DNA of 64,000 nt, from assembly GCA_019637855.1 (NCBI GenBank), contig JAHBUX010000002.1:62001-126000 (forward strand), in the 5' to 3' direction. The DNA comes from Bdellovibrionales bacterium. GTDB taxonomy: Bacteria; Bdellovibrionota; Bdellovibrionia; Bdellovibrionales; UBA1609. The translations under genes and the position numbers were made by a program. The notes beneath the pieces are model-generated. The model saw only the letters and a program-made list of their open reading frames with translations. It made no database searches and was not told the origin of the DNA. Positions 1 through 64,000 of the stretch are shown here, piece after piece; positions within the stretch are counted from its first letter, which is position 1, and each line of letters opens with the position of its first letter.

Positions 1-319
1 GGTGAGAGAGAATCACGTAGTCGATGCTCTCCGGTGTGTGACCATGAGCCTCTAGGTTTTCAAGCAAGAGATGACGTTCTGGAGTCTGCACACCAAAGCG
101 TTGCGCCATCTTAGGCTCAAAAAAAGCGCCGATGCCCGTTTCGCATAAAAGCTTTTTGCCATCGAACTCGATCAACAGGCAGCGGCAGGCCAGGGGAATA
201 CGGCCGGCTTCATCGGGAGCGATCCATCTCTCCCATACCGCTCGCGGAGCATTGCCAAACATGGCGCCACCGTCGAGTTTTTGTCGATTGCCTTCAATCG
301 AGGTGATGGTCGTGCTCAT
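1..319 (-). CDS. MBL-fold metallo-hydrolase, N-terminal part
   Basis: This gene runs off the left edge of the window, so only about 106 N-terminal residues are visible. The peptide begins [13 protein letters not shown] and reaches a beta-strand ending YVILSH, which is where metallo-beta-lactamase-fold enzymes carry the first histidine of their HxHxDH metal site. The rest of that motif lies outside the window. A binuclear metal hydrolase is therefore inferred; the substrate cannot be told. The start ATG overlaps the stop of the upstream YhdH-type reductase gene by four bases (ATGA), so the two are probably translated together as the last members of the msrB-phosphatase-reductase operon. Confidence 0.7.
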
Positions 320-1314
320 TCTTCGCTCCGGATTTCCACCAGAATGCGGCCGTGCACGCGCCGGTGCAAGAGATCGTCGAAAGCGCCCATCAAATCTTTA
401 AGGCCCACTGTGCGCGTAAGAGTTTGCTGCAGATGACGTGGTTTCCATTCACTCGCGAGTTTACGCCAGATCTCTTGGCGCAACGGCATCGGAGTATTGT
501 TTGAACTTACGCCCAGCAAGCTTACTCCGCGCAGGATAAACGGCATCACCGTGGTGTTGAGCTCGGCTCGATCGGCCAAACCGATTGCCGCCACATTGCC
601 CCACAGCTGCGTGTGCGCCAAAATCTGCGCCAATAAGCCACCGCCAACGTTGTCGACCGCACCTCCGTATTTCACGCTCTCGAGCGGACGTCTACCGAGC
701 TGTAAATCGGCGGGAGTCAAAACCTCTTTCGCACCTAGAGTGTTGAGGTAGCGCACGGCTTCATGCTTGCCGCTGACCGCATGCACATCGTAACCGGCTT
801 GAGAAAAAATCTGAACCGCGAAGCTGCCCACACCACCGCTTGCGCCAGTGACCAAAATCGGACCCATTTCGGGCCGCTGGTGATTGTTCTCCATTCGGCT
901 TAACGCCAAGGCCGCAGTAAAGCCTGCGGTACCCAGAATCATCGCTTCTTTCAACGTCAGTCCCTCTGGCAGTGGCACGACAGACGAGGCCTTGACGCGA
1001 ATCAGTTCGGCATAACCGCCGTCATCGTTTTCACCAATTCCGCAACCGGTGACGATCACCTTTTGGCCGGGCTGAAAGCGCGGATCGCTAGATTCCAAAA
1101 CCATCCCGGCCGCATCAATACCGGCGTTCAACGGCGAGCGCCGTAAGATTTTGCCTTTGCCTGTGGCCCCGAGCGCGTCCTTGTAGTTCACGCTGGAGTA
1201 GTGCACGCCAATCAGAACCTCGCCGGCCGTGAGTTCATCTTGTGTCATTTGTTGCAGTTTGGCTGCTACGTCATCGCCATTGGTGTGAACTCGTAAAGCC
1301 CAAAAGGATTTCAT
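316..1314 (-). CDS. YhdH/AcuI-type NADPH-dependent quinone oxidoreductase (acryloyl-CoA reductase family)
   Basis: A 332-residue zinc-free medium-chain dehydrogenase. Residues 40-75 ([15 protein letters not shown], then NAGIDAAG) and the nucleotide-binding stretch [10 protein letters not shown] at 155-164 are typical of the YhdH/YhfP/AcuI family, which uses NADPH to reduce acryloyl-CoA or related enones. Length matches the family (about 325-335). The protein should be cytosolic. Its start overlaps the phosphatase stop by four bases and its own stop overlaps the MBL hydrolase start, so it sits in a tightly coupled four-gene unit with msrB. Detoxification of reactive carbonyls or quinones would fit next to msrB, but that is inference; the true substrate is unknown. 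Confidence 0.85.
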
Positions 1315-1793
1315 GCCGAAAGCTCCTTCTTCACATGCTGGAGCAGTTCGCGACAGGCGTCCTCGATTAAGTCGAGCACGTGTTCAAAGCCATCGGCCTC
1401 GCGATAATAGGGGTCGGGCACCTCTTGAACTGAGTGGATGCGGCAAAAGGAAACCAAGGGTTTCACCTTGTGGTGATGTTCTTTCTTCACGTCTAAGGCC
1501 AGCACGTTGCGTAGATTGGAGCTGTCCATGGTGAGAATGTAATCGTATTCGCTCAGGTCCTCAGGCGCACGGATCTGGCGTGCCTCCAAATCGCTGAGGT
1601 CATAACCGCGCTGACGTGCATGTTGGATCATGCGGCCATCGGGAGAGTCGCCTTCATGCCAGCCTCCGGTGCCGGCTGAATCGACTTTTATTTTTCCCTC
1701 TAGACCCGCCTGGCGGACCATATCGCGAAAAACACCTTCGGCAGCGGGTGAGCGACAGATATTTCCTAAACAAACGAACAAGACCTTCTTCAT
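1311..1793 (-). CDS. low-molecular-weight protein tyrosine phosphatase
   Basis: A 160-residue cytosolic phosphatase. The signature P-loop CLGNICRS is at residues 8-15, giving nucleophile Cys8 and Arg14, and the general acid is Asp127 in VPDPYY, as in the LMW-PTP family. Length is normal. These enzymes dephosphorylate phosphotyrosine proteins, and in bacteria often act with BY-kinases in capsule or exopolysaccharide control, but no such kinase is adjacent here. The start overlaps the msrB stop (ATGA), and the stop overlaps the YhdH-type reductase start in the same way, so all are likely on one message. Arsenate reductase of the same fold is a less likely alternative because it has other conserved cysteines. 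Confidence 0.9.
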
Positions 1794-2194
1794 TTCTTAC
1801 CTTGAAACTTCAACGAGGCCGAATTGATACAGTAGCGTTGACCAGTGGGCCTGGGACCGTCTTCAAACACGTGACCTAGGTGCGCGCCGCAGTTGTGACA
1901 CAGCACTTCGATGCGTTCCATTCCCAATTTGTGATCCGGTTGGCTTTCAATTCGTGTTCCGTTAACGCCATCGATCGGTTGGTAAAAACTCGGCCAGCCT
2001 GAGCCGCTATCGTATTTGGTGTCTGAGGAAAACAGCGGCACCCCACAGCAAACGCAAGTGTATTCGCCCTTTTCCTTGTTGCCGTTGTACTCACCGGTGA
2101 AGGCGCGTTCGGTGCCGCCTTCGCGAGTGATGCGATATTGATCGTCGGTAAGACGCTCTTTCCAGAATGATTTTGGTTGGTTCTTCCAGTCCAT
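1790..2194 (-). CDS. msrB: peptide-methionine (R)-S-oxide reductase MsrB
   Basis: Repairs oxidised proteins by reducing methionine-R-sulfoxide. I chose the ATG giving [15 protein letters not shown] (134 residues), because longer reading runs into the divergent nitroreductase promoter and adds 55 residues foreign to the family. Zinc is held by two CxxC pairs (Cys47/Cys50 and Cys99/Cys102), the substrate motif SGSGWPSF is at 63-70, and the catalytic cysteine is Cys122 in RYCINSASL. No signal peptide is seen, so it should act in the cytosol. It is the first gene of a leftward operon with a tyrosine phosphatase, a reductase and a metallo-hydrolase, and shares a short divergent promoter region with the nitroreductase. 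Confidence 0.95.
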
Positions 2195-2250
2195 GGAGGG
2201 TAATTTAGGAGTTTGCTTGCTATTCAGCAAGACCGTTTTTGGAGGGCCGA

Positions 2251-2793
2251 ATGGATATCCGCGAAATGATCCTGACCAGACGCACAGTGAATAACTACAC
2301 ACCCGAAAAAGTCCCTGATTCCGTGGTGGAAGAGGCTTTGGCTTTAAGTTTGTGGGCACCCAACCACAAACTCACATACCCGTGGGTGTACACGTGGCTG
2401 GGGGCAGAAACGCGCGCTCGTTTGGGGGATCTCAATGCCGAGTTGAAGGGGGCCAATCCGATAAAAGCCAAAGCTGCGCGGGACAACGTGGTCACTCCCT
2501 CTCACCTTATCAGTTTAGCCATCAAGCGCAGCGAGAAAGTGGAACGTCAACATGAGGACTACGCCACCTTGTCGTGCAGTGTTCAGATCGCCACGATGTT
2601 TTTGTGGCAACATGGAATCGCCACCAAATGGAGTACCGGTGGTTGGAGCATGCATCCGCGCGCTTACGAAATCATTGGTCTGAGTCCAGAGGAAGTAAAG
2701 CTTGAGGGCTGCTTGATGATTGGCCGCCCGCAGATCATGCCGCCGACGCCGGAGCGGCCACCGCTCGCGCAGTTCTTACGCCGCACTACATAG
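2251..2793 (+). CDS. nitroreductase family protein
   Basis: A 180-residue FMN-binding fold protein of the nitroreductase superfamily, beginning [16 protein letters not shown], the usual start where Arg residues hold the FMN phosphate. The chosen ATG has a good ribosome site, GGAGGG, five bases upstream; a TTG four codons earlier would place that site inside the gene. [11 protein letters not shown] at about residues 37-47 matches the FMN/substrate loop of the family. Such enzymes reduce nitro compounds, quinones or enones using NAD(P)H; the substrate is not deducible. It is divergent from msrB and its end overlaps the convergent DUF2914 gene by eight bases. Confidence 0.85.
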
Positions 2794-3940
2794 TGTCGTA
2801 TTCGAAAGAGCGCGGTTCCTCGGGTGAGAGTTCGACCGTGAAGTAGATGCGGCCAATCTCTCGGCCGTCATTGGTCTCGACCTGAACTTTCCACTCGCCC
2901 GGTTGATAGTTGGATTTGGTGCCGTAGCCGCGAAAGCCTTCTTCACGCCCTCCGACGATGCGAATGGGAATAGTGTCTTGCATCTCCCAACCGGTACGAT
3001 TGTCCTTCCAAAACCAGCGCATCTGCACCTGATCGGAAAAGCGAGTGGGGGAGAAGATGCGGAAGGCGACGTAGATTTTGTCGCCCTTTTGCGCCACGAA
3101 ATTCTGATCGCCGTGTTGCCAGAATTTCCACCAAGGACGTTCATTGGCCAGCTGGTATTCGTCGCCGGCTTTTTCGACGCCGTGATAGACACCCATAAAA
3201 GGAATCGACAGCGGCACTGGCGGGGTGAGCTTCAGCAAGTAAAGCGACACGAAAATAATCAGCACACCCGACATGGGCAGCAGAATCTGGCTCTTCGCTT
3301 GTTCGAAAAACAGCGGGCGATAGGTTTGAATCCACCACACCACTCCAATCATCGGCAGACAGCCGATCACCATGGAGAACATAAAGACGGCGGTTCCCAT
3401 ATAGCCCACAAAAATAGGAACGAGGCCGGAAAAGAACGCCAAACTGCATAGCGCGAACAGGCCGAATTTGAACGGCAAGCCCAGGGCGCGGAAACGATGG
3501 GATTCGTTGGCGACCATAAGAAAAACGATCACGATCAAAAAGCCGAAGGACACCAGGAGCGACGAGCTTTTGAAGAAAAATATCGTGTACATGTTGAGCA
3601 AAGTGCCGAAGAAGAAATGCAGAATGCCCGAGCGATATTCGTAGTACCAGCGCTTCAGAACGAACATTGTCGAATGATCTTTGGGTGGTTCGACTTGTTC
3701 GAAAAACATCTGCATCAGAGCAAAAAGGATCAGAGCCAGATACACGATCTGTTGTCCGATGGTTTCCCAGGAGTCGATGCGCGCCACGAGCAGCATATCG
3801 AAAATAAACCCACCGACGAAAAAGCCGATGGTGAAACGATCTTCGTTTTGATCGTAGTAGGCGCGCAGACGGCCCATGCGAGAGTTCGGTGACGACGGCG
3901 GCGGGGTGGTGGGCGTAACGGTGTTGCTCATCGGACCCAT
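2786..3940 (-). CDS. DUF2914 membrane protein
   Basis: About 384 residues. The first two thirds form a bundle of roughly seven to eight hydrophobic segments, starting near FTIGFFVGGFIFDMLLV. The last 120 residues are a soluble beta-rich domain (KIYVAFRIFSP through GEWKVQVETNDGREIGRIYF) of the DUF2914 family, whose function is unknown. The C-terminal domain is likely periplasmic. The start is uncertain: the first ATG and another three codons later are both possible and neither has a clear ribosome site. It is a single gene, convergent with the nitroreductase and divergent from the esterase. Confidence 0.75.
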   Translation of the reverse strand: MGPMSNTVTPTTPPPSSPNSRMGRLRAYYDQNEDRFTIGFFVGGFIFDMLLVARIDSWETIGQQIVYLALILFALMQMFFEQVEPPKDHSTMFVLKRWYYEYRSGILHFFFGTLLNMYTIFFFKSSSLLVSFGFLIVIVFLMVANESHRFRALGLPFKFGLFALCSLAFFSGLVPIFVGYMGTAVFMFSMVIGCLPMIGVVWWIQTYRPLFFEQAKSQILLPMSGVLIIFVSLYLLKLTPPVPLSIPFMGVYHGVEKAGDEYQLANERPWWKFWQHGDQNFVAQKGDKIYVAFRIFSPTRFSDQVQMRWFWKDNRTGWEMQDTIPIRIVGGREEGFRGYGTKSNYQPGEWKVQVETNDGREIGRIYFTVELSPEEPRSFEYDTM

Positions 3941-4040
3941 TATAAAAATCGGGGCGCTTTAGGTCAGCACAAACTTGCCTCTTTAAAGAGAGCCGCCAAC
4001 GGGCTGGACTTTCGCCGCGCCACAGACCATATTGGGGCGC

Positions 4041-4697
4041 ATGCGAGAAAAAATAGGCCAGCTCGATTGTTTGGTTCGCCGGGGCGAAAATGAAAAGCGG
4101 TGTTTTGTTCTTCTGCATGGGTTCGGTGCCGATGCCGCCGATTTGTTTCCGCTGGCCGACTACCTTGATCCTCAAGGCGAGTGGAGTTTTTACGTTCCAA
4201 ACGCCCCCTTAGAGGTGCCGATCGGCCCGGGTTGGACCGGTCGTGGTTGGTTTCCGATCTCTTTGCGTGATTTAGAAGCCGGTGTCGACTTCACGCAAGT
4301 GCGTCCGCCCGGATTGGACAAGTCTTCCGAGATGGTCAGTCAGCTAATTTTCGATTTGAATGCGGAGCAGCTGGTGCTGGGCGGTTTTAGCCAAGGGGCG
4401 ATGATCGCGACCGAAGTGGCAATGAATAGTCCTAACGATGTGGCCGGGTTGGTTTTGTATTCGGCGGTCTTATTGGATGAACCTGGTTGGACCAAGAAGG
4501 CGTCCGGGCTGGCGGGGAAGAAGCTGTTACAGAGCCATGGCAGCGCGGACACGGTCTTGCCCTTCAGCGCGGGACAGAGATTGTTTAATCTTTTAAAGGG
4601 CGCCGGGATGGATGGGCAGTTTATTGGTTTTTCAGGTGCGCATGAGATTCCGGTTCCGGTGTTGAGAAAAACGGCGGAGTTCATTAGCAACATTTAG
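4041..4697 (+). CDS. phospholipase/carboxylesterase-type alpha/beta hydrolase
   Basis: A serine hydrolase of the acyl-protein thioesterase/carboxylesterase family (about 218 residues). The oxyanion strand FVLLHGFGAD is near residues 23-32, the nucleophile elbow is GGFSQGA, the acid is Asp in HGSADTVLP, and the catalytic histidine is in SGAHEIP, so the triad is complete. No signal peptide is present. I prefer the ATG giving MREKIGQL over a TTG nine bases earlier, since GGGG lies just upstream of the ATG. These enzymes cleave acyl esters or thioesters; the substrate is unknown. It converges on a small exported Asp-rich protein 23 bases downstream. Confidence 0.85.
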   Translation: MREKIGQLDCLVRRGENEKRCFVLLHGFGADAADLFPLADYLDPQGEWSFYVPNAPLEVPIGPGWTGRGWFPISLRDLEAGVDFTQVRPPGLDKSSEMVSQLIFDLNAEQLVLGGFSQGAMIATEVAMNSPNDVAGLVLYSAVLLDEPGWTKKASGLAGKKLLQSHGSADTVLPFSAGQRLFNLLKGAGMDGQFIGFSGAHEIPVPVLRKTAEFISNI

Positions 4698-4720
4698 TGC
4701 GACGTACTTCTCGCCCGTCG

Positions 4721-4996
4721 CTAATGGAACTCATCATACCCACCGTCATCATCGCCCCAACCGCCTTCGCCATCCTCTTCCTGATTGTCAGGAATCCCAT
4801 CCTCGTCGTTGTCACGCACACAATCCTGCTCATAGGTTTCGCAAAACCCAGGTTCAGCAGGGACACCATCATCCGGTCGGCCAGAGTCATCGGCCAATGA
4901 GCGTTCGACAGTCTTCAACACATGACTGGTAAAACCGGATGTGGCGTAAGCCGGCAAGCCGATCAACAACAGAATTAGAAATGCAGATTTCATCAT
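4721..4996 (-). CDS. small exported Asp/Glu-rich protein with calcium-binding-like repeats
   Basis: A 91-residue protein with a clear signal peptide (MMKSAFLILLLIGLPAYATS). The mature part has two cysteines in FCETYEQDC and ends in an extremely acidic tail with DNDEDGIPD, then clusters of Gly and Asp. That unit resembles the DxDxDGxxD calcium-binding repeats of thrombospondin type 3 and OmpA-linked proteins. A strong ribosome site, AAGGGGGAT, supports the start. It would be periplasmic or outside the cell and probably binds calcium; no partner is known. It stands alone, 60 bases downstream of the DUF4156-like lipoprotein gene on the same strand. Confidence 0.75.
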   Translation of the reverse strand: MMKSAFLILLLIGLPAYATSGFTSHVLKTVERSLADDSGRPDDGVPAEPGFCETYEQDCVRDNDEDGIPDNQEEDGEGGWGDDDGGYDEFH

Positions 4997-5056
4997 TAGA
5001 TCCCCCTTGTCGAGGGACCTATCAGAAAGGCGCGAGCCGAGTCCAGATTAAAATGC

Positions 5057-5359
5057 TCAGGGGCATTCGTAGGCTACACCGACCACGCTTGTACCGTAGG
5101 CTGAGTACTGTTTGATCATAACGTAGTTCGCACCCTTGTTGGCGGCTTCTTGTTTAAGGTCCGCCAAGGCTTGCTCTTGCGTACCTTTGGCCGAGGTGGT
5201 GGTGCCGTTGATGGGACCAATCTCTTTGCAGTCATCAGGGGCCGTGTCGCGGCTGACTTTAACTTCTTTGACGTCAGGCAGAACCGAGCGACTACGGCAG
5301 CCAGTAGTGAAAATCGCCGCCATTAAAATCGCGGACAGAACAAGTGTTGAACGTGACAT
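5057..5359 (-). CDS. DUF4156-like lipoprotein
   Basis: A 100-residue lipoprotein precursor. The hydrophobic start MSRSTLVLSAILMAAIFTTGC ends in the lipobox-like TTGC, with Cys21 as lipid anchor. The mature part DCKEIGPINGTT, then QALADLKQEAANKGANYVMI, and the closing VVGVAYECP match the DUF4156/RcsF-like fold of small outer-membrane lipoproteins with paired cysteines. The ribosome site GAGGTGAT precedes the ATG. RcsF relatives sense envelope stress, but that role is not shown here. It is probably a monocistronic gene between the DUF3187 barrel and the acidic exported protein. Confidence 0.8.
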   Translation of the reverse strand: MSRSTLVLSAILMAAIFTTGCRSRSVLPDVKEVKVSRDTAPDDCKEIGPINGTTTSAKGTQEQALADLKQEAANKGANYVMIKQYSAYGTSVVGVAYECP

Positions 5360-5430
5360 GCGATCACCTCACTTTGCATTTGCAAAACAGACCATGAATT
5401 GGCCATGAAGGGAACGGCTTATCGCGCCGC

Positions 5431-6534
5431 TCAGAACACAAAGTGCATCTGTGTAATAAAAGCCACGTCCGGCGAACCATTGATGTAGTTCCACGAACCA
5501 CTGTCGCGATCACCCAAACCCCAGTCCTCCATTATGGAGAAGCCGACTGAACTTCCTTGTCCCCAACGATACACGAATGCGGCCGATTGCGAGCCGCGCC
5601 ATTCGGTAAGTCCTAGCCATCCGGAAGCTTCGCGTTCTGCATCTTGAGCGACGGGGTCAGTGTACGTGTAGTTGTACTTCAAGTATTTCTGCTCGAAGAG
5701 CGGTGATTCGGTGCGCGCAGTAATTAACAAAGCGAAATTGCTGTCCAGGGCGAAACGCAAAACCAATTCGTACATCTGCTGCCATTGACGTTGCGGCCAA
5801 CCGGAGAAGGTTTCGTTGTAGCTATTCTTGCTCACCGCCGCAGTAAACCAAGCGCCTGAAGCGCCGGAGAAGGGCACCCCTAAGTGCGCCGTTCCGGTGT
5901 AGTCGTTGCGACCCGAGGTCAAACCCTCACGACGATTCTGCGTAGGGAATTTTGCTTGTGCCGAAACAGCGAAGCCGCACTGACAAGCACCTGGTGTTGG
6001 GCTGTTCCATTGCAACAGCCATAGTTTCAGCTTGGTGCGAATGTTACCGACACCTTCGGCATAGGGACTAGAGATTTGGTTCACCCCGTTACGCTGAATC
6101 ACGAAGCTGTTGTCGAACTTCCCGTTTTCGGTGCGCATAAAGCGATCGAAGTTACCGATCACATGAAATTGGTCGATAAAGTCGTCCAAGAATCCGCCAT
6201 TGTGATTGGCGTAGGGGACTTCTACCGAAAAGGCGAGAGACGGTGTGAGCTGAAAGCCCGTCGTGATCACCGCCGTCGATTGCTCGTAGTCCGCCTTGAA
6301 TTTATAGATGTCGCCCGTGCGCCGATCGGTCACACTCATCTCTTGGTTCCAAATATTGGCTTGCGAGAACTCCATATTGAACCAGGACTTGCCAGCCCAA
6401 CCGGGCATCTCTCCGACTGGAGAGGCGTACATCCAGCCGACGGGATGAGCGATATGATAGCTGCCGACTTCAGCCAAAGCTGAACAGGCCGTTAACGCGG
6501 CGATCGCGAGTGCTATCATCCTGATGACACGCAT
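5431..6534 (-). CDS. DUF3187 family outer-membrane beta-barrel protein
   Basis: A 367-residue exported protein. The signal peptide MRVIRMIALAIAALTACSALA is followed by alternating amphipathic strands rich in aromatic residues and Asn, and the chain ends in aromatic phenylalanine (MHFVF), the usual C-terminal signature of outer-membrane barrels. Sequence such as FQLTPSLAFSVEVPYANHNGGFLDDFIDQFH resembles DUF3187, a family of unknown role found in several Gram-negative groups. The start codon lies 30 bases beyond the start-side end of the oxidoreductase gene, whose transcription may continue separately. Function unknown; a transport or surface role is a guess. Confidence 0.75.
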   Translation of the reverse strand: MRVIRMIALAIAALTACSALAEVGSYHIAHPVGWMYASPVGEMPGWAGKSWFNMEFSQANIWNQEMSVTDRRTGDIYKFKADYEQSTAVITTGFQLTPSLAFSVEVPYANHNGGFLDDFIDQFHVIGNFDRFMRTENGKFDNSFVIQRNGVNQISSPYAEGVGNIRTKLKLWLLQWNSPTPGACQCGFAVSAQAKFPTQNRREGLTSGRNDYTGTAHLGVPFSGASGAWFTAAVSKNSYNETFSGWPQRQWQQMYELVLRFALDSNFALLITARTESPLFEQKYLKYNYTYTDPVAQDAEREASGWLGLTEWRGSQSAAFVYRWGQGSSVGFSIMEDWGLGDRDSGSWNYINGSPDVAFITQMHFVF

Positions 6535-6563
6535 AAGTTTAGGATCTCAAAAACGCGGGCGCC

Positions 6564-7667
6564 TTACAAATCGTCGTAGGACAGTTTCACGATTCTAGAC
6601 AGCGGTTTGGCTTGGCAGGTAAGGGCCTCGCACATGGCGATATTGTCGTCGGTAAGGATACCAGGATCTTCCTGATAAACTCGGCCTTCCTGGATCTTCG
6701 CCATGCACGCCATGCAGGCGCCGTCCATGCAGGAGTAAGGAGGTTGTGCGCCCGCCTCAAGCAGGGTCTCGAGCACACTCTGACCTTGTTTAGCCGGGAT
6801 TTCGAAGGTCTCGCCGTTGATCTTAGCGATAATTTTCTCAGGACTTTCGGCAGGTGTTTGGGGACCAATGAATGTCCAGGTGTCATTCACCGCAGGACCA
6901 GGTTTATGCAGCGAAATGGCGAAATCCTCTTCGCGGATATGCTCTTTTGCCACTCCGTTCTCCATTAGCGCGTGACGGACGGTGCTCATAAACTCTTTGG
7001 GTCCGCACAGGTAGTACTCGCGCATTTTCCCTGGGACGGGCATTTCTAAAATTTCGCCGATCAGATTCTTGTCCAAGCGGCCAGTGTGGCCAGTCCAACC
7101 ATCCGTCGGTTTGGTCAGCGAGTGCACCACGTCCAGCCGCGAAGGATGATTACGCGCCCATTCGTCGATCTCCTTGCGATAGATGATCGATTCTTCAGTG
7201 CGATTGCAATACATCAAAGTGACATGATTCAAAGTCGATGCGCTTAACACGGTTTTCAGAATTGAAAATACCGGAGTTATACCCGAGCCCGCGGCGATCA
7301 AAACGTAGTGCACGCCTTTGGCTTCGAGCGACGGGCGAAAGAAATTACCCGCCGGCGGTGCCGTCATCAGCACATCGCCTTCTTTGACCCGCTCACACAA
7401 ATAGGTGGAACCGCGGCCGCCGTGCACTTTTTTGACGGTGACCTTGAATTCCTTATCGGTCAAAGGCGAAGTCGAGAGCGAGTAACTGCGATTCAGTTGT
7501 TCGCCGTTGATGTCCATAAAGAAGGTCACGAATTGGCCTGCTTGATAGTGAAACTGCTTTTTGAGCGCTTCGGGGATCTCAAGCACGAGCGAAACGGCAT
7601 CCGCTGTTTCTTGAATGCGTTGGATAACTTTCAGCGCTTTTCCCAATTGATCCACTCGCAATGACAT
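6564..7667 (-). CDS. PaaE-like ferredoxin reductase with C-terminal 2Fe-2S domain
   Basis: A 367-residue electron-transfer protein. The FAD domain shows RSYSLS at 60-65, the NAD(P) domain shows GSGITP at 127-132 and YYLCGP at 218-223. A plant-type ferredoxin domain follows with cluster ligands Cys313, Cys318, Cys321 and Cys351. This layout is that of PaaE, the reductase of phenylacetyl-CoA epoxidase, and of related oxygenase reductases. No oxygenase gene is next to it, so its partner is unknown; a desaturase or hydroxylase elsewhere is plausible. It lies six bases after dapF on the same strand, indicating cotranscription. Confidence 0.85.
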   Translation of the reverse strand: MSLRVDQLGKALKVIQRIQETADAVSLVLEIPEALKKQFHYQAGQFVTFFMDINGEQLNRSYSLSTSPLTDKEFKVTVKKVHGGRGSTYLCERVKEGDVLMTAPPAGNFFRPSLEAKGVHYVLIAAGSGITPVFSILKTVLSASTLNHVTLMYCNRTEESIIYRKEIDEWARNHPSRLDVVHSLTKPTDGWTGHTGRLDKNLIGEILEMPVPGKMREYYLCGPKEFMSTVRHALMENGVAKEHIREEDFAISLHKPGPAVNDTWTFIGPQTPAESPEKIIAKINGETFEIPAKQGQSVLETLLEAGAQPPYSCMDGACMACMAKIQEGRVYQEDPGILTDDNIAMCEALTCQAKPLSRIVKLSYDDL

Positions 7668-7673
7668 TTGTGC

Positions 7674-8483
7674 TTAGCCTCCGGTAAACCAGGTGATCAC
7701 GGCGATGACTTTGGCGGGCCCGCTCAACGCGGGCCGTCCGTTCTTCCATATCACGAAGAGGCGACCGCCGGGTACCGCTACTTCGATTCGCTTGTTTTCT
7801 TCGCCGCGCAAAACAGAGTGGGCGGCGGCCACGGCTCCGGTGCCACAAGCGCGGGTGAAACCTTCCACGCCGCGTTCAAAGGTCACGCTCTCAATCACAC
7901 TGCCGCTCAGCGGGCGTACGAAAGTGACATTAGTGCCTTCTTTTTGAAAGCGCGGATCGCGTTTGATCTCCAGAGCGAGGGCCTCCAGGCGTTCTAAGTC
8001 GGTGATATCGGGTACGCGCAGCACCGCATGGGGGACGCCGGCTCGCACGAAGTCAAAGCTCAGTTTATCGACTTCGTTAGCGCTCCATTGATTCCATTCC
8101 GCTTCTACGACGGGCGCCAAAGTGACTTCGATATTCTGCGCGGATTCGACGCGAGCATGGACCGTGCCGCTACGAGTTTGAAAGGCTAAGTCCTTTTTGC
8201 CCGTGCGCGTAGACACGTAAAGACTTACGGCGCGTGCGGCATTGCCACACATTTCAGCTGGGCTGCCATCGGAGTTATAAAAATCCCAAGCAAAATCCAA
8301 GCTGGGGTGCTTTTCTAAAAACACCGCGCCGTCGGCGCCAATGCCCTCATGACGATCGCACCAGCTTTGCACCCACTGTGAGCGTTCGCCCGCTGCACTC
8401 CAATTGTGTTGCAAAAGATCGACAAGAATAAAGTCGTTGCCGGTGGCCGACAGTTTGACGAGAGGAGTGTCTAGGGTTCGCAT
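7674..8483 (-). CDS. dapF: diaminopimelate epimerase DapF
   Basis: Converts LL- to meso-diaminopimelate for lysine and peptidoglycan synthesis. From the chosen ATG the protein has 269 residues and starts MRTLDTPLVKLSATGNDF, the classic N-terminus with GNDF. The two catalytic cysteines are Cys79 in EMCGNAAR and Cys213 in RACGTGA, both in their standard motifs. An upstream in-frame start would add 19 residues unlike the family. Cytosolic. It is the first gene of a leftward pair with the PaaE-like reductase and is divergent from a small exported protein. Confidence 0.95.
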   Translation of the reverse strand: MRTLDTPLVKLSATGNDFILVDLLQHNWSAAGERSQWVQSWCDRHEGIGADGAVFLEKHPSLDFAWDFYNSDGSPAEMCGNAARAVSLYVSTRTGKKDLAFQTRSGTVHARVESAQNIEVTLAPVVEAEWNQWSANEVDKLSFDFVRAGVPHAVLRVPDITDLERLEALALEIKRDPRFQKEGTNVTFVRPLSGSVIESVTFERGVEGFTRACGTGAVAAAHSVLRGEENKRIEVAVPGGRLFVIWKNGRPALSGPAKVIAVITWFTGG

Positions 8484-8595
8484 AGAATGGGCGTAACTCC
8501 TAAACAGATACGCGCCAAGGTCTTTTGATCCGCGGCGCATTGTGACTTATTTAAAATATAGGGAAATCATAGGTTTATCTGCAGAGGTGTTTTCG

Positions 8596-8859
8596 ATGTT
8601 GGGGACGTGGGCTGGTTTGTTCGTACTTGTGCTGGCGTCTTCGCTCAGCCTGGCGCAGCCTAAAGATAAATCGGCGGAAGAGGAGCCGAATTCGGTGGCG
8701 CCAGCTGTGCCGCCCGAACCTGTACGTCGCTTTGGCGAAGGTAGCTTTTACGACAATCCGGCCGAGCAGAAAAAGCGGGCTGAGGAACTGTATCGCGAGT
8801 TGATGGAAACTCCACCCAAAGCTCCCGCCGCCGGCGGGCCTACGGAAGAAAGCAATTGA
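8596..8859 (+). CDS. small exported protein, unknown function
   Basis: About 87 residues from the ATG at MLGTWAGL, which follows the ribosome site GAGGTG by six bases. The N-terminus LFVLVLASSLSLAQ is a signal peptide. The mature part is polar and Pro/Glu/Lys-rich, with a predicted helix DNPAEQKKRAEELYRELM. I do not recognise a family. A longer reading begins at 8542 but would place the signal sequence internally. It is divergent from dapF and its last 20 bases overlap the end of the convergent dinB. Confidence 0.55.
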   Translation: MLGTWAGLFVLVLASSLSLAQPKDKSAEEEPNSVAPAVPPEPVRRFGEGSFYDNPAEQKKRAEELYRELMETPPKAPAAGGPTEESN

Positions 8860-9931
8860 TCGCGAAGCTCAGCTGAGGCGTGTCCTCATCGGACCGCTCG
8901 TTCGCAACTAAGCGCACACCGAGGCCGACTAGGCGCACCGGTTCTTCACGTCTCTCCCATGCGCGGGTGAGTAAAGTTTTAAAATCCTTTTCCGTCGGGT
9001 AGGCACGTGACGACATTTCGTGTGTGGTGGTCTTGAAATCATGAAACTTCAGTTTTACGACAAAACCGCGAATGTGGGCGTCATTCACCCGGCGCATGCG
9101 AGTATCCCAATCTTCAAACAGAGCGGGTACACGCGCGAGGATGTCTTCAAGACGAGTCAGGTCTTTGTTGTACGTCTCCTCGACCGTAAGCGACTTGCGT
9201 TCGCTGCTCGAGTCCACGGGGCGATGATCGATCCCGCGGGCGAGATCGAAAAGGTCCTGCGCTCGTGAACCGAACCAGCGCGCCAGCTCGGGCAACGAGT
9301 ACTTTTGAATATCGCCACAGGTGTGTAAACCGAGCTCGTGCATTTTTTTAGCGGTGACTTTGCCTACGCCCCAAATCTTTTCGATCTTCAGGTCTTTCAT
9401 AAAGCTATCGATATCAGTGGGGCGAATCACAAATTGACCGTTCGGCTTATTCCAATCGCTGGCGATTTTGGCCAAGAATTTATTCGGCGCGATTCCGGCT
9501 GAGGCCGTGAGTTTGGTTTCGGCAAAGATGTCGCGGCGAATGGCCGAGGCCACGGCGGTGGCGCTGCCGACTTTCGCGGCGGCTTCGGTCACATCCAAGT
9601 AGGCTTCGTCGAGCGAGAGGGGTTGGATGTGCGGAGTGTAGCGTTCAAAAATCGAGCGCACGATACGGCTCTCTTTTTTATACAGTGGAAAATTGGGTGG
9701 TAACAAAATCAGATCCGGACATAGGCGTACCGCTTGGCTCGACGGCATGGCCGAGCGCACGCCGAACTTGCGTGCCTCGTAGGAGGCCGTACATAAAACC
9801 GCCCGCGAGTTGGCCGGCCCGCCGATACCGAGCGGTTTGCCGCGCAGATCGGGCCGGTGTTTGATCTCGACGGCGGCGTAGAAACAATCCATATCGATGT
9901 GAATGATTTTTCTCATCTCGCTCATCCTCAT
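8840..9931 (-). CDS. dinB: DNA polymerase IV (Y family)
   Basis: A translesion polymerase of about 363 residues. The catalytic palm begins HIDMDCFYAAVE, with the first metal-binding Asp, and continues to the second acidic motif LSLDEAYLDVTEA; helix-hairpin-helix sequence KIWGVGKVTAKKMHELGL follows, then the little-finger domain. The C-terminus has TPQLSF, a likely beta-clamp-binding motif. Three ATGs lie within 15 bases; I chose the outermost, which begins four bases after the dnaE2 stop, where GGATAG can act as ribosome site. It is the last gene of the imuA-imuB-dnaE2-dinB unit, so it is probably SOS-induced with them. Confidence 0.92.
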   Translation of the reverse strand: MRMSEMRKIIHIDMDCFYAAVEIKHRPDLRGKPLGIGGPANSRAVLCTASYEARKFGVRSAMPSSQAVRLCPDLILLPPNFPLYKKESRIVRSIFERYTPHIQPLSLDEAYLDVTEAAAKVGSATAVASAIRRDIFAETKLTASAGIAPNKFLAKIASDWNKPNGQFVIRPTDIDSFMKDLKIEKIWGVGKVTAKKMHELGLHTCGDIQKYSLPELARWFGSRAQDLFDLARGIDHRPVDSSSERKSLTVEETYNKDLTRLEDILARVPALFEDWDTRMRRVNDAHIRGFVVKLKFHDFKTTTHEMSSRAYPTEKDFKTLLTRAWERREEPVRLVGLGVRLVANERSDEDTPQLSFAINCFLP

Positions 9932-9935
9932 ACGC

Positions 9936-12900
9936 CTATCCAACGGTGTGGTCATCCACGCACTTTTGAAAGTCAAAGCCCGTAGGCGGAAGTTCCTTCG
10001 GTGTTTGACTGAGCAGTTTTTCAACAGGCAGCGCTTTGATGACTTGCGCTCGGATATTGATCACGCCTTGCACTTTTTCGAGCAGGCCGCACACGTGCAG
10101 CAGAGGGTGGTAGACCAGCGTCAGTCGACACTCTTTATACACGTCGGGCATGATGACGATATTGATCAGCCCGGTTTCATCCTCAAGCGTAAGAAACGCT
10201 ACGCCTTTGGCCGTCGGTGGCCGTTGCTGCAAGCTGAGCAAGCCGGCCACGCGCACTTTGCTGCCATTTTTCAAATGCGCGATTTGAGCGGCGGTACTGA
10301 ATGGCGTTTGCTGGCGTTTTTGAGCCGTGGCCGACCAGCGCTGCAATGGCGGCCGTAAAATTCCTAGCGGATGGCGCACCAGTGAGTAACCTTGGCTGTT
10401 GTACTCACGGTTAAGTTTTTCCCAATCGTTTTCTTCTGGCAGCAGCTCTTCATCTTGTAAGCCCCCGCTGCCGAAGAACAAGCTCTGCGCATCCAGACTG
10501 AGCGCTTGAATCTTCCATAGCGCTTCACGCACAGTTAAGCCGAGACATTCCAGTGCTCCAGCCGCCGCTAGCTGCATCAGCGTGGTTTTATGTATGCGAG
10601 TGCGCCGGATAAGATCGCTGAGATCGCGAAACTCACCCTTCTTTCGCTCTTCGACCAGGCCATCGATGTGTTTCTCCTTAAGGCCGTAGATAGAACGAAA
10701 GCCCACACGAACGGAAAAGGTACCAGCTTCCTTTCCGAAAGGCGGTCCGCCTTTCGGAAAGGAAGCTGGTACCTTTTCGAGAGTGTAGTCGTAATCGGAT
10801 TTTTGTAGGTCGACGGGGAGGAACTTCACGCCGTGGCGTTGGGCGTCCATGATGAGTGAACGGGGAGAGTAAAAGCCCATGGGTTGAGCGTTCAGTAAGG
10901 CGGTGACGAAGATATCCGGGTAACGACACTTAAGGTAGCAGCTAGCGTAAGTGAGAAGGGCGAAGCTGGCGGCATGGCTTTCGGGGAAACCGTAGGAGGC
11001 GAAGCCGACGATGGTTTGATAGATCTGCTCGGCGTAAGTGACTTCAATGCCGTGATGGATCATGCCATTGATCAAGCGCTGACGTAGGCCGGCCATCAGA
11101 TCGCTCTTCTTCCAGCTTGAGGACATGATCCGGCGCAGTTCATCGGCCTCCCCGGGGGTAAAGCCGGCCACGGTGGAGGCGATCTGCATGATTTGCTCTT
11201 GAAAAATGGGAACACCGCAAGTCTTGCCCAAAATCGGTTTTAAATCCGGATGGGGATAGCTGACGTCCTCTAAGCCATCGCGCCGCCGGATAAAAGGATG
11301 GATCATTCCACCTTGAATCGGTCCGGGGCGCACAATCGCCACTTCAATCACTAGGTCGTAAAAGTTTTTAGGTTTCAAACGCGGTAGTAGCGACATCTGC
11401 GCTCGCGATTCGATTTGAAAAGTGCCTACAGTGTCGGCCTTTTGAATCATAGCGTAGGTGGGCTGATCATCGGATGGAATATCGTAAAGATTGAGTTTGC
11501 GGCCTTGGTGCTGTTCTAAAAGCTCAAAACACTTTTGCAGAGCGGTCAGCATGCCTAGACCCAGCACATCGATCTTGAGCATTTTTAGAACATTCAAATC
11601 ATCTTTGTTCCATTGGATCACGTAGCGCTTATCCATAGTGGCTTTTTCCACAGGAACGCATTCGGTGATGGGCCGTTTGGCGATCAGAAAACCACCGGTG
11701 TGAATGCCGAGGTGGCGTGGAAATCCGATAAGCGCCAAGGAGATTTGCACCATCAGTTTGTACGTGCGCTCATCGAGCTTCCACTCTTTTGCTTTTTCTG
11801 GAGATTGTTCGAGCCGATGAATGCCCTCACGCCCCATGTATTTTACGATCTCGTCGACGCGTTTAAGAGGAATGCCCAGCACCTTAGCGCACTCACGCAA
11901 AGCCATGCGCGAGCGATAACAAATCACCGTGCACACCATAGCGGCGTGCTGGGCGCCGTATTTTTCATAAATATACTGAATGACTTCTTCACGCCGGCCA
12001 CTTTCAAAGTCGATGTCGATATCGGGAGGTTCGCCGCGCTCTTTGGAAATAAAGCGTTCAAATAAAAGCTCCACCTCAGTGGGGTCAACGGCCGTCAAAC
12101 CCAAGGTGTAACAGACAATGGAGTTCGCCGCCGATCCACGCCCCTGATGCAAAATACCTTTTTGCGAAGCGAACTCGCACACATCCCACAGAGTCAGAAA
12201 ATAGTCTTCATAACGGAGCTCACTGATCAGCCCCAGCTCATGCTCGATCATCGGATACACTCTTTCGGGCGCTCCTGTGGGCCAACGATGATGAACACCT
12301 TTGTAGACTAGCTCGCGCAAGTACTCACTGGCCTCTTTGCCCGGAGGTCGTGCGGCCTGCGGATATTCATAGCGCAGTTCTTTTAAAGAGAATTGAATAC
12401 GTGCCGCAATTTTCACCGTTTTAGTGAGTAAGTCAGGACGATCAGCCCAGAGCTTTATTAATTCGGGCAGAGATTTAAGATGGCGCTCGCCATTGGCGGC
12501 CAGCCGAGTCTTCGCTTCGTGCAAAGTGGTTTTGTGCAAAATGCAGGTGAGCACGTCGTGTAGAGGTTTACGTTCGCGCGCATGCATAAAAGGTCTGTTG
12601 GTGGCAAAAATCTCGAAACCCTGATGCTCCCAATGCAGAGCTTGCTTGTAAAGATCTAGAGATTCCCAAGTGTAGTCCTTCCACACGGGCAGGTAGAGGC
12701 GGTCGCCATAAATCTGGCGCAGACGATAAAGACTGTCTTCGTTCCAAGGTGGAAGAGCGATGGCGAGCAGATCACCGGAGTAGAGCTCGAGACAATCGAG
12801 AGTGAGATTTGAAAAACCTTTTTCGCTGTTACGCTTACTCTCGGTGATAACCTGGCACAGGTTGGTGTAGCCGTCTTTATGCAAGGGAATCAGCGCGATT

Positions 12901-13343
12901 GAACTGCGATCGGCCAGCTGCATCTCAGCGCCGCTAAAGGTGATAAAGTCGCGGTTCAGATCATCTTGTTGCGCGAGAAAGTTGGAAGGGTACTCGATAG
13001 CTTGAAAGCCACGTACCACGCCATATAGTCCGTTGAGATCGCAGATGGCGAGGCCGCGATAGCCGAGCTCTTGTGCTTGCAGCGCCATCTCTTCGGGGTG
13101 GGACGCGCCTTGCAGAAAAGAAAAGTTAGTGCGGCCCAGGAGCTCGACAAAATCGAGAGGATTGCCCTCTACCAGAGTAGAGTTAGAATATGCAGGCAGA
13201 CCAATAGAAACGCCAGGTTGGTGATTAGCTTGGTGTCGTTCTTCTTCATCGGGCACTCCTTTTTTATTGGACGATACGGGCGACGGCACGGCGACTTCAG
13301 TCGAAGTAGCCGTGCAGGAAGTATTGATGTTCGATGCGGTCAT
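9936..13343 (-). CDS. dnaE2: error-prone DNA polymerase DnaE2 (ImuC)
   Basis: The C-family polymerase of the ImuABC mutasome. Its family N-terminus, the PHP domain, starts at DFVELLGRTNFSFLQGASHP; the catalytic Asp residues lie in PPDIDIDFESGRR, and a C-terminal OB domain reads VRVAGLLSLQQRPPTAKG. The start is uncertain: I give the ATG that overlaps imuB by 47 bases, but it adds about 60 unusual residues and has no ribosome site, so translation may rely on coupling to imuB. Near residues 856-877 a 65-base palindrome is inserted in frame and encodes KVPASFPKGGPPFGKEAGTF, which is foreign to the family. DnaE2 performs damage-induced mutagenic synthesis together with ImuA and ImuB. Confidence 0.92.
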   Translation of the reverse strand: MTASNINTSCTATSTEVAVPSPVSSNKKGVPDEEERHQANHQPGVSIGLPAYSNSTLVEGNPLDFVELLGRTNFSFLQGASHPEEMALQAQELGYRGLAICDLNGLYGVVRGFQAIEYPSNFLAQQDDLNRDFITFSGAEMQLADRSSIALIPLHKDGYTNLCQVITESKRNSEKGFSNLTLDCLELYSGDLLAIALPPWNEDSLYRLRQIYGDRLYLPVWKDYTWESLDLYKQALHWEHQGFEIFATNRPFMHARERKPLHDVLTCILHKTTLHEAKTRLAANGERHLKSLPELIKLWADRPDLLTKTVKIAARIQFSLKELRYEYPQAARPPGKEASEYLRELVYKGVHHRWPTGAPERVYPMIEHELGLISELRYEDYFLTLWDVCEFASQKGILHQGRGSAANSIVCYTLGLTAVDPTEVELLFERFISKERGEPPDIDIDFESGRREEVIQYIYEKYGAQHAAMVCTVICYRSRMALRECAKVLGIPLKRVDEIVKYMGREGIHRLEQSPEKAKEWKLDERTYKLMVQISLALIGFPRHLGIHTGGFLIAKRPITECVPVEKATMDKRYVIQWNKDDLNVLKMLKIDVLGLGMLTALQKCFELLEQHQGRKLNLYDIPSDDQPTYAMIQKADTVGTFQIESRAQMSLLPRLKPKNFYDLVIEVAIVRPGPIQGGMIHPFIRRRDGLEDVSYPHPDLKPILGKTCGVPIFQEQIMQIASTVAGFTPGEADELRRIMSSSWKKSDLMAGLRQRLINGMIHHGIEVTYAEQIYQTIVGFASYGFPESHAASFALLTYASCYLKCRYPDIFVTALLNAQPMGFYSPRSLIMDAQRHGVKFLPVDLQKSDYDYTLEKVPASFPKGGPPFGKEAGTFSVRVGFRSIYGLKEKHIDGLVEERKKGEFRDLSDLIRRTRIHKTTLMQLAAAGALECLGLTVREALWKIQALSLDAQSLFFGSGGLQDEELLPEENDWEKLNREYNSQGYSLVRHPLGILRPPLQRWSATAQKRQQTPFSTAAQIAHLKNGSKVRVAGLLSLQQRPPTAKGVAFLTLEDETGLINIVIMPDVYKECRLTLVYHPLLHVCGLLEKVQGVINIRAQVIKALPVEKLLSQTPKELPPTGFDFQKCVDDHTVG
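10714..10778. repeat. palindromic element inside dnaE2 (32-base perfect arms, 1-base spacer)
   Basis: The left arm (10714-10745) and right arm (10747-10778) are exact reverse complements with a single base between them. The element contains a KpnI-type GGTACC near each outer end and GGCGG/CCGCC at the centre. It leaves the dnaE2 reading frame open on the minus strand. It resembles in principle the Rickettsia palindromic elements that insert into genes and are translated. I saw no second copy elsewhere in the window. Confidence 0.92.
13169..13249 (-). CDS. possible 26-residue membrane leader peptide at the imuB-dnaE2 junction
   Basis: A short frame starting MKKNDTKLITNLAFLL and ending ILTLLW has an excellent ribosome site (AAGGAG, six bases before the ATG), better than that of any candidate dnaE2 start. 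It looks like a single membrane segment. It runs in another frame inside the unusual N-terminal extension of dnaE2 and stops just before the family-conserved part begins. It may be a real peptide, a coupling device for dnaE2, or chance. Confidence 0.25.
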   Translation of the reverse strand: MKKNDTKLITNLAFLLVCLHILTLLW

Positions 13344-14607
13344 AAAACAGCCATACAAATTGCCCTCGCGGTGACAGAGCGAAGTAATAGTCACGACCGC
13401 GCGAACTCTCCCACCAGCTGTCTTCCAGCCGTTCGATCGGTTGCTGACTTAAAAGTTGAAATTTAGAAAGTTCGCGCTGGCTCAAAGTCTTCGGCCGTTT
13501 GAGCAGACGCGAAGGCCGTGGCGCCTGCGACAAGGTGAAGCTGTAGGCCGGACGGATTTGAAAACTTTGACCATCGACCTCAATCTGGTCCTCCACGCGC
13601 TCATACTCTTCAAACTCGGGTGTTACGCTCCAGGACTCTTCCGGTAAGATTTCGTCTTTGGGACGTAAGAATCCGGTGGTGAGCTCAGCTTGGTGAAACA
13701 CGCTGACCAATTGAGCTAGTTTTTCTTGATCACTCACCCGCGGTTCGAAGAACGACAGCTGTTGCAGTTTCTCCGGACAGGGGATCACTTCGATCTCAAT
13801 CTGCTTAATGGGATTATCCAGATTGATCTCGGTCAGCTTGTTCTCTAGCAGTTTCATAAACAGTTCGAGGTTGCGACCGGGGGAAGCGGGTTGCAGTTCC
13901 ACCAAATGCACGCGGTCCGAGTATTCACAAAACAATTGCACCAAAATCTTCTGTGCGTATTCGCCGCGTCCTTGCAAACGTCCCATCAAGCGTTTCAAGC
14001 CGCGCTCTAAGCAGTGCAAAAGAAAAGGCAAGAGCGAGACCGGAAAATCCAAGTTCACATAGTCTTGCAGAGCTTCGCTGGGCAGCAGGGGAGAAATGAC
14101 CTGCTTATCCATGCCGTGCAGCCGTTTCCAGATCAGAGTGCCGGTGTCTTTCCAGCGCTCGCGGAAAGAGTCGATCTGGAAGCTGCGGATTTCACCCAAG
14201 CGATGAATGCCCAGCATATGAAAGAAGTCGACGATATCTTCCACTTCATGGGTGGAACGCCAAGCGATCAGGCCCTCGAGCTGATGCAAGCGCGCCAGCG
14301 GAGCGTGTGACAGATCGCGGACCTCTTGCGTGGGATGACTGATGCTGCCCGGCTTTTCAGCCGCCAGCGCTTGCGCCCCCCAGGGAGTGTCGCTAATCGC
14401 CCCCATCGCATCGGAGAAAAATTCGCGCGACACGTGCAAAGCCTCTTCTAAAAGCTTGTGCTCGCCGCCGAACATTTTGGCGGTGGAAGTGATATCCATA
14501 AATACCAATCCAGGAGCGCGATAATGCACGCGAGGACTGAAGGTCAGAAAATTTTCAGCCACAGAGGGCGCGGCGTCCTGCTGCAAGCAGAGGCAAAGTG
14601 TCCGCAT
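13297..14607 (-). CDS. imuB: ImuB, catalytically inactive Y-family polymerase-like mutasome hub
   Basis: A 436-residue protein of the ImuB family. It starts MRTLCLCLQQ, so the first metal-binding Asp of active Y-family polymerases is absent, as is usual for ImuB. FMDITSTAKMFGG at 37-48 is the characteristic ImuB palm stretch. QLSFF at 283-287 matches the beta-clamp-binding motif by which ImuB brings DnaE2 to the sliding clamp. The start overlaps imuA by 53 bases and has a ribosome site, AAAGGAAAG. It acts between ImuA and DnaE2 and is a member of the presumed LexA-controlled operon. Confidence 0.88.
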   Translation of the reverse strand: MRTLCLCLQQDAAPSVAENFLTFSPRVHYRAPGLVFMDITSTAKMFGGEHKLLEEALHVSREFFSDAMGAISDTPWGAQALAAEKPGSISHPTQEVRDLSHAPLARLHQLEGLIAWRSTHEVEDIVDFFHMLGIHRLGEIRSFQIDSFRERWKDTGTLIWKRLHGMDKQVISPLLPSEALQDYVNLDFPVSLLPFLLHCLERGLKRLMGRLQGRGEYAQKILVQLFCEYSDRVHLVELQPASPGRNLELFMKLLENKLTEINLDNPIKQIEIEVIPCPEKLQQLSFFEPRVSDQEKLAQLVSVFHQAELTTGFLRPKDEILPEESWSVTPEFEEYERVEDQIEVDGQSFQIRPAYSFTLSQAPRPSRLLKRPKTLSQRELSKFQLLSQQPIERLEDSWWESSRGRDYYFALSPRGQFVWLFYDRIEHQYFLHGYFD

Positions 14608-15220
14608 AAAGATCTTTCCTTTCTAAGATGAACGGGCTTTGACGGTGAAGGGCACGGTGAACGGTCACTTGATCTTTTTCAAAACTTAAAATTAATGAAT
14701 AAAATGAACTGCGCCGCACTTGAAGAGTTGGCGTGATCAATACCACTGCGGTTTGGTAGCGCATGGCCAAGCGCTTGAGTTTAAGGATCTGATGCTCGCG
14801 CAAATGGATCTGTCCCAAGTCACAGGCCACGGTCTCAAATAAACATAAAGACATCAGCTCTTGCATTGCCCACAAAAGCTGTTTGCCATCTTTGGGTTGT
14901 GACACCACTAGGAGTTTGGACAGATCGACGCCGCGATAACGAAGCATCCACGGTGTCAGATGCGATTCGCCATTGTTGATCCACGCGGCCCAATGTCCTG
15001 ATTTGGTAAGATGAGCCACGCTACGAATCCATAAGCTGGTCGCGCCACCAGCGGAACTGATCATCAGTGATACTGCGCTTTTAGGGAATCCCTGCCATAA
15101 CAAATATCGATCTAGAGCGGACCATCCGGTGGACAGTCCCGGTGCAGGGATGACCTGTTCAGGCGTGCGTAGCTTGGACCCTAGCTCTATCTTCAATTTA
15201 TTGAGTGCCGCTTCAGACAC
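14555..15220 (-). CDS. imuA: ImuA, RecA-like mutasome protein
   Basis: A 221-residue protein with a RecA/SulA-like core. STGWSALDRYLLWQGFPKSAV at about 30-50 is the conserved lead-in, followed by SSAGGATS at 55-62, where the Walker A lysine of RecA is missing. Later strands (ETVACDLGQIHLREHQ, TAVVLITPT) fit the fold. It starts with GTG, preceded by AGGA. ImuA works with ImuB and DnaE2 in damage-induced mutagenesis. It is the first gene of the operon and has a palindromic candidate operator 35-52 bases upstream. Confidence 0.85.
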   Translation of the reverse strand: MSEAALNKLKIELGSKLRTPEQVIPAPGLSTGWSALDRYLLWQGFPKSAVSLMISSAGGATSLWIRSVAHLTKSGHWAAWINNGESHLTPWMLRYRGVDLSKLLVVSQPKDGKQLLWAMQELMSLCLFETVACDLGQIHLREHQILKLKRLAMRYQTAVVLITPTLQVRRSSFYSLILSFEKDQVTVHRALHRQSPFILERKDLYADTLPLLAAGRRALCG

Positions 15221-15253
15221 AAATCATCCTTCCTAAGACGTAGCTAGGCCTCT

Positions 15254-15272
15254 ACTTCACCGGTAATGAAGT
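15254..15272. promoter_or_regulatory. candidate SOS operator upstream of imuA
   Basis: A perfect inverted repeat ACTTCA-N7-TGAAGT stands just before the imuA start. It contains TCACCGGTAA, and the decamer TCAC-N2-GTAA recurs upstream of lexA at 16136-16145. This agreement between the two expected LexA targets makes it a plausible operator, but binding is inferred and it does not match known LexA boxes exactly. Confidence 0.45.
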
Positions 15273-15308
15273 GCAGATATACATTCCTTGTTTTGTTAAA
15301 GCTGTGGA

Positions 15309-16109
15309 TTAAAAACGCCTGATCAAACCCACAACTATGCCTTGGATATCTACATGGTAAGGCGCGTACCACATCGACTCCATAGTCGAGTTGGCAGGCC
15401 TGAGTTCCACCTGTTGTTCGGAAGGATGTGCATGACTCTGTGGATTTATGTGGATATCGGAACCGCGTCCGTTGCGGTGTAAATAAAATCTTTTTACTGT
15501 CGCTTGATTGTTGACCATGGCCACAATCGTTTCTCCATTGTTCGCGTAGGATTGCTTCTGCACGAAAATGATGTCGCCGTCCAAAATACCGTCTTCGATC
15601 ATGGATTGACCTTGAACAATAAGGGCGAAGGTTTTCGCCGCATTGCGGACCAAATGTGAGGGAACCTCAACAAACTCGTTATCGGTAAAGGCCTCAATCG
15701 GCAAACCGGCTGCCACTCGGCCGAGTAAGGGTAAAGAAAGAGACTCCCTTTGTGGAGGAGACTTCTCTGCAAAGGAAGCCTCTTTCTTATTGGGTTGGAT
15801 AGAAGCTGGATGGGTTGTTGGGGTTTTTACTGACGACGGAATTGTCGCCAGCAAATTGGATAACGAACGCGAAGAGTGCAGGATCTGTAGGGCGCGTTTC
15901 TGATTGCCCCCGGGGATGCGGATATAGTTCTTATCCTGCAACTGCTTAAGATAACGTTGAACTGAATTGAAAGAAGCAAAGCCAAAATGCTCTTTGATCT
16001 CCTGATAGGTGGGCGCTACCGCATGCCCTTCTACAAACTGCTCGATAAACTCAAGAACGCGCAGCTCTTTTAGTGAAAGGGGCAGGGGTTGTTGTTTCTT
16101 GGGGGCCAT
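15309..16109 (-). CDS. lexA: LexA-type SOS repressor
   Basis: A self-cleaving repressor of 266 residues, longer than the usual 200. The N-terminal winged helix (APTYQEIKEHFGFASFNSVQRYL, residues about 32-54) is joined by a linker of some 50 residues to the peptidase. The cleavage site is Ala134-Gly135 in RVAAGLP; the catalytic Ser169 lies in GQSMIEDGI and Lys206 in ATVKRFY. Ribosome site GGAGGA supports the ATG chosen over an upstream start. It probably represses itself and the imuA operon immediately downstream; damage-activated RecA would trigger autocleavage. The extra-long Thr/Pro-rich linker is unusual. Confidence 0.93.
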   Translation of the reverse strand: MAPKKQQPLPLSLKELRVLEFIEQFVEGHAVAPTYQEIKEHFGFASFNSVQRYLKQLQDKNYIRIPGGNQKRALQILHSSRSLSNLLATIPSSVKTPTTHPASIQPNKKEASFAEKSPPQRESLSLPLLGRVAAGLPIEAFTDNEFVEVPSHLVRNAAKTFALIVQGQSMIEDGILDGDIIFVQKQSYANNGETIVAMVNNQATVKRFYLHRNGRGSDIHINPQSHAHPSEQQVELRPANSTMESMWYAPYHVDIQGIVVGLIRRF

Positions 16110-16128
16110 TGTTGCTTCCTCCACAGGA

Positions 16129-16169
16129 CTTACTCTCACGTGTAAGATTAAGTGTAAGTAATGTGTAAG
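16129..16169. promoter_or_regulatory. repeat-rich candidate operator/promoter of lexA
   Basis: Upstream of lexA the plus strand holds TGTAAG three times (16141, 16153, 16164), nearly one helical turn apart, and an inverted repeat CTTAC-N8-GTAAG at 16129-16146. TCACGTGTAA at 16136-16145 matches the TCAC-N2-GTAA found upstream of imuA. Autoregulation by LexA, perhaps by side-by-side dimers, is inferred. Confidence 0.45.
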
Positions 16170-16275
16170 TCAATGGGGTGTGGACGAACTAGATTAAGGG
16201 GCAGTTTGTTTTTTATATTCCACGTAAAATCATGTAGATGACGCTTCAGGTAGGGCTCGACGCGGGCTTGTTGGT

Positions 16276-16851
16276 CTAGAGGCTGTGGAACTTCAAAACG
16301 TGGCTTAGCCACGTGGTTTGTGGCCTTTCAGAAAGTGTAAATCCCTGGTTTGTTCCAAACTCCACATACTGAGAGAGAGCGCGCAAATACACAGGGCAAG
16401 AGGTGTGTGCCAGCTCGTACATTCGTCCCACCAGGCCGTCGCGGGGAACTAAAATCACCAAGCGTCCGTCGGCGCGCAAAGCCGTGCGAGCCCGGGCGAA
16501 GACAGCCTCAGCATCACTTACAAACTCGAGCACTCCCGCACACAGAACAGAGTCAAATAAAGTGGAGGGGGTAAAGTCTTCGGCGCGACTTAAATGCGTT
16601 GTGATTCCGCTGCCGGCAAGAGTGGTCAGCATTGCCGGCGAGCTGTCGACGGCGGTCACCTTTAAACCCAGGGCATGCAGACGACGAGAGTAGAAGCCGG
16701 CCCCACAGCCAATCTCGAGCACACTCTGCCCGGCCTGCGGTCTTAGCGCGTGTTGAATGGCCTCCCACTCGCGCTGTCGCACGTGCCGCCAGAGTCCACG
16801 CTGGCTACGGGCCTCATAGGAGGGCGCGCGTTTTTCAAAATACTCAATCAT
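16276..16851 (-). CDS. class I SAM-dependent methyltransferase
   Basis: About 191 residues from the ATG giving MIEYFEKRAPSYEARS, the usual start of UbiG/UbiE-like methyltransferases; a longer reading would overlap the upstream gene deeply. Motif I is VLEIGCGAGFYS, motif II VTAVDSSPAML, and FDSVLCAGVLEFV follows. The gene overlaps the upstream methyltransferase by eight bases and ends a four-gene leftward operon with a deacetylase and a GT-C membrane transferase. Methylation of a surface glycolipid or polysaccharide precursor is a reasonable inference; the substrate cannot be seen. Confidence 0.8.
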   Translation of the reverse strand: MIEYFEKRAPSYEARSQRGLWRHVRQREWEAIQHALRPQAGQSVLEIGCGAGFYSRRLHALGLKVTAVDSSPAMLTTLAGSGITTHLSRAEDFTPSTLFDSVLCAGVLEFVSDAEAVFARARTALRADGRLVILVPRDGLVGRMYELAHTSCPVYLRALSQYVEFGTNQGFTLSERPQTTWLSHVLKFHSL

Positions 16852-17488
16852 GAGTGATGGCTGTAGCCCATACCAGGGCGCCGGGGTTGAACAGCGTGGG
16901 TTGCAAAACATGGTGACTCGCAAAGCCGTTCTCATCGAGCAGATCTTGGATCTGAGTCGCTGAATAGTTGCGACCCCGATAACTATCGCGGTTGGTGGGT
17001 TTATCCATCACAGCCCGATACAGGCGGTAAGGGCTCCATAGCGCCACATCGGTGTAAGAAAATAAAATGTGTTTTGAAGTCACACGTCGAAACAGCGCGC
17101 GCAGTTCAAGGGGCGTGAGCCAATCGGTAAGGCCTAAGAACACGGTGAGGTCACACGGTTGAGAGATGAAGTTCACCGCATCACCCGCGAAAAACTCAAA
17201 CTCACAAGCGGGCACGCGTTGGCGAGCGACGGCGATCGCCCCTTCGGCGATATCCACGCCTTGATAATGACCGCAATAGCCCCAGAGGGCTTCGGCCAAA
17301 TAGCCGCTGCCACAACCCAGCTCAAGCACCCGCGACCCACGCGGCAATCCATGATGAATGGCCTGAATGGAGGCTTCGAGCCGGCGCCGAATGGGCCAAG
17401 CTGGTGGATAATAGCGCTGCCAATCGGAGTAGCGCGATTTTTCCCAACGCAGAATCTTATTTTCCCAGAAGGTTTTCGGTTCACTCAT
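16844..17488 (-). CDS. class I SAM-dependent methyltransferase
   Basis: A 214-residue protein with motif I VLELGCGSGYLAEAL (about residues 55-69), an acidic second motif YQGVDIAEGAI, and LTVFLGLTDWLTP at the position of motif IV. It differs clearly from the adjacent methyltransferase, so the pair is not a recent duplication. Its start overlaps the ChbG/HpnK-like deacetylase stop by eight bases, and its end overlaps the next methyltransferase. It is cytosolic and probably acts on the same glycan or lipid as its neighbours. Confidence 0.8.
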   Translation of the reverse strand: MSEPKTFWENKILRWEKSRYSDWQRYYPPAWPIRRRLEASIQAIHHGLPRGSRVLELGCGSGYLAEALWGYCGHYQGVDIAEGAIAVARQRVPACEFEFFAGDAVNFISQPCDLTVFLGLTDWLTPLELRALFRRVTSKHILFSYTDVALWSPYRLYRAVMDKPTNRDSYRGRNYSATQIQDLLDENGFASHHVLQPTLFNPGALVWATAITHD

Positions 17489-18221
17489 TTAAAAAGGTCA
17501 CCACTTGCTGGAATTCATGCACGCGAGCCCCGCGCAGTCCGTCGGTCATCTCGCTCTCACTAAAATCATTGTAACTGGCGGGGTGGACCAGTAAAGGCCT
17601 TTCTCCGGCCCGGTCGATCTTGTCGATCAGCGTGGCCCGAGAACGTAAATCTGCGGGCCGCAAGTAATGGCAGAATGCCATCTCTCGGTTTTTACCAATG
17701 AAATTCTGAAAGAACACGGTCTGCGCATAACTGAAGATATGCGCGGGATCACGCAAGGCGCGCAGACGGCGAATCCCCTGGGACTCAAGATGCGGCGTCA
17801 AAGCGTGCGCCACAAAAGGCAGAAGGTGCACATGATGATGGCCGTCGAGCATCTCGACCTGTAGGTCCTGAGCGCGCAGCGTGGCCAGCTGAGCAGTGAA
17901 TTCCCGCACCAGATCTTCGCTCGCGATACGACCGGTCATGCCTTTCAGCATAAAGTGACGGTGCGAAAGAAACTTCCCTCCGCGCACTAGCGAAGGTACG
18001 GACGTTGAAAGCGGTGAACCATAGGTAAAACATAGGTGCAGTGAAACCGTAACATCAAGGGTGCGCAGACGCTCGATTCCGTGCTGCAGATAAGGGGCAT
18101 TGCCGGCGCACGATACCGAACGCAACCAGCCACGTTCGGCCAAATGCAAAATGCCTTCGTTAATGGCTGGCGAAAACCCCCAATCATCGGCGGCGAAAAT
18201 TTTGTGGAAGGAGCGAGTCAT
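17481..18221 (-). CDS. ChbG/HpnK (YdjC) family sugar deacetylase
   Basis: A 246-residue carbohydrate deacetylase. The metal-site motif AADDWGFS lies at 10-17, a histidine in SLHLCF, and the diagnostic DGHHHVHLLP near 126-135. Members remove N-acetyl groups from chitooligosaccharides (ChbG) or from acetylglucosaminyl-bacteriohopanetetrol (HpnK). It follows the large membrane transferase by 15 bases and overlaps a methyltransferase, which favours a role in making a modified aminosugar lipid. No hopanoid cyclase is in the window, so HpnK function is not shown. Confidence 0.85.
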   Translation of the reverse strand: MTRSFHKIFAADDWGFSPAINEGILHLAERGWLRSVSCAGNAPYLQHGIERLRTLDVTVSLHLCFTYGSPLSTSVPSLVRGGKFLSHRHFMLKGMTGRIASEDLVREFTAQLATLRAQDLQVEMLDGHHHVHLLPFVAHALTPHLESQGIRRLRALRDPAHIFSYAQTVFFQNFIGKNREMAFCHYLRPADLRSRATLIDKIDRAGERPLLVHPASYNDFSESEMTDGLRGARVHEFQQVVTFLNE

Positions 18222-18236
18222 GCGGCCAGCCTAACA

Positions 18237-20588
18237 TCAGCGCACAGTGGGCTCAAGGTGGACGCTCAGCCGCCGTGCGGGCAGCTCTTTTGACTCCACC
18301 AGGCGCTCGACACGCGAGGCGGCGCGTCCGGCGCTGATCTCTGTGAGACGCGCGCACTTGTCGACCTCAAATTCACGGCGCAGCGGGGCCACGAGTGAGT
18401 TGTTGGCCTGCAGGAGTTCGTTGAACTCATTGGAACCATACTGGCGCATCAACCCAATCGAACTAAACAAAACACGTTTTTCAACTCGCGAACCACAGCC
18501 TAGTTCGATGTAGGGTTCAATCCATGCCTGCGTCCATGAGGGACTTACCCACGGTGAGTTTTGCGAGATGGCCGAACCCAGTGCGTCCACGGTCACTTTC
18601 AATCGCCCCTTGCCTGCGGGCTCCGTCTTCACCACCATTCCGGTGGAGCAAAACGGATTCAGATCGGCGCACTCGTTCCATTTGAACAGCCATTCTGAAT
18701 TTCCCAGCTGCAAAGTTCCCTCGGTGCCGGGGATTTGGTCGAGAATCAAGTCGCGCTCGTGGCGTTTGTATCCTTGTCCCAGATTGTGGAAGTAACGCGG
18801 CAGTTTTTCCGTGCTCTTCACGCGGTAGGGAAGAACCATCGTACCTTCGTACATGGGTTCGCCGAGCTCGATATCGCCGCTCGCGATCCCATCTTTGATC
18901 TCTTGCGGAATGCGCTGCTCGGCCAAAAACTTGCGATAGGCGCCGCGATCGCCCTTTTTCTTGAGATACTTTGTGTTGAGGATAAAGAAGCCATCAGGCC
19001 GCGTTTCTCCGGGATAGACGCCATGGGCGCCGCGCGCCACTTGCTCGTAGCCGGGGCGTGGGTCTTCATCCAAACGCAGGTTCACAAAAAAGATACGTTG
19101 AATGGCGTTGCGGTAACTCCAGCCAGTCTCGCGATGAATCGTGCGCCAAATTTTCACCCAATCTTCATTGTGAAAGCGCGGCACTTTCTTTTCGCGCAGC
19201 CCGCGTGGGGCCACGATATCCCTTTGGATCAGCGCTAGGGCGACAATTAAAAACACCGATAGCATCACTGCCGCCGCGTGTTTATAGGTACGACGTACGG
19301 AGTAGAATACGAAGGCCATCGGTAAAATCAGGATCAGCAGATGGCGTGTTTTTGCCAACCAGTTGATGGCTGCCTTCTCGTTGATCTCAAAGTACACCCA
19401 TTTCAGAAACACCAGGGCCGCAATGGCGAATACGTTGAACAGGACTGTGGCCCGCCGCACTTTGAGCAGTCGTGCCTGCAGCAATATGGTGGCGATGATC
19501 AAGCTGAGGCAGAACACCATTCCATAGCGTCGTCCCATATGAACTAGGAACACATAAGAAAACGGAAAGAATCCCCAAAACAAAATCCACAGCGTAGCGC
19601 GCAGATTGCGCTTGTCTTCTTCGCTTCCGCCATTGTCGGAATGGGGCAGGCCGCGCCATTTTTCATACAGCGCATTGGCGAGCAGAGCCATCAAAGTCAG
19701 AATTAAAACTAACGGCACGATGGCGAAAATCCTGAGCGCCAACTCTTGCACTGTGGTTTCAAGGGGAACATCGCTGGAGTAGTCGGCCAGCATCAAAAGC
19801 GTCGTCAGCGACCCAGGCGCTTCACCGAGATAGGAGCCCTGTTGGCCAAACTTCAGACCCACGGCTTGCAAAGCGCGCCACAGCCCATAGGGTGCCAAGC
19901 AAGTGCACAGGGCCGCGGTGCCGATAAGAGCCGATTTGGTGTCCACGCGCAATAGTCCTAAACGCGGTCCCAGCGCCTGCATAAACAGCATGGCTAGAGC
20001 CAGGCAGAGAATGGAGAAGTGCAGTTGTAACCCAAGTCCGACCATCACACAGGCCAGCAAGAAGGCGCGTGCGCGTCGGCGCGGGTCAGGATCACTGAAG
20101 GCGGCGCTGGCCGCCAAAATCCCGACCAGTGCAAAGGGCAACATGTAACTGACGTTCAAAAACAGCAGCACGAAACTGCGGCTCGGGTAAGACAGCGTGA
20201 GGAGAATTAAAAACGTGAATGCGGCCACTGTTCCCAAACGCTTCCGAAACCATAACCAACCGCCAAGAGCCATCCCGGCCACAAAGTTCAGCAACATAAA
20301 AAAACAGCTCTGCCAGAAAGGAAAGAAGAACAGGGGTAGTGCCAGTAAGACATAAATCAAGGGACCGGGAAGATAACCTCCGCCCGAAGTTTCAGGCCCA
20401 AAGAAAATTAGCTGACCGCTTAGTAGATCACGTGCGCGCTCGATGTCGCGATTCATGAACGTGTAGAAGTAAACGGATTTGAACAACGACTTGAAATTGA
20501 AACACAAGATGATCAGAAGAATCGCGCCGATCAACTCGAAGAAGAAGAGGGGGCGGGACTGATTCTCGTCGTCGTTCTTGTTCAGCAC
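18237..20588 (-). CDS. large GT-C-like membrane glycosyltransferase (predicted)
   Basis: A 783-residue integral membrane protein. The first 500 residues carry about a dozen hydrophobic segments; after the first comes an extracytoplasmic loop with MNRDIERARDLLSGQL and GGGYLPGPLIYV, resembling the loop of ArnT/GT39-type enzymes with its acidic residues and proline-rich stretch. The last 280 residues are a soluble, probably periplasmic domain with several cysteines. Such enzymes transfer sugars from polyprenyl-phosphate carriers. The GTG start has no obvious ribosome site. It heads the operon that continues with the deacetylase and two methyltransferases. Confidence 0.65.
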   Translation of the reverse strand: MLNKNDDENQSRPLFFFELIGAILLIILCFNFKSLFKSVYFYTFMNRDIERARDLLSGQLIFFGPETSGGGYLPGPLIYVLLALPLFFFPFWQSCFFMLLNFVAGMALGGWLWFRKRLGTVAAFTFLILLTLSYPSRSFVLLFLNVSYMLPFALVGILAASAAFSDPDPRRRARAFLLACVMVGLGLQLHFSILCLALAMLFMQALGPRLGLLRVDTKSALIGTAALCTCLAPYGLWRALQAVGLKFGQQGSYLGEAPGSLTTLLMLADYSSDVPLETTVQELALRIFAIVPLVLILTLMALLANALYEKWRGLPHSDNGGSEEDKRNLRATLWILFWGFFPFSYVFLVHMGRRYGMVFCLSLIIATILLQARLLKVRRATVLFNVFAIAALVFLKWVYFEINEKAAINWLAKTRHLLILILPMAFVFYSVRRTYKHAAAVMLSVFLIVALALIQRDIVAPRGLREKKVPRFHNEDWVKIWRTIHRETGWSYRNAIQRIFFVNLRLDEDPRPGYEQVARGAHGVYPGETRPDGFFILNTKYLKKKGDRGAYRKFLAEQRIPQEIKDGIASGDIELGEPMYEGTMVLPYRVKSTEKLPRYFHNLGQGYKRHERDLILDQIPGTEGTLQLGNSEWLFKWNECADLNPFCSTGMVVKTEPAGKGRLKVTVDALGSAISQNSPWVSPSWTQAWIEPYIELGCGSRVEKRVLFSSIGLMRQYGSNEFNELLQANNSLVAPLRREFEVDKCARLTEISAGRAASRVERLVESKELPARRLSVHLEPTVR

Positions 20589-20668
20589 GCAAATAGGCTA
20601 GCGTAACGCATCTTATAAAGCGAGGTGAAAAGTGGACGGCGCGCGGGCTTGTCCCTAGCCTTAAGAGG

Positions 20669-21727
20669 ATGAAAGTGGCCGCACTTTTTCTCCTACTGGT
20701 TTTACCTGTGATGCCGGTGCACGCAGTGGACACCAGTGCGTCCTTGGCTGCGCAAGCTTTGCGCGTTTGCTTTCCAAAGCAACACGCCGACATCATGAAT
20801 TTTCTGGTCTATGTGGCCAAAGACCGCGGTTTTTTCGAGGCGCAAAAGCTGGATGTGAGTATCGAAACTCTTATTTTTAAGTTTCACGATTTCAGCGGGC
20901 CGGCCAAAAATTTTCAGATGGAGTCTTGGGAACAATCTAGAAATGGTTGGGGCAAGGTCTGTCACTTCTCTTCGCTCTCGGCGGGGGGCGCTTTAGGTAT
21001 GCTTCCCGAACGTATCGGTGAGGTGGTTCCGCTCTTACTCTCGCAGTACGACGCGCACAACGACATGGATTTAGTGGTGCGCGCCAGCTCGACGATCAAA
21101 TCTGTCGAGGGATTAAAAGGCAAAAGAATCAAAGTCGGAAATTTGCCTTCATTGATCAGTTTGACTGAGATTCTCAAGAGTCATGGGATGAAAGTCTCGG
21201 ATATCCTTATCCGTCCCGGTAATCAGAGCGAGCGTTTGATGGGCGGTCTTTCGGAAGGTAAACATGATGCCGGCTTCACGATGCCGCTGCTTTCCGATGT
21301 GTTCAAAACCCGCTCAAGCACTCGCACCTTGGAGTCCGGTGTGATCTCGCGCCATCTGAAAACTTTGCCGGGAGTTTTTTTGGTGGCTGAAGTCGGCTTT
21401 TACGACAGTCAACCACAGACAGTGAAAAAGTTTATGAAGGCTTTGGATGAAGCGCGTGCCTATGTGGAAAAACATCCCGAGGCTTTGCTGAAGTCCGCCG
21501 AATCCATGTTTGATCGCAGTCGCAAAAAGATGATGAAACTCACGCCGGAAGAACATGTGCGTGCCGGCCAGACTTTTGCCGGCGAGCGGCTTCTGGACAT
21601 GCGCAAGCCCGCGCAAGCCGAGCGGATGCAAGAAAAAATGAAGGATTACTACAAGCGCCTGGCGCAGGCCAGAATCTTGAACACGCCCTACAATCTGGAT
21701 GGTTGGGTAAGGACTCCGACAAAATGA
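20669..21727 (+). CDS. NMT1/SsuA-like periplasmic solute-binding protein
   Basis: A 352-residue exported protein. The signal peptide MKVAALFLLLVLPVMPVHA is followed by LRVCFPKQHADIMNFLVYVAKDRGFF, the typical first strand and ligand-loop of nitrate/sulfonate/thiamine-precursor binding proteins, and LKGKRIKVGNLPS in the second lobe. No ABC permease or ATPase is near. Instead the stop overlaps the start of a membrane glycosyltransferase (ATGA), an unusual pairing that suggests a linked role in the periplasm. The gene is divergent from the large transferase gene. Ligand unknown. Confidence 0.75.
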   Translation: MKVAALFLLLVLPVMPVHAVDTSASLAAQALRVCFPKQHADIMNFLVYVAKDRGFFEAQKLDVSIETLIFKFHDFSGPAKNFQMESWEQSRNGWGKVCHFSSLSAGGALGMLPERIGEVVPLLLSQYDAHNDMDLVVRASSTIKSVEGLKGKRIKVGNLPSLISLTEILKSHGMKVSDILIRPGNQSERLMGGLSEGKHDAGFTMPLLSDVFKTRSSTRTLESGVISRHLKTLPGVFLVAEVGFYDSQPQTVKKFMKALDEARAYVEKHPEALLKSAESMFDRSRKKMMKLTPEEHVRAGQTFAGERLLDMRKPAQAERMQEKMKDYYKRLAQARILNTPYNLDGWVRTPTK

Positions 21728-23130
21728 CGGTGCTGAACCGTTGGTTCGCCCCCATAGGCCTGCTCGCCTACATGTTGTTGCAGATCCCTTTTATCTGGAG
21801 CGATCAGCGTTACAACGGGTCGGAGGGAGTTTACTGGCAGGTGCTGCGCCAGTTGGCCTACGGCCGTGAACTTTACAGCGAAGTCTATTGCTCTCAATTT
21901 CCGTTGTTTATCGAGTTGGCTCGCCTGGGCCGCTTTTTGCCGCTGATGGACCTGACCGCGGCGCGCTTGCTGACCTCCTTGTTTGCGCCGTTGGCTCTAT
22001 GGGGATTTTACACTTTGTTGCGACGCTACTTTGATCGAAACACCTCCTTGCTGGCGGCGGCTCTTCTCGCCGTCGATCCGTTGTTTTTCAATCTGGCCCA
22101 CCAATTCACTGGCGAGATCCCGGGCCTGGCGCTGACGTTGTGGGGCGCTTACTTCTTTCTGCGCGCTCAAGACGGTGAGCGCAAATGGGCTTTGTTCAGC
22201 GCCGCCATTTTAAGTTTTTTCGTCGCCATTCAAATCAAGCAAGTCATGTTCTTGCTGCTGCTCACGTTCTGCGTATTGTGGATTAAAAACGCCGGTTTTC
22301 CCGGTAGGCAAAAGGCTTCGCGGGTAAGCGCTTTGATTTTGGGCGTGGGCCTGGCCAATGTGCTGTGCTTGTGGATTTATGGCTATCAAGAGGGTCAGGG
22401 GCTTAGGCAGATTCAGGGCGGCCACTTTTTGAACTTTTTAAGTGTGTTGTTCTCAACTCCGCACCATTTGCCCGTCGGTGAGAATATCGATGCCATTGCC
22501 ACCACGGCCGACTACTCGCGCATGTGGCTTTATGTCTCTGTCCCTTTATTTGCATTGTCGCTGGCGGTTCTATGGCGGCGCTATCACTTTATGCGCGATC
22601 TTTTGTTGGCCGCCGTACTTTTATCGGTGCCGCTATTTCTTTATGTGGTGATCAATCCAGATCACACGGTTTTGTATTCGCCGCTGATTGCACTTCCTCT
22701 GGCGCTGCTCATCGCTGAAAAACGCTTCGTGTTGCCCTATGTTTTTGTCGCCGCCGCCGTTTTGTTCAGCGGCAGTGAGTACAACTGGCGGTTCCCACGC
22801 GCCAATAAGCTGCAACGCCGATCGGTGCAGGCTCTGCAAGAGAACACCTCGCCAAGCTCGGTGGTGATGGGCAATGTGCCGTTTTCTATCACGGCGGCGG
22901 GGCGGCTGACGCCACCGCAGTTCACCGATCTGTCACCGGCCAGGCTAATCACACGTTCTGTCACTTGCGATATTTTGGAAGAACGGTTCCAGAAAGGCGA
23001 TGTAGAGGCATTTGTCTACCGTTTCAAGGGCATGGAGTGGGCCGATTGTCCGATGGAAGAATTGGTTCGTAAGTATTTTCCCAAAGTGGTTTACGAAGAC
23101 AGCAAGCAACTGATTTTTAAAGTTCGCTAG
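21724..23130 (+). CDS. GT-C-like membrane glycosyltransferase (predicted)
   Basis: About 468 residues with some ten membrane segments. The first loop reads YNGSEGVYWQVLRQLAYGRE, then YSEVYCSQFPLFIELA, a layout seen in GT39/GT83 lipid-linked sugar transferases. It is clearly a paralogue of the gene ending at 32540 on the other strand: both share NGSEGVYWQ, the VDPLFFNL-HQ-TGEIP segment and a C-terminal domain with SVVMGN and SVTCD/SVSCD. The ATG lies in an ATGA overlap with the solute-binding gene. It probably glycosylates a surface lipid or protein in the periplasm. The end overlaps the convergent HTTM gene by 14 bases. Confidence 0.65.
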   Translation: MTVLNRWFAPIGLLAYMLLQIPFIWSDQRYNGSEGVYWQVLRQLAYGRELYSEVYCSQFPLFIELARLGRFLPLMDLTAARLLTSLFAPLALWGFYTLLRRYFDRNTSLLAAALLAVDPLFFNLAHQFTGEIPGLALTLWGAYFFLRAQDGERKWALFSAAILSFFVAIQIKQVMFLLLLTFCVLWIKNAGFPGRQKASRVSALILGVGLANVLCLWIYGYQEGQGLRQIQGGHFLNFLSVLFSTPHHLPVGENIDAIATTADYSRMWLYVSVPLFALSLAVLWRRYHFMRDLLLAAVLLSVPLFLYVVINPDHTVLYSPLIALPLALLIAEKRFVLPYVFVAAAVLFSGSEYNWRFPRANKLQRRSVQALQENTSPSSVVMGNVPFSITAAGRLTPPQFTDLSPARLITRSVTCDILEERFQKGDVEAFVYRFKGMEWADCPMEELVRKYFPKVVYEDSKQLIFKVR

Positions 23131-24553
23131 CTTCGGCCACGGCCCGGCCTTCAGGCAGTTGGCAAACTAAGGCGGAACGCAGATCGGATGAGGGACGGCT
23201 GATCTGTCCCGGGGGGACCGTCGGATCATTGACCCAGTACACATCCACTTTGCGCAAGTGGCGGCCTTGCAGATCGCGACGATTATGGCAGAGGTACTGC
23301 GCCAGGCGATTGTCGATCGTGGGGTTGCCGTGCCGCCATTGAAATAGGAAGGCTGTCCAACGATAGTTGGGGTTGCGCGCGGCCACGTGGCCGGGTTCGG
23401 TCATGTTGATCGCACCTTCTTTATTGGTGAAAAGATCCACCATTTTTCCATCGACTGTGTGCCCGATCAGCATATGCCAACCATCGTCCAAATATGGGTG
23501 CGGCGCGAACAGGTCCCAAGCCTGATGCAGGCCCACGACGCGTAAAAAATCTCCGACCTTTTTCGGTAGATGTAAGGGGCGAGTGGGCATAGTGTGCACG
23601 GCGACCCACATCACCAGCGCGATAAAAAACATCGCCAATGGTTCCGCACATAGCGACCAACCGGCGGCGGCCGAGCGCTTGGCCTCTTGATAGCTGGGAA
23701 TTTGAAAAAATCGCGGCAGAGTGCGCAGCTTTTCCCAGAAAATGCTGGGTAAAGCCAAGGTCAAAAGCACGACATCAAAATAGGGGAAGAGTTGCAGGTT
23801 CAAGCAAAGCCCAAAAACGATGTGCATGAGAGCGTAAGCGCTGACAATGCCGAGTCGCCATAAACCTCGTTCTGCCGTGACAAAGAGAAGAATCCAGCCA
23901 AAGCGCTCAAGAACAAAAACCACGCGTGTTCCCCACTCGAGGAGTGTCGGATAACCGGTTAGAAATTTTCCCAGTGGGGTGACATAGGCGTCACCCTGCA
24001 TGGCTAGGTAGCTGGCAATCGGATTGTCCCACCACATGTCCGTGGATTTGGCGAAACCGGCAATGGCATAGAGAACCACGACCTGCAGCAGAACCGCAGC
24101 TGAGATCCCGTCGGAAAAAACGGTTTTGCTTTCACCCTCTTTGCGTCCTGGCGGCAGGAACACGGACCAGAAGCAGAGCATCTGCAAAAGTTTGTCAGAG
24201 CCGTAGAAGATGTACGGCGAGCGAAAGATAAACATTTGCACTAGGAAGAACGCCAGCAAAGACACTAAGCGCGGCCACTTATTGAACAGCAGCAGAGCGC
24301 CAAGGCTCGCCATGAAAAGCAACCACAACGCTGGCCACCACCAACCGGCGAAGAGATTCAAAGGCGTCCATACTTCAAATCCTCGCCGCAGCAAAAAGAT
24401 CATAGAACGTGGATAAAGACCGGCGTCGGTGAAAAAATCATTAATGGCAAAAGAAAGACAGAACGCCTCCAGAATCAGCCCTAGACCGAGTCCGATCCTA
24501 AACAGACGTAAGGACCTGTAATCTATGGCGAAGGCCTGCTTCAATGTCTCCAT
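23117..24553 (-). CDS. HTTM-domain membrane protein
   Basis: A 478-residue multispanning protein with HTTM features, the fold shared with vitamin K-dependent gamma-carboxylase: RSLRLFRIGLGLGLI near the start, then FFTDAGLYPRS, and YIFYGSDKLLQMLCFW and NPIASYLAMQG further on. About eight to ten membrane segments are followed by a soluble C-terminal part (HQAWDLFAPHPYLDDGWHML). In bacteria these proteins are mostly of unknown function. I chose the ATG giving METLKQAFAIDY; a TTG eight codons earlier is possible. It is divergent from the prepilin operon and convergent with the membrane transferase. Confidence 0.75.
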   Translation of the reverse strand: METLKQAFAIDYRSLRLFRIGLGLGLILEAFCLSFAINDFFTDAGLYPRSMIFLLRRGFEVWTPLNLFAGWWWPALWLLFMASLGALLLFNKWPRLVSLLAFFLVQMFIFRSPYIFYGSDKLLQMLCFWSVFLPPGRKEGESKTVFSDGISAAVLLQVVVLYAIAGFAKSTDMWWDNPIASYLAMQGDAYVTPLGKFLTGYPTLLEWGTRVVFVLERFGWILLFVTAERGLWRLGIVSAYALMHIVFGLCLNLQLFPYFDVVLLTLALPSIFWEKLRTLPRFFQIPSYQEAKRSAAAGWSLCAEPLAMFFIALVMWVAVHTMPTRPLHLPKKVGDFLRVVGLHQAWDLFAPHPYLDDGWHMLIGHTVDGKMVDLFTNKEGAINMTEPGHVAARNPNYRWTAFLFQWRHGNPTIDNRLAQYLCHNRRDLQGRHLRKVDVYWVNDPTVPPGQISRPSSDLRSALVCQLPEGRAVAEASEL

Positions 24554-24633
24554 ATGAGTCAGGATAAAGGGTTGCAACGAGAGCGCAAAGTGCTTTCACC
24601 TCGGGTGCATGTTTCGCTTTGAGAAACTGCGTC

Positions 24634-24660
24634 TAAAGGTTTCACTAAATGGGCCAAAGT
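24634..24660 (+). promoter_or_regulatory. weak candidate sigma-28 type promoter of the prepilin operon
   Basis: TAAA, a 15-base spacer and GCCAAAGT stand 20-46 bases before the first prepilin gene. The spacing equals that of flagellar sigma-28 promoters (TAAA-N15-GCCGATAA), but only the GCC and one A of the second element agree. Low certainty. Confidence 0.25.
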
Positions 24661-24679
24661 TCCGAATAGTTAGGCGCTT

Positions 24680-25591
24680 ATGCTGAAGCGGCTACCACTT
24701 TTAAATCAGGCAGGGTCCAGTATCCTTCCGGTCTTGATGATCGCGGGAATTCTTGCCGCTATGATCGCGGGACTTACCGTACTGTATGACAGTTTGAGTA
24801 CAGCTGCGGGCCGTAGCGATATCCGCGCCGAAGCCGATCAGATTTTCCGCCATGCGGTCACTATCTTAAGTCAGCCGGGAATGTGTGCGGGCGCCTTGCG
24901 GGGCGGGCCTGGTTCGGCCGCCGCTTCGAACCAACGCGTGGTTTACAATGCCACCACCGGCGCTGAGATTCAGCAGATTCAAATCAATCCCAATCCGTCG
25001 AGCACGGGAGCTGTGGCCCTTTATCGCACACAAGTGTTTGGCGGCGGGCAAGGGCGTCTTGAGATCTTTGAAATGCGCATGCGCCCGTTTCGTGCGGATG
25101 AGCGTACGGCCCCATTCGTTGAACCGCCTTCGGGCGGAAGTACCACGGTGAATCTCGGCTATGGTGATTTGACTCTGCAAGCCCGCGCGGCCAAGTTCAC
25201 TATGCGTTTTAAGATCTATGACCGCGGCGGCATGGGTGGAGATTCACTTGAGCGCACCGCTACTTTTCTGGTGGGTGTGGACGGCAGCGGAACGATTCAC
25301 GACTGTTGGAACACGCAGCAGGCGAAAATCACCAACTTCCGATGCACGCAAGCGACACTCTCAGCCCCGGTGGCGAGCAACCGCTGCGACAACGAGCCGG
25401 CCACCGATCCGCTGTGCCGTAACATCTACTACATCAAAGGCATCGATGCGTTGGGAAATCCGATCTGCCGTTGTGAAACGACGTGCACATCGTTTGATCC
25501 GAACCGTCCTGCGCCTGTTCCTCCCGCTGGCCAGTCGACGCAGACGGCGATAGCTCCCACGCCTATGCCGGGACCGGGGGGGAGTAGATGA
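24680..25591 (+). CDS. prepilin-like exported protein, first of three
   Basis: 303 residues. A short charged leader ends in Gly12, followed by SSILPVLMIAGILAAMIAGL, the shape of a type IV prepilin N-terminal helix, but Glu at position +5 is replaced by Pro. Residues 55-75 (FRHAVTILSQ, then MCAGALRG) and the C-terminal YYIKGIDALGNPICRCETTC recur in modified form in the next two genes, so the three are paralogues. A Pro-rich tail ends the protein. It probably sits in the inner membrane with its body in the periplasm, as minor pilins do. No strong ribosome site is seen. It is followed by the second gene in an ATGA overlap. Confidence 0.7.
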   Translation: MLKRLPLLNQAGSSILPVLMIAGILAAMIAGLTVLYDSLSTAAGRSDIRAEADQIFRHAVTILSQPGMCAGALRGGPGSAAASNQRVVYNATTGAEIQQIQINPNPSSTGAVALYRTQVFGGGQGRLEIFEMRMRPFRADERTAPFVEPPSGGSTTVNLGYGDLTLQARAAKFTMRFKIYDRGGMGGDSLERTATFLVGVDGSGTIHDCWNTQQAKITNFRCTQATLSAPVASNRCDNEPATDPLCRNIYYIKGIDALGNPICRCETTCTSFDPNRPAPVPPAGQSTQTAIAPTPMPGPGGSR

Positions 25592-26421
25592 AGTCTTTGA
25601 AGATTTCCGGTCCAACAAATCAAAAAGGATTTTCATTGATTGAAGCCATGGTGGCGGTGGCTATCTGTGGCGTGGTCGTATCCGCGATGGCGACGGTGTA
25701 TGTGGCCATGCGAGACAACTTGGTGCGCGATCAGGCCTTTCGCGAGGCCGAGAGTTTACGCGCCTATGTTCAGGGCATTTTAAATCAATCCGCTTTGTGC
25801 TCGGGCGCCATGCGCTCAAGCGGCGGCCCTCCTTCCTGGGTCAATCCGGCGGCGGAGAATTCACGTTCCAGCGATATCACCGATATTCAAGCGGTGGACA
25901 CCGCCACGGGTATGGGCGGGACAACGGTTCTGAGCGCGGGACAAAATTATTCTAACAATCTGCGCATCGTCCGTATGTATTTGCGCAAACCCATCAATAC
26001 TCCTCAGCACAGCGAAGGCATTGCCTCCACGCAACCCTATCAGATGGATCGAGGAGTGGCAGGGGTTCAGGCAATGACATTGGTGCCCGCCAAGCTGGTG
26101 ATTGAATCTCAAATGCGAACTGCGTTTCCGACCAGCACTGCGACCATTTCGCGCATTGTGGATGTGGGCGTGGCCGTGAACGATGCGACCAATGAGGTGC
26201 AGTTTTGTTTTAACAATCTGCGCTCGCTGAATCCGACTTCCTATAGTTGCAACTCCACGACGGTAAATCCGAACTACCTTTGCTATTTTCAACCGCGCTG
26301 CCACTACTGGTACTATATCGCCGCATTTGACGCGTCTGGAAATGCGGATTGTCGCTGCGCCACAAGCTGTAGCGAAGTGAGCATTCTGGAATTCAAAGGG
26401 ACTGCGCGCGCCAGTCGCTAG
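25588..26421 (+). CDS. prepilin-like exported protein, second of three
   Basis: 277 residues with a textbook class III signal: NQKG14 then FSLIEAMVAVAICGVVVSAM, giving cleavage after Gly14 and Glu at +5. This is the one member of the trio with that glutamate. The shared features follow: LRAYVQGILNQSALCSGAM (Cys71) and, near the end, YIAAFDASGNADCRCATSC. It should be processed by a prepilin peptidase encoded elsewhere. Start overlaps the first gene by four bases. By analogy with pseudopilins it could be part of a short pilus tip or a secretion apparatus; no assembly ATPase or secretin is in the window. Confidence 0.85.
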   Translation: MKSLKISGPTNQKGFSLIEAMVAVAICGVVVSAMATVYVAMRDNLVRDQAFREAESLRAYVQGILNQSALCSGAMRSSGGPPSWVNPAAENSRSSDITDIQAVDTATGMGGTTVLSAGQNYSNNLRIVRMYLRKPINTPQHSEGIASTQPYQMDRGVAGVQAMTLVPAKLVIESQMRTAFPTSTATISRIVDVGVAVNDATNEVQFCFNNLRSLNPTSYSCNSTTVNPNYLCYFQPRCHYWYYIAAFDASGNADCRCATSCSEVSILEFKGTARASR

Positions 26422-26489
26422 AGTTCTCGCCAAAATTTACTTGCCATTGACTGAGCCGCCACGCTCTCATAACGAGTGGAGTGTGGCCG

Positions 26490-27590
26490 GTGAAAATTAA
26501 TGCGCGCGGGTTCAATTTAGTTTCGATCGTCGCCGCGCTGGCGGTCTTTTCATTTCTCATGGCTACCGTATCTTTGCTTTACAAAAACATTGTTGAGATG
26601 GGTTTACAGGCGGAAGTGTCGCATGACATGGATAGCTTGGCGCATACGGTGCAAGATATTTTATCCAGCAACGTTTTGTGCAACAGAGCCTTGCGCCAAC
26701 CGACCACGCCGAGCCCTACCGGTTATGTGGTTTGGCCTGCCGGTGGTGAGGGCGTGATCGGCTCGATTCAAACCAACAATGGTCAAACACCTCCCGTGGT
26801 GATCGTGTCCACCGCTGCGCCCAACAATCGCATCGGAAAAGTTCTGATCCAAAGCATGGTCCTACGCTATCCCAATCAGGCGGCGGGAATTATGGAAGGT
26901 AGCCCGGCCCAATCTTCGGTGCAGATCAATGGCGAGAACTACGATGTCATCACGGCCAAAGTTCAAATCAATTTCACTTGGGCTATGAGCCCGGGCAGTA
27001 TTCCGCCCAATCTTCCGAGTGGTTTGTTCCGCCCGCGCACGATGGATGTGACAGTGTCGGTGCATCGGCCCAGCAACCAAGTGCGCTTTTGCTTCCAGGA
27101 GTCGCTTACTCAGCTGGTCAGTGAGCCCTGCAATGCGGTTACGAGTGGTGGCACCATGGCCTATTGCACGCCCACGGCGCCGGGCTGTCAGATTCATTAT
27201 TTCTTGGCTGGGTTTGACGCCAACTCTCGGCCGATCTGTGATTGCCGTATGACTTGTCCCTCTGCCGGTAGTGGTGGAGGCAGCGGTAAGGGTGGCGCTG
27301 CTTCACTCTTTGCCGGTCAAGCGGCGGCAGGCGCCCTTGGCGGCGGTGCGACCGGCTCCTTTGGCGCGGCTCCTGGTGGAGCGGCTGCGGTGGGTATCGC
27401 GGGCGGCGCGGGTGTGATGGGCGCAGGAGCTGCCGGTGCCGCAGCGGCAGGAGCAGGCGGAGCGGCTAGTGGGGCGGGTGCTCCGAGCGGAGCGGCCGGT
27501 GTGTTGGGAGGAGCTGGTCCTTATGGCGCCGGTCCTGGTGGGGCCGCCGTCGGCGCTGCGGCCGCCGCCGGTGCCGTGTATTCGAACTGA
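26490..27590 (+). CDS. prepilin-like protein with Gly/Ala-rich tail, third of three
   Basis: 366 residues from the GTG giving MKINARGF; GGAG lies eight bases upstream, while a GTG three codons earlier lacks a proper site. Gly7 precedes FNLVSIVAALAVFSFLMATV, a prepilin-like helix with Ser at +5. HTVQDILSSNVLCNRAL (Cys64) and FLAGFDANSRPICDCRMTC are the family marks. The final 95 residues are almost only Gly, Ala and a few Ser/Pro, like silk or other low-complexity structural proteins. A 68-base gap separates it from the second gene; TTGACT with CATAAC there is a faint promoter resemblance. Confidence 0.75.
   Translation: MKINARGFNLVSIVAALAVFSFLMATVSLLYKNIVEMGLQAEVSHDMDSLAHTVQDILSSNVLCNRALRQPTTPSPTGYVVWPAGGEGVIGSIQTNNGQTPPVVIVSTAAPNNRIGKVLIQSMVLRYPNQAAGIMEGSPAQSSVQINGENYDVITAKVQINFTWAMSPGSIPPNLPSGLFRPRTMDVTVSVHRPSNQVRFCFQESLTQLVSEPCNAVTSGGTMAYCTPTAPGCQIHYFLAGFDANSRPICDCRMTCPSAGSGGGSGKGGAASLFAGQAAAGALGGGATGSFGAAPGGAAAVGIAGGAGVMGAGAAGAAAAGAGGAASGAGAPSGAAGVLGGAGPYGAGPGGAAVGAAAAAGAVYSN
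27265..27587 (+). repeat. low-complexity Gly/Ala coding repeat in the third prepilin gene
   Basis: This GC-rich stretch is built from GGN and GCN codons and encodes short units such as GAGAAGAAAAGAGG and GPYGAGPGG. The repeats are imperfect, so slipped-strand length change is possible but not shown. Confidence 0.8.
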
Positions 27591-27601
27591 GAGGATGACT
27601 T

Positions 27602-28198
27602 ATGATAAATAAAATATGTTTTTCTCTATTGCTGCTTTTCTCCAGCTTTGGCCGGGCTGAACAATTGAAACAGGGCTACTCCATTGACCCCTCGTTGGGA
27701 TTCTCTACCGTGGAAACCCGCGGGCAAAGCGCCGATTCGCGGGGCTTCTTCTGGCGAGGAGAGAGAGAGGGACTCGAGGTTTCCGTGCGTGGCACCACAC
27801 TGGACTCCGTGCAAGAGGCGCGTGAACTTTCCAATGTGGAGTTCAACAACATCGCCAATCTGTATGGCAAGCGTGGCAATCCTTACGAAGGGCAGATCTC
27901 GTCGCTTGTTTCGTGCGACAAAATCTTTCAGCCCAAGCCGTCGCGGGTGAAGGTGCAAGGAGTATCGCGCCCGGCGCTCTTAGTCGGAGCCAATAGCCGC
28001 AAGAGTTTCGGCGCCTGCACGGCAGATCAAATCGCTTACTGGGCCGCCTACTACAACTATGTCGATGAAGAATCGAAAACGGTGTTCTCGGTGCGCATTT
28101 TTAAAAAGATGTCCGCGCCCAGCGCCAAGCAGATCGCGGAGGCCAATCGTGATCTCACCGAAATCGCGGCAAAGGTGTTAACTAAGGCTGTGAAGTAA
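27602..28198 (+). CDS. exported protein of the prepilin operon, unknown family
   Basis: 198 residues with signal peptide MINKICFSLLLLFSSFGRAE and a ribosome site AGAGGAT six bases before the ATG. The mature domain is mixed alpha/beta with two cysteines (SLVSCDKIF and FGACTADQ), which could form a disulfide; it includes YWAAYYNYVDEESKTVFSVRIFKK. I recognise no family. It lies 11 bases after the Gly/Ala-tailed prepilin and abuts the sulfatase gene (the stop and next ATG are adjacent), so it is firmly within the operon and probably works in the periplasm with the prepilins. Confidence 0.65.
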   Translation: MINKICFSLLLLFSSFGRAEQLKQGYSIDPSLGFSTVETRGQSADSRGFFWRGEREGLEVSVRGTTLDSVQEARELSNVEFNNIANLYGKRGNPYEGQISSLVSCDKIFQPKPSRVKVQGVSRPALLVGANSRKSFGACTADQIAYWAAYYNYVDEESKTVFSVRIFKKMSAPSAKQIAEANRDLTEIAAKVLTKAVK

Positions 28199-29623
28199 AT
28201 GCGCCAGAGGGTCGTCCGTGTCGTTGCTCTGCTCTTGGTGATCTTCCTATGCTCCGGTTACACGGCGCTGACCTTTTGGCCCGAGCCGCCGCAAACCCGA
28301 CCCAATGTTTTGATCATCAGTCTCTGCTCTTTTCGCTACAAAATGTTGCAGGAGTACAACCACACGACTGAGTCCATCATGCCGGCGATGGACAGGTTTT
28401 TTGCCGCCAGTTCTTTTGTCTTCGAAAACATTTTCAATGGCATGCCCTGGACCGCGCTGTTTTCAACGGCGCAGTCCGTTCTTCCGGGATGGGAGATTGA
28501 GCGTATGCTGTACACACGCTATGTGAACAGCAGTCGTGATTATATCATCCGGGTTCCGCATCGCGAATCGTGGCTGCATCCGCCCAGCGCTCGTATCGAC
28601 GACAATGACTTCGAAAAAAACCATTCGCAAGAAACAGAGTTTATCCGCCGCTCGTTGTTGAAGCCGGAGTCGCGGCCGTTCTTTATGCTGGCGCACTATA
28701 AGTATATGCACTATCCGCTGATCGATCGTTTCAACGCGGATTCCGAGTGGGACTACTATCTCAGCAAAGAAGAAAAGGCGCTGGTTGCTGAGTACAGCGC
28801 TCATCCTGGCAAGTATCCTGATAAACTGCCGTTCCTTCTTCTGCTCACCAACAGTGATGAAGTGCCTTTAGCCAATCCGCGCATCACCGCCGATATGGAT
28901 CGGCGCCAGATCCCGAAGAACACGCGCAGTGAGAAGGCCTACAAGTTTAAAGGCCTGCTCACCGATCCCGCCTTTCTCGCCGCTTGGAAGAACAGTCCGG
29001 GTTATGAGAAAGACCTCGTGCTGTTGGAGAAGCTCTATAAGGCCAACGCTCGCTATTTGGATAAAGTTTTGGCCCCTGCTCTCAATCTATGGGGCGATAA
29101 AGAGTTGCAGCGTACGACAGTAGTGATGGTCACCGGTGATCACGGCGAGATGCACATGGAACACGATATGCTTACACATGCGCATTCACTCTACGACGAA
29201 GTCTTGCGTATCCCTTTGGCCATTCGCTTTCCGGGCCATCGCGCTCCGGTGCGCATAGAGGAGCAAACGCACTTCCGTCCGGTGGCGCAACTGCTGCGCG
29301 GCGTTCTCAGTGGGACGGTGGATGCTGAGAATTTCGAGAAGTCTTTCCGCAAGGTACAAGACGACGCTGTGGTGCTTAGAAACTGCACCAACACCAAACG
29401 GGGAGTGCGTTACAAGAACCAGTACAAATACATATTCGATGTCGCAGAAGACCGCCCCTACCTTTATGACTTGAAAAAAGATCCGGGCGAGAATGAGAAT
29501 ATTGCGGATGCCAATATGGAAATGGTCGACAAGTTCGAAACCATGTTCTGGAAACTCTATCCGGACTTCAAAACCGTGGATCACGGCGATTGTTTGGGTG
29601 CCGGCGATAGCGGCGGGGAGTAG
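28199..29623 (+). CDS. membrane-anchored sulfatase/alkaline-phosphatase-fold protein with altered metal site
   Basis: 474 residues: one N-terminal membrane helix, then a periplasmic sulfatase-like domain. NVLIISLCSFRYKML at 36-50 aligns with the usual ISxDxLRxDxL strand, but the first metal-binding Asp is Cys43 and the later Asp is Lys48. The second half is regular: MPAMDRFFA, VTGDHGEMHMEHDML with the metal Asp and His, and HSLYDEVLRIPLAIRFPG. The fold is thus clear, while the metal centre is incomplete, so it may be inactive, use another chemistry, or act as a binding protein. It starts directly after the upstream stop and is followed by a GTG-started gene without gap. Confidence 0.75.
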   Translation: MRQRVVRVVALLLVIFLCSGYTALTFWPEPPQTRPNVLIISLCSFRYKMLQEYNHTTESIMPAMDRFFAASSFVFENIFNGMPWTALFSTAQSVLPGWEIERMLYTRYVNSSRDYIIRVPHRESWLHPPSARIDDNDFEKNHSQETEFIRRSLLKPESRPFFMLAHYKYMHYPLIDRFNADSEWDYYLSKEEKALVAEYSAHPGKYPDKLPFLLLLTNSDEVPLANPRITADMDRRQIPKNTRSEKAYKFKGLLTDPAFLAAWKNSPGYEKDLVLLEKLYKANARYLDKVLAPALNLWGDKELQRTTVVMVTGDHGEMHMEHDMLTHAHSLYDEVLRIPLAIRFPGHRAPVRIEEQTHFRPVAQLLRGVLSGTVDAENFEKSFRKVQDDAVVLRNCTNTKRGVRYKNQYKYIFDVAEDRPYLYDLKKDPGENENIADANMEMVDKFETMFWKLYPDFKTVDHGDCLGAGDSGGE

Positions 29624-30190
29624 GTGCGAGTGAGCCAGCGCGTTTTGGCCCTGGCTTTGACCGGCGCAGTTTTAATTTTACTGACATTTAGTTTCGTCCA
29701 CATGGTTCGCGCTTCGGCCTCTGACAATGCGAAGTTCGAAGGCAAGGTGAATGCGGGTCGTGCTTTTATGTACGTCGCCCGCTCACTCAACATGCCAGCC
29801 AAATGCTCAACCGCTTTGGTTCCTCTGCTGAAAGAGTGGAATCGCCAATCGGCGCAGAACTTCACCTATTTGGACACCAAGGTGCAGCTGCGTCCACGCC
29901 AGATTGGTGATGTGAGTGTTCGCCCGTCGGCCGAACTGGTCGTGCTCTCTGAATACGGAGAACGCGCGTTGCCTTTGCATTTAGCGATCGGACCAACCGG
30001 CGAGATTATTGGCTGCGCAGTCGATGAGCATGCCGTACGCTACATGCTGGGTTCCGCCATTTATGCCAGCGACAAATGTTTCGAGCCCGCTCGCACCACG
30101 CAGTGGTTTGTTCGCTGTCCCGCCACCACTTTTCTGAATCGGGATGTGGTGAGGGGCACATTCTGGTGCTGTCCATTGAGGGGCGGTTGA
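29624..30190 (+). CDS. single-pass protein related to the operon's prepilins, unknown function
   Basis: 188 residues from a GTG directly after the sulfatase stop. The N-terminal helix VLALALTGAVLILLTFSFV is membrane-spanning but lacks a clear prepilin peptidase site. FMYVARSLN followed by AKCSTAL (Cys61) parallels the ILxxxxxCxxAL mark of the three prepilin-like proteins, at nearly the same distance from the membrane. The C-terminus has further cysteines (KCFEP, VRCPA, WCCPL). I infer a distant fourth member or a partner. The stop overlaps the next ATG by one base (TGATG). Confidence 0.55.
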   Translation: MRVSQRVLALALTGAVLILLTFSFVHMVRASASDNAKFEGKVNAGRAFMYVARSLNMPAKCSTALVPLLKEWNRQSAQNFTYLDTKVQLRPRQIGDVSVRPSAELVVLSEYGERALPLHLAIGPTGEIIGCAVDEHAVRYMLGSAIYASDKCFEPARTTQWFVRCPATTFLNRDVVRGTFWCCPLRGG

Positions 30191-30900
30191 TGCGAGCTCT
30201 CTATGCTTTTGTGATCGTCCTGGTTTCTTTTAGCTGCATGGTCTATGAGCTGACTTTGGCACAGACCAGCTCTTTGCTGTTGGGCAATGCGCTCGTCAAC
30301 TACAGCGTCACGATCTGTATTTATCTTGCCGGTTTGGGAGTGGGTTCGCTGCTGTTTATGCGTTACAACTCCGAGAGTGCGGGACCACTGCTTCTCAACA
30401 CGGAAATCGTTTTGAGTTATCTGGGACCTTTGGCACCGATTCTCGCTTTGTTGGTGGAGTTTAGTTTGCGTCAGGTAGTGATGCCTGGAAGTTTAGCGTA
30501 CTTCTTCGTTTTACAGAGCACGATGTATGTATTGGTGGCTTTGGTGGGCATTCTCTCTGGCCTTGAACTGCCGATTATGATTTCGCTGGGAGAAACGCGC
30601 TTTCGTATGCAATCGGGCGCTGTTTTGGGGTTGGATTATCTCGGTACGTTGGTTGCCATCGCGGCGTTCCCCACGGTGGGATTGGGAATGTTGGGGCTGT
30701 TCGGCACGGCCGCCTTGGCTGGCGTGGGCAGCTGGGGGGGAGCGGTGATGACTTGGTTGGCTTTACCGCCCGCGCAGCGCCATCGGTGGCAGTTGGTGTT
30801 GCTGGCGCCTTCGTTGGCGCTGGTCATGGCGATGCTCGCGTTCGGACCGGAGCTGCGCGAATTTATGAGTCAGTCGATCTATCTGGCGGGGGACAAATGA
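30190..30900 (+). CDS. membrane protein related to the membrane half of spermidine-synthase-like proteins
   Basis: 236 residues, about seven hydrophobic segments, no soluble domain. VTICIYLAGLGVGSLL, GILSGLELPIMISLG and DYLGTLVAI match equivalent points of the next protein (VTLACYIASMGLGSYLG, GFLSGLELNLLLRIG, SYAGTVAAT), so it is a paralogue of that protein's membrane part without the synthase domain. I chose the ATG in a TGATG overlap; earlier starts would run inside the preceding gene. It may form a heterodimer with its neighbour in the inner membrane. Confidence 0.7.
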   Translation: MRALYAFVIVLVSFSCMVYELTLAQTSSLLLGNALVNYSVTICIYLAGLGVGSLLFMRYNSESAGPLLLNTEIVLSYLGPLAPILALLVEFSLRQVVMPGSLAYFFVLQSTMYVLVALVGILSGLELPIMISLGETRFRMQSGAVLGLDYLGTLVAIAAFPTVGLGMLGLFGTAALAGVGSWGGAVMTWLALPPAQRHRWQLVLLAPSLALVMAMLAFGPELREFMSQSIYLAGDK

Positions 30901-32543
30901 TCAATGACCGCCTGCGCATGTGGACCGTGATTTGGATGGCGGCTGTGAGTTCGGCGTTTGGCCTGGTGTACTCGCAGCTGTTGGTGAAGGTGTTGGCCTC
31001 GATCACCTCGCAGTTTATGCTGTCACAGACGGTGACGTTGGCTTGTTATATCGCTTCGATGGGGCTCGGTTCTTATCTCGGAGATCGAGTGCGCGAAGCC
31101 AAGGTGGCCCGTCGTTTGCCGCAGATTCAATTGTACTCGTCGGCCGTGGGCTTGACCATGGTTCTGTTCGCCTACGTGCTCTATATGTTTTTGAAATTTT
31201 ATTTTGTCGAGATCAGCGATCCGCGTGAGCGCGAGTGGCTGCGTTCGCTGGCCTGGATGATGGTAACGCTGGCGCAACCCGCGGCTTTGATCACTGGATT
31301 TCTCTCCGGCCTTGAACTCAATCTGCTCCTGCGCATTGGAAAGCGCTTGGCGCCAGAGACCGGCTACAGCAAAGTTTTAGCTGGTAGTTACGCGGGCACC
31401 GTGGCGGCAACCTTGATCTTTATCTGGGTGATGCCGCAATTCACACCGATGGCGACGGGCTTAGGATTGGCGGCCGCCAATTTGCTTTTTTCTCTTTATC
31501 TGGCGTGGACTTTTTTAGACGGGGAGCGCGAGCTCACTGTTCACTGCGCGTGGGCCGCGGGCGTGAGCGTACTGATCGCTTTGTTGTGCGGCTATCTGCC
31601 TTTCTTAAGCCAAATGCACTACAAGAGTCGCGAACTGCAAGGCGTGCAGCTGCAAGCACTCAAGGATTTTGTGCCGTTTGTGACCGAAGTTTTACCTCAA
31701 CGACCGGAGATGTTTCGTCACAGTACGCCTTATCAGAACGCCGACATCATGTTTGGCGCCGACGGCGGCTTTCGTTTTCTTTTGGATTATCACCCGCAGA
31801 TTGAATACGTTTGGAACGCCGAATATCACGAGGCTTTCGTTCATGCGCCGATTCAATACTCGCGCGAAATTCCGCGCGAGGTTTTGGTCTTGGGTGGTGG
31901 CGACGGTGGCACGGCCGCTGAATTGCTGAAGTACAAGGAGGCTGTGGACCACATCGATCTGGTGGAGTTGGATCCGTGGATGATCCATTTCGCTAAGACC
32001 GCACCTCTGTTTTTGGATTTCAATCACGGCGCCTTCAACGATTCTAAGGTTCGCATTTTCAATCAGGATGCGATTACCTACTTACGTACTACGGACAAAA
32101 AGTACGACGCAGTCTATGTGGATTTTCCATTCCCGTTTGAGACGGAGCTGGTGAAGCTCTTTAGTGTCGAGTTCTACAAGATGACGGCCAAAGCTTTGAA
32201 GCCTGGCGGTCAGCTAGTGGTTGACGCTCCTGCCGGATGCGCCAAGACCGATCCGCTGGAGGGCAACTCGGGCACTTGGCGCACCAGTGTGATGTTGTCT
32301 TTGCGCGTAGCCGGATTCAAAACCGTTTTCCCTTTTTGCTCCGTGAACGGCTTTGTGATGGCTCGTCTGGACGAACGCCCTCCGGCCGAGGGCTATCATG
32401 ACTACGGTATTCCGCTGCAACTTATGAACGCGGCTTTCCTGGAAAACATCATCACCTGGAAGCGTGGCCCTGAAAAACGCTGGCGGGGTAAGATCAATAG
32501 CATGTTCAAACCACTCTCCCCTTTGCGCCCGCGGCATTTCTAG
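30897..32543 (+). CDS. membrane-fused spermidine-synthase-like protein
   Basis: 548 residues: seven or so membrane segments (1-240), then an aminopropyltransferase-type Rossmann domain (about 271-490). Motifs are well kept: TPYQ at 277-280, NAEYHEAFVH near 307-316, VLGGGDGG at 331-338, VELDP at 356-360, NQDA at 389-392, and the catalytic-loop Asp409 in YVDFPFP, where the common DP is FP, then FSVEFYK. Known relatives make spermidine or modify unknown molecules with SAM-type cofactors. ATGA overlap with the half-size paralogue; last gene of the operon. Its stop shares CTAG with the convergent transferase. The true product is open. Confidence 0.8.
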   Translation: MINDRLRMWTVIWMAAVSSAFGLVYSQLLVKVLASITSQFMLSQTVTLACYIASMGLGSYLGDRVREAKVARRLPQIQLYSSAVGLTMVLFAYVLYMFLKFYFVEISDPREREWLRSLAWMMVTLAQPAALITGFLSGLELNLLLRIGKRLAPETGYSKVLAGSYAGTVAATLIFIWVMPQFTPMATGLGLAAANLLFSLYLAWTFLDGERELTVHCAWAAGVSVLIALLCGYLPFLSQMHYKSRELQGVQLQALKDFVPFVTEVLPQRPEMFRHSTPYQNADIMFGADGGFRFLLDYHPQIEYVWNAEYHEAFVHAPIQYSREIPREVLVLGGGDGGTAAELLKYKEAVDHIDLVELDPWMIHFAKTAPLFLDFNHGAFNDSKVRIFNQDAITYLRTTDKKYDAVYVDFPFPFETELVKLFSVEFYKMTAKALKPGGQLVVDAPAGCAKTDPLEGNSGTWRTSVMLSLRVAGFKTVFPFCSVNGFVMARLDERPPAEGYHDYGIPLQLMNAAFLENIITWKRGPEKRWRGKINSMFKPLSPLRPRHF

Positions 32544-33946
32544 AAAAAGATCAGAGTGCGGGCGTCGTCGTAGGCTAGGCGGGGGAAGTGGGTGCGTATG
32601 ACGTCTTCGATGGTGCGGCCGGGGCAAGGCAGTCCCTCCAGGCCTTTTTTCACCATGGCCACGGCGCTGATACCGCCTTGCTTGAGACGCTCTTCGATAC
32701 TGTCGCAAGAGACTGAGCCGGTGACGGCGCGCGCGGCGGAGAAGTCGGTGTACTCGGGCGGCGTTAGGCGGTCGACAGACGTGATCAAAAACAAATTGTT
32801 GCCCATGACCACGGAGCCCTGTGGCGCTACAGACCGCAACGCTTGGCGAGCCCGCACCTCACGCTTGCGTGGTTGTGGAAGAGTCCAATTGAATTCCCAC
32901 GCGGTCACCAGCAAACAAGCGGCGATAAAAACTGTGGCGACAAAACTGTAACCGGGTGGTTGGCGCGCCAATACCAAGGCCATTGCAAAGGCGACGATGG
33001 GCGTGAACACAATCAAGTGATCCGTGTTAACGCGAACATAGAACAAGAAGAAGGCAAGACACAGAGCGCTTGCCACAATCAAAGGTTCGACCATACGTTG
33101 TTCACCACGACGGTATAGATAGATCAACGACAGCAGCAGAGCGGGTAAGCTGAACATCCACATTCCCACCGAATAGTCGTAGCCATCCAATACAGCATGC
33201 AGATTGGTCGCCATATTAAATGAAAATGGAGAGCTCAGAAACTGCCGCACCAAGCCGCCTTGCAACTGTGCAAGTCCGCCGTGGGCCATCCAGCCACCCC
33301 AATAGAGACACAACATATTGGTGACAACGCTACCGACGAAAAGTACCGCCACGACTTTCACACGCTCACGACTTGTGCCGCCAGCGAACATTATCCATAG
33401 CACACCTGTGATCAAAAGCGGCAAGGCCATCAACGCTTTAAGCTGAATAGCGGCGCCAAACAGAACTGCCGCGGCAGTCACATTCAAAAGTTGAGAGCGG
33501 CGCAATGGTTTTTCAACCAATAAAACCACAGCCCACAAGGCCGATGCCAACGAGGGGATTTCGCCAGTGAGTTGATGTGAGAGATTGAAAAACAACGGGT
33601 CCACCGCCACCAACACGACACACATCGCAGCAGTTTTCTCAGAGGCCCAGCGTCTGGCCAAACGATAAGTCGCCCATAGCGCCAGAGGAGCAAAGGCCAG
33701 CACGATCAAGCGCGCGGCGTACAGATCTAAAAACGGAGCGAACTGGGACAGTGACGTCAATCGAATAAACAGTGGCCATTGAGAATAAAAAATGTCCGCG
33801 TACAGCTCGCGTCCTGCTTGGAGCTGTCGCAACGTCTGCCAATACACGCCTTCCGAGCCGTTGAAATAATCGAGAAGAAAACAGAAAGGCAGTTGTACGG
33901 CGACATAGACGGCCGCGCCCAAAATCAAATACGGCCGCATGTTCAT
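32540..33946 (-). CDS. GT-C-like membrane glycosyltransferase (predicted), paralogue of the 21.7 kb gene
   Basis: 468 residues from the ATG preceded by GGAGGA with seven bases spacing; a longer frame is not needed. About ten hydrophobic segments. FNGSEGVYWQTLRQLQAGRE at 28-47 and YADIFYSQWPLF mark the first periplasmic loop, and the soluble tail includes SVVMGNNLF and SVSCDSIEERL. The same marks occur in the transferase that starts at 21724, so the two are duplicates flanking the prepilin region. Predicted to transfer a sugar from a polyprenyl carrier. It shares a 54-base divergent promoter region with the GT-B gene. Confidence 0.65.
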   Translation of the reverse strand: MNMRPYLILGAAVYVAVQLPFCFLLDYFNGSEGVYWQTLRQLQAGRELYADIFYSQWPLFIRLTSLSQFAPFLDLYAARLIVLAFAPLALWATYRLARRWASEKTAAMCVVLVAVDPLFFNLSHQLTGEIPSLASALWAVVLLVEKPLRRSQLLNVTAAAVLFGAAIQLKALMALPLLITGVLWIMFAGGTSRERVKVVAVLFVGSVVTNMLCLYWGGWMAHGGLAQLQGGLVRQFLSSPFSFNMATNLHAVLDGYDYSVGMWMFSLPALLLSLIYLYRRGEQRMVEPLIVASALCLAFFLFYVRVNTDHLIVFTPIVAFAMALVLARQPPGYSFVATVFIAACLLVTAWEFNWTLPQPRKREVRARQALRSVAPQGSVVMGNNLFLITSVDRLTPPEYTDFSAARAVTGSVSCDSIEERLKQGGISAVAMVKKGLEGLPCPGRTIEDVIRTHFPRLAYDDARTLIFF

Positions 33947-34000
33947 CTTAACGTCCTCCGATTTGACTGGGGTGCCTCTCAAAGATAAAAACATAGATGC

Positions 34001-35152
34001 GTGCAAGTGAAAAGCCCGGAATCAATTCTCATCTGCTGTGCTGGTTTAGGAATGGGCAACGCCTCCCGTGCGGTGGCTTTGATGGAGTCTCTACACAGCC
34101 AAGCGGGTGGTGGATCAGTACAGCATTTTCACGTCGCCAGTTGGGGCGCTGGCTACAAATTTCTCAGAAGTTATCAGGAAAAATCCACGCGTAGCGATTT
34201 CACTTTCGATCTGACTGAACTGAAACCCTACTCTATATCGCGACCGGCCACGGGGTTGATCAATTATCTGCGCAACACGCGCACATTGAGACGCTTGATG
34301 CGTATGTTACAGCCATCATTGATTGTTCTGGATTCGGACTACCATTTTCCTGCTTATGGACGGCGCAGGGGCGCGTTGATCTCCTTAGGGCAAGCCGAAG
34401 ACGTTTTGGAGCGTGCCAACCGCTACCCCGATTTGGTCACCAACTGGCGACAGTATTTCAATCTGCAGTGGCGCGAACGCCTGGATGCCTGGCTACAGAG
34501 CTTATTCTCGGACTTAGTGCTAGTGCCCTGTTTCGATCCGAAGACTTCTACCGGCTCGCGCGCCTCTCTACGTCGCGCACGTAAACTCGTGCGCATTCCG
34601 CTGATCGTACGCCAGGAGTTTCTCAACCCGCTGCCGCCGGTAGCGCCCACCGCTGTGGCCGGACTCTTGTTGAGCGGTTCCGAACTTGAAAAACAACCGT
34701 TTCTGGACTTTGCTGCTCGCCATAGTTGGCCTGTATTGGCGCCCGGTGAGGGTTCGTCGGTGGAGCTTTCGCAGGCGGCCGCACTCGACAGTTTTGATTT
34801 TGTGCTTACGCAAGGCGGTTTAAGTTCGATCTCGGAATGCATTGCGCGCGGCCGCTTCGCTGTGATCTTTCCACTGCAGGATCATCCCGAGCAAATGTTG
34901 AATGCGCGGGCGGCAGAAGCTCTAGGCGTGGGTCTACAAGCCGATGTGCGCGAGCTCGCTCGTTTGCCGGCACTGCTTGAGCGCATCGGTCGCGCCCGCA
35001 TCCGTTCTCCACGCCGTCGTCCTGAGTGCGATGGCGCGCACGTGGCGGCTCGTGTGCTGAATGAGGTGCTGACGAAAGTTAAAAAGAAAGACTACGCAAC
35101 ATATGCAGCGCTTCGACCTTCTCGCTCGAGCTCAGGGGTTGCTGCGCTTTGA
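34001..35152 (+). CDS. GT-B/MurG-like glycosyltransferase family protein
   Basis: 383 residues with a two-lobed GT-B look. The N-terminal ILICCAGLGMGNASRAVALME holds the Gly-rich loop of MurG/GT28-like enzymes; the C-terminal lobe has FVLTQGGLSSISECIARGRFAVIFP, where GGLSSISE is the nucleotide-sugar site, then DHPEQMLNARAAEALG. No signal peptide, so cytosolic or membrane-associated. The GTG start is tentative, since another GTG lies two codons on and no clear ribosome site is present. Divergent from the GT-C gene, which suggests a common glycan pathway. The last 74 bases overlap a convergent small gene. Confidence 0.75.
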   Translation: MQVKSPESILICCAGLGMGNASRAVALMESLHSQAGGGSVQHFHVASWGAGYKFLRSYQEKSTRSDFTFDLTELKPYSISRPATGLINYLRNTRTLRRLMRMLQPSLIVLDSDYHFPAYGRRRGALISLGQAEDVLERANRYPDLVTNWRQYFNLQWRERLDAWLQSLFSDLVLVPCFDPKTSTGSRASLRRARKLVRIPLIVRQEFLNPLPPVAPTAVAGLLLSGSELEKQPFLDFAARHSWPVLAPGEGSSVELSQAAALDSFDFVLTQGGLSSISECIARGRFAVIFPLQDHPEQMLNARAAEALGVGLQADVRELARLPALLERIGRARIRSPRRRPECDGAHVAARVLNEVLTKVKKKDYATYAALRPSRSSSGVAAL

Positions 35153-35390
35153 TCTTGCCGGCAATCTGGCTTTGCGTTTCATTGATGCGCAGATGTCGAA
35201 TGCCGCGACTGTTGATATAAAAACAGTACAGATAAGAGCCATAATCACACTCGCGACCCTCTAAAAGATCTTCGATGGCGTAATCCAGGTGCACCACAAT
35301 AAAACGCTCTTCGAAGGGGCGAGTTTGGGATTGGAGAAAATGCAGATCGGTAAAAATCTGCTGCACACGCTCTTTATTGCTTTGGAACAT
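35079..35390 (-). CDS. small protein of unknown function
   Basis: 103 residues, starting MFQSNKERVQQIFTDLHFL after an excellent ribosome site (AGGGGGGAT). The sequence is mixed polar, with ERFIVVHLDYAIEDLLEG and CDYGSYLYCFYINSRGIRHLRI, suggesting a small alpha/beta cytosolic domain. No family recognised. Its 3' end overlaps the convergent glycosyltransferase gene by 74 bases, longer than other overlaps here; the ribosome site and coherent sequence still argue that it is real. Confidence 0.6.
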   Translation of the reverse strand: MFQSNKERVQQIFTDLHFLQSQTRPFEERFIVVHLDYAIEDLLEGRECDYGSYLYCFYINSRGIRHLRINETQSQIAGKIKAQQPLSSSEKVEALHMLRSLSF

Positions 35391-35556
35391 GGTGATCCCC
35401 CCTAAAGAACGATTACAAGCCCTGTGCCGGACGGCGGGAGCAATAGGCCGACTCGGGGCAGACTTCCCCAGACCCGAATTCCTAAGGCCGAGAACGATTT
35501 CCTATAGTCCGCCGGATGAAGAGGGATTAATTTGAAACACCAAAGGAGGTCTTGCT

Positions 35557-36093
35557 ATGAAACGCAGTCTCTTAATTTTAGTCACCGTTGTGCTGGTCGT
35601 GCCGGCGATGGCGCAAGCGCAGCAGGATTGGAACGTGCGTTCCAGTCCCTTAGCGCTATTGATCGGATTAGTTACACTTCGAGTCGACTATCGCTTGGCT
35701 GATCATTGGGTGATTGGACCAGAAGTCGCGGCCATTGATCGTACTGTTTCCAATGTGGAGCTGAAAGCCACAGGCCTTGGAGTTGTCGCTATGTACTACT
35801 TCGATGCCGCTCTTTCGAGCAGTGCCTTCATAGAGTTTGGTGCGTCGTCTTCCAAGGTGAAGCTCAAGTGGCGAAATCTGGATCAGTCTTCCGAGTTCAC
35901 CAATTCAGGAGGCCGCATATTGGCCGGCTATCATTGGTTTTGGGATCGCTTGAATTTAAGCTTAGGCGCCGGTCTGTCGAGCAATAGCGCTGGTGATATC
36001 GAAGCCCGCGACACGAATGGAAATGTGGTCGATCACTATGAATTGAGGCCGATTTCGTTGGCTTTGGATTGCACTCTGGGCTGGGCGTTTTAA
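35557..36093 (+). CDS. small outer-membrane beta-barrel protein
   Basis: 178 residues. Signal peptide MKRSLLILVTVVLVVPAMAQA, then alternating strands (LVTLRVDYRLADHWVIGPEV, ILAGYHWFWDRLNLSLGAGL) and a C-terminal Phe (GWAF), the layout of an eight-strand barrel of the OmpW/OmpA-like type. The ribosome site AAAGGAGGT at 35542-35550 is a perfect match to the 16S tail, spaced six bases, so strong expression is likely. It stands alone and is followed by a hairpin. Function unknown. Confidence 0.75.
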   Translation: MKRSLLILVTVVLVVPAMAQAQQDWNVRSSPLALLIGLVTLRVDYRLADHWVIGPEVAAIDRTVSNVELKATGLGVVAMYYFDAALSSSAFIEFGASSSKVKLKWRNLDQSSEFTNSGGRILAGYHWFWDRLNLSLGAGLSSNSAGDIEARDTNGNVVDHYELRPISLALDCTLGWAF

Positions 36094-36097
36094 AAAC

Positions 36098-36124
36098 GGA
36101 GGTCTACAGCGAAACTGTAGCCTC
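36098..36124 (+). terminator. candidate terminator after the barrel gene
   Basis: GGAGGTCTACAG, a five-base loop and CTGTAGCCTCC form a hairpin with one unpaired base, starting five bases after the stop codon. The following TTATAC is a poor T-tract, so strength is uncertain. Confidence 0.55.
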
Positions 36125-36274
36125 CTTATACCCACTCGGCTTTTTCTCTGAACACGTACAATTGTGTTGTCTCAAGCGGTTATTGCATCCTATGGGCCAG
36201 GGCTAAGCCTTTGATCTTTCGTCAAAACAGGGACTTAAAGTGACTCTTTGGGGCGACTCAGGCGGCAAAGGGCC

Positions 36275-37093
36275 TTAGCGTGAGATCCGGTCCAACCACG
36301 GATCGGGCAGAACTCGGGTTAAAATGGCGAGAGTTTTTATACCTTTTCCAACCGGATAGCGGGTGCGCGGTCTCGGAGAAGTGAGGGCATGTTCCACGGC
36401 GCCCGTGACCACGGACATCGGCGCCGCTTGGCGTGTGATCTCCTCAATCCTCAGGCGGAACTTTTCTAAACGAGCGCCATAGGCAGCACTCACAGCCGAG
36501 CTGAACTTCGCGCTTTTCTCCATACCTTCGGTGCGGGCTTTGTCCCAAATCGGCGTGGCGATTGCGCCGGGCTCAATGATCGCCACATGCACGCCAAAGG
36601 GAACCATCTCGCGACGAAGACTGTCACTGATCGCCTCGACGGCATGTTTTGAGGCCGAATACGGTCCCATAAACGGAGCCGCAAAGCGACCGCTGATCGA
36701 AGACATATTGATGATGCGCCCTTTGCTTTCACGCAAGAGCGGGAGTGCGGCTTGTGTCAGCGACACGAGGCCGATCACATTGGTCTCAAATTGCCGGCGC
36801 CAATCGTCGAGCGTCACGCCTTCAATCGGCCCTCCTACAGCGATGCCCGCGTTGTTGACCAAGCCGTGTAAGGTTCCCGCTTTTTTGATGACGGTGCTAA
36901 GGCCTTCGCGCACGGAGTTTTCATCGGTGACATCCAAGAAGAGCGGCTGCACGCCTTTGACATTCAGACGTGTGATCTCATCGAAGCTTTTCTGTGAGCG
37001 TACGCTTGCCCAAACGTTGTGACCTAAGCGTGCCATATGGACGGCGCAAGCTTTGCCGATACCGGTAGAGGCTCCCGAAATTAAAATCTCCAT
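36275..37093 (-). CDS. short-chain dehydrogenase/reductase
   Basis: 272 residues from MEILISGASTGIGKA, with the Rossmann loop GASTGIG at the usual place. NNAGIAVGG follows near residue 80, and the active site is complete: Ser in NMSSISGRF and YSASK with Tyr and Lys. Classical NAD(P)-dependent SDR. The C-terminal extension resembles retinol-dehydrogenase-like SDRs that reduce lipid ketones, but the substrate is unknown. A TTG four codons upstream is an alternative start. It lies 27 bases after the small gene at 37121-37438 reading the same way. Confidence 0.87.
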   Translation of the reverse strand: MEILISGASTGIGKACAVHMARLGHNVWASVRSQKSFDEITRLNVKGVQPLFLDVTDENSVREGLSTVIKKAGTLHGLVNNAGIAVGGPIEGVTLDDWRRQFETNVIGLVSLTQAALPLLRESKGRIINMSSISGRFAAPFMGPYSASKHAVEAISDSLRREMVPFGVHVAIIEPGAIATPIWDKARTEGMEKSAKFSSAVSAAYGARLEKFRLRIEEITRQAAPMSVVTGAVEHALTSPRPRTRYPVGKGIKTLAILTRVLPDPWLDRISR

Positions 37094-37120
37094 GCGTTCG
37101 ATCAAAACATGGAACGTGTT

Positions 37121-37438
37121 CTAATGCAAAAGTTCGGGCGGCACCTTGTTAAGCTCGACGGGCAGAGAGTTGACGATAGCGTTGAGCTGGCGCAGCGTCT
37201 CCTCTTTGGCGGCGATCGTGGCTTCGTACAAGTTACTGTCCGTCGCTTGAACGCGCATACCCACGGACTCAGGCGCTACCATAAAAGTCACGCGATAGCC
37301 CGAAGTCTTGGTGCGCTTCGGTTGCAACTGCTCGACCATCACAGTGAGCGAGCCCAAATCTTTCATCAGGGCTTCGAGATCGTGAGCTTCTTGATAAAGA
37401 AAGGCTCGCTCTTCGCGGTTGGGATTGTAGATTTTCAT
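37121..37438 (-). CDS. small conserved-looking protein, unknown function
   Basis: 105 residues starting MKIYNPNREERAFLYQEAHDLEALMK; ribosome site GAGGGG lies seven bases before the ATG. The open frame continues far upstream as a shadow of the DNA glycosylase gene, so the correct start had to be taken by ribosome site. The sequence is amphipathic: a helical N-terminus, a beta segment TSGYRVTFMVAPESVGMRVQ, and a helical end. No signal or membrane segment. I know no family; it may be cotranscribed with the SDR gene downstream. Confidence 0.6.
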   Translation of the reverse strand: MKIYNPNREERAFLYQEAHDLEALMKDLGSLTVMVEQLQPKRTKTSGYRVTFMVAPESVGMRVQATDSNLYEATIAAKEETLRQLNAIVNSLPVELNKVPPELLH

Positions 37439-37490
37439 AACGCACCCCTCACATTCGTTAACCTGTAATCTGAAGTCTGCAAGAAGCATG

Positions 37491-38117
37491 TCAAGGGATG
37501 TGGAAGTCTGGAAACTTGGGCTTGGACAACGCGGGGTGGTTTCTGATGCCGAAGCGAAGCGGCCAATGAACGGCGTCATGGCGGTCTCCGATGCCGACGC
37601 GCGGACCCTCGGCGATATCACCGTCCAGAACAGCCCCGTCTTCTTCGATGAAGAGGATTTCACTTTGCGTGAGGTCGAGGAAATTATGGGCGCGCCCGAT
37701 TTCGAGCGCCAGGCAAAGCTTGCCCGGGCCATTGGCCACAGTGTGCACCGGCAGATCGGGTTTGCGTTTTTCTTGCATCCACTCAAGGCCTTCGCTGATT
37801 TCCAGCGCGCGCACCAAAACGGCCTCGGGCACGTCACGGGCCATGGTGATGGCGTTGAAGCAGTAGTGCACGCCGTAAATAAAATAAACGTAACTGAGAC
37901 CTGGGTCGCCGAACATCACCTCGGTGCGTGGCGTGCGCCGATTTCCATAGCTATGTGCGGCGGGATCATGCTCACCCAAATAAGCTTCGGTTTCAACGAT
38001 GCGACCGCTGAGGCGCGTGCCATCGGGCAGCTGATGCACCAAGCGTTGGCCCAGCAGATCGCGCGCCACAGCGATGGTGTCACGGGCGTAAAAAGATTGC
38101 GGGAGACGCTTTGCCAT
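37491..38117 (-). CDS. DNA-3-methyladenine glycosylase, AAG/Mpg type
   Basis: 208 residues of the alkyladenine glycosylase fold. RDLLGQRLVH near residue 20, then RIVETEAYLGEHDPAAHSY, with Glu as the catalytic base, and VYFIYGVHYCFNAIT are the family motifs. It removes alkylated and deaminated purines in base-excision repair, in the cytosol. The strong cluster of a second repair glycosylase, ung, divergent just upstream, suggests a shared promoter region of about 50 bases. Length is typical for bacterial members. Confidence 0.9.
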   Translation of the reverse strand: MAKRLPQSFYARDTIAVARDLLGQRLVHQLPDGTRLSGRIVETEAYLGEHDPAAHSYGNRRTPRTEVMFGDPGLSYVYFIYGVHYCFNAITMARDVPEAVLVRALEISEGLEWMQEKRKPDLPVHTVANGPGKLCLALEIGRAHNFLDLTQSEILFIEEDGAVLDGDIAEGPRVGIGDRHDAVHWPLRFGIRNHPALSKPKFPDFHIP

Positions 38118-38171
38118 TCGTCGTTTTTAGCTTCTCTTGACTGCATTCTCAAGTGATGAGAACCAAGCGGC

Positions 38172-38882
38172 ATGAGCAACACGACATCTACCGACCGCAT
38201 TCAAATGGAAGCTTCCTGGAAGCAACACCTGCTGCCGGAATTTTCTAAACCCTACATGAACTCACTGCGCGAGTTTCTCAAGAAAGAAGTGGCCGCTCGC
38301 AAAGTCATCTACCCGCGCGGTTCGGAGTTTTTCGCAGCTTTGAATGCGTGCCCCTTCGATAAGGTGAAGGTGGTGATTCTTGGACAAGATCCTTACCATG
38401 GCGTCAATCAAGCCCACGGTCTGTGTTTTTCTGTAAAGCCTGGCGTCGAAATCCCGCCCAGCTTGGTGAACATCTACAAGGAGCTCAAGAATGACTTGGG
38501 CATTGCGCCTGCCGCTCACGGTCATCTGCAGTCCTGGGCCGATCAAGGCGTATTGCTTTTAAATGCCACGCTCTCTGTGGAGGCGGGTAAGGCAGGCAGC
38601 CATCAAAAAAAGGGTTGGGAGCAATTCACCGACGCTGTGGTCGAGCATTTGAATCGCGAGCGCAGCGGATTGGTCTTTGTTCTGTGGGGCAGCTATGCCC
38701 AGAAAAAAGGCGAGGTTATCGATGCGAAGAAACATTTGGTGCTTAAAGGTCCACACCCTTCCCCACTGTCTGCGCACCGCGGATTCTTTGGCTGTAAGCA
38801 CTTTTCGCAAATCAATGCCTATCTGAAATCGCAAGGTCAGACGCCCATCGATTGGCAGCTTCCCTCATTGCAAAGCCAGTAA
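38172..38882 (+). CDS. ung: uracil-DNA glycosylase
   Basis: 236 residues of family 1 UDG. The water-activating motif GQDPYHG is at 71-77 with Asp73; the DNA-minor-groove loop [15 protein letters not shown] closes the active site. Both are intact. It excises uracil from DNA as the first step of base-excision repair. No transit sequence. The ATG giving [10 protein letters not shown] is accepted although its ribosome site is weak. It is followed after 44 bases by the ABC binding-protein gene, which looks like a separate unit. Confidence 0.95.
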
Positions 38883-38926
38883 ATTCTAGGCTAGTCTCAG
38901 AGCCTACAATTGCATGGGGGTTTTTG

Positions 38927-40504
38927 ATGAAGGCCTTGTTGGTGGGTTTGGTTCTTTGTGCATCGGCAGCCCACGCCGAGAAAACTTTCGTTTACTGTTC
39001 CGAGGCGGGACCAAGTACTTTCAATCCGCAGCTGGCCGATGACGGCCCGACCTTCAACGCCTCTTCTTCGATGTTGTACAATCGCTTAATTGAGTTCGAA
39101 GACGGCACCACGAAGTTGATCCCGGCCTTGGCTGAGTCATGGACCATCTCCAAAGACGGCAAGACCTACACTTTCAAGCTGCGCAAGAATGTGGCTTTTC
39201 ATACCACGGACACCTTCAAACCCACGCGCGCGTTCAATGCGGACGATGTGCTGTTCACTTTTGATCGGGCTTTGAAGAAAGATCATCCGTTTCACAAAGT
39301 GGGCGGCGGCAACTACATCTATTACATTGGAATGGGTTTTGACTCTGGCATCAAGAGCATCACCAAAGTGGACGATCACACGGTGAAGTTCGTGTTGAAT
39401 CAGGCCAATGCTCCGTTCTTGGCGAACCTGGCGATGAGCTTTGCCGTGATGTTGTCGAAAGAGTACGGTGATCAGTTGTTGAAGGCCGGCAGACCCGAGA
39501 AAATGGACAGCGAACCCGTCGGTACTGGCCCCTTTGTTTTGAAGCGTTACGTAAAAGACAATAGCATTCGTTATGAAGCCCACCCGGCCTACTTCGCTGG
39601 TCGTTCTAAGCTCGACAAAGTGGTGTTTGCAATCACGCCGGACGCCAATGTGCGCTTTCAAAAACTCAAAGCCGGCGAATGCCACTTGATCGCCGAACCT
39701 TCGCCGCAGGATTTGAAAGGCATCGAAGCCGCCGCCAATTTGAAACTGATGAGTCAGCCTGGGGCGAATCTTGGTTACTTGGCTCTCAATACAGAAAAGC
39801 CGCCGTTCAATAAATCAGAAGTGCGCCAAGCTGTTGCTCACGCTCTGAATCGCGGCAACTATTTGCAGGTTGTGTATCAAGGCACGGCGACTGAGGCCAA
39901 TGGACCGATCCCACCCACCGTATGGGGCGCGGACCCCAAAATCAGGACCTACGATTTCAATATTGAGAAGGCCAAAGCCCTGTTGAAGAAAGCCGGATTC
40001 GAAAACGGTTTTGAGGCGGAACTTTGGACTCTGCCGGTGTCGCGTCCTTACAATCCCAACGGCAAAAAAATGGGCGAGCTGATGCAAGCCGATTTGGCGA
40101 AGGTCGGTATCAAGGTCAAGCTGGTGACCTACGACTGGCCGACCTATTTGGCCAAAGCCCGCAAAGGTGATCATCAGATGTTGCAGGTAGGATGGACTAC
40201 GGACAATGGTGATCCGGATAACTTTATGGGCACATTGCTGTCGTGCGCTTCGATCTCTAGTGGCGGCAATATGTCGCGTTGGTGTGACAAAGCCTACGAT
40301 AAGCTGGTGACCAAGGCGCGTGAAGTGAGTGAAGTGAAGGCGCGCACGGCTCTCTACTTCAAAGCGCAAGATATTGTGGCCAAGCAATCGCCCTGGGTTC
40401 CGTTGGCCAACGCCACGGTATTCCGCGGTTTAGCTAAGAACGTCGAGGGATATAAAATCAATCCTCTCGGCACGGAAGAATTTTATCCCCTCGATTTAAA
40501 GTGA
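38927..40504 (+). CDS. dipeptide/oligopeptide ABC transporter substrate-binding protein (DppA-like)
   Basis: 525 residues. Signal peptide MKALLVGLVLCASAAHAEKT; then FVYCSEAGPSTFNPQ, the family's beginning, and VGTGPFVLKRYVKDNSIRYEAH and PFNKSEVRQAVAHALNR further in, all marks of the peptide-binding class. A G-rich ribosome site precedes the ATG. The close match to DppA suggests dipeptides or haem as ligand. The stop overlaps the first permease start (TGATG), so it is the first gene of a transporter operon. The precursor may also be read from an upstream TTG, which is unlikely. Confidence 0.9.
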   Translation: MKALLVGLVLCASAAHAEKTFVYCSEAGPSTFNPQLADDGPTFNASSSMLYNRLIEFEDGTTKLIPALAESWTISKDGKTYTFKLRKNVAFHTTDTFKPTRAFNADDVLFTFDRALKKDHPFHKVGGGNYIYYIGMGFDSGIKSITKVDDHTVKFVLNQANAPFLANLAMSFAVMLSKEYGDQLLKAGRPEKMDSEPVGTGPFVLKRYVKDNSIRYEAHPAYFAGRSKLDKVVFAITPDANVRFQKLKAGECHLIAEPSPQDLKGIEAAANLKLMSQPGANLGYLALNTEKPPFNKSEVRQAVAHALNRGNYLQVVYQGTATEANGPIPPTVWGADPKIRTYDFNIEKAKALLKKAGFENGFEAELWTLPVSRPYNPNGKKMGELMQADLAKVGIKVKLVTYDWPTYLAKARKGDHQMLQVGWTTDNGDPDNFMGTLLSCASISSGGNMSRWCDKAYDKLVTKAREVSEVKARTALYFKAQDIVAKQSPWVPLANATVFRGLAKNVEGYKINPLGTEEFYPLDLK

Positions 40505-41520
40505 TGGGGAGTTTCCTCGTTAAACGCATTCTGCACGCTCTGCCGACTCTATTCGGTGTGAGCGTGATTGCCTTTCTCTTGATCCGCCTGATTCCGGGCG
40601 ATCCCGTTTTGCTTATGGTGGGAGAGCGTGGTGCTTCTCCCGAGCGCATTGCCGAGATGCGCGCCAACCTTGGGCTCGATCTGCCCCTTTGGGAGCAATA
40701 CGTGCGCTTTGTCGGAAATGCTTTGCAGGGGGATTTGGGTGAGTCGGTGTTTTCACGTCGACCGGTGTGGTCGGAGTTCGCCGATCGCTTCCCGGCGACG
40801 CTCGAGCTGAGCTTGATCGCTCTGGCTTGGTCTGTGCTCATAGGCATTCCGCTCGGTGTATTGGCCGCGATCAAACGTCGACGCTGGCCTGATCATGTTT
40901 TGATGTCCGCCAGCCTGGTTGGATATTCGATGCCGATCTTCTGGTGGGGTTTGGTTTTAATTTTGTTTTTCTCCGTGCGCTTAGGTTGGACGCCGGTCAG
41001 CGGCCGCATGTCCGCCGCCTTTGATGTGGAGCCGTTCACTGGTTTTTTTCTGATTGATGTATGGATTCGCGGTTTGGGTTGGGCCGGATTCAAAGATGCG
41101 CTCGCGCATTTAATTTTGCCGGCCTTGGTTCTCGGCACCATTCCAGTGGCGGCGATTGCGCGGATGACGCGTTCAAGTCTGCTGGAGGTTTTGCGCGAAG
41201 ACTATGTGCGTACGGCCAAGGCCAAAGGACTTTCGTTTTTTCAGATCGTATTTGTGCATGCGCTGAGCAATGCTCTGATTCCGGTGGTGACTGTCATCGG
41301 ATTGATGCTGGGCACTCTGTTAACCGGCGCGGTGTTGACCGAAACTCTATTCTCTTGGCCCGGTGTCGGCCGCTGGCTAGTTACCAGTGTGCAAGCGCGT
41401 GACTATCCTGTCTTGCAAGGCGGGGTGTTGTTGTTGGCCGTGATCATCGTCGTGGTGAATACCTTTGTAGACGTGCTTTACATGTGGTTGAACCCGCGTT
41501 TGCGAGGGAACTTGCAGTGA
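40504..41520 (+). CDS. dipeptide-type ABC transporter permease (DppB-like)
   Basis: 338 residues, six membrane segments. The N-terminus FLVKRILHALPTLFGVSVIAF and LIRLIPGDPV are typical of DppB/OppB; the ATPase-coupling loop reads EVLREDYVRTAKAKGLS, the EAA motif. It forms the inner-membrane channel together with the next gene product. The ATG overlaps the binding-protein stop by one base, and the stop lies in a GTGA overlap with the second permease. No ATPase gene follows. Confidence 0.92.
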   Translation: MGSFLVKRILHALPTLFGVSVIAFLLIRLIPGDPVLLMVGERGASPERIAEMRANLGLDLPLWEQYVRFVGNALQGDLGESVFSRRPVWSEFADRFPATLELSLIALAWSVLIGIPLGVLAAIKRRRWPDHVLMSASLVGYSMPIFWWGLVLILFFSVRLGWTPVSGRMSAAFDVEPFTGFFLIDVWIRGLGWAGFKDALAHLILPALVLGTIPVAAIARMTRSSLLEVLREDYVRTAKAKGLSFFQIVFVHALSNALIPVVTVIGLMLGTLLTGAVLTETLFSWPGVGRWLVTSVQARDYPVLQGGVLLLAVIIVVVNTFVDVLYMWLNPRLRGNLQ

Positions 41521-42356
41521 AGTCGATGCGCAAGATCCTCGAAAATCGCGCCGCTGTGGTTTGCCTGGTGTTCCTGAGCGCTTGGATTTTTCTTGCCCTG
41601 GCGGCACCGTTTCTTCCTTTGCATCCGCCGGATCATATTTTTACAGGTCAGCAGTTGAAACCTCCTGCGTGGAATGAAGGTGGGAGTTGGCAGTTTCCGT
41701 TTGGTACCGACGACTTGGGGCGCGATCTGCTGAGCCGTTTGGTGTACGGTTCACGCATCTCTTTGGGTTTTGGCTTTTTGTGCGTCGTCGTTTCGGTTTT
41801 GGTCGGTGGCTCTTTAGGTTTAACGGCGGGATTTTTTGGCGGTTGGTGGGATCGTTCGGTTTTGCGCGCCATGGATATTTTGATGGCACTTCCCTCTTTG
41901 CTGTTGGCAATTGTGGTGGTGGCTGTGCTCGGACCTTCCTTGTGGAACGCCCTGTGGGCGGTGACGTTGGTGGCGCTGCCGGGCTTTGTGCGCATCACGC
42001 GGGCCAGCGTTTTGGCTGAGCGCGAGAAAGAGTATGTGCAGGCCAGCCGCGCCTTTGGGGCGGGACGTGCACGTCAGATGCTTTTGACTATCCTGCCTAA
42101 CTGCATGGCGCCGATGATCGTGCAGGCCAGCCTAGGTTTTTCCGACGGTATTCTTAATATGGCCGCGCTGGGCTTTTTAGGGTTGGGTGCTCAACCTCCC
42201 ACCGCCGAGTGGGGCGTGATGCTGGCCGACTCCAAAGCCTTTATGGAAAGCGCGGGCTGGCTGGTGACCTGGCCCGGTCTGTGTATTTTGTCGGTCGTGT
42301 TGTCGTTCAATTTACTCGGCGACGGTCTGCGGGACGCGTTCGATCCTAAGCTTTGA
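41517..42356 (+). CDS. dipeptide-type ABC transporter permease (DppC-like)
   Basis: 279 residues with the N-terminal helix followed by a periplasmic loop FPFGTDDLGRDLLSRLVYG, diagnostic for DppC/OppC. The EAA coupling loop reads EREKEYVQASRAFGAG. I chose the GTG within GTGA; an ATG three codons later is possible. It pairs with the preceding permease. The two ATPase genes that normally follow are missing: 74 bases later comes aroB. The ATPases must be elsewhere or shared with another transporter. Confidence 0.9.
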   Translation: MKSMRKILENRAAVVCLVFLSAWIFLALAAPFLPLHPPDHIFTGQQLKPPAWNEGGSWQFPFGTDDLGRDLLSRLVYGSRISLGFGFLCVVVSVLVGGSLGLTAGFFGGWWDRSVLRAMDILMALPSLLLAIVVVAVLGPSLWNALWAVTLVALPGFVRITRASVLAEREKEYVQASRAFGAGRARQMLLTILPNCMAPMIVQASLGFSDGILNMAALGFLGLGAQPPTAEWGVMLADSKAFMESAGWLVTWPGLCILSVVLSFNLLGDGLRDAFDPKL

Positions 42357-42430
42357 ATCCGCGGCTGGCGCGGCTATGGGACGCATTACGCCTTGTTAAT
42401 CCGGCCCGGCCCGCATAGACTCGTCCCGTC

Positions 42431-43510
42431 ATGGAATCCACCTTTCAATGGAACGCAAAAACCAAAGTGGAGTTTTTAAAGAAGCTGCCCAGTCGCGAGC
42501 GCATGGCGGAGTCGCTTGGTTTTAAGCCTGAAAAATTCGTTGTGATCTATGACAAACGCTTAGCGAAGCACGAAGGCTTTGCTAAATGGATCGGTGACTT
42601 CACCATGGCTTATCCGGTCGGCGCAGGTGAGCGTTTGAAAGAGGTCGTCGATCTGCCGTCGCATTTAAAAAAACTGATGAAAATCATGGGTCCATTTTCG
42701 AGCAAGTCACTGGCCTTGGTCAGTGTGGGCGGCGGGTCGGTAGGCGACTTTGCGGGATTTGTAGCCAGTGTTTTGAAGCGTGGGGTCCCTTTCATTCAAA
42801 TCCCCTCAACTCTGTTGGCGGCTATGGATTCCGCTCACGGGGGGAAGACCGCGCTGAATATGGGTGAGGTTAAAAACCAGATCGGCACTTTCTATCCGGC
42901 CGACAGCGTGATGATTGTGAAGTCGTTGTTTGAAGGTTTACCGGCGCTCCAGCTGCAATCCGCTGGCGGCGAGTTGGCCAAGATGGCTTTGCTCGAAGGC
43001 GGCACACTGTACGATAAATTCAAAGCGGCCTTGCGCTTGGACTTTGAAACCATTTGGAACCTTCTACCGGAGGCTATCGAAGCGAAATACAAAGTGGTCG
43101 AGCGTGATCCGTTTGAGAAGAACGGCGAACGTCAGATGCTTAATCTTGGGCACAGTCTTGGTCACGCTTTGGAAAGCTACTATGGTTTGGCTCACGGAGT
43201 GGCTGTCGGCCAAGGTTTGATCTTCGCGGCTCAATGGAGCGCGCATCAAGGCTACTGGCGCGATCCGCGCGAGGCTCTGGAACTCTTGCAGGGCAGTGCG
43301 GGATTTTTGCCGGCAAAAGAATTTGTGAAAAAACATCGCGCGATGTCGCGCTCAAAGCTCTCGCGCTACATCTCCGAAGATAAGAAGCTCACTGATACGC
43401 GCCACTTGACCTTTGTGTTTTTAGAGGGAGTGGGTAAACCCTTCCGCAAGGTGGTCACGCTGGAGTCCTTTTTGACGGAAACTCAACGTCAGGGTTGGAC
43501 CTACGTGTGA
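42431..43510 (+). CDS. aroB: 3-dehydroquinate synthase
   Basis: 359 residues, second step of the shikimate pathway: DAHP to 3-dehydroquinate, with NAD and a divalent metal. VSVGGGSVGDFAGFVAS near 103-119 binds NAD; the substrate lysine lies in AHGGKTALN; metal ligands are Glu in GGELAKMAL and His residues in NLGHSLGHALE. All key residues appear intact. First gene of the aroB-aroA-aroKDE-aroC operon, whose genes are linked by overlaps. Gene order equals the domain order of eukaryotic AROM. Confidence 0.93.
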   Translation: MESTFQWNAKTKVEFLKKLPSRERMAESLGFKPEKFVVIYDKRLAKHEGFAKWIGDFTMAYPVGAGERLKEVVDLPSHLKKLMKIMGPFSSKSLALVSVGGGSVGDFAGFVASVLKRGVPFIQIPSTLLAAMDSAHGGKTALNMGEVKNQIGTFYPADSVMIVKSLFEGLPALQLQSAGGELAKMALLEGGTLYDKFKAALRLDFETIWNLLPEAIEAKYKVVERDPFEKNGERQMLNLGHSLGHALESYYGLAHGVAVGQGLIFAAQWSAHQGYWRDPREALELLQGSAGFLPAKEFVKKHRAMSRSKLSRYISEDKKLTDTRHLTFVFLEGVGKPFRKVVTLESFLTETQRQGWTYV

Positions 43511-44685
43511 GTGCCTTTGCCTTTGTGGGCAAGCTTCCCGCATCCAAGTCCATGTTGAACCGTCTGCTGTTGTTGCAAAGCTACTCTCCTGATTTACGCA
43601 TCGAAGGTGACAGTCAGTGCGAAGACGTTCTGCGCATGCGCGCCGCCCTCGCGGATCTCGCCGCCGGTCGGGAAATGAACGCCGGTAGCGCCGGAACCGT
43701 TCTGCGTTTTATGGCTTTGCGTGCGGCGCGGGAGCCAGGTACCCATCGTATCGTGGGCGAACGTCGTTTGTTCGCACGCCCACAACAAGAGTTGCTCAAA
43801 ATTCTTAAGCAGATTGGCGTCGAGGCTAAGCTTTCAGAAAATTCTTTGCAGATGAAGGGCGAGGGCTGGCGCCTGCACGGCGACACTTTGCTCGTGCCTT
43901 TTGAGCGCAGCAGCCAGTTTGCGACGGCGGTTTTACTGAATGCATGGGATTTACCCTTCGACCTATATGTTTCTTTAGGTGGGCAGAAGGTGAGTGAAGG
44001 TTATTGGCGCATGAGCTTGCGTATGGCGCAAGAACTCGGCATGCGCATTGACTTCTGGGATGGCGACTTTCGCGTTCCACGGGGGCAGAAAATCAACCGC
44101 TTCTCTTACTCCGCCGAAGTCGATGTAAGCTCGGCTTTTGCTTTGGCCGCTGTTGCTGCAGTCAGTGGAGCGGCGACGTTTTTAGATTTTCCGTCCGTGG
44201 GTTTGCAGCCAGACGTGGGCTTTGTGGCCATTCTTGAGCGTATGGGTGTGCCGGTCGTGCAAACCATGTCGACCTTGAAAGTGGAACGCACCCGGCGCTT
44301 GACCGGAGTAGCGGTGAATCTGAAGACCATGCCGGATCTGTTCCCGGTCTTGGCCGCGCTGTGTGCTTTGGCCGAGGGAGAAAGTGATCTCTACGGTGCG
44401 CCTCACTTAGTGCATAAAGAATCCGATCGTTTGCATCAGGTTGCCGAGTGGATTCGCCGCCTTGGCCGCGAAGTCGAAGTGAAAGAAGACGGTATGGTGA
44501 TCCGTGGTGAGCCTGTGGCGGCGCCTGGGCCTGGAGGTCTGGTGTTGAATTGCGCCGGCGATCACCGTTTGGCTTTTGCCGCTGCGGTTTTGCGGGCCGC
44601 GGGTTTTGCGGTTGAGATCGAACATCCCGAAGTGGTCACTAAAAGTTTTCCTGAATTCTGGAGCATTCTCGGATGGGAAATCTAG
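43507..44685 (+). CDS. aroA: 3-phosphoshikimate 1-carboxyvinyltransferase (EPSP synthase)
   Basis: 392 residues, sixth step of the shikimate pathway. KLPASKSMLNRLLLL holds the conserved Lys, Ser and Arg for shikimate-3-phosphate; NAGSAGTVLRF at about 57-67 is the PEP loop; the catalytic Asp is in TMPDLFPVLAAL; GDHRLAFA ends the active site. It is some 35 residues shorter than E. coli AroA and quite divergent, but the motifs are in place. GTG start in a GTGA overlap with aroB; its end overlaps the trifunctional gene by 13 bases. Confidence 0.9.
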   Translation: MSAFAFVGKLPASKSMLNRLLLLQSYSPDLRIEGDSQCEDVLRMRAALADLAAGREMNAGSAGTVLRFMALRAAREPGTHRIVGERRLFARPQQELLKILKQIGVEAKLSENSLQMKGEGWRLHGDTLLVPFERSSQFATAVLLNAWDLPFDLYVSLGGQKVSEGYWRMSLRMAQELGMRIDFWDGDFRVPRGQKINRFSYSAEVDVSSAFALAAVAAVSGAATFLDFPSVGLQPDVGFVAILERMGVPVVQTMSTLKVERTRRLTGVAVNLKTMPDLFPVLAALCALAEGESDLYGAPHLVHKESDRLHQVAEWIRRLGREVEVKEDGMVIRGEPVAAPGPGGLVLNCAGDHRLAFAAAVLRAAGFAVEIEHPEVVTKSFPEFWSILGWEI

Positions 44686-46409
44686 TCACTTTACTGATCG
44701 GCCATCGCGGCACTGGCAAAAGCGCTTTGCTCAAGCGTTTGGCTGATCGTCATCCGCAAGTGGCGACCTTTGATCTAGATAGCGAGATCGCTCATAGCAC
44801 CGGTGAGAGTGTGAGCGCTATCTTTGCGCGCAGTGAGCCTGAGTTCCGCGCGCACGAACGCCGAGTTTTAAACGAGCTGATCTCGACCCCGGGTGCGAAA
44901 GTCATTGCCCTTGGTGCGGGCTTTGAAGGCCCTTTGCCGGCGGAAGCTCACGTGGTGTGGGTTCGCCGCGCCACGGATGCGGGGGGCCGCGTGTTTACTG
45001 GTCGTCCGCGTTTAAATCCTAATGTCAGTTTATACGAAGAGTATATGGAGCGCTTTCCTCAGCGCGAAGAGCGCTATCGCTTATGGGCGCACGAGGTCCT
45101 GACCGTGCCCGAAGGAGATGAAAGTGCGTTGAGTGAAGACGCTTGGGACCTGAGTGATTTTTTATGGTCACCGCGCTGGAACTTACGCGCCGATCTGACA
45201 CTCTTGCCGGAAGACTTCCGTGCCTGGCGCCCGTTCTGGGGTAAGCGCTATTTTTGGGATTTGCGCTATTTGGAAGTGCGCGAGGATCTTTTGCGCCCCG
45301 ATCAGATGGAGCGCGCTCTGACTGATATCCCTGCCGATAAAATCATTTACGCCTGTCGCGATACGACGGTGATGCCGGAGGCGTACAAATGCGACTGGCC
45401 GCTTGAAAAAGGTGCTCCTCCGCGCCGGCCGTTTATTTTGTCACTGCATGCGCGCGATCAGGAATGGTCAAGATGTTTAGAAGAGCTCACGTCCCACCCG
45501 GCCGAAATTTATAAGTTGGCGGTGGAGATCCGCGATTTTCATGAGCTCGAGCTGGGACACAAGTGGTGGTTGGAAGACCCCGAACATCGCGCCTTCTTGC
45601 CGCGATCAGTGGATGGGCGCTGGCGCTGGTACCGCAGCTTATTTGGTCCGCGCATGCCGCTTCATTATATCCGCGAGGGGCAGGGCAGCGCTTTAGATCA
45701 ACCGTATCTGTGGCAGTCTGTGTTGCAACCGGTGTTGGGTAAGAATTTTGCCGCCGTGCTCGGTAACCCGGTTGAACACAGTCGCTCGCCGCGCGAGCAT
45801 CAGGCGTTTTTCAAAAACACTCCATTTGTGACGGTCGAAGTCCGCGAAGAGGAGTTCGCTCAAGCTCTTCCGGTATTGCAACGATTGGGATTGAAGTATG
45901 CGGCTGTCACATCGCCGTTGAAACGCGTGGCGTTTGCCGCGTGCGAGACGCTGAGCTCGGAAGCTGAGTCCCTGCGTACGGTCAACACGCTTTTTCACGA
46001 CGGTGTGATTTGGCATGGACACAACACCGATTATTTAGCTCTAAAGCAGATTCGCTCGCAGCTGCCTGAGCTTGCGAGCGTATGGCTTTGGGGCGGCGGT
46101 GGCATTAAAAGTTCGGTCAAGCGAGTTTGGCCGGAAGCGCGCGAAATTTCCGCACGTGCGGGTGTTACTGCGGAGACGAGCGAGAGTCCGGCGTTGGTGA
46201 TTTGGGCGACCGGCCGCTCGCGCGAGTTTCAATGGCCGCCAGAACACGTGCAGCCGCAGCTGATTTTGGATTTGAACTATGGTGAAAATTCGCCGGGCCT
46301 GGAATGGGCGGTGCGATCCAACTTACCCTACCAATCCGGCTTGAGAATGTTTAAGCTACAGGCCGAAGCACAGCGGATCTATTGGCGCGCACGCAGCGAG
46401 GACGTATGA
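44673..46409 (+). CDS. aroK/aroD/aroE: trifunctional shikimate kinase / type I 3-dehydroquinate dehydratase / shikimate dehydrogenase
   Basis: One 578-residue chain carries three shikimate enzymes. Kinase, about 1-165: Walker A GHRGTGKS at 10-17, Asp34/Asp36, LGAGFEG, RPRL. Type I dehydratase, about 170-355: LEVREDLL, IYACRD, His259 in LSLHARDQ and Schiff-base Lys281 in IYKLAVEI, and FGPRMPL. Dehydrogenase, about 357-578: LGNPVEHSRSP, Lys417 in TSPLK, VNTL, HNTDY with Asp453, GGGGIKS, and GLRMFKLQ. The active-site residues of all three seem present. It would convert dehydroquinate to shikimate-3-phosphate through three steps, feeding AroA. The domain order equals the last three of eukaryotic AROM. 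Its stop overlaps aroC (ATGA). Confidence 0.9.
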   Translation: MGNLVTLLIGHRGTGKSALLKRLADRHPQVATFDLDSEIAHSTGESVSAIFARSEPEFRAHERRVLNELISTPGAKVIALGAGFEGPLPAEAHVVWVRRATDAGGRVFTGRPRLNPNVSLYEEYMERFPQREERYRLWAHEVLTVPEGDESALSEDAWDLSDFLWSPRWNLRADLTLLPEDFRAWRPFWGKRYFWDLRYLEVREDLLRPDQMERALTDIPADKIIYACRDTTVMPEAYKCDWPLEKGAPPRRPFILSLHARDQEWSRCLEELTSHPAEIYKLAVEIRDFHELELGHKWWLEDPEHRAFLPRSVDGRWRWYRSLFGPRMPLHYIREGQGSALDQPYLWQSVLQPVLGKNFAAVLGNPVEHSRSPREHQAFFKNTPFVTVEVREEEFAQALPVLQRLGLKYAAVTSPLKRVAFAACETLSSEAESLRTVNTLFHDGVIWHGHNTDYLALKQIRSQLPELASVWLWGGGGIKSSVKRVWPEAREISARAGVTAETSESPALVIWATGRSREFQWPPEHVQPQLILDLNYGENSPGLEWAVRSNLPYQSGLRMFKLQAEAQRIYWRARSEDV

Positions 46410-47440
46410 GAGGCAATCAGTTCGGTCGCGTATTTTGTCTAAATACTTTTGGTGAAAGCCATGGGCCCGGTATGGGCGCTGTGATCGATGGTTGTCCCGC
46501 CGGCGTTGTTTGGCAGCAAGAGTTGATGAACCGTTCCCTGGAACGTCGGCGGCCGGGGCGTAGTCCGTTTGCCTCTGGACGACAGGAAAGCGATATTGTT
46601 GAGATTCTTTCGGGTGTTTATGAAAGCGTTACGCTCGGCACTCCTATCGCCGCGGTCTTATATAATGAAGACGCGCGTTCGCAGGACTATAAACCCCAAC
46701 AGATGCAGCAACGCCAAGGCCACGCCACCGATCTGTGGCAAAACAAATACGGTCATTCGGATCCGCGTGGTAGTGGCCGTGCCTCGGGCCGTGAGACTGT
46801 GAGCCGTGTGATTGGCGGCGCCGTAGCCCGTATGTTTGTCAGCCAAGTGTATCCGGAAGCACAAGTCATTTCGTTTGTTTCGCGCATTGGTCGCATTGCT
46901 TTGAGCGATGGTGATTGCGTTGACGCTGCCGAGGCTTTGGAAAATGATCCCTGGCACGTGGATGAGTTTAGTTTACGCTGCCCTAGTCAGGAGAAGAACG
47001 ACTCAATGGAGTCTTTGCTCTCCGAAGCCCGCGAGACGGGCGAGAGCTACGGTGGCATGGCCTTTGTACGCCTGGCAGGGATTCCGCGTGGGCTAGGTCA
47101 ACCTGTGTTTGGTAAACTAAAATCGGAACTAGCCGCTGCTTTTATGAGCATTGGTGCGACCGCGGGCGTGGAGATGGGTCAAGGGTTCGAAGCCGCGCAA
47201 ACGTCAGGTAAAGAGTTTCACAACAGTAGACAAGATTATGGCGGATTAAGAGGAGGAATCTCAACAGGTGATCCGGTGAGCTTCCGCGTGGCTTTCAAGC
47301 CGACAGCCACACGCAATGAGATGGCGCGTGAAGGTCGTCACGATCCGTGCATCGTTCCGCGCGCAGTTCCAGTTTTGGAAGCGATGGCGTGGCTTGTATT
47401 GGCTGACCAAATTTTGTTGTCGCGCTTAGACCGAGTTTGA
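46406..47440 (+). CDS. aroC: chorismate synthase
   Basis: 344 residues, the last shikimate step, FMN-dependent. The start MRGNQFGRVFCLNTFGESHG is the family signature; SGRASGRETVSRVIGGAVA binds FMN, and SGKEFHNSRQDYGGLRGGIS and FKPTAT complete it. Length is slightly short of 360 but motifs are whole. ATGA overlap with the trifunctional gene fixes the start; a longer frame begins inside that gene. It produces chorismate for menF, which starts 1.9 kb away. Confidence 0.95.
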   Translation: MRGNQFGRVFCLNTFGESHGPGMGAVIDGCPAGVVWQQELMNRSLERRRPGRSPFASGRQESDIVEILSGVYESVTLGTPIAAVLYNEDARSQDYKPQQMQQRQGHATDLWQNKYGHSDPRGSGRASGRETVSRVIGGAVARMFVSQVYPEAQVISFVSRIGRIALSDGDCVDAAEALENDPWHVDEFSLRCPSQEKNDSMESLLSEARETGESYGGMAFVRLAGIPRGLGQPVFGKLKSELAAAFMSIGATAGVEMGQGFEAAQTSGKEFHNSRQDYGGLRGGISTGDPVSFRVAFKPTATRNEMAREGRHDPCIVPRAVPVLEAMAWLVLADQILLSRLDRV

Positions 47441-47473
47441 CAGACACTTGGTTTTTAGCGACAACAGTCGACT

Positions 47474-47731
47474 ATGAAAAAACAAACCGAAGTCAAAATC
47501 CCTTGGAAGTCTCTGCGCGAACGCGCCGGTCTCACTCAGAGCGAAGTTTCGCGTGCTTTGGGTTATTCGACACCGCAGTTTATCTCGAATGTGGAGCGCG
47601 GCCGTTGCCGTTTCCCGGTTCAGAAATTGCCGAAAATTCGTAAACTCTATCGCATGTCTGTCGATCAAGTCGTCGAGATGATCGTCAAAGAAGAAAAGCA
47701 AGGCCTGCTCAAGGCTTTCCGTCGCGCTTAA
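47474..47731 (+). CDS. XRE-type helix-turn-helix mini-regulator
   Basis: 85 residues consisting almost only of a DNA-binding domain: WKSLRERAGLTQSEVSRALGY holds helices 1-2, and STPQFISNVERGRCRFP the recognition helix and turn. A short charged tail follows. It lies 34 bases after aroC, in the same direction, ahead of the convergent menG. It may regulate the aro or men genes it sits between, but no operator was identified. It could also be part of the aroC message. Confidence 0.8.
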   Translation: MKKQTEVKIPWKSLRERAGLTQSEVSRALGYSTPQFISNVERGRCRFPVQKLPKIRKLYRMSVDQVVEMIVKEEKQGLLKAFRRA

Positions 47732-47761
47732 ATAAATAAATTTAAACAATTGGATATGGCA

Positions 47762-47782
47762 GGTTGCCTTGGTTAGGCAACC
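47762..47782. terminator. candidate bidirectional terminator between the HTH gene and menG
   Basis: GGTTGCCT-N5-AGGCAACC is a perfect eight-base stem that overlaps the menG stop codon. On the minus strand an A/T-rich tract (AATTGTTTAAATTTATTT) begins 13 bases later. The T-run is not immediate, so efficiency is uncertain. Confidence 0.45.
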
Positions 47783-48480
47783 ACGCCGCGGTAAATGAAC
47801 GACGCTCCGCCCATGAGTGTCCGGTACTCGCACGTTTTAAACGCGTGAGTGGAATTCATAAGATCAACAAAGCGTTCACGACTGGGAAAGCCACGCGATG
47901 AACGATTCAGATATTCGTAGGCGCCTCGTTGACCGGTGATCCAGCCGCCCAAGCGTGGAACCACCTGGCGAATATAAAATTGCATTGCTAGCTTGAGGCC
48001 CGTGCTGGGCGTATCACCAGTTTCTAGAATCATCACGCGGCCGCCCGGTTTCACCACGCGCGCCATCTCTCGTAAGGCTTTGGCCGGATCGGAGACATTG
48101 CGAATTCCGTAAGCGATGCTGGCGATATCGAACTGATTGTCGGAGAACGGTAGCTGAGTCACGTCCGCTAAGCTGAAGTCGACGTTCAGACCGAGAGCTT
48201 TCGCTTTCGGCGGTGCTTTGTCCAACATGCTCTCGCAAAAGTCGGTGCCGGTGACATGACCCTGTGGACCTACGGCACGTTTGAATTCAAGGGCCAGGTC
48301 GCCAGTGCCCGTGGCGCAATCCAAAACGTGATCACCGCGTTGGGCTCCACTCCAGGCTACGGTTTTACGGCGCCAGGAGCGCGCCATTCCGAAAGTCATC
48401 GCATCGTTGGCGCGATCGTAGCCAGCGGCCACAGAGGTAAAGATAGATTTGATCTCTTCCGGTCGCGGACCTTGCATCAT
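47773..48480 (-). CDS. menG: demethylmenaquinone methyltransferase (UbiE/MenG)
   Basis: 235 residues of the UbiE family: IKSIFTSVAAGYDRANDAMTFG at the start, VLDCATGTGDLALEF as motif I, and YGIRNVSDPAKALREMARVVKPGG, all diagnostic. It methylates demethylmenaquinone with SAM, the final step of menaquinone synthesis. Ubiquinone function is unlikely because the window holds a whole men pathway and no other ubi gene. The ATG overlaps the DAHP synthase stop (ATGA), so the first enzyme of aromatic synthesis and the last of menaquinone synthesis are translated from one message. Confidence 0.92.
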   Translation of the reverse strand: MMQGPRPEEIKSIFTSVAAGYDRANDAMTFGMARSWRRKTVAWSGAQRGDHVLDCATGTGDLALEFKRAVGPQGHVTGTDFCESMLDKAPPKAKALGLNVDFSLADVTQLPFSDNQFDIASIAYGIRNVSDPAKALREMARVVKPGGRVMILETGDTPSTGLKLAMQFYIRQVVPRLGGWITGQRGAYEYLNRSSRGFPSRERFVDLMNSTHAFKTCEYRTLMGGASFIYRGVVA

Positions 48481-49274
48481 ACCGTCGCCATCTTGCGATC
48501 CAGCGCCGTCAAAACCTTCGGCAGTTTATGCATCAGATCTTCAAACTGCGCAAAATTCAGCGACTGGTAACCGTCGGATTTAGCTTCCGGCGGGTTGGGA
48601 TGCACTTCAACCAACAGGCCGTCGGCGCCGGCAGCAGCCGCTGCCAAAGCGATCGGAGTCACCAAGGCTGCAATGCCCGTCCCATGCGAAGGATCTGCTA
48701 AAATCGGGAAGGGAGTCTCTTGCTTGGTCAGAGCGATGGCGTTGATATCAAAAGTGTTACGTGTTGCGGTTTCAAAGGTACGGATACCGCGTTCACAGAG
48801 AATGATTTTCTCATTTCCGCCTTTGGCCAAATAGTCGACGGCCAACATCCACTCTTTGAAAGTGGCGGCGAACCCGCGTTTGAGCAAAATTGGTTTATCG
48901 ATCTGAGAGAGTTCTTTCAACAAAGCGTAGTTGTGCATGTTGCGTGAGCCGACTTGAAAAGCATCGACCACATCGAGGAAGTCGCCGATCTGACGCGCGT
49001 CCGTGATCTCAGAAACAAAGGGAAGGCCGACGTCCTTTTTAACAGCGCGGACGAATTCAAAAGCTTCGCGACCCAGACCTTGGAAGGCGCGCGGGTCCGT
49101 ACGAAGTTTATAGAGACCGCCGCGCAGGCCTGCGCCACCTTGCTCTTTCACTTTGCGAGCCGTGAGGCTGAATTGCTCTTGAGACTCAACTGAACAGGGG
49201 CCAGCCCATACTGAAAATGGACCGCCACCCACAGTGGTGGAACCAACCTTGACGACGTTAAACTTGTGCTTCAT
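48477..49274 (-). CDS. 3-deoxy-7-phosphoheptulonate (DAHP) synthase, type I-beta
   Basis: 265 residues of the KDO8P-synthase-like DAHP synthase class. WAGPCSVESQEQ near 25-36, GLRGGLYKLRTDPRAFQGLG, LLKRGFAATFKEW, ILCERGIRTFE, and PILADPSHGTG with its metal ligands are characteristic. It joins PEP and erythrose-4-phosphate, the entry to the aromatic pathway. I chose the ATG giving MKHKFNVVKV; upstream ATGs would cross the divergent menF start. There is no N-terminal regulatory domain, so feedback control through that route is not expected. Confidence 0.9.
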   Translation of the reverse strand: MKHKFNVVKVGSTTVGGGPFSVWAGPCSVESQEQFSLTARKVKEQGGAGLRGGLYKLRTDPRAFQGLGREAFEFVRAVKKDVGLPFVSEITDARQIGDFLDVVDAFQVGSRNMHNYALLKELSQIDKPILLKRGFAATFKEWMLAVDYLAKGGNEKIILCERGIRTFETATRNTFDINAIALTKQETPFPILADPSHGTGIAALVTPIALAAAAAGADGLLVEVHPNPPEAKSDGYQSLNFAQFEDLMHKLPKVLTALDRKMATV

Positions 49275-49306
49275 TCTGCCCCAGTTTGTAGACCCTTGAA
49301 TGCTAT

Positions 49307-50350
49307 ATGTCATCAAGAGTTTCGAGAATCTCTAGTGGTATTGGAATGTTAGAAGAAGCACGTCAAGCTCGTAACAATCTCGCCTGGTTGCGTGATTCGC
49401 AGCACAAAAAGGCCCTGCACGTGTTGGGCAAGCGCCCCGAGCCATCGCCCGGTCGATTGGCGTTTTTTAGTCCTGACTTTGCGTTGAGCGAGGCCGAACC
49501 TTGGCTGGTGGGCGAAGAGATTCCATGGCCCGAGCCGTGGCCCACGGAATTGCCGCCATTACGTCACCGCGTCGAACCCTCTGCCGCCGACTTCAATCGT
49601 TTGCACGAGGATATCTTGCGCCGAATTGACGTGGGTGAGTTTGAGAAGGTCGTGCCGATCGTGTGTGAGGAGTTGGAGTACGCTTCGGTTCTGCAACCCT
49701 CCATGTTCCCGCGCGTTTTTTCTCAGCTAGAGAACCAATATTCCTATGGTTTTGCCTTTGGCCAAGAGGGTTTAGTTGGTGTCACACCGGAGTTGCTGTT
49801 TTCGGTGCGCGCCGGCGTTTTGCAAACCATGGCTTTGGCTGGAACGGGGCCTGTCGACGGACCGTCACTGCTGCAAGACCCTAAAGAACGGCGTGAGCAC
49901 GAGTTGGTGATCCAGCACATTGTCGGTGAGCTTTCATTATGGGGTCGGCCCAAAGTGGGCGAAACGGTGGAGCGTGTTTTTGGTGTTTTAAAGCATCTCT
50001 ACACGCCGATCCATTTACAGTTGCAGACGCAACCAACGTTTATGGATGTGGTGGTGCGCCTGCATCCTACGGCCGCACTAGGTGGTTGGCCGCGGCGGCC
50101 AGCGGTGGAGTGGTTGGAGCGCCAGAAGTTTCACACCGCGCGCGGTCGTTTTGGTGCGCCATTTGGTTTTCAAGATGCGGATGGATCCATGGTTTGTGTG
50201 GTGGCCATTCGCGGATTGCAGTGGACTGGCCGGCGCGCCCTGCTGTCTTCGGGGTGTGGCGTGGTGAAGGGCAGTCAGGCTCTGCGCGAGTGGAATGAGT
50301 TGGCTTTGAAGCGCAATTCGGTGAATCGCAATTTAGGTTTACGTATATGA
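49307..50350 (+). CDS. menF: isochorismate synthase
   Basis: 347 residues of the chorismate-binding family. VGVTPELLFSV, MALAGTGPVDGP, REHELVIQHI and LHPTAALGGWPRRPAVEWL are the conserved active-site blocks; they fit isochorismate rather than anthranilate synthase. It opens the menaquinone branch by converting chorismate. The N-terminal half is shorter than in E. coli MenF. The start is uncertain between this ATG and one 13 codons later. It is divergent from DAHP synthase, and its stop overlaps menD (ATGA). Confidence 0.9.
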   Translation: MSSRVSRISSGIGMLEEARQARNNLAWLRDSQHKKALHVLGKRPEPSPGRLAFFSPDFALSEAEPWLVGEEIPWPEPWPTELPPLRHRVEPSAADFNRLHEDILRRIDVGEFEKVVPIVCEELEYASVLQPSMFPRVFSQLENQYSYGFAFGQEGLVGVTPELLFSVRAGVLQTMALAGTGPVDGPSLLQDPKERREHELVIQHIVGELSLWGRPKVGETVERVFGVLKHLYTPIHLQLQTQPTFMDVVVRLHPTAALGGWPRRPAVEWLERQKFHTARGRFGAPFGFQDADGSMVCVVAIRGLQWTGRRALLSSGCGVVKGSQALREWNELALKRNSVNRNLGLRI

Positions 50351-51873
50351 GTCATGGCAATTTGCACTTAGCGGCTTCGGTGATTGAAGCTTGTGCTCGC
50401 GTCGGTGTGCGTGAATTCGTTTTGTGCGCCGGCGCCCGCAATGCGCCGTTGGTGAAGCTTCTGGATCAGCGCCAAAGCGAAGGTCAAGCCAGTGAATTCA
50501 AAACTTTCTCTTTTTTTGAGGAGCGCAGCGCGGCCTTTTTCGCATTGGGGCGGATGCAGGCCAGCGGTCGACCGGTGGCGGTGATCACCACTTCGGGAAC
50601 CGCCGTGGCTGAGCTTTTGCCGGCCACGATCGAAGCGCACTATCAAGGCCTGCCTTTACTTTTGCTGACAGCGGATCGGCCAAAACGCTATCGCGGTTGC
50701 GGAGCTCCGCAGACCATCGTGCAGACCGGAATGTTTTCGCACTATGTGGAGCATGAGTGGGATTTGGAAGCGGGGACCGCGGTGGATTTGGCGACCTGGT
50801 CGCGCCTGCGACCGTTGCATGTGAATGTTTGTTTTGAAGAACCAAATCCGCCGCCGGAAGCCGCCGAAAAGAAAACGACTCAATCCACGCTAGAATTGAG
50901 TACGCCCTTTGCCATACACAGCTTTCGCCAACCTTTGGTCATCGTCGCAGGGTTGAGCTCTCAAGTGGCACCGTCCATTCTTTCAATCCTAAAAACCTGG
51001 CAGCAACCGGTCTACGCAGAAGCAGCCTCTCAACTGCGCGGCCAACTCGGAGACCTCGAGATCCTAGAGGCCTCCATCGCGCGTCTTCCGCATGATGGAG
51101 TCATTCGTATCGGCACCGTTCCGACATTGCGCTATTGGCGCGATCTCGAGAACTCGGATATCCCCGTAGCGCACTTTTCCGACCTACCGTTCAGCGGTAT
51201 GCCGCGTACGCAGACGGTTTTTCCGCTGGGTGCGCTGCCTAAATCCGCGGCTGCCGAATGGCAGTCGTCGAGAGACGGCGAAGTTTCGCGCGCGTTGCAA
51301 AACAACACGGAGACCCGCCGTCGCCTCGTGGCGCTCTTGGAAAAATACCCGCTTTCAGAGCCCGGTTGGATAAACTGGATCAGCCGCGCGATTCCGGAGC
51401 AAGCGCGCGTGTTTCTCGGCAACAGCCTTCCCATTCGCGAATGGGATTTGGCCGCGCAGCCGTCGCGCGCTGAGATCTTTGTCAACCGCGGAGCCAATGG
51501 CATCGACGGTTTGATCTCCACCTTTTTAGGTGTGGCCGCGCAAACTCATTCGAACTGGGCGATCTTGGGTGACCTCTCCGCGCTTTATGATTTGTCAGGT
51601 CCATGGGCTCTGAGAGAGCGGCCCGAATTAAAAGACGTCACTCTGGTCGTAATCAATAACGGCGGCGGAAAGATCTTCCAGCGCATATTTAACAATGCTC
51701 TTTTTGAAAACCGACACGCACTTGGCTTTGGTGATTGGGCCAAGATGTGGGACTGGGATTATGCCTTGTGGGACAAGCTTCCCACCGCGGTCGGCCCATG
51801 CGTACGGCCGCGGGTCTTGGAAATTCGGCCGGATGAGGAGCAAACGGCGAAATTCTGGGAGGAGTGGCGGTGA
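50347..51873 (+). CDS. menD: SEPHCHC synthase (MenD)
   Basis: 508 residues, thiamine-diphosphate-dependent. FVLCAGARNAPLVKLL, FFEERSAAFFALGRM with the cofactor-activating Glu, and ITTSGTAVAELLPATIEA lie in the first domain; the ThDP-binding end has GDLSALYDLSG and VVINNGGGKIF. It joins isochorismate and 2-oxoglutarate. It is a little shorter than E. coli MenD (556) and has a reduced middle domain. Linked to menF by ATGA and to menH by GTGA overlaps. Confidence 0.93.
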   Translation: MSHGNLHLAASVIEACARVGVREFVLCAGARNAPLVKLLDQRQSEGQASEFKTFSFFEERSAAFFALGRMQASGRPVAVITTSGTAVAELLPATIEAHYQGLPLLLLTADRPKRYRGCGAPQTIVQTGMFSHYVEHEWDLEAGTAVDLATWSRLRPLHVNVCFEEPNPPPEAAEKKTTQSTLELSTPFAIHSFRQPLVIVAGLSSQVAPSILSILKTWQQPVYAEAASQLRGQLGDLEILEASIARLPHDGVIRIGTVPTLRYWRDLENSDIPVAHFSDLPFSGMPRTQTVFPLGALPKSAAAEWQSSRDGEVSRALQNNTETRRRLVALLEKYPLSEPGWINWISRAIPEQARVFLGNSLPIREWDLAAQPSRAEIFVNRGANGIDGLISTFLGVAAQTHSNWAILGDLSALYDLSGPWALRERPELKDVTLVVINNGGGKIFQRIFNNALFENRHALGFGDWAKMWDWDYALWDKLPTAVGPCVRPRVLEIRPDEEQTAKFWEEWR

Positions 51874-52580
51874 CACTTCTCCTGCACGGATTTTGGGGGC
51901 AACCGGCCGATTGGAATCAGGTGCTCGCGCGCCTTCCTCTCAATGCCGAAGTTTTTGTTCCTGATCTCTATGAGGCCGGTCCTTTTAGTCCCAACAAAGC
52001 TATGGCTCAATGGGCGGAGAATATGATTGCGCACATCGAGGCCCACACTTCCGCGCCGGTAAAGCTGGTGGGATATTCGATGGGAGCGCGTCTGGCGTTG
52101 GCGCTCCTTACACGCAAACCTCAACTCTTTTCTCGTGCGCTATTGCTTTCCGGTGCGCCCGGCTTGCATCCGGGAGTCACACCGCATGCGCGTCAGGAGT
52201 GGGAAAAAGACTGGGCCGGTCGCTTCTTGCACGAAGACTGGCAGAAGCTCGAGGACGCTTGGGACAAACAGGAGGTGTTCACGCACTCTGCGACTCAAGC
52301 CCCGCGCCGGCGCTCGCAAATTTTACGGGAAATGTTGGCTCTGTCGCTGTTGCATTGGTCACCGCGCGTGCATCCGTACAGCGTGGAACAGATCAAAGCG
52401 CTCAAATCCTCTGTGCAATGGGCCTTTGGCGCTTTGGATCAAAAGTATGTGAAGCTCGCGAAAACCTTGCAGGAACTGCCTGTCCAAGGGCAAATAACCA
52501 TCATTCCAAACGCAGGGCATCGTTTGCCGACCACGGCCGCCGAATTTGTTGGCGATTGGATTGTTCAGGGAGGGAGTTAA
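51870..52580 (+). CDS. menH: SHCHC synthase-like alpha/beta hydrolase (MenH)
   Basis: 236 residues. LLLHGFWGQPADW forms the oxyanion region, GYSMGARLAL holds the nucleophilic Ser, FGALDQKYV the acid and NAGHRLPTT the His, so the triad is complete. Position directly after menD, with a GTGA overlap, matches MenH, which eliminates pyruvate from the MenD product. The GTG start is favoured by GGGAGGA six bases upstream; an alternative GTG lies two codons earlier. A generic esterase cannot be excluded by sequence alone. Confidence 0.85.
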   Translation: MTLLLHGFWGQPADWNQVLARLPLNAEVFVPDLYEAGPFSPNKAMAQWAENMIAHIEAHTSAPVKLVGYSMGARLALALLTRKPQLFSRALLLSGAPGLHPGVTPHARQEWEKDWAGRFLHEDWQKLEDAWDKQEVFTHSATQAPRRRSQILREMLALSLLHWSPRVHPYSVEQIKALKSSVQWAFGALDQKYVKLAKTLQELPVQGQITIIPNAGHRLPTTAAEFVGDWIVQGGS

Positions 52581-52582
52581 AA

Positions 52583-52783
52583 ATGGCTAACGAATTTGTC
52601 GAACTCAAATCGACCGAGAATCAAACTGTTTTCGTGCGTCCTGAAGCGGTCAGCGCCTTTGAAGTGGTGCCGGCCTCGAATCGCGTGGAAGGTCATATCA
52701 AAGTTTTTATCGCCGGCTTCAAGTTTCTAGTTCAAGGCGATCAGGACGAATTGCTAAAGCAACTCAACTCACAAGGTAAGTAA
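52583..52783 (+). CDS. 66-residue protein inside the men operon, unknown function
   Basis: This small gene fits exactly between menH (two bases) and menB (one base). GGAGGGAG precedes its ATG, which is a strong ribosome site. The protein reads [20 protein letters not shown] and continues with [21 protein letters not shown], then QDELLKQL, suggesting a small beta-sheet with a terminal helix. No signal, membrane segment or known motif. It is absent from the classic men operons I know. It could be a structural or regulatory partner of MenB or of the membrane enzymes. Confidence 0.7.
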
Positions 52784-52784
52784 T

Positions 52785-53606
52785 ATGGCTGAACAATGGA
52801 TACCGATTAAAGAATATAAGGACATCAAGTTCGAGCGCACCGAAGACGGTGTGGCGAAGATCACCATCAACCGTCCCGAAGTGCGCAACGCCTTCCGCCC
52901 GCAGACGGTGATGGAGTTGAAAGACGCTTTTGAAATCAGCCGCGAGAACCCCAAGATCGGCGTTGTGATTCTGACCGGTGAAGGCCCTGATGCTTTTTGC
53001 TCGGGCGGTGATCAGAAGGTGCGTGGCCATGCCGGTTATGTGGGAGAGGACGGAGTTCCGCGTCTCAATATATTAGATGTGCAAAAACAAATTCGCTTTC
53101 TACCCAAACCGGTCATCGCGATGGTGGCGGGTTACGCCATCGGCGGTGGTCATGTCTTGCACGTGGTCTGCGATTTGACGATCGCTGCGGACAATGCTCG
53201 CTTTGGTCAGACTGGCCCGAAAGTGGGATCGTTTGACGGCGGCTTGGGCTCCTCTTACCTGGCGCGCATTGTCGGTCAGAAGAAAGCCCGTGAGATCTGG
53301 TACCTTTGCCGCCAGTACGACGCGAAACAGGCGATGGAGATGGGATTGGTGAACACCGTTGTTCCTCTCGCACAGCTCGAAACAGAGACCATGAAGTGGG
53401 CCCGCGATATCTTGCAACATTCGCCGTTGGCCATTCGCTGCTTGAAGGCCGCACTCAATGCGGACTGCGACGGTCAAATCGGCTTGCTCGATCTGGCGGG
53501 CGACGCCACTCTTCTGTACTACATGTCGGAAGAGGCCAAAGAGGGTAAGCAGGCCTTTGTCGAGCGCCGCCCACCTGAATTCGGAAAATTTCCGCGACTG
53601 CCATGA
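52785..53606 (+). CDS. menB: 1,4-dihydroxy-2-naphthoyl-CoA synthase
   Basis: 273 residues of the crotonase superfamily with MenB marks: [26 protein letters not shown] for the oxyanion hole, and [20 protein letters not shown], then [20 protein letters not shown], which includes the bicarbonate-binding Gly segment and the catalytic Asp and Ser. It closes the ring of succinylbenzoyl-CoA. The ATG lies one base after the 66-residue gene; stop overlaps menA by four bases. Confidence 0.96.
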
Positions 53607-54487
53607 CCTCACGCACGCGCGCCCTGCTGTTGACCGCTCGACCCAAGACACTTGCGGCTGCCATCGTTCCTGTGATGGTGGCCACCGCTTTGGTGAAGGC
53701 CGAGGGCTTAACGGTTACACCCTCTATCTCTGTGTTCGCAGTTTTATCGGCGATCATGATTCAAATCGGCACCAACTTTATCAACGATGCTCTGGATTTT
53801 TGGAAAGGTGCGGATAAGGAAACGCGGTTAGGGGATGCCCGTGCCTGTCAATCGGGCTGGTTTTCACCGCGCACGGTTTTGCTTATGGGGCTCGGCTGTT
53901 TTGCCACGGCCATGCTCCTTGGCTTGCCCTTGGTGTATGTGGGCGGTTGGCCGATATTTTGGGTCGGCATCGCTTCGCTATTGATGGGTTATGCTTATAC
54001 GGGTGGACCTTACCCACTGGCCTACGTCGGTTTGGGCGATCTTTTCGTGATCTTGTTTTTCGGGCTTGTGGCGGTCGGTGGCGTTTACTACCTGCAGACT
54101 GCGGGTCTTTCCGCCGGTGCCTTGGTGGCGGGCCTACAGGTCGGCTTACTGGCCACGGTCTTAATTGCGATCAACAATCTGCGCGATCTGGATCAGGACC
54201 GCGAAGTGAATAAGCGCACTTTGGCTGTGCGCTTAGGCCCTAAGCTGGGGCGATTGGAAGTTCTCTTGCTGATCCTGGTGGCCTTTGTCCTTAACCTTTA
54301 TTGGTTGGGCCAAGGTGCATGGCTTGCATTTCTTCTGCCGTTGTTTGCTCTCCCGCCGGCCATCAAGGTTGTGCTTACGCTTTTGCGCTCGCAAGCTAGC
54401 CGCGAGTACAATCGGCTCTTGGCGAAGGCCGCTTTCGTGCATATGCTATTCGGAGTGCTCCTTAGCATAGGATTTGTCTTAAGATGA
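53603..54487 (+). CDS. menA: 1,4-dihydroxy-2-naphthoate polyprenyltransferase
   Basis: 294 residues of the UbiA superfamily, about nine membrane helices. [15 protein letters not shown] holds the first NDxxD prenyl-diphosphate site; the second Asp motif is [23 protein letters not shown], which is typical of MenA. It attaches the side chain to DHNA in the inner membrane, with loss of CO2. ATGA overlaps link it to menB and menC. A second UbiA homologue lies 3.4 kb on; this one has the better MenA motifs. Confidence 0.93.
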
Positions 54488-55401
54488 AAATATGGGTTCA
54501 TCCCTATCAACTCCGTCCGCGGGTGCCGCATGTGCAGCCGCGTATGGGAGTTCTGGTGAAGGTCGAATGGGCCATGCACCAGGTGGGATACAGCGACTTG
54601 CATCCATGGCCCGAGTTCGGTGAACAGCCGCTCGACGCGCATATCGATTCGCTGGCCAAAGTGGAGTTCACGCCGCTGGCGGAGATGTCGATGGAGTTCA
54701 ATTACATCGACCGTGAATTCCGCCTGCACAAACGCAATGCCTTTCTCGGCATGATCGTGCCGCGCAGTCATCGTCTGGTTTTTGACATCGAGACTCTTCA
54801 AGCCCCACAGCTGACGCAATGGCAAAAGGACGGCTTCACTCATATCAAAGTGAAGATGGGGCGTGATTTGAAGCGCGAAACGGAAGCGTTCACGCAGCTG
54901 GCTTACTCGAGCAATCTGCTGTGGCGTTTGGATATGAACGGGCGTTTGAGCGAAAAAGACTTCACTGATTGGTGGAAGAAACTCGACGATTCGGTGCGCG
55001 CTCGCATCGACTTTATTGAAGATCCCGTGAACAAAGATGAGCAGTTGAAAGTTCCTGGGCCGTGGGCCGATGATTGGTCCAAACAGAAGTTCGCTAAGAT
55101 CCGCGTGGTGAAACCCGCGCGTGAAGCGGCGGAAGAGTTGATTTCCTATGATCGCGTTGTCTTCACGCACGGCTTAGAACACTCCTTTGGCCAAGCTTGT
55201 GCGGCTTGGTCAGCCGCCAACTATTACGGTCAACATCCGAAGAAAACTGAAGTGTGCGGACTGGCGGCCCCCGATATTTATGAACCTGACGATTTCACTC
55301 GAGCGTGGAGTTGCGAAGGGCCGCGTATGAAACCCACACCTGGATTCGGCTTCGGTTTTGATGAGCTGCTGGAGAAGTTGAAATGGGAGCGCATTCTGTA
55401 G
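54484..55401 (+). CDS. menC: o-succinylbenzoate synthase
   Basis: 305 residues of the enolase superfamily. HIKVKMGRD carries the catalytic Lys; LDMNG, FIEDPVN and the later acidic residue are metal ligands; FAKIRVVKPA has the second Lys. It dehydrates SHCHC to o-succinylbenzoate. Sequence is far from E. coli MenC but active-site spacing is kept. It is coupled with menA by ATGA and overlaps menE by 19 bases, so position also supports the call. Confidence 0.9.
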   Translation: MKIWVHPYQLRPRVPHVQPRMGVLVKVEWAMHQVGYSDLHPWPEFGEQPLDAHIDSLAKVEFTPLAEMSMEFNYIDREFRLHKRNAFLGMIVPRSHRLVFDIETLQAPQLTQWQKDGFTHIKVKMGRDLKRETEAFTQLAYSSNLLWRLDMNGRLSEKDFTDWWKKLDDSVRARIDFIEDPVNKDEQLKVPGPWADDWSKQKFAKIRVVKPAREAAEELISYDRVVFTHGLEHSFGQACAAWSAANYYGQHPKKTEVCGLAAPDIYEPDDFTRAWSCEGPRMKPTPGFGFGFDELLEKLKWERIL

Positions 55402-56498
55402 AGTGGTTGGTGTCACCACACCTAGCGTCCTGGCAAAAGAAGGTGCTAAAGAATTTGCGCGCGCGCGTGCCGCACGAGCCGGGCACGGTTTGGGTGTTGT
55501 CCTCAGGTACACAATCCGTCAATGAGGTGAAATGCATCGGCCTCTCGCGCACTGCGATCGAGGCTTCTGCGCGGGCTGTGAACGCGCATTTAAAAGCCAC
55601 GGATCGTGACCGCTGGCTCATCGCCATTCCTGAGTATCATGTGGGTGGTTATATGATCCGCGTGCGGGCCAGGCTGTCTGGCTCGTCTGTTTTTACCTTG
55701 GGTAAATGGACGGCAGAAAAATTTGTGAACACAGTGCAGGTCAAGCGCATCACACTCAGCTCTTTGGTGCCCACGCAAATCTATGACCTAGTCTCTTTAG
55801 GTTTGCCCGCGCCTCCCTCACTGCGGGCCATTGTTGTGGGCGGTGGAGCTTTAGACGAGAATCTTTATTTGCGGGCTCGCCGGTTGGGTTGGCCGCTCTT
55901 GCCGAGTTATGGTTTGACCGAAACCGCTTCGCAGGTGGCGACCGCGTCGCTTGACTCTCTGGCGGACCAATTGGTTTATCCTGCACTTGTTCCTCTTGCA
56001 CATGCGCAGCTAGAAATGCGCGGCGAGCGTTTATGGATTCAAGCCGATTCACTTTGCCGTTGGGTCGCGCGCAGTGATTCCGGTGGACAGTTCACCCTTG
56101 AAGACCCTCGTCGCCGCGGTTGGATTGCGAGCGAAGACATCGCCGAGAAAACAAAAGACGGATGGCGTATCCTCGGGCGCGGCGATGACGTGGTGAAAGT
56201 GCTCGGCGTGTTGGTGCCTTTGGCTCAGATCGAAGGCGAGTGGCGCGAGCGTCTCACGGCCCGGGGTTGGAAAGCCGATATTGCGGTGATGGCTCGGCCG
56301 GAGGAACGCGCCGGTCACGAGATCTGTTTGCTGACGAATAGCAAACGCTCTTTGCAAGAGTGGGCGACGATGGTGGACGAATACAATCGGCAAGCGCCGG
56401 GGCCGCAGCGGATTCAACGCTTTTTATGGACGGCCCGTATCCCGCGTAATGAAATGGGCAAGGTGAAGAGAGCCGTGCTTAAGGCGGACCTTTTTTAA
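55383..56498 (+). CDS. menE: o-succinylbenzoate-CoA ligase
   Basis: 371 residues of the AMP-forming ligase family, distinctly short (common MenE proteins have 450-490). VLSSGTQSVNEVKCIGLS is the phosphate loop, PSYGLTETASQ the adenine motif, ASEDIAEKTKDGWRILGRGDD the hinge, and NEMGKVKRAVL the catalytic Lys region, so all cores remain; the N-terminal part is missing. It activates o-succinylbenzoate for MenB. The end overlaps the convergent thioesterase gene by four bases. Confidence 0.9.
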   Translation: MGAHSVEWLVSPHLASWQKKVLKNLRARVPHEPGTVWVLSSGTQSVNEVKCIGLSRTAIEASARAVNAHLKATDRDRWLIAIPEYHVGGYMIRVRARLSGSSVFTLGKWTAEKFVNTVQVKRITLSSLVPTQIYDLVSLGLPAPPSLRAIVVGGGALDENLYLRARRLGWPLLPSYGLTETASQVATASLDSLADQLVYPALVPLAHAQLEMRGERLWIQADSLCRWVARSDSGGQFTLEDPRRRGWIASEDIAEKTKDGWRILGRGDDVVKVLGVLVPLAQIEGEWRERLTARGWKADIAVMARPEERAGHEICLLTNSKRSLQEWATMVDEYNRQAPGPQRIQRFLWTARIPRNEMGKVKRAVLKADLF

Positions 56499-56899
56499 AC
56501 GTGTTGTAAGCGGGCGCGAATCGCCTCTGGAATGCCGATCTTCTTCATACCTTCGCGGCTGACAAAAACATGCGAGGTTTTCAAGCGGGCTAGTGCAGTG
56601 CCGTCGAGTGTTTGAAACTCGATTTCGAAATGCACCGAAGACTCACCGAGCTCGGCGACCCGCACCGTTACCTCAAATGTTTGGCCTGGCTTAAGTGGCT
56701 TTAAATAGTCGGCTTCCGCATGGCGCAACGGCACACCAAAGGCAGGATTTTTGAACCACTCTTCCCAGGAAATACCTTGCGCGGGCAGCCACTGTTCCAG
56801 AGCTCTATGGGCTAAACGGAAGTAATTGCCGAAGAAAACGATACCCTCGCTATCAGAATCGTCAAAAGCTGCGGTAAAACGAAGTTTTGCACTCGACAT
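56495..56899 (-). CDS. hotdog-fold thioesterase, likely DHNA-CoA thioesterase
   Basis: 134 residues of the 4-hydroxybenzoyl-CoA thioesterase type. FDDSDSEGIVFFGNYFRLAH at 12-31 is the standard active-site helix, with Asp16 as the catalytic acid; the family strand is YLKPLKPGQTFEVTVRV. DHNA-CoA hydrolysis is the step between MenB and MenA, and no other gene in the cluster can do it, so the assignment is strong by context. It reads against the men operon and starts 56 bases from the divergent polyprenyl synthase gene. Confidence 0.75.
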   Translation of the reverse strand: MSSAKLRFTAAFDDSDSEGIVFFGNYFRLAHRALEQWLPAQGISWEEWFKNPAFGVPLRHAEADYLKPLKPGQTFEVTVRVAELGESSVHFEIEFQTLDGTALARLKTSHVFVSREGMKKIGIPEAIRARLQHV

Positions 56900-56955
56900 G
56901 CCCGTAAGAGAACACCGTTGACTAAAAGAGTCAATTCCGCCAGAAGAAAGCCACT

Positions 56956-57894
56956 GTGAAAGACTTGAAGATTTTCAACGAGGATGACTTCCCGAAGTAT
57001 CTGCCGAAACTCAATTCGCTGTACGACGATTTGTTCTCCTCCGGTAAAGGGTTCCGTTCCAAGCTGATCCAGATGATGGGCAAGAATTTGCGTCTGACGA
57101 CCCGTCAAGAGCATCTGCTGGCGCAGACCATCGAGTTCATTCACAACGCCTCTCTGCTGCATGACGATCTGATCGATCGCTCACCCTTGCGTCGAAGCAA
57201 AACCGCCGCCTGGCTTAAGTACTCTCCCGAGTATGCGGTGTTGGCCGGTGACTATCTTTTGGCTCGCGTGATGGTCAATCTCTCGCGTTATGGCAATCTG
57301 CGGTTGATTCAGTACACGGCCGAGATCATTTCGGATCTGCTCGAAGGCGAATGGATCCAAGATTCTTTGGTGCGCGATTGGAATGTGCAGCTGATGCAGC
57401 TTGATCAAGTGCATGATTTGAAAACGGCGTCGTTGTTCAAATGGTGTTTTCGTGCGCCATTTATCGCTCAGGAGAACTACGACGAGCGCCTGCATCAGAC
57501 TCTCGAAGAGATGGGCACTTTGTTAGGGCTGTTGTTTCAGCGTGGCGATGATCTTTTGGATTTCGATATTCGTAATGATGAAGGTAAGGCTTTGCTCGGC
57601 GATCTGAAGTCGGGCTATTTGAATTCGTTCGCGGCTTTCTTGGCGCGTGATTTCAGCGAAATGAAAAAGCAAAAGCTGCGCGGTTGCCAGACACTTGATG
57701 AGGTCAAGGAGTTGGTGGGGCTGGAGGCCTTTAACCATGCGGTCCAAGAGTTCGATGAAATGAACACGCAGGTGATCGGTCTTTATGAGCATAAAGCCAA
57801 ATCGCTCGAAGAATTTTTGCCGCCCGAGCAGCGTGGTCTGATCAATGACTTTATGGGCCTGCCCAGCGTGCTTTATTTCCGGCGCGCCAAATGA
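56956..57894 (+). CDS. long-chain polyprenyl diphosphate synthase
   Basis: 312 residues of the IspA/IspB class. GKGFRSKLIQM holds the Arg-Lys site for isopentenyl diphosphate; LLHDDLIDRSPLRRSK the first DDxxD (70-74); QRGDDLLDFD the second. The residues just before the first Asp motif (HNASLL) are small, consistent with a long product. It would make the menaquinone side chain. It starts with GTG. The stop overlaps the second UbiA gene by four bases, supporting a joint role. Confidence 0.88.
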   Translation: MKDLKIFNEDDFPKYLPKLNSLYDDLFSSGKGFRSKLIQMMGKNLRLTTRQEHLLAQTIEFIHNASLLHDDLIDRSPLRRSKTAAWLKYSPEYAVLAGDYLLARVMVNLSRYGNLRLIQYTAEIISDLLEGEWIQDSLVRDWNVQLMQLDQVHDLKTASLFKWCFRAPFIAQENYDERLHQTLEEMGTLLGLLFQRGDDLLDFDIRNDEGKALLGDLKSGYLNSFAAFLARDFSEMKKQKLRGCQTLDEVKELVGLEAFNHAVQEFDEMNTQVIGLYEHKAKSLEEFLPPEQRGLINDFMGLPSVLYFRRAK

Positions 57895-58952
57895 GCAGCG
57901 AATTTATCACGCTGACGCGTGAAGATCCCGAGTTTGAAAGTTATCTGCTCGGCACATTCTCGGACAAAGAGCGCGCGATTCCGGTCGAAACCTATCATGC
58001 GCAAACTTATCGCGAGCGAGTCACCTTTCGCATCGTTCCCATCGACAAGCTGAGCGCGCCGCCCTGGTGGACTATCTATTTCTGGTCTTGTCGTCCTGAA
58101 CTTCTGGCGCTGACTTTAGGCCCGTCTTTCGCCGCTTGGTTAAATCACCCCTCGAGTTTAAGCGCGTGGGAGCGTTGGCCCTCGTGGTTGGCCTTGGTGG
58201 GTATTTTCTTTCTGCACACAGCCGCCTTTCTCTACAACGATGTGCAGGATCACGTGCATGGCGCCGACCGACTGAACCGCCGCCGTGGCAGCCAGGTGAT
58301 CCAGAAAGGTTGGTCTTCGGCGGCCGCAATGAAGAAGTGGGCGTTGGTTAACTTAGGTTTGGCCGTTCTGTTCGGCTTGCCCGCGTTTATGAGCGCGCCT
58401 GTCGCATTGGCGGGCGTGTGTTTGACCGCGTTTCTGGCGCTCACGGTGGTGATGAAAAACTGGGGCTCGCGCTGGGGCCTATGCGATCTGGCGCTACTCT
58501 TGCTGTTTGGCCCTTTGCTGACTATGGGAATTGCGCTTGCGAGCTTTGGTGAAACCAATCTGCAAGATGTCGCTCTCGGTGTGGCATTTGGAGCGATGAC
58601 AGTTTGGGTTTTCCAAGTGCGCCAGTTCGAAGATCTGTTTCGCTCCAAGCCGGAAAACTTCCGCACCTTTCTGGGGCGTTTGAACTTCGACAAGGCTCGT
58701 CTGGCCTGCGTAGTGGAGGGATTTATTCTCCTGGGTCTGCACCCCTCGGTCGGCGTGATGGTGCGTGTGCCGTTGCTTTTCTTGATGATTCTTCCCTTAG
58801 TGAGTATTCCATCGATCCTGTTGATGAACCGCTTGTTCAAAGCCGCTTCTCCGCTGTCGTCCTCTTTGGTGGGATCTTCGCGTTGGGCGCTGCTTTCCCA
58901 TCTGGCGTGGACGCTGTGGTGGTTGGCCGCTTTAGGAACCGCATGGCTTTAG
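57891..58952 (+). CDS. second UbiA-family prenyltransferase
   Basis: 353 residues with an extra soluble N-terminus of about 65 residues, then some nine membrane helices. AAFLYNDVQDHVHGADRLNRRRGS carries the first Asp motif; FQVRQFEDLFRSKPENFRT stands in place of the second, in an altered form. The substrate is unknown; a role in quinone synthesis or another prenylated lipid is inferred from coupling with the polyprenyl synthase. Overlaps the next gene, rsmJ, by ten bases. Confidence 0.8.
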   Translation: MSSEFITLTREDPEFESYLLGTFSDKERAIPVETYHAQTYRERVTFRIVPIDKLSAPPWWTIYFWSCRPELLALTLGPSFAAWLNHPSSLSAWERWPSWLALVGIFFLHTAAFLYNDVQDHVHGADRLNRRRGSQVIQKGWSSAAAMKKWALVNLGLAVLFGLPAFMSAPVALAGVCLTAFLALTVVMKNWGSRWGLCDLALLLLFGPLLTMGIALASFGETNLQDVALGVAFGAMTVWVFQVRQFEDLFRSKPENFRTFLGRLNFDKARLACVVEGFILLGLHPSVGVMVRVPLLFLMILPLVSIPSILLMNRLFKAASPLSSSLVGSSRWALLSHLAWTLWWLAALGTAWL

Positions 58953-59719
58953 TTTGTGTTGAAGCCTGGGATGAAAGTGCACTTGCGCGCGCGCGCGAAC
59001 TTGCTGATCAGCTGGGAGTGCCGTTGGTCGGCGCGGGATTCGACCTCAAAAAGGCAGAAGGCGTTAAACTCTTGGTTGGCGGCGGAGGGCTTGCTCTTGG
59101 GTTTTGCGATCGCACGCGCGGTAAACCCTATGTCGTGGACTTTCTAAACACCACCTGGAAGGCGCGCTTTCAGCAGCCGCTCGGTCGCAATCATATTTTT
59201 AGGCGTGCTCTGGGCGTGCGTGATGAAAAGGTGAGTGTGCTCGACGCGACGGCTGGGTTTGGTCAGGACGCCGTCTTGGCCACAAGCCTGGGTTGCAAGG
59301 TCACGGCCGTGGAGCGTTCGTTGGCGATCTCTCTAGTTTTACAAGACGGGATTGAGCGCGCGCGCCGTGAAGACGAAACGCTCCGCTCTAAGCTCGGCCA
59401 TCTCACCCTGCGCACTGCGGATTCGCTCAACTATTTGAAAGAGCTAGCTGCCGCAGATGCACCCGATGTGGTTTACATTGACCCGATGTTCGACAAGCCG
59501 AAGAAGTCGGCCAAGAGTCCAAAAGAAATGCAGCTTCTGCAAGAGCTTTTGGAGCCACCCAAACCCGCTGAGGAAGAAAATCTTTTTGCCGCTGCTTTAG
59601 CGGTGGCTCGTCGGCGCGTGGTGGTTAAGCGACCGTTGAAAGGTCGCGCTCTTAAGAGTGCTCCGGCCCATTCGTTCAAAGGCCAGAGCGTGCGTTATGA
59701 TGTCTATGTGAAGTCTTAG
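58943..59719 (+). CDS. rsmJ: 16S rRNA (guanine-1516-N2)-methyltransferase RsmJ-like
   Basis: 258 residues from the ATG within the preceding gene's end. VVDFLNTTWKARFQQP, RRALGVRDEKVSVLDATAGFGQDAVLAT, VTAVERS, VYIDPMFDKPKKSAKSPKEMQLL and VVVKRPLKG are all RsmJ hallmarks. It methylates G1516 of 16S rRNA with SAM. A long upstream continuation of the frame is only a shadow of the UbiA gene. Probably cotranscribed with the isoprenoid genes through overlap, with no evident functional link. Confidence 0.9.
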   Translation: MALVCVEAWDESALARARELADQLGVPLVGAGFDLKKAEGVKLLVGGGGLALGFCDRTRGKPYVVDFLNTTWKARFQQPLGRNHIFRRALGVRDEKVSVLDATAGFGQDAVLATSLGCKVTAVERSLAISLVLQDGIERARREDETLRSKLGHLTLRTADSLNYLKELAAADAPDVVYIDPMFDKPKKSAKSPKEMQLLQELLEPPKPAEEENLFAAALAVARRRVVVKRPLKGRALKSAPAHSFKGQSVRYDVYVKS

Positions 59720-59724
59720 TAAAC

Positions 59725-60879
59725 TCAGCGCAGGCATTTGAATACGAAGGCCGTGACGGGAATGCCGCCGTTTAAAAACGGGCGTTTCTCTAAAACCTTC
59801 CAGTTCGGCGGCAATACAAACTTGCCCTTCACCGCTTTGCTGGGAAGAAGAAAACAAGCTAGATCGGGATGAACCACTTTTTCAGCCGCCGCAAACAGCT
59901 TGGCGTAAAGATCGGCCAAAGGCTCTTTCACTTTCAAACGTTCACCGTAGGGCGGATTGCAGAACAACCAACGCTGCGCCTCGGTTTTCGGCAAGGGCTG
60001 GGCTTCCAGAAAATCGCCGTTCAATATCTCGGCGACTTTGCCGCCTTCCAGACGCGCGTCACGCAAGTTTTCTTTGGCGGCGGAAATGGTCTTCTTATCC
60101 AGCTCGTATCCGATCAAGGCGTGCACGTGCGGGCGGGTGGTGCGCAGGCGCGGCGTGGGAACGGCCGCGCAGTTGAATGTTTCGAAAGCAAAATCGCGTT
60201 TTTCGATCATCTGATCGCGAATGGCCGCTTCCAATAAAAAGGTTCCACTGCCCATCATTGGGTCCACGATCTCCACCGGCCGCGGGTCCTCTGATTTTCT
60301 TTCCACCAGCTGAATCAAGGCGGCGGCAATGGTCTCACGCAACGGGGCTTCGCCAACAAACTCTCTTTGTCCGCGTTTGTGCAAACGCTCGCCGGAACTA
60401 TCTAAACTCAAAGTGCATTCGTCTTCTAAGAAGCGCACGTACAGATTGGCCACGCGCCCGCGCTTGGCCTTCAGACCGCTTTTTTCTAAGTGCTCCATCC
60501 AGCCGTCTTCGCAGGCGTCGACGATGCGGCTTTTGATCTTTAGGCGCGACAAGCGAGTAGACGGGTGCACCTTGAGTTCGCAGGCTGGATCGATCCATTG
60601 CTCCCACGGGAAGTGGGCGATCTTGTTGAAGAGCTTGGGAAAGTCTTTGCAGCGAAAGCGAGCTAGGCGAATCAGCACACGCGTGGCGGTTTTTAAAACC
60701 AGGTTCATAGCCAAGCCCTCATTTAGAGGAGCAAAGACTGTAATCCCGCCATGTTCGGCCTTGGCTGTAAAATCGGGGAACCATTCGGCGATCTCCGCCA
60801 ACACCAAATCCTCCAGGCCAGGTAATGCCACTACGAAGAATTCGGTGCGTGAATTGTCTAAGTTTTCTGAATCACGCAT
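59725..60879 (-). CDS. THUMP-domain class I RNA methyltransferase (RlmL/TrmN family)
   Basis: 384 residues. An N-terminal THUMP-type RNA-binding region (about 10-170) with TEFFVVALPGLEDLVLAE at its head is followed by a Rossmann methyltransferase: VDPMMGSGTFLLEAA as motif I and FCNPPYGERL as the NPPY catalytic motif for guanine N2 methylation. This fits the RlmL N-terminal half (23S G2445) or tRNA N2-guanine enzymes. Starts with ATG. Convergent with rsmJ (five bases apart). Confidence 0.87.
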   Translation of the reverse strand: MRDSENLDNSRTEFFVVALPGLEDLVLAEIAEWFPDFTAKAEHGGITVFAPLNEGLAMNLVLKTATRVLIRLARFRCKDFPKLFNKIAHFPWEQWIDPACELKVHPSTRLSRLKIKSRIVDACEDGWMEHLEKSGLKAKRGRVANLYVRFLEDECTLSLDSSGERLHKRGQREFVGEAPLRETIAAALIQLVERKSEDPRPVEIVDPMMGSGTFLLEAAIRDQMIEKRDFAFETFNCAAVPTPRLRTTRPHVHALIGYELDKKTISAAKENLRDARLEGGKVAEILNGDFLEAQPLPKTEAQRWLFCNPPYGERLKVKEPLADLYAKLFAAAEKVVHPDLACFLLPSKAVKGKFVLPPNWKVLEKRPFLNGGIPVTAFVFKCLR

Positions 60880-60931
60880 GACAGGGTGCTAGCACGATAT
60901 GAAGCAATGCGGCAAGGGCGGATTGGGGATT

Positions 60932-61777
60932 CTAGTGGAGGACGTCGGTGGGTGTGCGCGGGGGAGGTTCGGGGGCAGCTTCGAGTTCAAGCCAGGCCTG
61001 CTGTAGCTCGGCGGGCGCGTGCGTCTGTTCGACGAAAGAAAAATAGCGTTTTAAATCGCTTAGGGCCTCACGGGTGAAGCCCAGTTTCTGGCGCAGCAGA
61101 GCCCGCTGGCCCAGAATGCAGGTGTTGGTGTCATCCATCTGCAACATCAGGTTGTAGACGATGTGCAGTTGCGCGAGCGCTTGCGAAGCTTCGAAGGCGT
61201 GCATCAACAGCTCAAGATATTGAGCCATTAGCTGCTTCGCACTCCACACCTCCAAGTTGCTGGAGGACAAGTTCACCACCTTGATCAGTTCCTGATCTGA
61301 AAGCGCCCGGCATTCATTGTAGAGATCGAGATAAATGGTTTTGCCCGAGCGCACCCACTTCAAAAGAAAATGGTGACGAGCTTGCAACAGTGCCATCGGT
61401 AGATCCAAAAAATGCGACAGGTGCAGGAGTAAAAACACCAATGGCAGCGGGTGACCCGAACGTTCGTCGAGCACGCACTTCATCAGCACGTCTTTCTCAC
61501 AGGGATCTTGATGGGCGGAAATTTGAAAGCCTTTGTCTTCGAAGATGAAGGCGCGCAGAGCTTCCCAACGGTCACTCTCGTTCAAACACTCGCAGTTCTT
61601 CATCAGCTCAAAGCCAAGGAACTGCACTTGGCGAAAGCAAGCTTCGGCGTTGTCCTTAGGCCAAAGCACGCTCTGAATGCCAATGGAAAGCGGCACCAGT
61701 GAACCAAAGTCTTCGTTACGAAGAAGCTTCAGCTCAAGCACAAGCTTCTCCCAAGTGAACCGGGTCTCAAAAGTCAT
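60932..61777 (-). CDS. SirB1/transglutaminase-like protein
   Basis: 281 residues. VLDERSGHPLPLVFLLLHLSHFLDLPM and QARHHFLLKWV resemble the SirB1 family (transglutaminase-like superfamily 2), with the conserved His; the usual Cys/active nucleophile is not evident. The C-terminal part has a repeat-like helical region (TCILGQRALLRQKLGFTREALSDL) similar to TPR, as in SirB1. Function unknown in detail. Its start is about 90 bases from the divergent SpoIIE-like gene. Confidence 0.7.
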   Translation of the reverse strand: MTFETRFTWEKLVLELKLLRNEDFGSLVPLSIGIQSVLWPKDNAEACFRQVQFLGFELMKNCECLNESDRWEALRAFIFEDKGFQISAHQDPCEKDVLMKCVLDERSGHPLPLVFLLLHLSHFLDLPMALLQARHHFLLKWVRSGKTIYLDLYNECRALSDQELIKVVNLSSSNLEVWSAKQLMAQYLELLMHAFEASQALAQLHIVYNLMLQMDDTNTCILGQRALLRQKLGFTREALSDLKRYFSFVEQTHAPAELQQAWLELEAAPEPPPRTPTDVLH

Positions 61778-61867
61778 ACAGAGCCAGTTAACCTACTACT
61801 TGTATTTTCTTCAACGCTTTGGCGGTGCGTTGATCCTTTGACAACCCCTGTCGTGCGGCTGACCATA

Positions 61868-62767
61868 ATGAGCATGTCGTCTATCGAGCAAGAGTTACGG
61901 GCGAAGGTCGCCGAGTTGGAAGAAGAGTTGCGCGAGCGGCAAGCGGATCTCAAGCGCTTTCGCGATGAGCTGGGTAAAGCCAACCAACGGCTTGAGAGTA
62001 TGATCGCGCGTCTTACCAACGAGATCAAATTAGCACATGTGATTCAAAAGGCGTTGGTTCCCACCGAGTTTCCTCACATCAATGGTTTTGAATTCTCCAC
62101 CAAGTTCGTGCCCAGCACTTTGGCCGGTGGTGATTACTTCGATATTTTTGAACACGAGGACCGTTTTCGTTTCGGCGTGATTGTATCCAGCGCTTCCGGG
62201 CACTCGATGTCGGCTTTGCTTTTGACGGTGCTTTTGAAAATGACCAGTCAGTTGGAAGCCAAGAAGGGCTCGGAACCGCATCAGGTGATGTTGGAGATGT
62301 TCGATCAGCTTAAAGAGAACATGGCGCCGGAGGACACGGCCGATGTTTTTTATGCCCTCATCGATCGACGCAATTACGAGATGCGTTTTGTGCGTGCGGG
62401 CGAATTGGTGGCGCTGCACCAAAACTTCTCCACCGGTGAAGTGCAGTCCCTTGGTTCTGGTCTTGGACCTTTGTCGCTCGACTTTCAACCGCCTCTCACT
62501 TCGGAGGGGTTGATGCTCAACCCCCGCGATCGAGTGGTGCTCTGCACTCGCGGCGTCATTGAGGCGCGCAACGCTGAGGGCGAGGCTTACGGCATGGAAC
62601 GTGTGACTCGCAGTTTCTTGAGCGGACCTAAGCGCGGGGTGCATGAGCTGCGCAATCATATCTTGTACGAGGTTAGTAAGTTTTCAGGTGCGGTCGAGCC
62701 GGTACGCGACCAGACTCTGGTCGTTCTCGAAGTGAAAGACAAAGTGATCAAACTCGCCAAGAGCTAG
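61868..62767 (+). CDS. SpoIIE/PP2C-fold protein with coiled coil, probable pseudophosphatase
   Basis: 299 residues. Residues 5-58 form a heptad coiled coil (IEQELRAKVAELEEELRERQ). The PP2C/SpoIIE domain follows: LAHVIQKALVP, GGDYFDIF with Asp89, then VSSASGHSMSALLL where active enzymes have GDVxGHG, and VVLCTRGVIEARN where they have TDG. Thus two metal-binding Asp positions are Ser and Arg. The last Asp (VRDQTLVVL) remains. It is likely inactive and may act as a binding partner of an anti-sigma or anti-anti-sigma factor. Another ATG lies two codons on. Confidence 0.75.
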   Translation: MSMSSIEQELRAKVAELEEELRERQADLKRFRDELGKANQRLESMIARLTNEIKLAHVIQKALVPTEFPHINGFEFSTKFVPSTLAGGDYFDIFEHEDRFRFGVIVSSASGHSMSALLLTVLLKMTSQLEAKKGSEPHQVMLEMFDQLKENMAPEDTADVFYALIDRRNYEMRFVRAGELVALHQNFSTGEVQSLGSGLGPLSLDFQPPLTSEGLMLNPRDRVVLCTRGVIEARNAEGEAYGMERVTRSFLSGPKRGVHELRNHILYEVSKFSGAVEPVRDQTLVVLEVKDKVIKLAKS

Positions 62768-62826
62768 CCAAACTCCATCGCTTCCATTACTATGGGGACA
62801 GTCTATTTCTCGAAAGGATTCCCCCC

Positions 62827-63969
62827 ATGGCGACTCAAGTCGAAGTCTACGCCGGTGCCGTCGATAAAGGCCTCGAAGGTGTGGTGGCATGTACCACCGG
62901 AATTTCATCCATTGTCGATGCTACGTTGATGTATCGCGGTTACACGATCGAAGATCTGTCTGCGCACTCGAATTTCGAAGAGACGTCGTTCCTGTTGTGG
63001 GAAGACCGTTTGCCGAAAGAAGGCGATTTGAATGCCTTCCGCAAAGAGTTGGCGGAGAACATGGCGCTGACGCCGGAGCAAGTGAAGCAGCTGAAAGCGT
63101 TGCCGACCAAAGGCGTTCACCCGATGGCTTGGTTGCGCACCGCTGTTTCGATGTTGGCTTTGTGGGATGCGGACGCGCAAGCGACGGATCCGGCCGCGCA
63201 ACGTCGCGTGGCTATTCGCTTGGTGGCGAAAATGGGAACGCTGGTGGCTTTGTTTGATCGCAACCGCAACGGTAAAGACTATGTGGCGCCGAAGCCCGAC
63301 AAGAGCATCGGTTGGAACTTCCTTTACATGTTGAAAGGTGAAGAGCCTAACGCTGAGATGGCGAAGGACTTCGACACTTGCTTGATCTTGCATGCAGATC
63401 ACGAATTGAACTGCTCAGCCTTTGCCGCTCGCGTGACCGCCTCTTCTTTGAGCGATATCTATAGCGCCGTCACTTCGGCCATCTCGGCTCTGAAGGGCCC
63501 CTTGCATGGTGGTGCCAACGAGCAAGTGATGCTGATGCTGAAGAAGATCGGCTCCATGGATGCGGCTCGCACCTGGATCAAAGAGGCTTTGGCCGGTAAA
63601 CAAAAAGTGATGGGTTTCGGTCACCGCGTTTATAAAAACGGCGACCCGCGCGCCAAGGTACTCGCTCAGCTCTCACAAAAGCTGACTGCGAAGTCCGGTG
63701 AGGGCCACTGGTACGAGATGTCCAAAGAGATCGACGATGTTATGCAGAAAGAAAAGGGCCTTTTGCCCAACGTCGATTTCTACTCGGCCACTGTCTACTA
63801 CGCGATGGGCATCCCCATCGATATTTACACCCCGATTTTTGCTGTCTCCCGCGTAAGCGGCTGGTTAGCCCACATCTTCGAGCAATATTCGAAGAACCGC
63901 ATCTACCGCCCCCGCGGCGAATGGATCGGAAAAGAGGGCCTAAAATGGGTCCCCCCCGCTCAGCGGTAG
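62827..63969 (+). CDS. gltA: citrate synthase
   Basis: 380 residues, complete. LILHADHELNCSAF and GFGHRVYKNGDPRA hold the two active-site His residues, and NVDFYSATVYYAMGIP the catalytic Asp. VACTTGISSIVD and the compact N-terminus are of the short Gram-positive/archaeal-like type of citrate synthase rather than the NADH-regulated long type. It condenses oxaloacetate and acetyl-CoA. AAAGGATT precedes the ATG by seven bases, and TACTAT (62788-62793) could be a -10 element. The 2-methylcitrate synthase alternative cannot be fully excluded. Confidence 0.92.
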   Translation: MATQVEVYAGAVDKGLEGVVACTTGISSIVDATLMYRGYTIEDLSAHSNFEETSFLLWEDRLPKEGDLNAFRKELAENMALTPEQVKQLKALPTKGVHPMAWLRTAVSMLALWDADAQATDPAAQRRVAIRLVAKMGTLVALFDRNRNGKDYVAPKPDKSIGWNFLYMLKGEEPNAEMAKDFDTCLILHADHELNCSAFAARVTASSLSDIYSAVTSAISALKGPLHGGANEQVMLMLKKIGSMDAARTWIKEALAGKQKVMGFGHRVYKNGDPRAKVLAQLSQKLTAKSGEGHWYEMSKEIDDVMQKEKGLLPNVDFYSATVYYAMGIPIDIYTPIFAVSRVSGWLAHIFEQYSKNRIYRPRGEWIGKEGLKWVPPAQR

Positions 63970-64000
63970 GGCCTAACATTTCCGGAAATATATGCGATCT

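Follow-up and report, generated by a model that had tools for sequence, protein, structure and literature searches.

The eight genes at positions 24680-32543 of the window, a 64,000-nucleotide stretch of a Bdellovibrionales contig (JAHBUX010000002.1), are real but are not one conserved system; their gene content, their co-conservation and the changes in an active site are established here by computation. Two of them, G and H, belong to a divergent family that is spread over Bdellovibrionota, hereafter the GH family, in which the site for the donor, decarboxylated SAM (dcSAM), appears to be kept and the acceptor site appears to be changed. Our best explanation, to which we assign a probability of about 0.4, would combine minor-pilin-like proteins with aminopropyl transfer by G and H outside the cytoplasm, and would treat the sulfatase-fold pair D-E as an accessory.

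All eight open reading frames, named A to H in their order, lie on the plus strand and are tightly packed. A and B overlap by 4 bp, F and G by 1 bp, and G and H by 4 bp, while 0 bp separate D from E and E from F, 11 bp separate C from D, and 59 bp separate B from C, which is the largest gap within the cluster. This agrees with an earlier note on this DNA, which had described eight genes in one direction with overlaps or tiny gaps. Promoter- or terminator-like matches inside the operon did not rise above those in shuffled sequences, and PMT-type glycosyltransferases are encoded on its flanks. The same note had remarked on the absence of a secretin, an assembly ATPase and a prepilin peptidase, which is borne out; a platform protein is missing from A-H as well, and the cluster is thus not a complete type IV pilus or T2SS locus. 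Elsewhere in the window genome (3.37 Mb, 99.98% complete) there are eight T2SSE-family ATPases and two prepilin peptidases, and reading of its contigs revealed that contig 2 holds a T2SS locus, in which five pseudopilins are encoded, and that contig 25 holds a locus resembling pilB/pilT/pilC/pilS/pilR.

The three prepilin-like genes that had been described earlier are recovered at the head of the cluster. Only B (25588-26421; NQKG↓FSLIEAM) carries the prepilin signature G↓F(S/T)LxE with a hydrophobic helix, and it matches PF07963 with an E-value of 3.5e-8. A (24680-25591; NQAG↓SSILPVLM), which lacks Glu5 and has no Pfam match, and C (26481-27590; NARG↓FNLVSIV), which ends in a Gly/Ala-rich tail, were recognised only with profiles built from relatives. 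Against these profiles, A falls into the P2 family (E 2e-6), and B and C into the P1 family (E 1e-13 and 7e-10, respectively). All three proteins are Cys-rich, A in its C-terminal domain, and have a C-terminal Cys motif in common. A structure model of B from three window sequences reached a pLDDT of 35 and was set aside, and A-C could not be divided cleanly between the three-prepilin cluster of the congener G002 and the P1/P2 pair seen in other relatives. Since assembly ATPases and prepilin peptidases are encoded elsewhere in the genome, A-C resemble minor pilins that serve an existing machine. As in the minor-pilin operons of type IVa pili and the pseudopilins of the T2SS, there are several prepilins, one of which has no Glu5 (as in GspK), and the machinery is located elsewhere; the A-H cluster differs from these in its Cys-rich C-terminal domains, its membrane transferase and its lack of a PilY1-like gene.

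F (29624-30190) is a single-TM protein without a prepilin peptidase site, and is probably a degenerate prepilin of the P2 type. Its match to the P2 profile is weak (E 0.0018 in a search of 14 window proteins), and a C-terminal Cys pattern can be seen by eye. That F is a cryptic relative of the prepilins, as the earlier note held, is therefore plausible rather than proven.

H (30897-32543) combines seven TM helices with a C-terminal domain of the SpeE fold, and matches PF01564 with 98 bits (cut-off 23; E 7.7e-28). In its AlphaFold model (pLDDT 79), seven long membrane helices precede the SpeE domain; Foldseek matches this model to the SpeE structure 7xif with an E-value of 1.7e-11, and the C-terminal half of H aligns with SpeE. 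Both predictions reproduce the plan of NF002956 (PRK03612, COG4262), the membrane polyamine aminopropyltransferases. G (30190-30900), with seven TM helices, is a homologue of the membrane half of H; its match to NF002956 covers the N-terminal half of that family (E 1e-25), and in several relatives it is fused to H. The membrane pair with an aminopropyltransferase domain that had been proposed earlier thus corresponds to H, in which a membrane half is joined to the PF01564 domain, and to G, a copy of that half. The pair nevertheless departs from NF002956: G is an obligate second 7-TM partner, prepilins and an acyltransferase-3-like (AT3-like) gene are linked to it, and the scores of H (227 bits) and G (90 bits) stay below the equivalog cut-off of 472.

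The differences extend to the catalytic residues. H keeps the GGGDG, VELD and DA motifs and the first Asp of DxxDP (D336, E357, D391 and D409), whereas the second Asp of DxxDP is replaced by F412 (VDFPFP). The canonical acceptor motif, D-[FLMV]-P-D-[PA], is present in 83 out of 83 canonical membrane homologues from many phyla; GH proteins carry D-[FL]-P-[FYLH]-P instead in all but two of 40, the exceptions being L218, which keeps DFPDP, and the second copy in L198, which is aberrant. Furthermore, at position 443, where canonical proteins have Gln, nearly all GH members have Asp, and an Asn...Pro motif has been added at the C-terminus in most. The Asp of GGGDG and the first Asp are invariant in the GH family, and the adenine/ribose acids are kept. 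When the diagnostic columns were left out of the tree, the canonical proteins formed one supported clade with the GH proteins outside it, in a topology where some deep forks are weak and the window protein is a long branch. Among the 80 best loci listed in a contig scan, two had the GH family, both from Bacteriovoracaceae. With the second Asp of DxPDP lost and a new Asp gained elsewhere in nearly every member, free putrescine would be an unlikely acceptor for the GH family.

To see which genes travel with G and H, relatives were found by a search with H and their neighbourhoods compared. In relatives with a window-like H, G is almost always adjacent, either separate or fused, and most of these relatives carry two Cys-rich prepilins, P1 (of the GFSLIE type) and P2 (of the GSAL type, without Glu5). 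F258, a protein with one TM helix, is encoded at these loci as well, in some cases together with K, which is exported. With P1 and P2 profiles built from eight loci, such prepilins were found within 6 kb at 26 of the 40 GH loci against none of the 83 canonical membrane synthases, a comparison that amounts to one evolutionary contrast, as the two groups are two sides of the tree. Among the 32 GH loci that were not used for the profiles, 18 have P1/P2 prepilins within this distance, and four more loci (L209, L211, L227 and L218) have prepilins that were identified by motif only. The linkage persists across homologues that are 20-30% identical and across loci with differing outer flanks. In one genome, G056, the module is immediately next to pilB-pilT-pilC-pilS-pilR, its F258 gene beginning just behind pilR, which ties the module to the type IVa pilus. 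The co-conservation of prepilins with membrane spermidine synthases, proposed as a check in the earlier note, came out positive for the prepilins, G and H, and the note is supported in this part; D-E proved to be a separate unit. Loci of the Bacteriovoracaceae type consist of the enzyme, an AT3-like protein and a large exported protein, and have no prepilins, so that pilins cannot be the acceptor everywhere. Where they are present, prepilins are the best candidate acceptors.

The AT3-like membrane protein, of 350-380 amino acids, lies within 8 kb of the enzyme at 34 of the 40 GH loci and at none of the 83 canonical loci. The R/K-x10-H motif of AT3 proteins occurs in 34 of 39 of these neighbours, one of which matches PF01757 below its cut-off and the others not at all; judged by the motif, the neighbour is a probable acyltransferase-3 protein. 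AT3 proteins acylate extracytosolic glycans and are the known analogue of a group being transferred through the membrane (PMC12423673), and they share with our proposal the principle of a cytoplasmic donor and an outside acceptor, although their fold and chemistry are unrelated to those of G-H. It is conceivable, if rather doubtful, that G-H and the AT3 protein act together on an exported polysaccharide, lipid or cell-wall polymer, with the prepilins serving, unmodified, as a pseudopilus-like exporter or surface partner. The frequency of the AT3-like neighbour, the Bacteriovoracaceae-type loci without prepilins and the glycosyltransferases that flank the window operon are in line with this; the strong co-conservation of prepilins at the other loci argues against it, as does the window genome, in which no AT3-like homologue was found. 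Because this partner is missing, the local version of the module may be reduced.

On which side of the membrane the reaction would take place can be predicted from charge. In 125 sequences of both families, most Lys and Arg residues of the loops fall in 2-3, 4-5 and 6-7, with counts of 2.8, 3.6 and 2.6 in canonical proteins and 3.5, 2.4 and 2.2 in GH proteins, compared to 0.1-1.4 in the other loops, by which the N-terminus would be cytoplasmic and the catalytic domain extracytoplasmic. Fused G-H proteins have about 13 helices (6+7), as if the last helix of G had been lost, leaving the orientation unchanged. At Bacteriovoracaceae-type loci, SpeD, whose substrate is cytoplasmic, is fused to the N-terminal, inside end of G, and together with the 6+7-helix fusions this again puts the catalytic domain outside. 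The SpeE-fold domain of H is thus predicted to be extracytoplasmic, which supports the periplasm-facing apparatus that had been suggested. Modification of the N-terminus of mature pilins by G-H is disfavoured, since that end faces the cytoplasm, opposite to the predicted position of the SpeE domain.

As for the donor, the acid of GxG(D/E)G is described as the dcSAM-binding residue, which the methyltransferase NHMT has exchanged for another (PMC10349129). In H and all its relatives, this residue is Asp. The SpeD fusion (PF02675, E 1.1e-17) is found at about nine loci, and in G056 a SpeD gene lies ~2 kb downstream of the module; with fusions and adjacent genes taken together, about eleven loci have SpeD. 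On these grounds dcSAM would be the donor for the GH family, which fits the polyamine-type transfer of the earlier note. A search of the window genome with PF02675 gave no match. The suggestion that no dcSAM is made there is however ruled out by a eukaryotic-type AdoMetDC (PF01536, E 2.2e-65), encoded next to a canonical soluble SpeE. With an AdoMetDC and a soluble SpeE of its own, the bacterium would not need H for spermidine.

NHMT (AN4663) is a fungal N-terminal histidine methyltransferase with seven TM helices and a SpeE fold that acts on secreted proteins in the ER (PMC10349129), a compartment equivalent to the periplasm, and by analogy it serves as a precedent for an enzyme of this plan that modifies secreted proteins. 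The same likeness could mean that G-H is itself an outer-face SAM-dependent methyltransferase and not an aminopropyltransferase, which we consider unlikely. NHMT uses SAM, carries an Ile where H and all relatives keep the acid of GxG(D/E)G, has no G partner and acts on an unrelated substrate; nor would a methyltransferase account for SpeD being fused or adjacent to its relatives.

The altered acceptor site, and the complete loss of the catalytic domain from G, might also be taken to mean that G-H is catalytically dead, and serves the pilin-like complex as a membrane scaffold, sensor or transporter. This seems quite improbable, as a family of such low identity shows no variation in its donor-site residues or its catalytic Asp, and the new Asp is conserved. 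Very improbable, too, is a role of H as an ordinary membrane spermidine synthase, providing polyamine for the envelope or for export, with an incidental linkage to prepilins: its fold and dcSAM pocket do match SpeE, but nearly all members have lost the second Asp of DxxDP and exchanged Gln for Asp, H scores less than half of the family cut-off, the genome already has a soluble SpeE, and canonical loci show no such linkage.

Between the prepilins and G-H lies the D-E pair. E (28199-29623) is membrane-anchored and matches PF00884, the sulfatase/alkaline phosphatase superfamily, with 49 bits (cut-off 25), confirming that a sulfatase-fold protein is present in the cluster, as noted before. In the subfamily of E, the metal-ligand Asp is a Cys (S-x-C-S-[LF]-R) and the position of the nucleophile, which is not Cys or Ser, holds Thr, Ile or Gln in an alignment of paralogues, whereas the second metal motif, DHGE, is kept. 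Aligned with these paralogues and with 3b5q, E has neither the C/S-x-P-x-R nucleophile nor the metal-ligand Asp of type I sulfatases; going by these residues, it is not a standard sulfatase and has an atypical active site. D (27602-28198) is an exported protein that is always found with E-type proteins, its homologues adjoining E homologues in L071-L076 and L078. D was also considered as a relative of F258, a 250-aa protein of relatives, without a match. Six loci, which are distributed over three genomes and include an expansion in the congener G002, have the D-E pair but no prepilins, and in G001 and G002, the two congeners with a GH locus, that locus lacks the pair. The single exception is an E-type protein beside three similar Cys-rich prepilins (L076, on contig 110 of G002). 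We conclude that D-E, which is of separate origin, is an accessory cassette that is usually located away from pilins and was joined to the operon in the window lineage; the sulfatase as a core component of a joint system, as the earlier note had it, is not supported by these loci. That all eight genes form one dedicated apparatus is accordingly very unlikely, for all the tight single-strand organisation and the arrangement on contig 110, given the six prepilin-free D-E loci and its absence from both congeners' GH loci.

We thus favour a reading in which A, B and C, possibly with F, are Cys-rich minor-pilin-like proteins that would rely on a pilus or T2SS-type machine whose genes lie elsewhere, and in which G and H, both in the membrane, together make up a single aminopropyltransferase-like enzyme, its SpeE-fold domain being outside the inner membrane. 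Cytoplasmic dcSAM would be brought across, or presented at the outer face, by the 7+7-helix part, as AT3 proteins do with acyl-CoA, and the aminopropyl group would be passed to an extracytoplasmic acceptor other than free putrescine, with D-E as a cassette that joined in this lineage. From the sequences, we infer that pilin-like proteins, or a glycan linked to them, may be aminopropylated outside the cytoplasm. Our choice of the neighbouring pilin-like proteins, or of a glycan that they carry or that is exported together with them, as the most likely acceptor is a guess, as is the biological role of G-H. To our knowledge, there is no precedent for dcSAM outside the cytoplasm, which a periplasmic aminopropyltransferase would need. 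That a two-subunit enzyme moves the aminopropyl group of dcSAM across the inner membrane onto pilin-like proteins or surface glycans, a modification not described before, is in itself a tentative proposal that may well prove wrong. No description of a system with these parts was found in the searchable literature, including that on Bdellovibrio and spermidine and on prepilins and spermidine synthase, in keeping with the earlier note, which had recognised no known system, and the main text of a Tn-seq paper does not mention the module.

Polyamine enzymes are known as cytoplasmic producers of free polyamines. From the topology analysis of both families, it seems that the COG4262 proteins, which are widespread but little studied, also have their catalytic domain outside the cytoplasm. 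For the GH family, the changed acceptor site, the second membrane subunit, the SpeD fusion in one lineage and the prepilin linkage in another point to aminopropylation of the envelope or of proteins. Bdellovibrio, a predator of the phylum Bdellovibrionota, requires pili for predation, and G-H is therefore a concrete candidate for the alteration of pilin tips or surface polymers in this phylum.

The operon is flanked by two paralogous genes for PMT-type glycosyltransferases (PF13231), one on each side, at 21703-23130 (+) and 32540-34006 (-) of the window. By eye, the gene at 23117-24577 (-) encodes an HTTM-like (vitamin K-dependent carboxylase-like) membrane protein, for which Pfam returned zero matches. 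Besides the two glycosyltransferases, a further large membrane protein is encoded at 18237-20588, and the congener G002 carries a homologue near L075, one of the loci (L072-L076) over which the pair of exported protein D and sulfatase-fold protein E has expanded to several copies in that genome.

The prepilin-like protein C (26481-27590) ends in a long Gly/Ala-rich tail of about 95 residues that its relatives lack. In Bdellovibrio-type genomes, very long Cys-rich prepilin-like proteins of 970-1100 aa are encoded close to the aminopropyltransferase-like pair G-H (loci L209, 2194-5253; L218, 9233-12556; L211; L227). Contig 24 of the window genome carries a further prepilin pair without G-H (L058, 6795-9273), comprising a GFSLIE type and a KGSSMITM type (574 aa).

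The window genome also holds a soluble SpeE gene overlapped by one for a eukaryotic-type AdoMet decarboxylase (PF01536; L083, 6490-8282). In other genomes, a seven-TM protein with a fused SpeD (AdoMet decarboxylase) domain is encoded immediately upstream of a membrane SpeE-like gene (L085, 8638-9705; also L203, L204 and L206).

Follow-up and report, generated by a model that had tools for sequence, protein, structure and literature searches.

A predicted trifunctional shikimate-pathway fusion in AROM-like gene order in the Bdellovibrionota

AROM is the standard eukaryotic multienzyme of the shikimate pathway and forms a homodimer through its DHQS and DHQD domains. Its domain order is DHQS-EPSPS-SK-DHQD-SDH (PMC6851490). 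The known bacterial counterparts are bifunctional fusions only: a 2023 systematic search found shikimate fusions in prokaryotes, and those described were all bifunctional (PMC10792529). We found no report of a tri- or tetrafunctional bacterial shikimate fusion in the literature searched, although coverage was partial and novelty is therefore unproven.

Here we describe a locus of a Bdellovibrionales bacterium, contained in a 64,000-nucleotide stretch of DNA (the window), in which aroB and aroA are followed by a single gene encoding aroK, aroD and aroE domains (KDE) and then by aroC. Read across adjacent genes and domains, the order B-A-K-D-E is that of AROM, as the initial annotation had recognized. 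We consider it very likely that this is a translationally coupled chorismate operon with a trifunctional KDE protein, and that the AROM-like order was reached convergently by repeated fusion.

Organization of the aro operon

The features of the operon, and the longer A-K-D-E chains found in relatives, are given in Table 1. The open reading frames agree with the initial annotation in the positions of aroB, aroA and the 578-residue three-domain gene: there is a 4-base overlap between the GTG start of aroA and the aroB stop, and one of 13 bases between aroA and KDE. The gene for chorismate synthase had been overlooked there. With a 4-base overlap at the KDE stop, it completes the operon as B-A-KDE-C. 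The further statement there that an AROM protein would result from the loss of two stops is wrong. The start positions of aroB, aroA, KDE and aroC (42431, 43507, 44673 and 46406) are 2, 1, 0 and 2 modulo 3, so successive genes lie in different frames; stop loss alone could not fuse them and each fusion needs a frame-restoring insertion or deletion. There are purine-rich stretches upstream of the overlapping starts, and together these features suggest that the genes are translationally coupled.

Table 1. Features of the aro operon in the window, and A-K-D-E chains in related genomes
Feature	Position or genomes	Strand	Remarks
aroB, 3-dehydroquinate synthase, step 2	42431..43510	+	PF01761, PF24621
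aroA, EPSP synthase, step 6	43507..44685	+	PF00275, E 3.5e-53
aroK-aroD-aroE (KDE), predicted trifunctional fusion, steps 5, 3, 4	44673..46409	+	578 aa
KDE, shikimate kinase domain, residues about 1-156	44673..45140	+	PF01202; Walker A G10-K16, D34, R111 conserved
KDE, putative divergent type I 3-dehydroquinate dehydratase domain, residues about 166-352	45168..45728	+	E201, H259, K281, R321, Q343 conserved; fold match
KDE, shikimate dehydrogenase domain, residues about 357-578	45741..46406	+	PF08501; K417, N438, D453, Y536, Q563 conserved
aroC, chorismate synthase, step 7	46406..47440	+	PF01264, E 2.4e-98; exceeds NCBIfam cut-off
A-K-D-E, family f10	G045, G050, G054, G123, G124 (cut by contig end), G125		linkers 7-9 residues
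A-K-D-E, family f8	G092, G093		linkers 5-6 residues
A-K-D-E, family f26	G326, G333		linkers 13-14 residues

Residue alignments show that aroB keeps the equivalents of E. coli K142, K151, E184, H247 and H264 and that the catalytic residues of aroA are intact. Within KDE, the kinase domain scores 44.7 bits against PF01202 (cut-off 22.1) and has the features that define a shikimate kinase, namely the SKI profile, the Walker A and DxD motifs, and the substrate and lid arginines. The dehydrogenase domain matches the N-terminal shikimate dehydrogenase profile PF08501 (Shikimate_dh_N) with 51 bits (cut-off 27) and contains the catalytic Lys/Asp pair expected of this enzyme (K417 and D453); its score is under the NCBIfam aroE equivalog cut-off. 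The catalytic residues of KDE are near-invariant across the family, and the statement of the initial annotation that the active sites of all three fused domains are intact holds, as the expected residues align in K, D and E.

If the enzymes are active as predicted, the operon aroB-aroA-aroKDE-aroC would make the enzymes of steps 2-7 together. AroB would supply KDE with dehydroquinate, which would be converted to dehydroshikimate by D, to shikimate by E and to shikimate 3-phosphate by K, and this product would be used by AroA and AroC. Any benefit of the fusion may lie in fixed stoichiometry or channelling.

The region downstream of aroC (47474-57894) places pathway step 1 and the menaquinone branch next to the aro operon. 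A small HTH regulator (47474-47731) is followed on the minus strand by UbiE/MenG and DAHP synthase, and then by a plus-strand run resembling menF (chorismate-binding), menD, menH, menB, menA, menC and menE together with a prenyl diphosphate synthase.

The divergent putative dehydroquinase domain

The D domain is the least typical part of KDE. The type I dehydroquinase profile PF01487, whose cut-off is a sequence-profile threshold rather than a mechanistic one, has no match in the KDE protein or anywhere in the genome in a Pfam search. In a profile-profile comparison the domain matches ordinary type I enzymes weakly (68% probability). The residues expected of a type I enzyme, a catalytic His, a Schiff-base Lys and substrate Arg/Gln, are nevertheless present: H259, K281, R321 and Q343 align with H143, K170, R213 and Q236 of E. 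coli AroD. His259, Lys281, Arg321, Gln343 and Glu201 are invariant in 24 members of the KDE family; Arg203 and Arg229 are near-invariant. An AlphaFold model of one KDE chain (mean pLDDT 91.7, pTM 0.91) predicts a type I fold for this domain in its fused context, as judged by alignment through D to AROM (6hqv) and to the plant enzyme 2gpt.

The D domain of Candida albicans Aro1 is inactive (PMC9074039), and with this precedent the missing PF01487 match and the weak profile score might mean that the D domain of KDE is likewise a degenerate structural spacer, with an unrecognized enzyme carrying out the dehydratase step. We regard this as improbable. The Candida domain has lost its catalytic residues and that organism has a type II enzyme, whereas here H259, K281, R321 and Q343 are retained throughout the 24 members and the Pfam search found neither a type I (PF01487) nor a type II (PF01220) dehydroquinase elsewhere in the genome. 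Additionally, a protein search of the same genome gave no second match to KDE. The D domain of KDE is thus the one dehydroquinase that could be identified in this genome. Taken together, the conserved residues and the predicted fold suggest that it is probably a very divergent but working type I dehydroquinase.

Distribution of KDE and of other fusions in the phylum

The gene order recurs among relatives, mostly as B-A-KDE-C, which is by far their commonest layout. Of the 59 genomes belonging to its genus, family and order, 51 have a match to the KDE protein. Within the class, 131 of 144 genomes match the KDE profile, three of them (family f7) only through weak matches to separate genes, so that KDE is present in about 128 of 144. 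Eight genomes from other families of the phylum also carry it. Almost all named matches are to Bdellovibrio, Bdellovibrionales, Pseudobdellovibrio, Oligoflexia or Bacteriovoracaceae, and they include B. bacteriovorus strain kdesi, whose genome is complete. These names place the window in the Bdellovibrionota. KDE is a genuine fusion conserved across the class, beyond what chance would give. It forms one clade in trees and thus probably had a single origin in this bacterial lineage.

Ten genomes, spread over three families, carry aroA joined in frame to KDE as one A-K-D-E chain, about 970-1110 residues long (Table 1); Pfam was run on three of these proteins. Each of the three families also has unfused members. 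The distribution of A-K-D-E needs three changes on the best tree, and a single fused clade (one origin with later losses) is compatible with the tree data (p-AU 0.18). We propose that the KDE fusion would have arisen once in the lineage and that aroA would later have been fused on in three families to give A-K-D-E. B was never fused in any locus examined, and no B-A-K-D-E chain was seen in the relatives. Two candidate B fusions, L034 (1073) and L078 (1366), were rejected, being stop-to-stop frames with open sequence upstream. A TGA in the A-K-D-E gene of G333 is the terminal stop and was rejected as an internal one.

Other arrangements are found in the phylum. A trifunctional D-E-A fusion, with a divergent dehydroquinase domain and a separate aroK just downstream, occurs at L174 4666-7266 (G302) and L243 46-2667 (G303) in frames of 867-874 residues. 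Other families have bifunctional E-K fusions of about 485 residues (L175 3854-5308 in G296, where D is separate, and L201, L219 and L232 in G308). The unfused order A-E-C-K-B also occurs elsewhere in the phylum. The blocks A-K and D-E thus recur in swapped positions, which would let the AROM order arise by chance more readily than from five independent genes.

Some loci have atypical frames. At L070 5325-7655 (G137) and in its named counterpart L145 the KDE frame continues into aroC, with D-E-C in one frame and K split by a frame change upstream; either a broken gene or a K-D-E-C fusion containing an assembly error might explain this. Unusually long KDE or A-K-D-E frames of 886, 1118 and 1138 residues (L035 5236-7893 in G016, L032 and L061, respectively) have insertions in and around the domains.

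The operon, K-D-E and A-K-D-E, with D-E-A and E-K beside them, are likely to represent a series of living intermediates in a stepwise and independent assembly of the AROM type. On this interpretation A-K-D-E would be a tetrafunctional counterpart of AROM that is without only DHQ synthase.

Relationship to AROM and to other known systems

The initial annotation had offered two readings of the gene order, kinship with the ancestral AROM state or a convergent arrangement, and had proposed phylogenies of the five domains to decide between them. Under common descent, the bacterial operon or A-K-D-E would be a relative of the source of AROM, the order having been passed on by gene transfer followed by one or two more fusions. 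The five genes in identical order are what this would predict, and the A-K-D-E fusions show that the next step exists. Fungal AROM domains were taken from PDB alignments, their lengths serving as a check on the transcription, and were compared with the plant bifunctional enzyme and with bacterial enzymes, including those of E. coli. A yeast ARO1 sequence served only as a query for retrieving the solved AROM sequences and is in no tree. A clade of the KDE family with AROM was tested in five single-domain trees and two concatenations (K+D+E and all five domains); the sample is of about 40 taxa, its AROM sequences are fungal only and its D domain is long-branched.

The trees of single domains divide. 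The B (DHQS), D and E trees do not reject the clade (p 0.28, 0.22 and 0.12, respectively), and in the K tree the KDE family and AROM are weakly sister (56/40), so that these four are compatible with common descent or weakly favour it. In contrast, the clade is rejected by the EPSPS tree (p-AU 0.0014), by the K+D+E concatenation (p-AU 0.0215) and by the five-domain tree (p-AU 0.026). AROM groups with Neisseria in the EPSPS tree (100/98) and with Nonomuraea in the DHQS tree (98/92), and it lies among ordinary enzymes in the K+D+E tree (99/97). In the five-domain tree AROM adjoins E. coli, Acinetobacter and Neisseria (99/98). In the same tree the KDE family is sister to the D-E-A fusion of its own phylum (98/95). 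Profile-profile scores favour bacterial single enzymes over AROM for all five domains, a comparison confounded by the small number of AROM sequences. Sequence scores with the K and E profile are likewise higher for bacterial single enzymes than for AROM (64 bits against 42-45 for K and 82 bits against 39-54 for E).

The predicted structure bears on the same question. Foldseek matches the KDE model to AROM 6hqv across all three domains (E 1.6e-21) and also pairs it, through the D region, with the plant dehydroquinase-shikimate dehydrogenase. The predicted D-E packing resembles that of 2gpt (rmsd 5.2 Å over about 480 aligned columns) and appears to differ from that of AROM, which matches the model only domain by domain (rmsd 18-19 Å). 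The occurrence of the A-K and D-E blocks in another order within the phylum (D-E-A, then K) also argues against common descent. Taken together, descent of the KDE-family domains with eukaryotic AROM is rejected by the EPSPS, K+D+E and five-domain trees, and we judge it very improbable that the order was inherited in common. The convergent arrangement is the supported reading. Finally, an assembly or frameshift artefact is practically excluded: the genome is a draft of 26 contigs, but the same uninterrupted frame is present in dozens of independent genomes, including the single-contig G048 and G042 and the complete B. bacteriovorus, which disposes of the frameshift that the initial annotation had named as able to undo the fusion.

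If the convergent origin is correct, B-A-K-D-E is an order that can be reached repeatedly, and it becomes testable whether selection favours the order, fixed stoichiometry or packing. In vitro work cited in PMC9074039 indicates no increased throughput for AROM. Judged from sequence, a whole bacterial lineage appears to have a trifunctional K-D-E in AROM order and several of its families a tetrafunctional A-K-D-E, and these proteins would be small bacterial multienzymes for biochemistry.

Among the known systems, AROM (Aro1 of fungi and protists) matches the arrangement described here in its five activities and their order, with K-D-E also in one chain, and both 6hqv and 7tbv give a three-domain Foldseek match to the KDE model. 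It differs in having all five domains in a single chain, in comparison with three genes here and at most A-K-D-E in relatives. Additionally, the D domain of KDE is far more divergent and its domains are predicted to be placed differently relative to one another. The plant bifunctional DHQ dehydratase-shikimate dehydrogenase (2gpt) shares the D-E order and, in the model, a similar D-E packing, but it is without a kinase domain, has an ordinary D domain and is not the sister of KDE in trees. The clostridial DHQD-SK protein (CASP15 T1180) is also a bacterial fusion of a type I dehydroquinase with shikimate kinase, but has two activities only, D being joined to K with no E (PMC10792529). The D-E-A fusion of G302 and G303 is like KDE in combining three shikimate steps in one chain and in its divergent D domain; its blocks are in another order, and aroK is a separate gene downstream.
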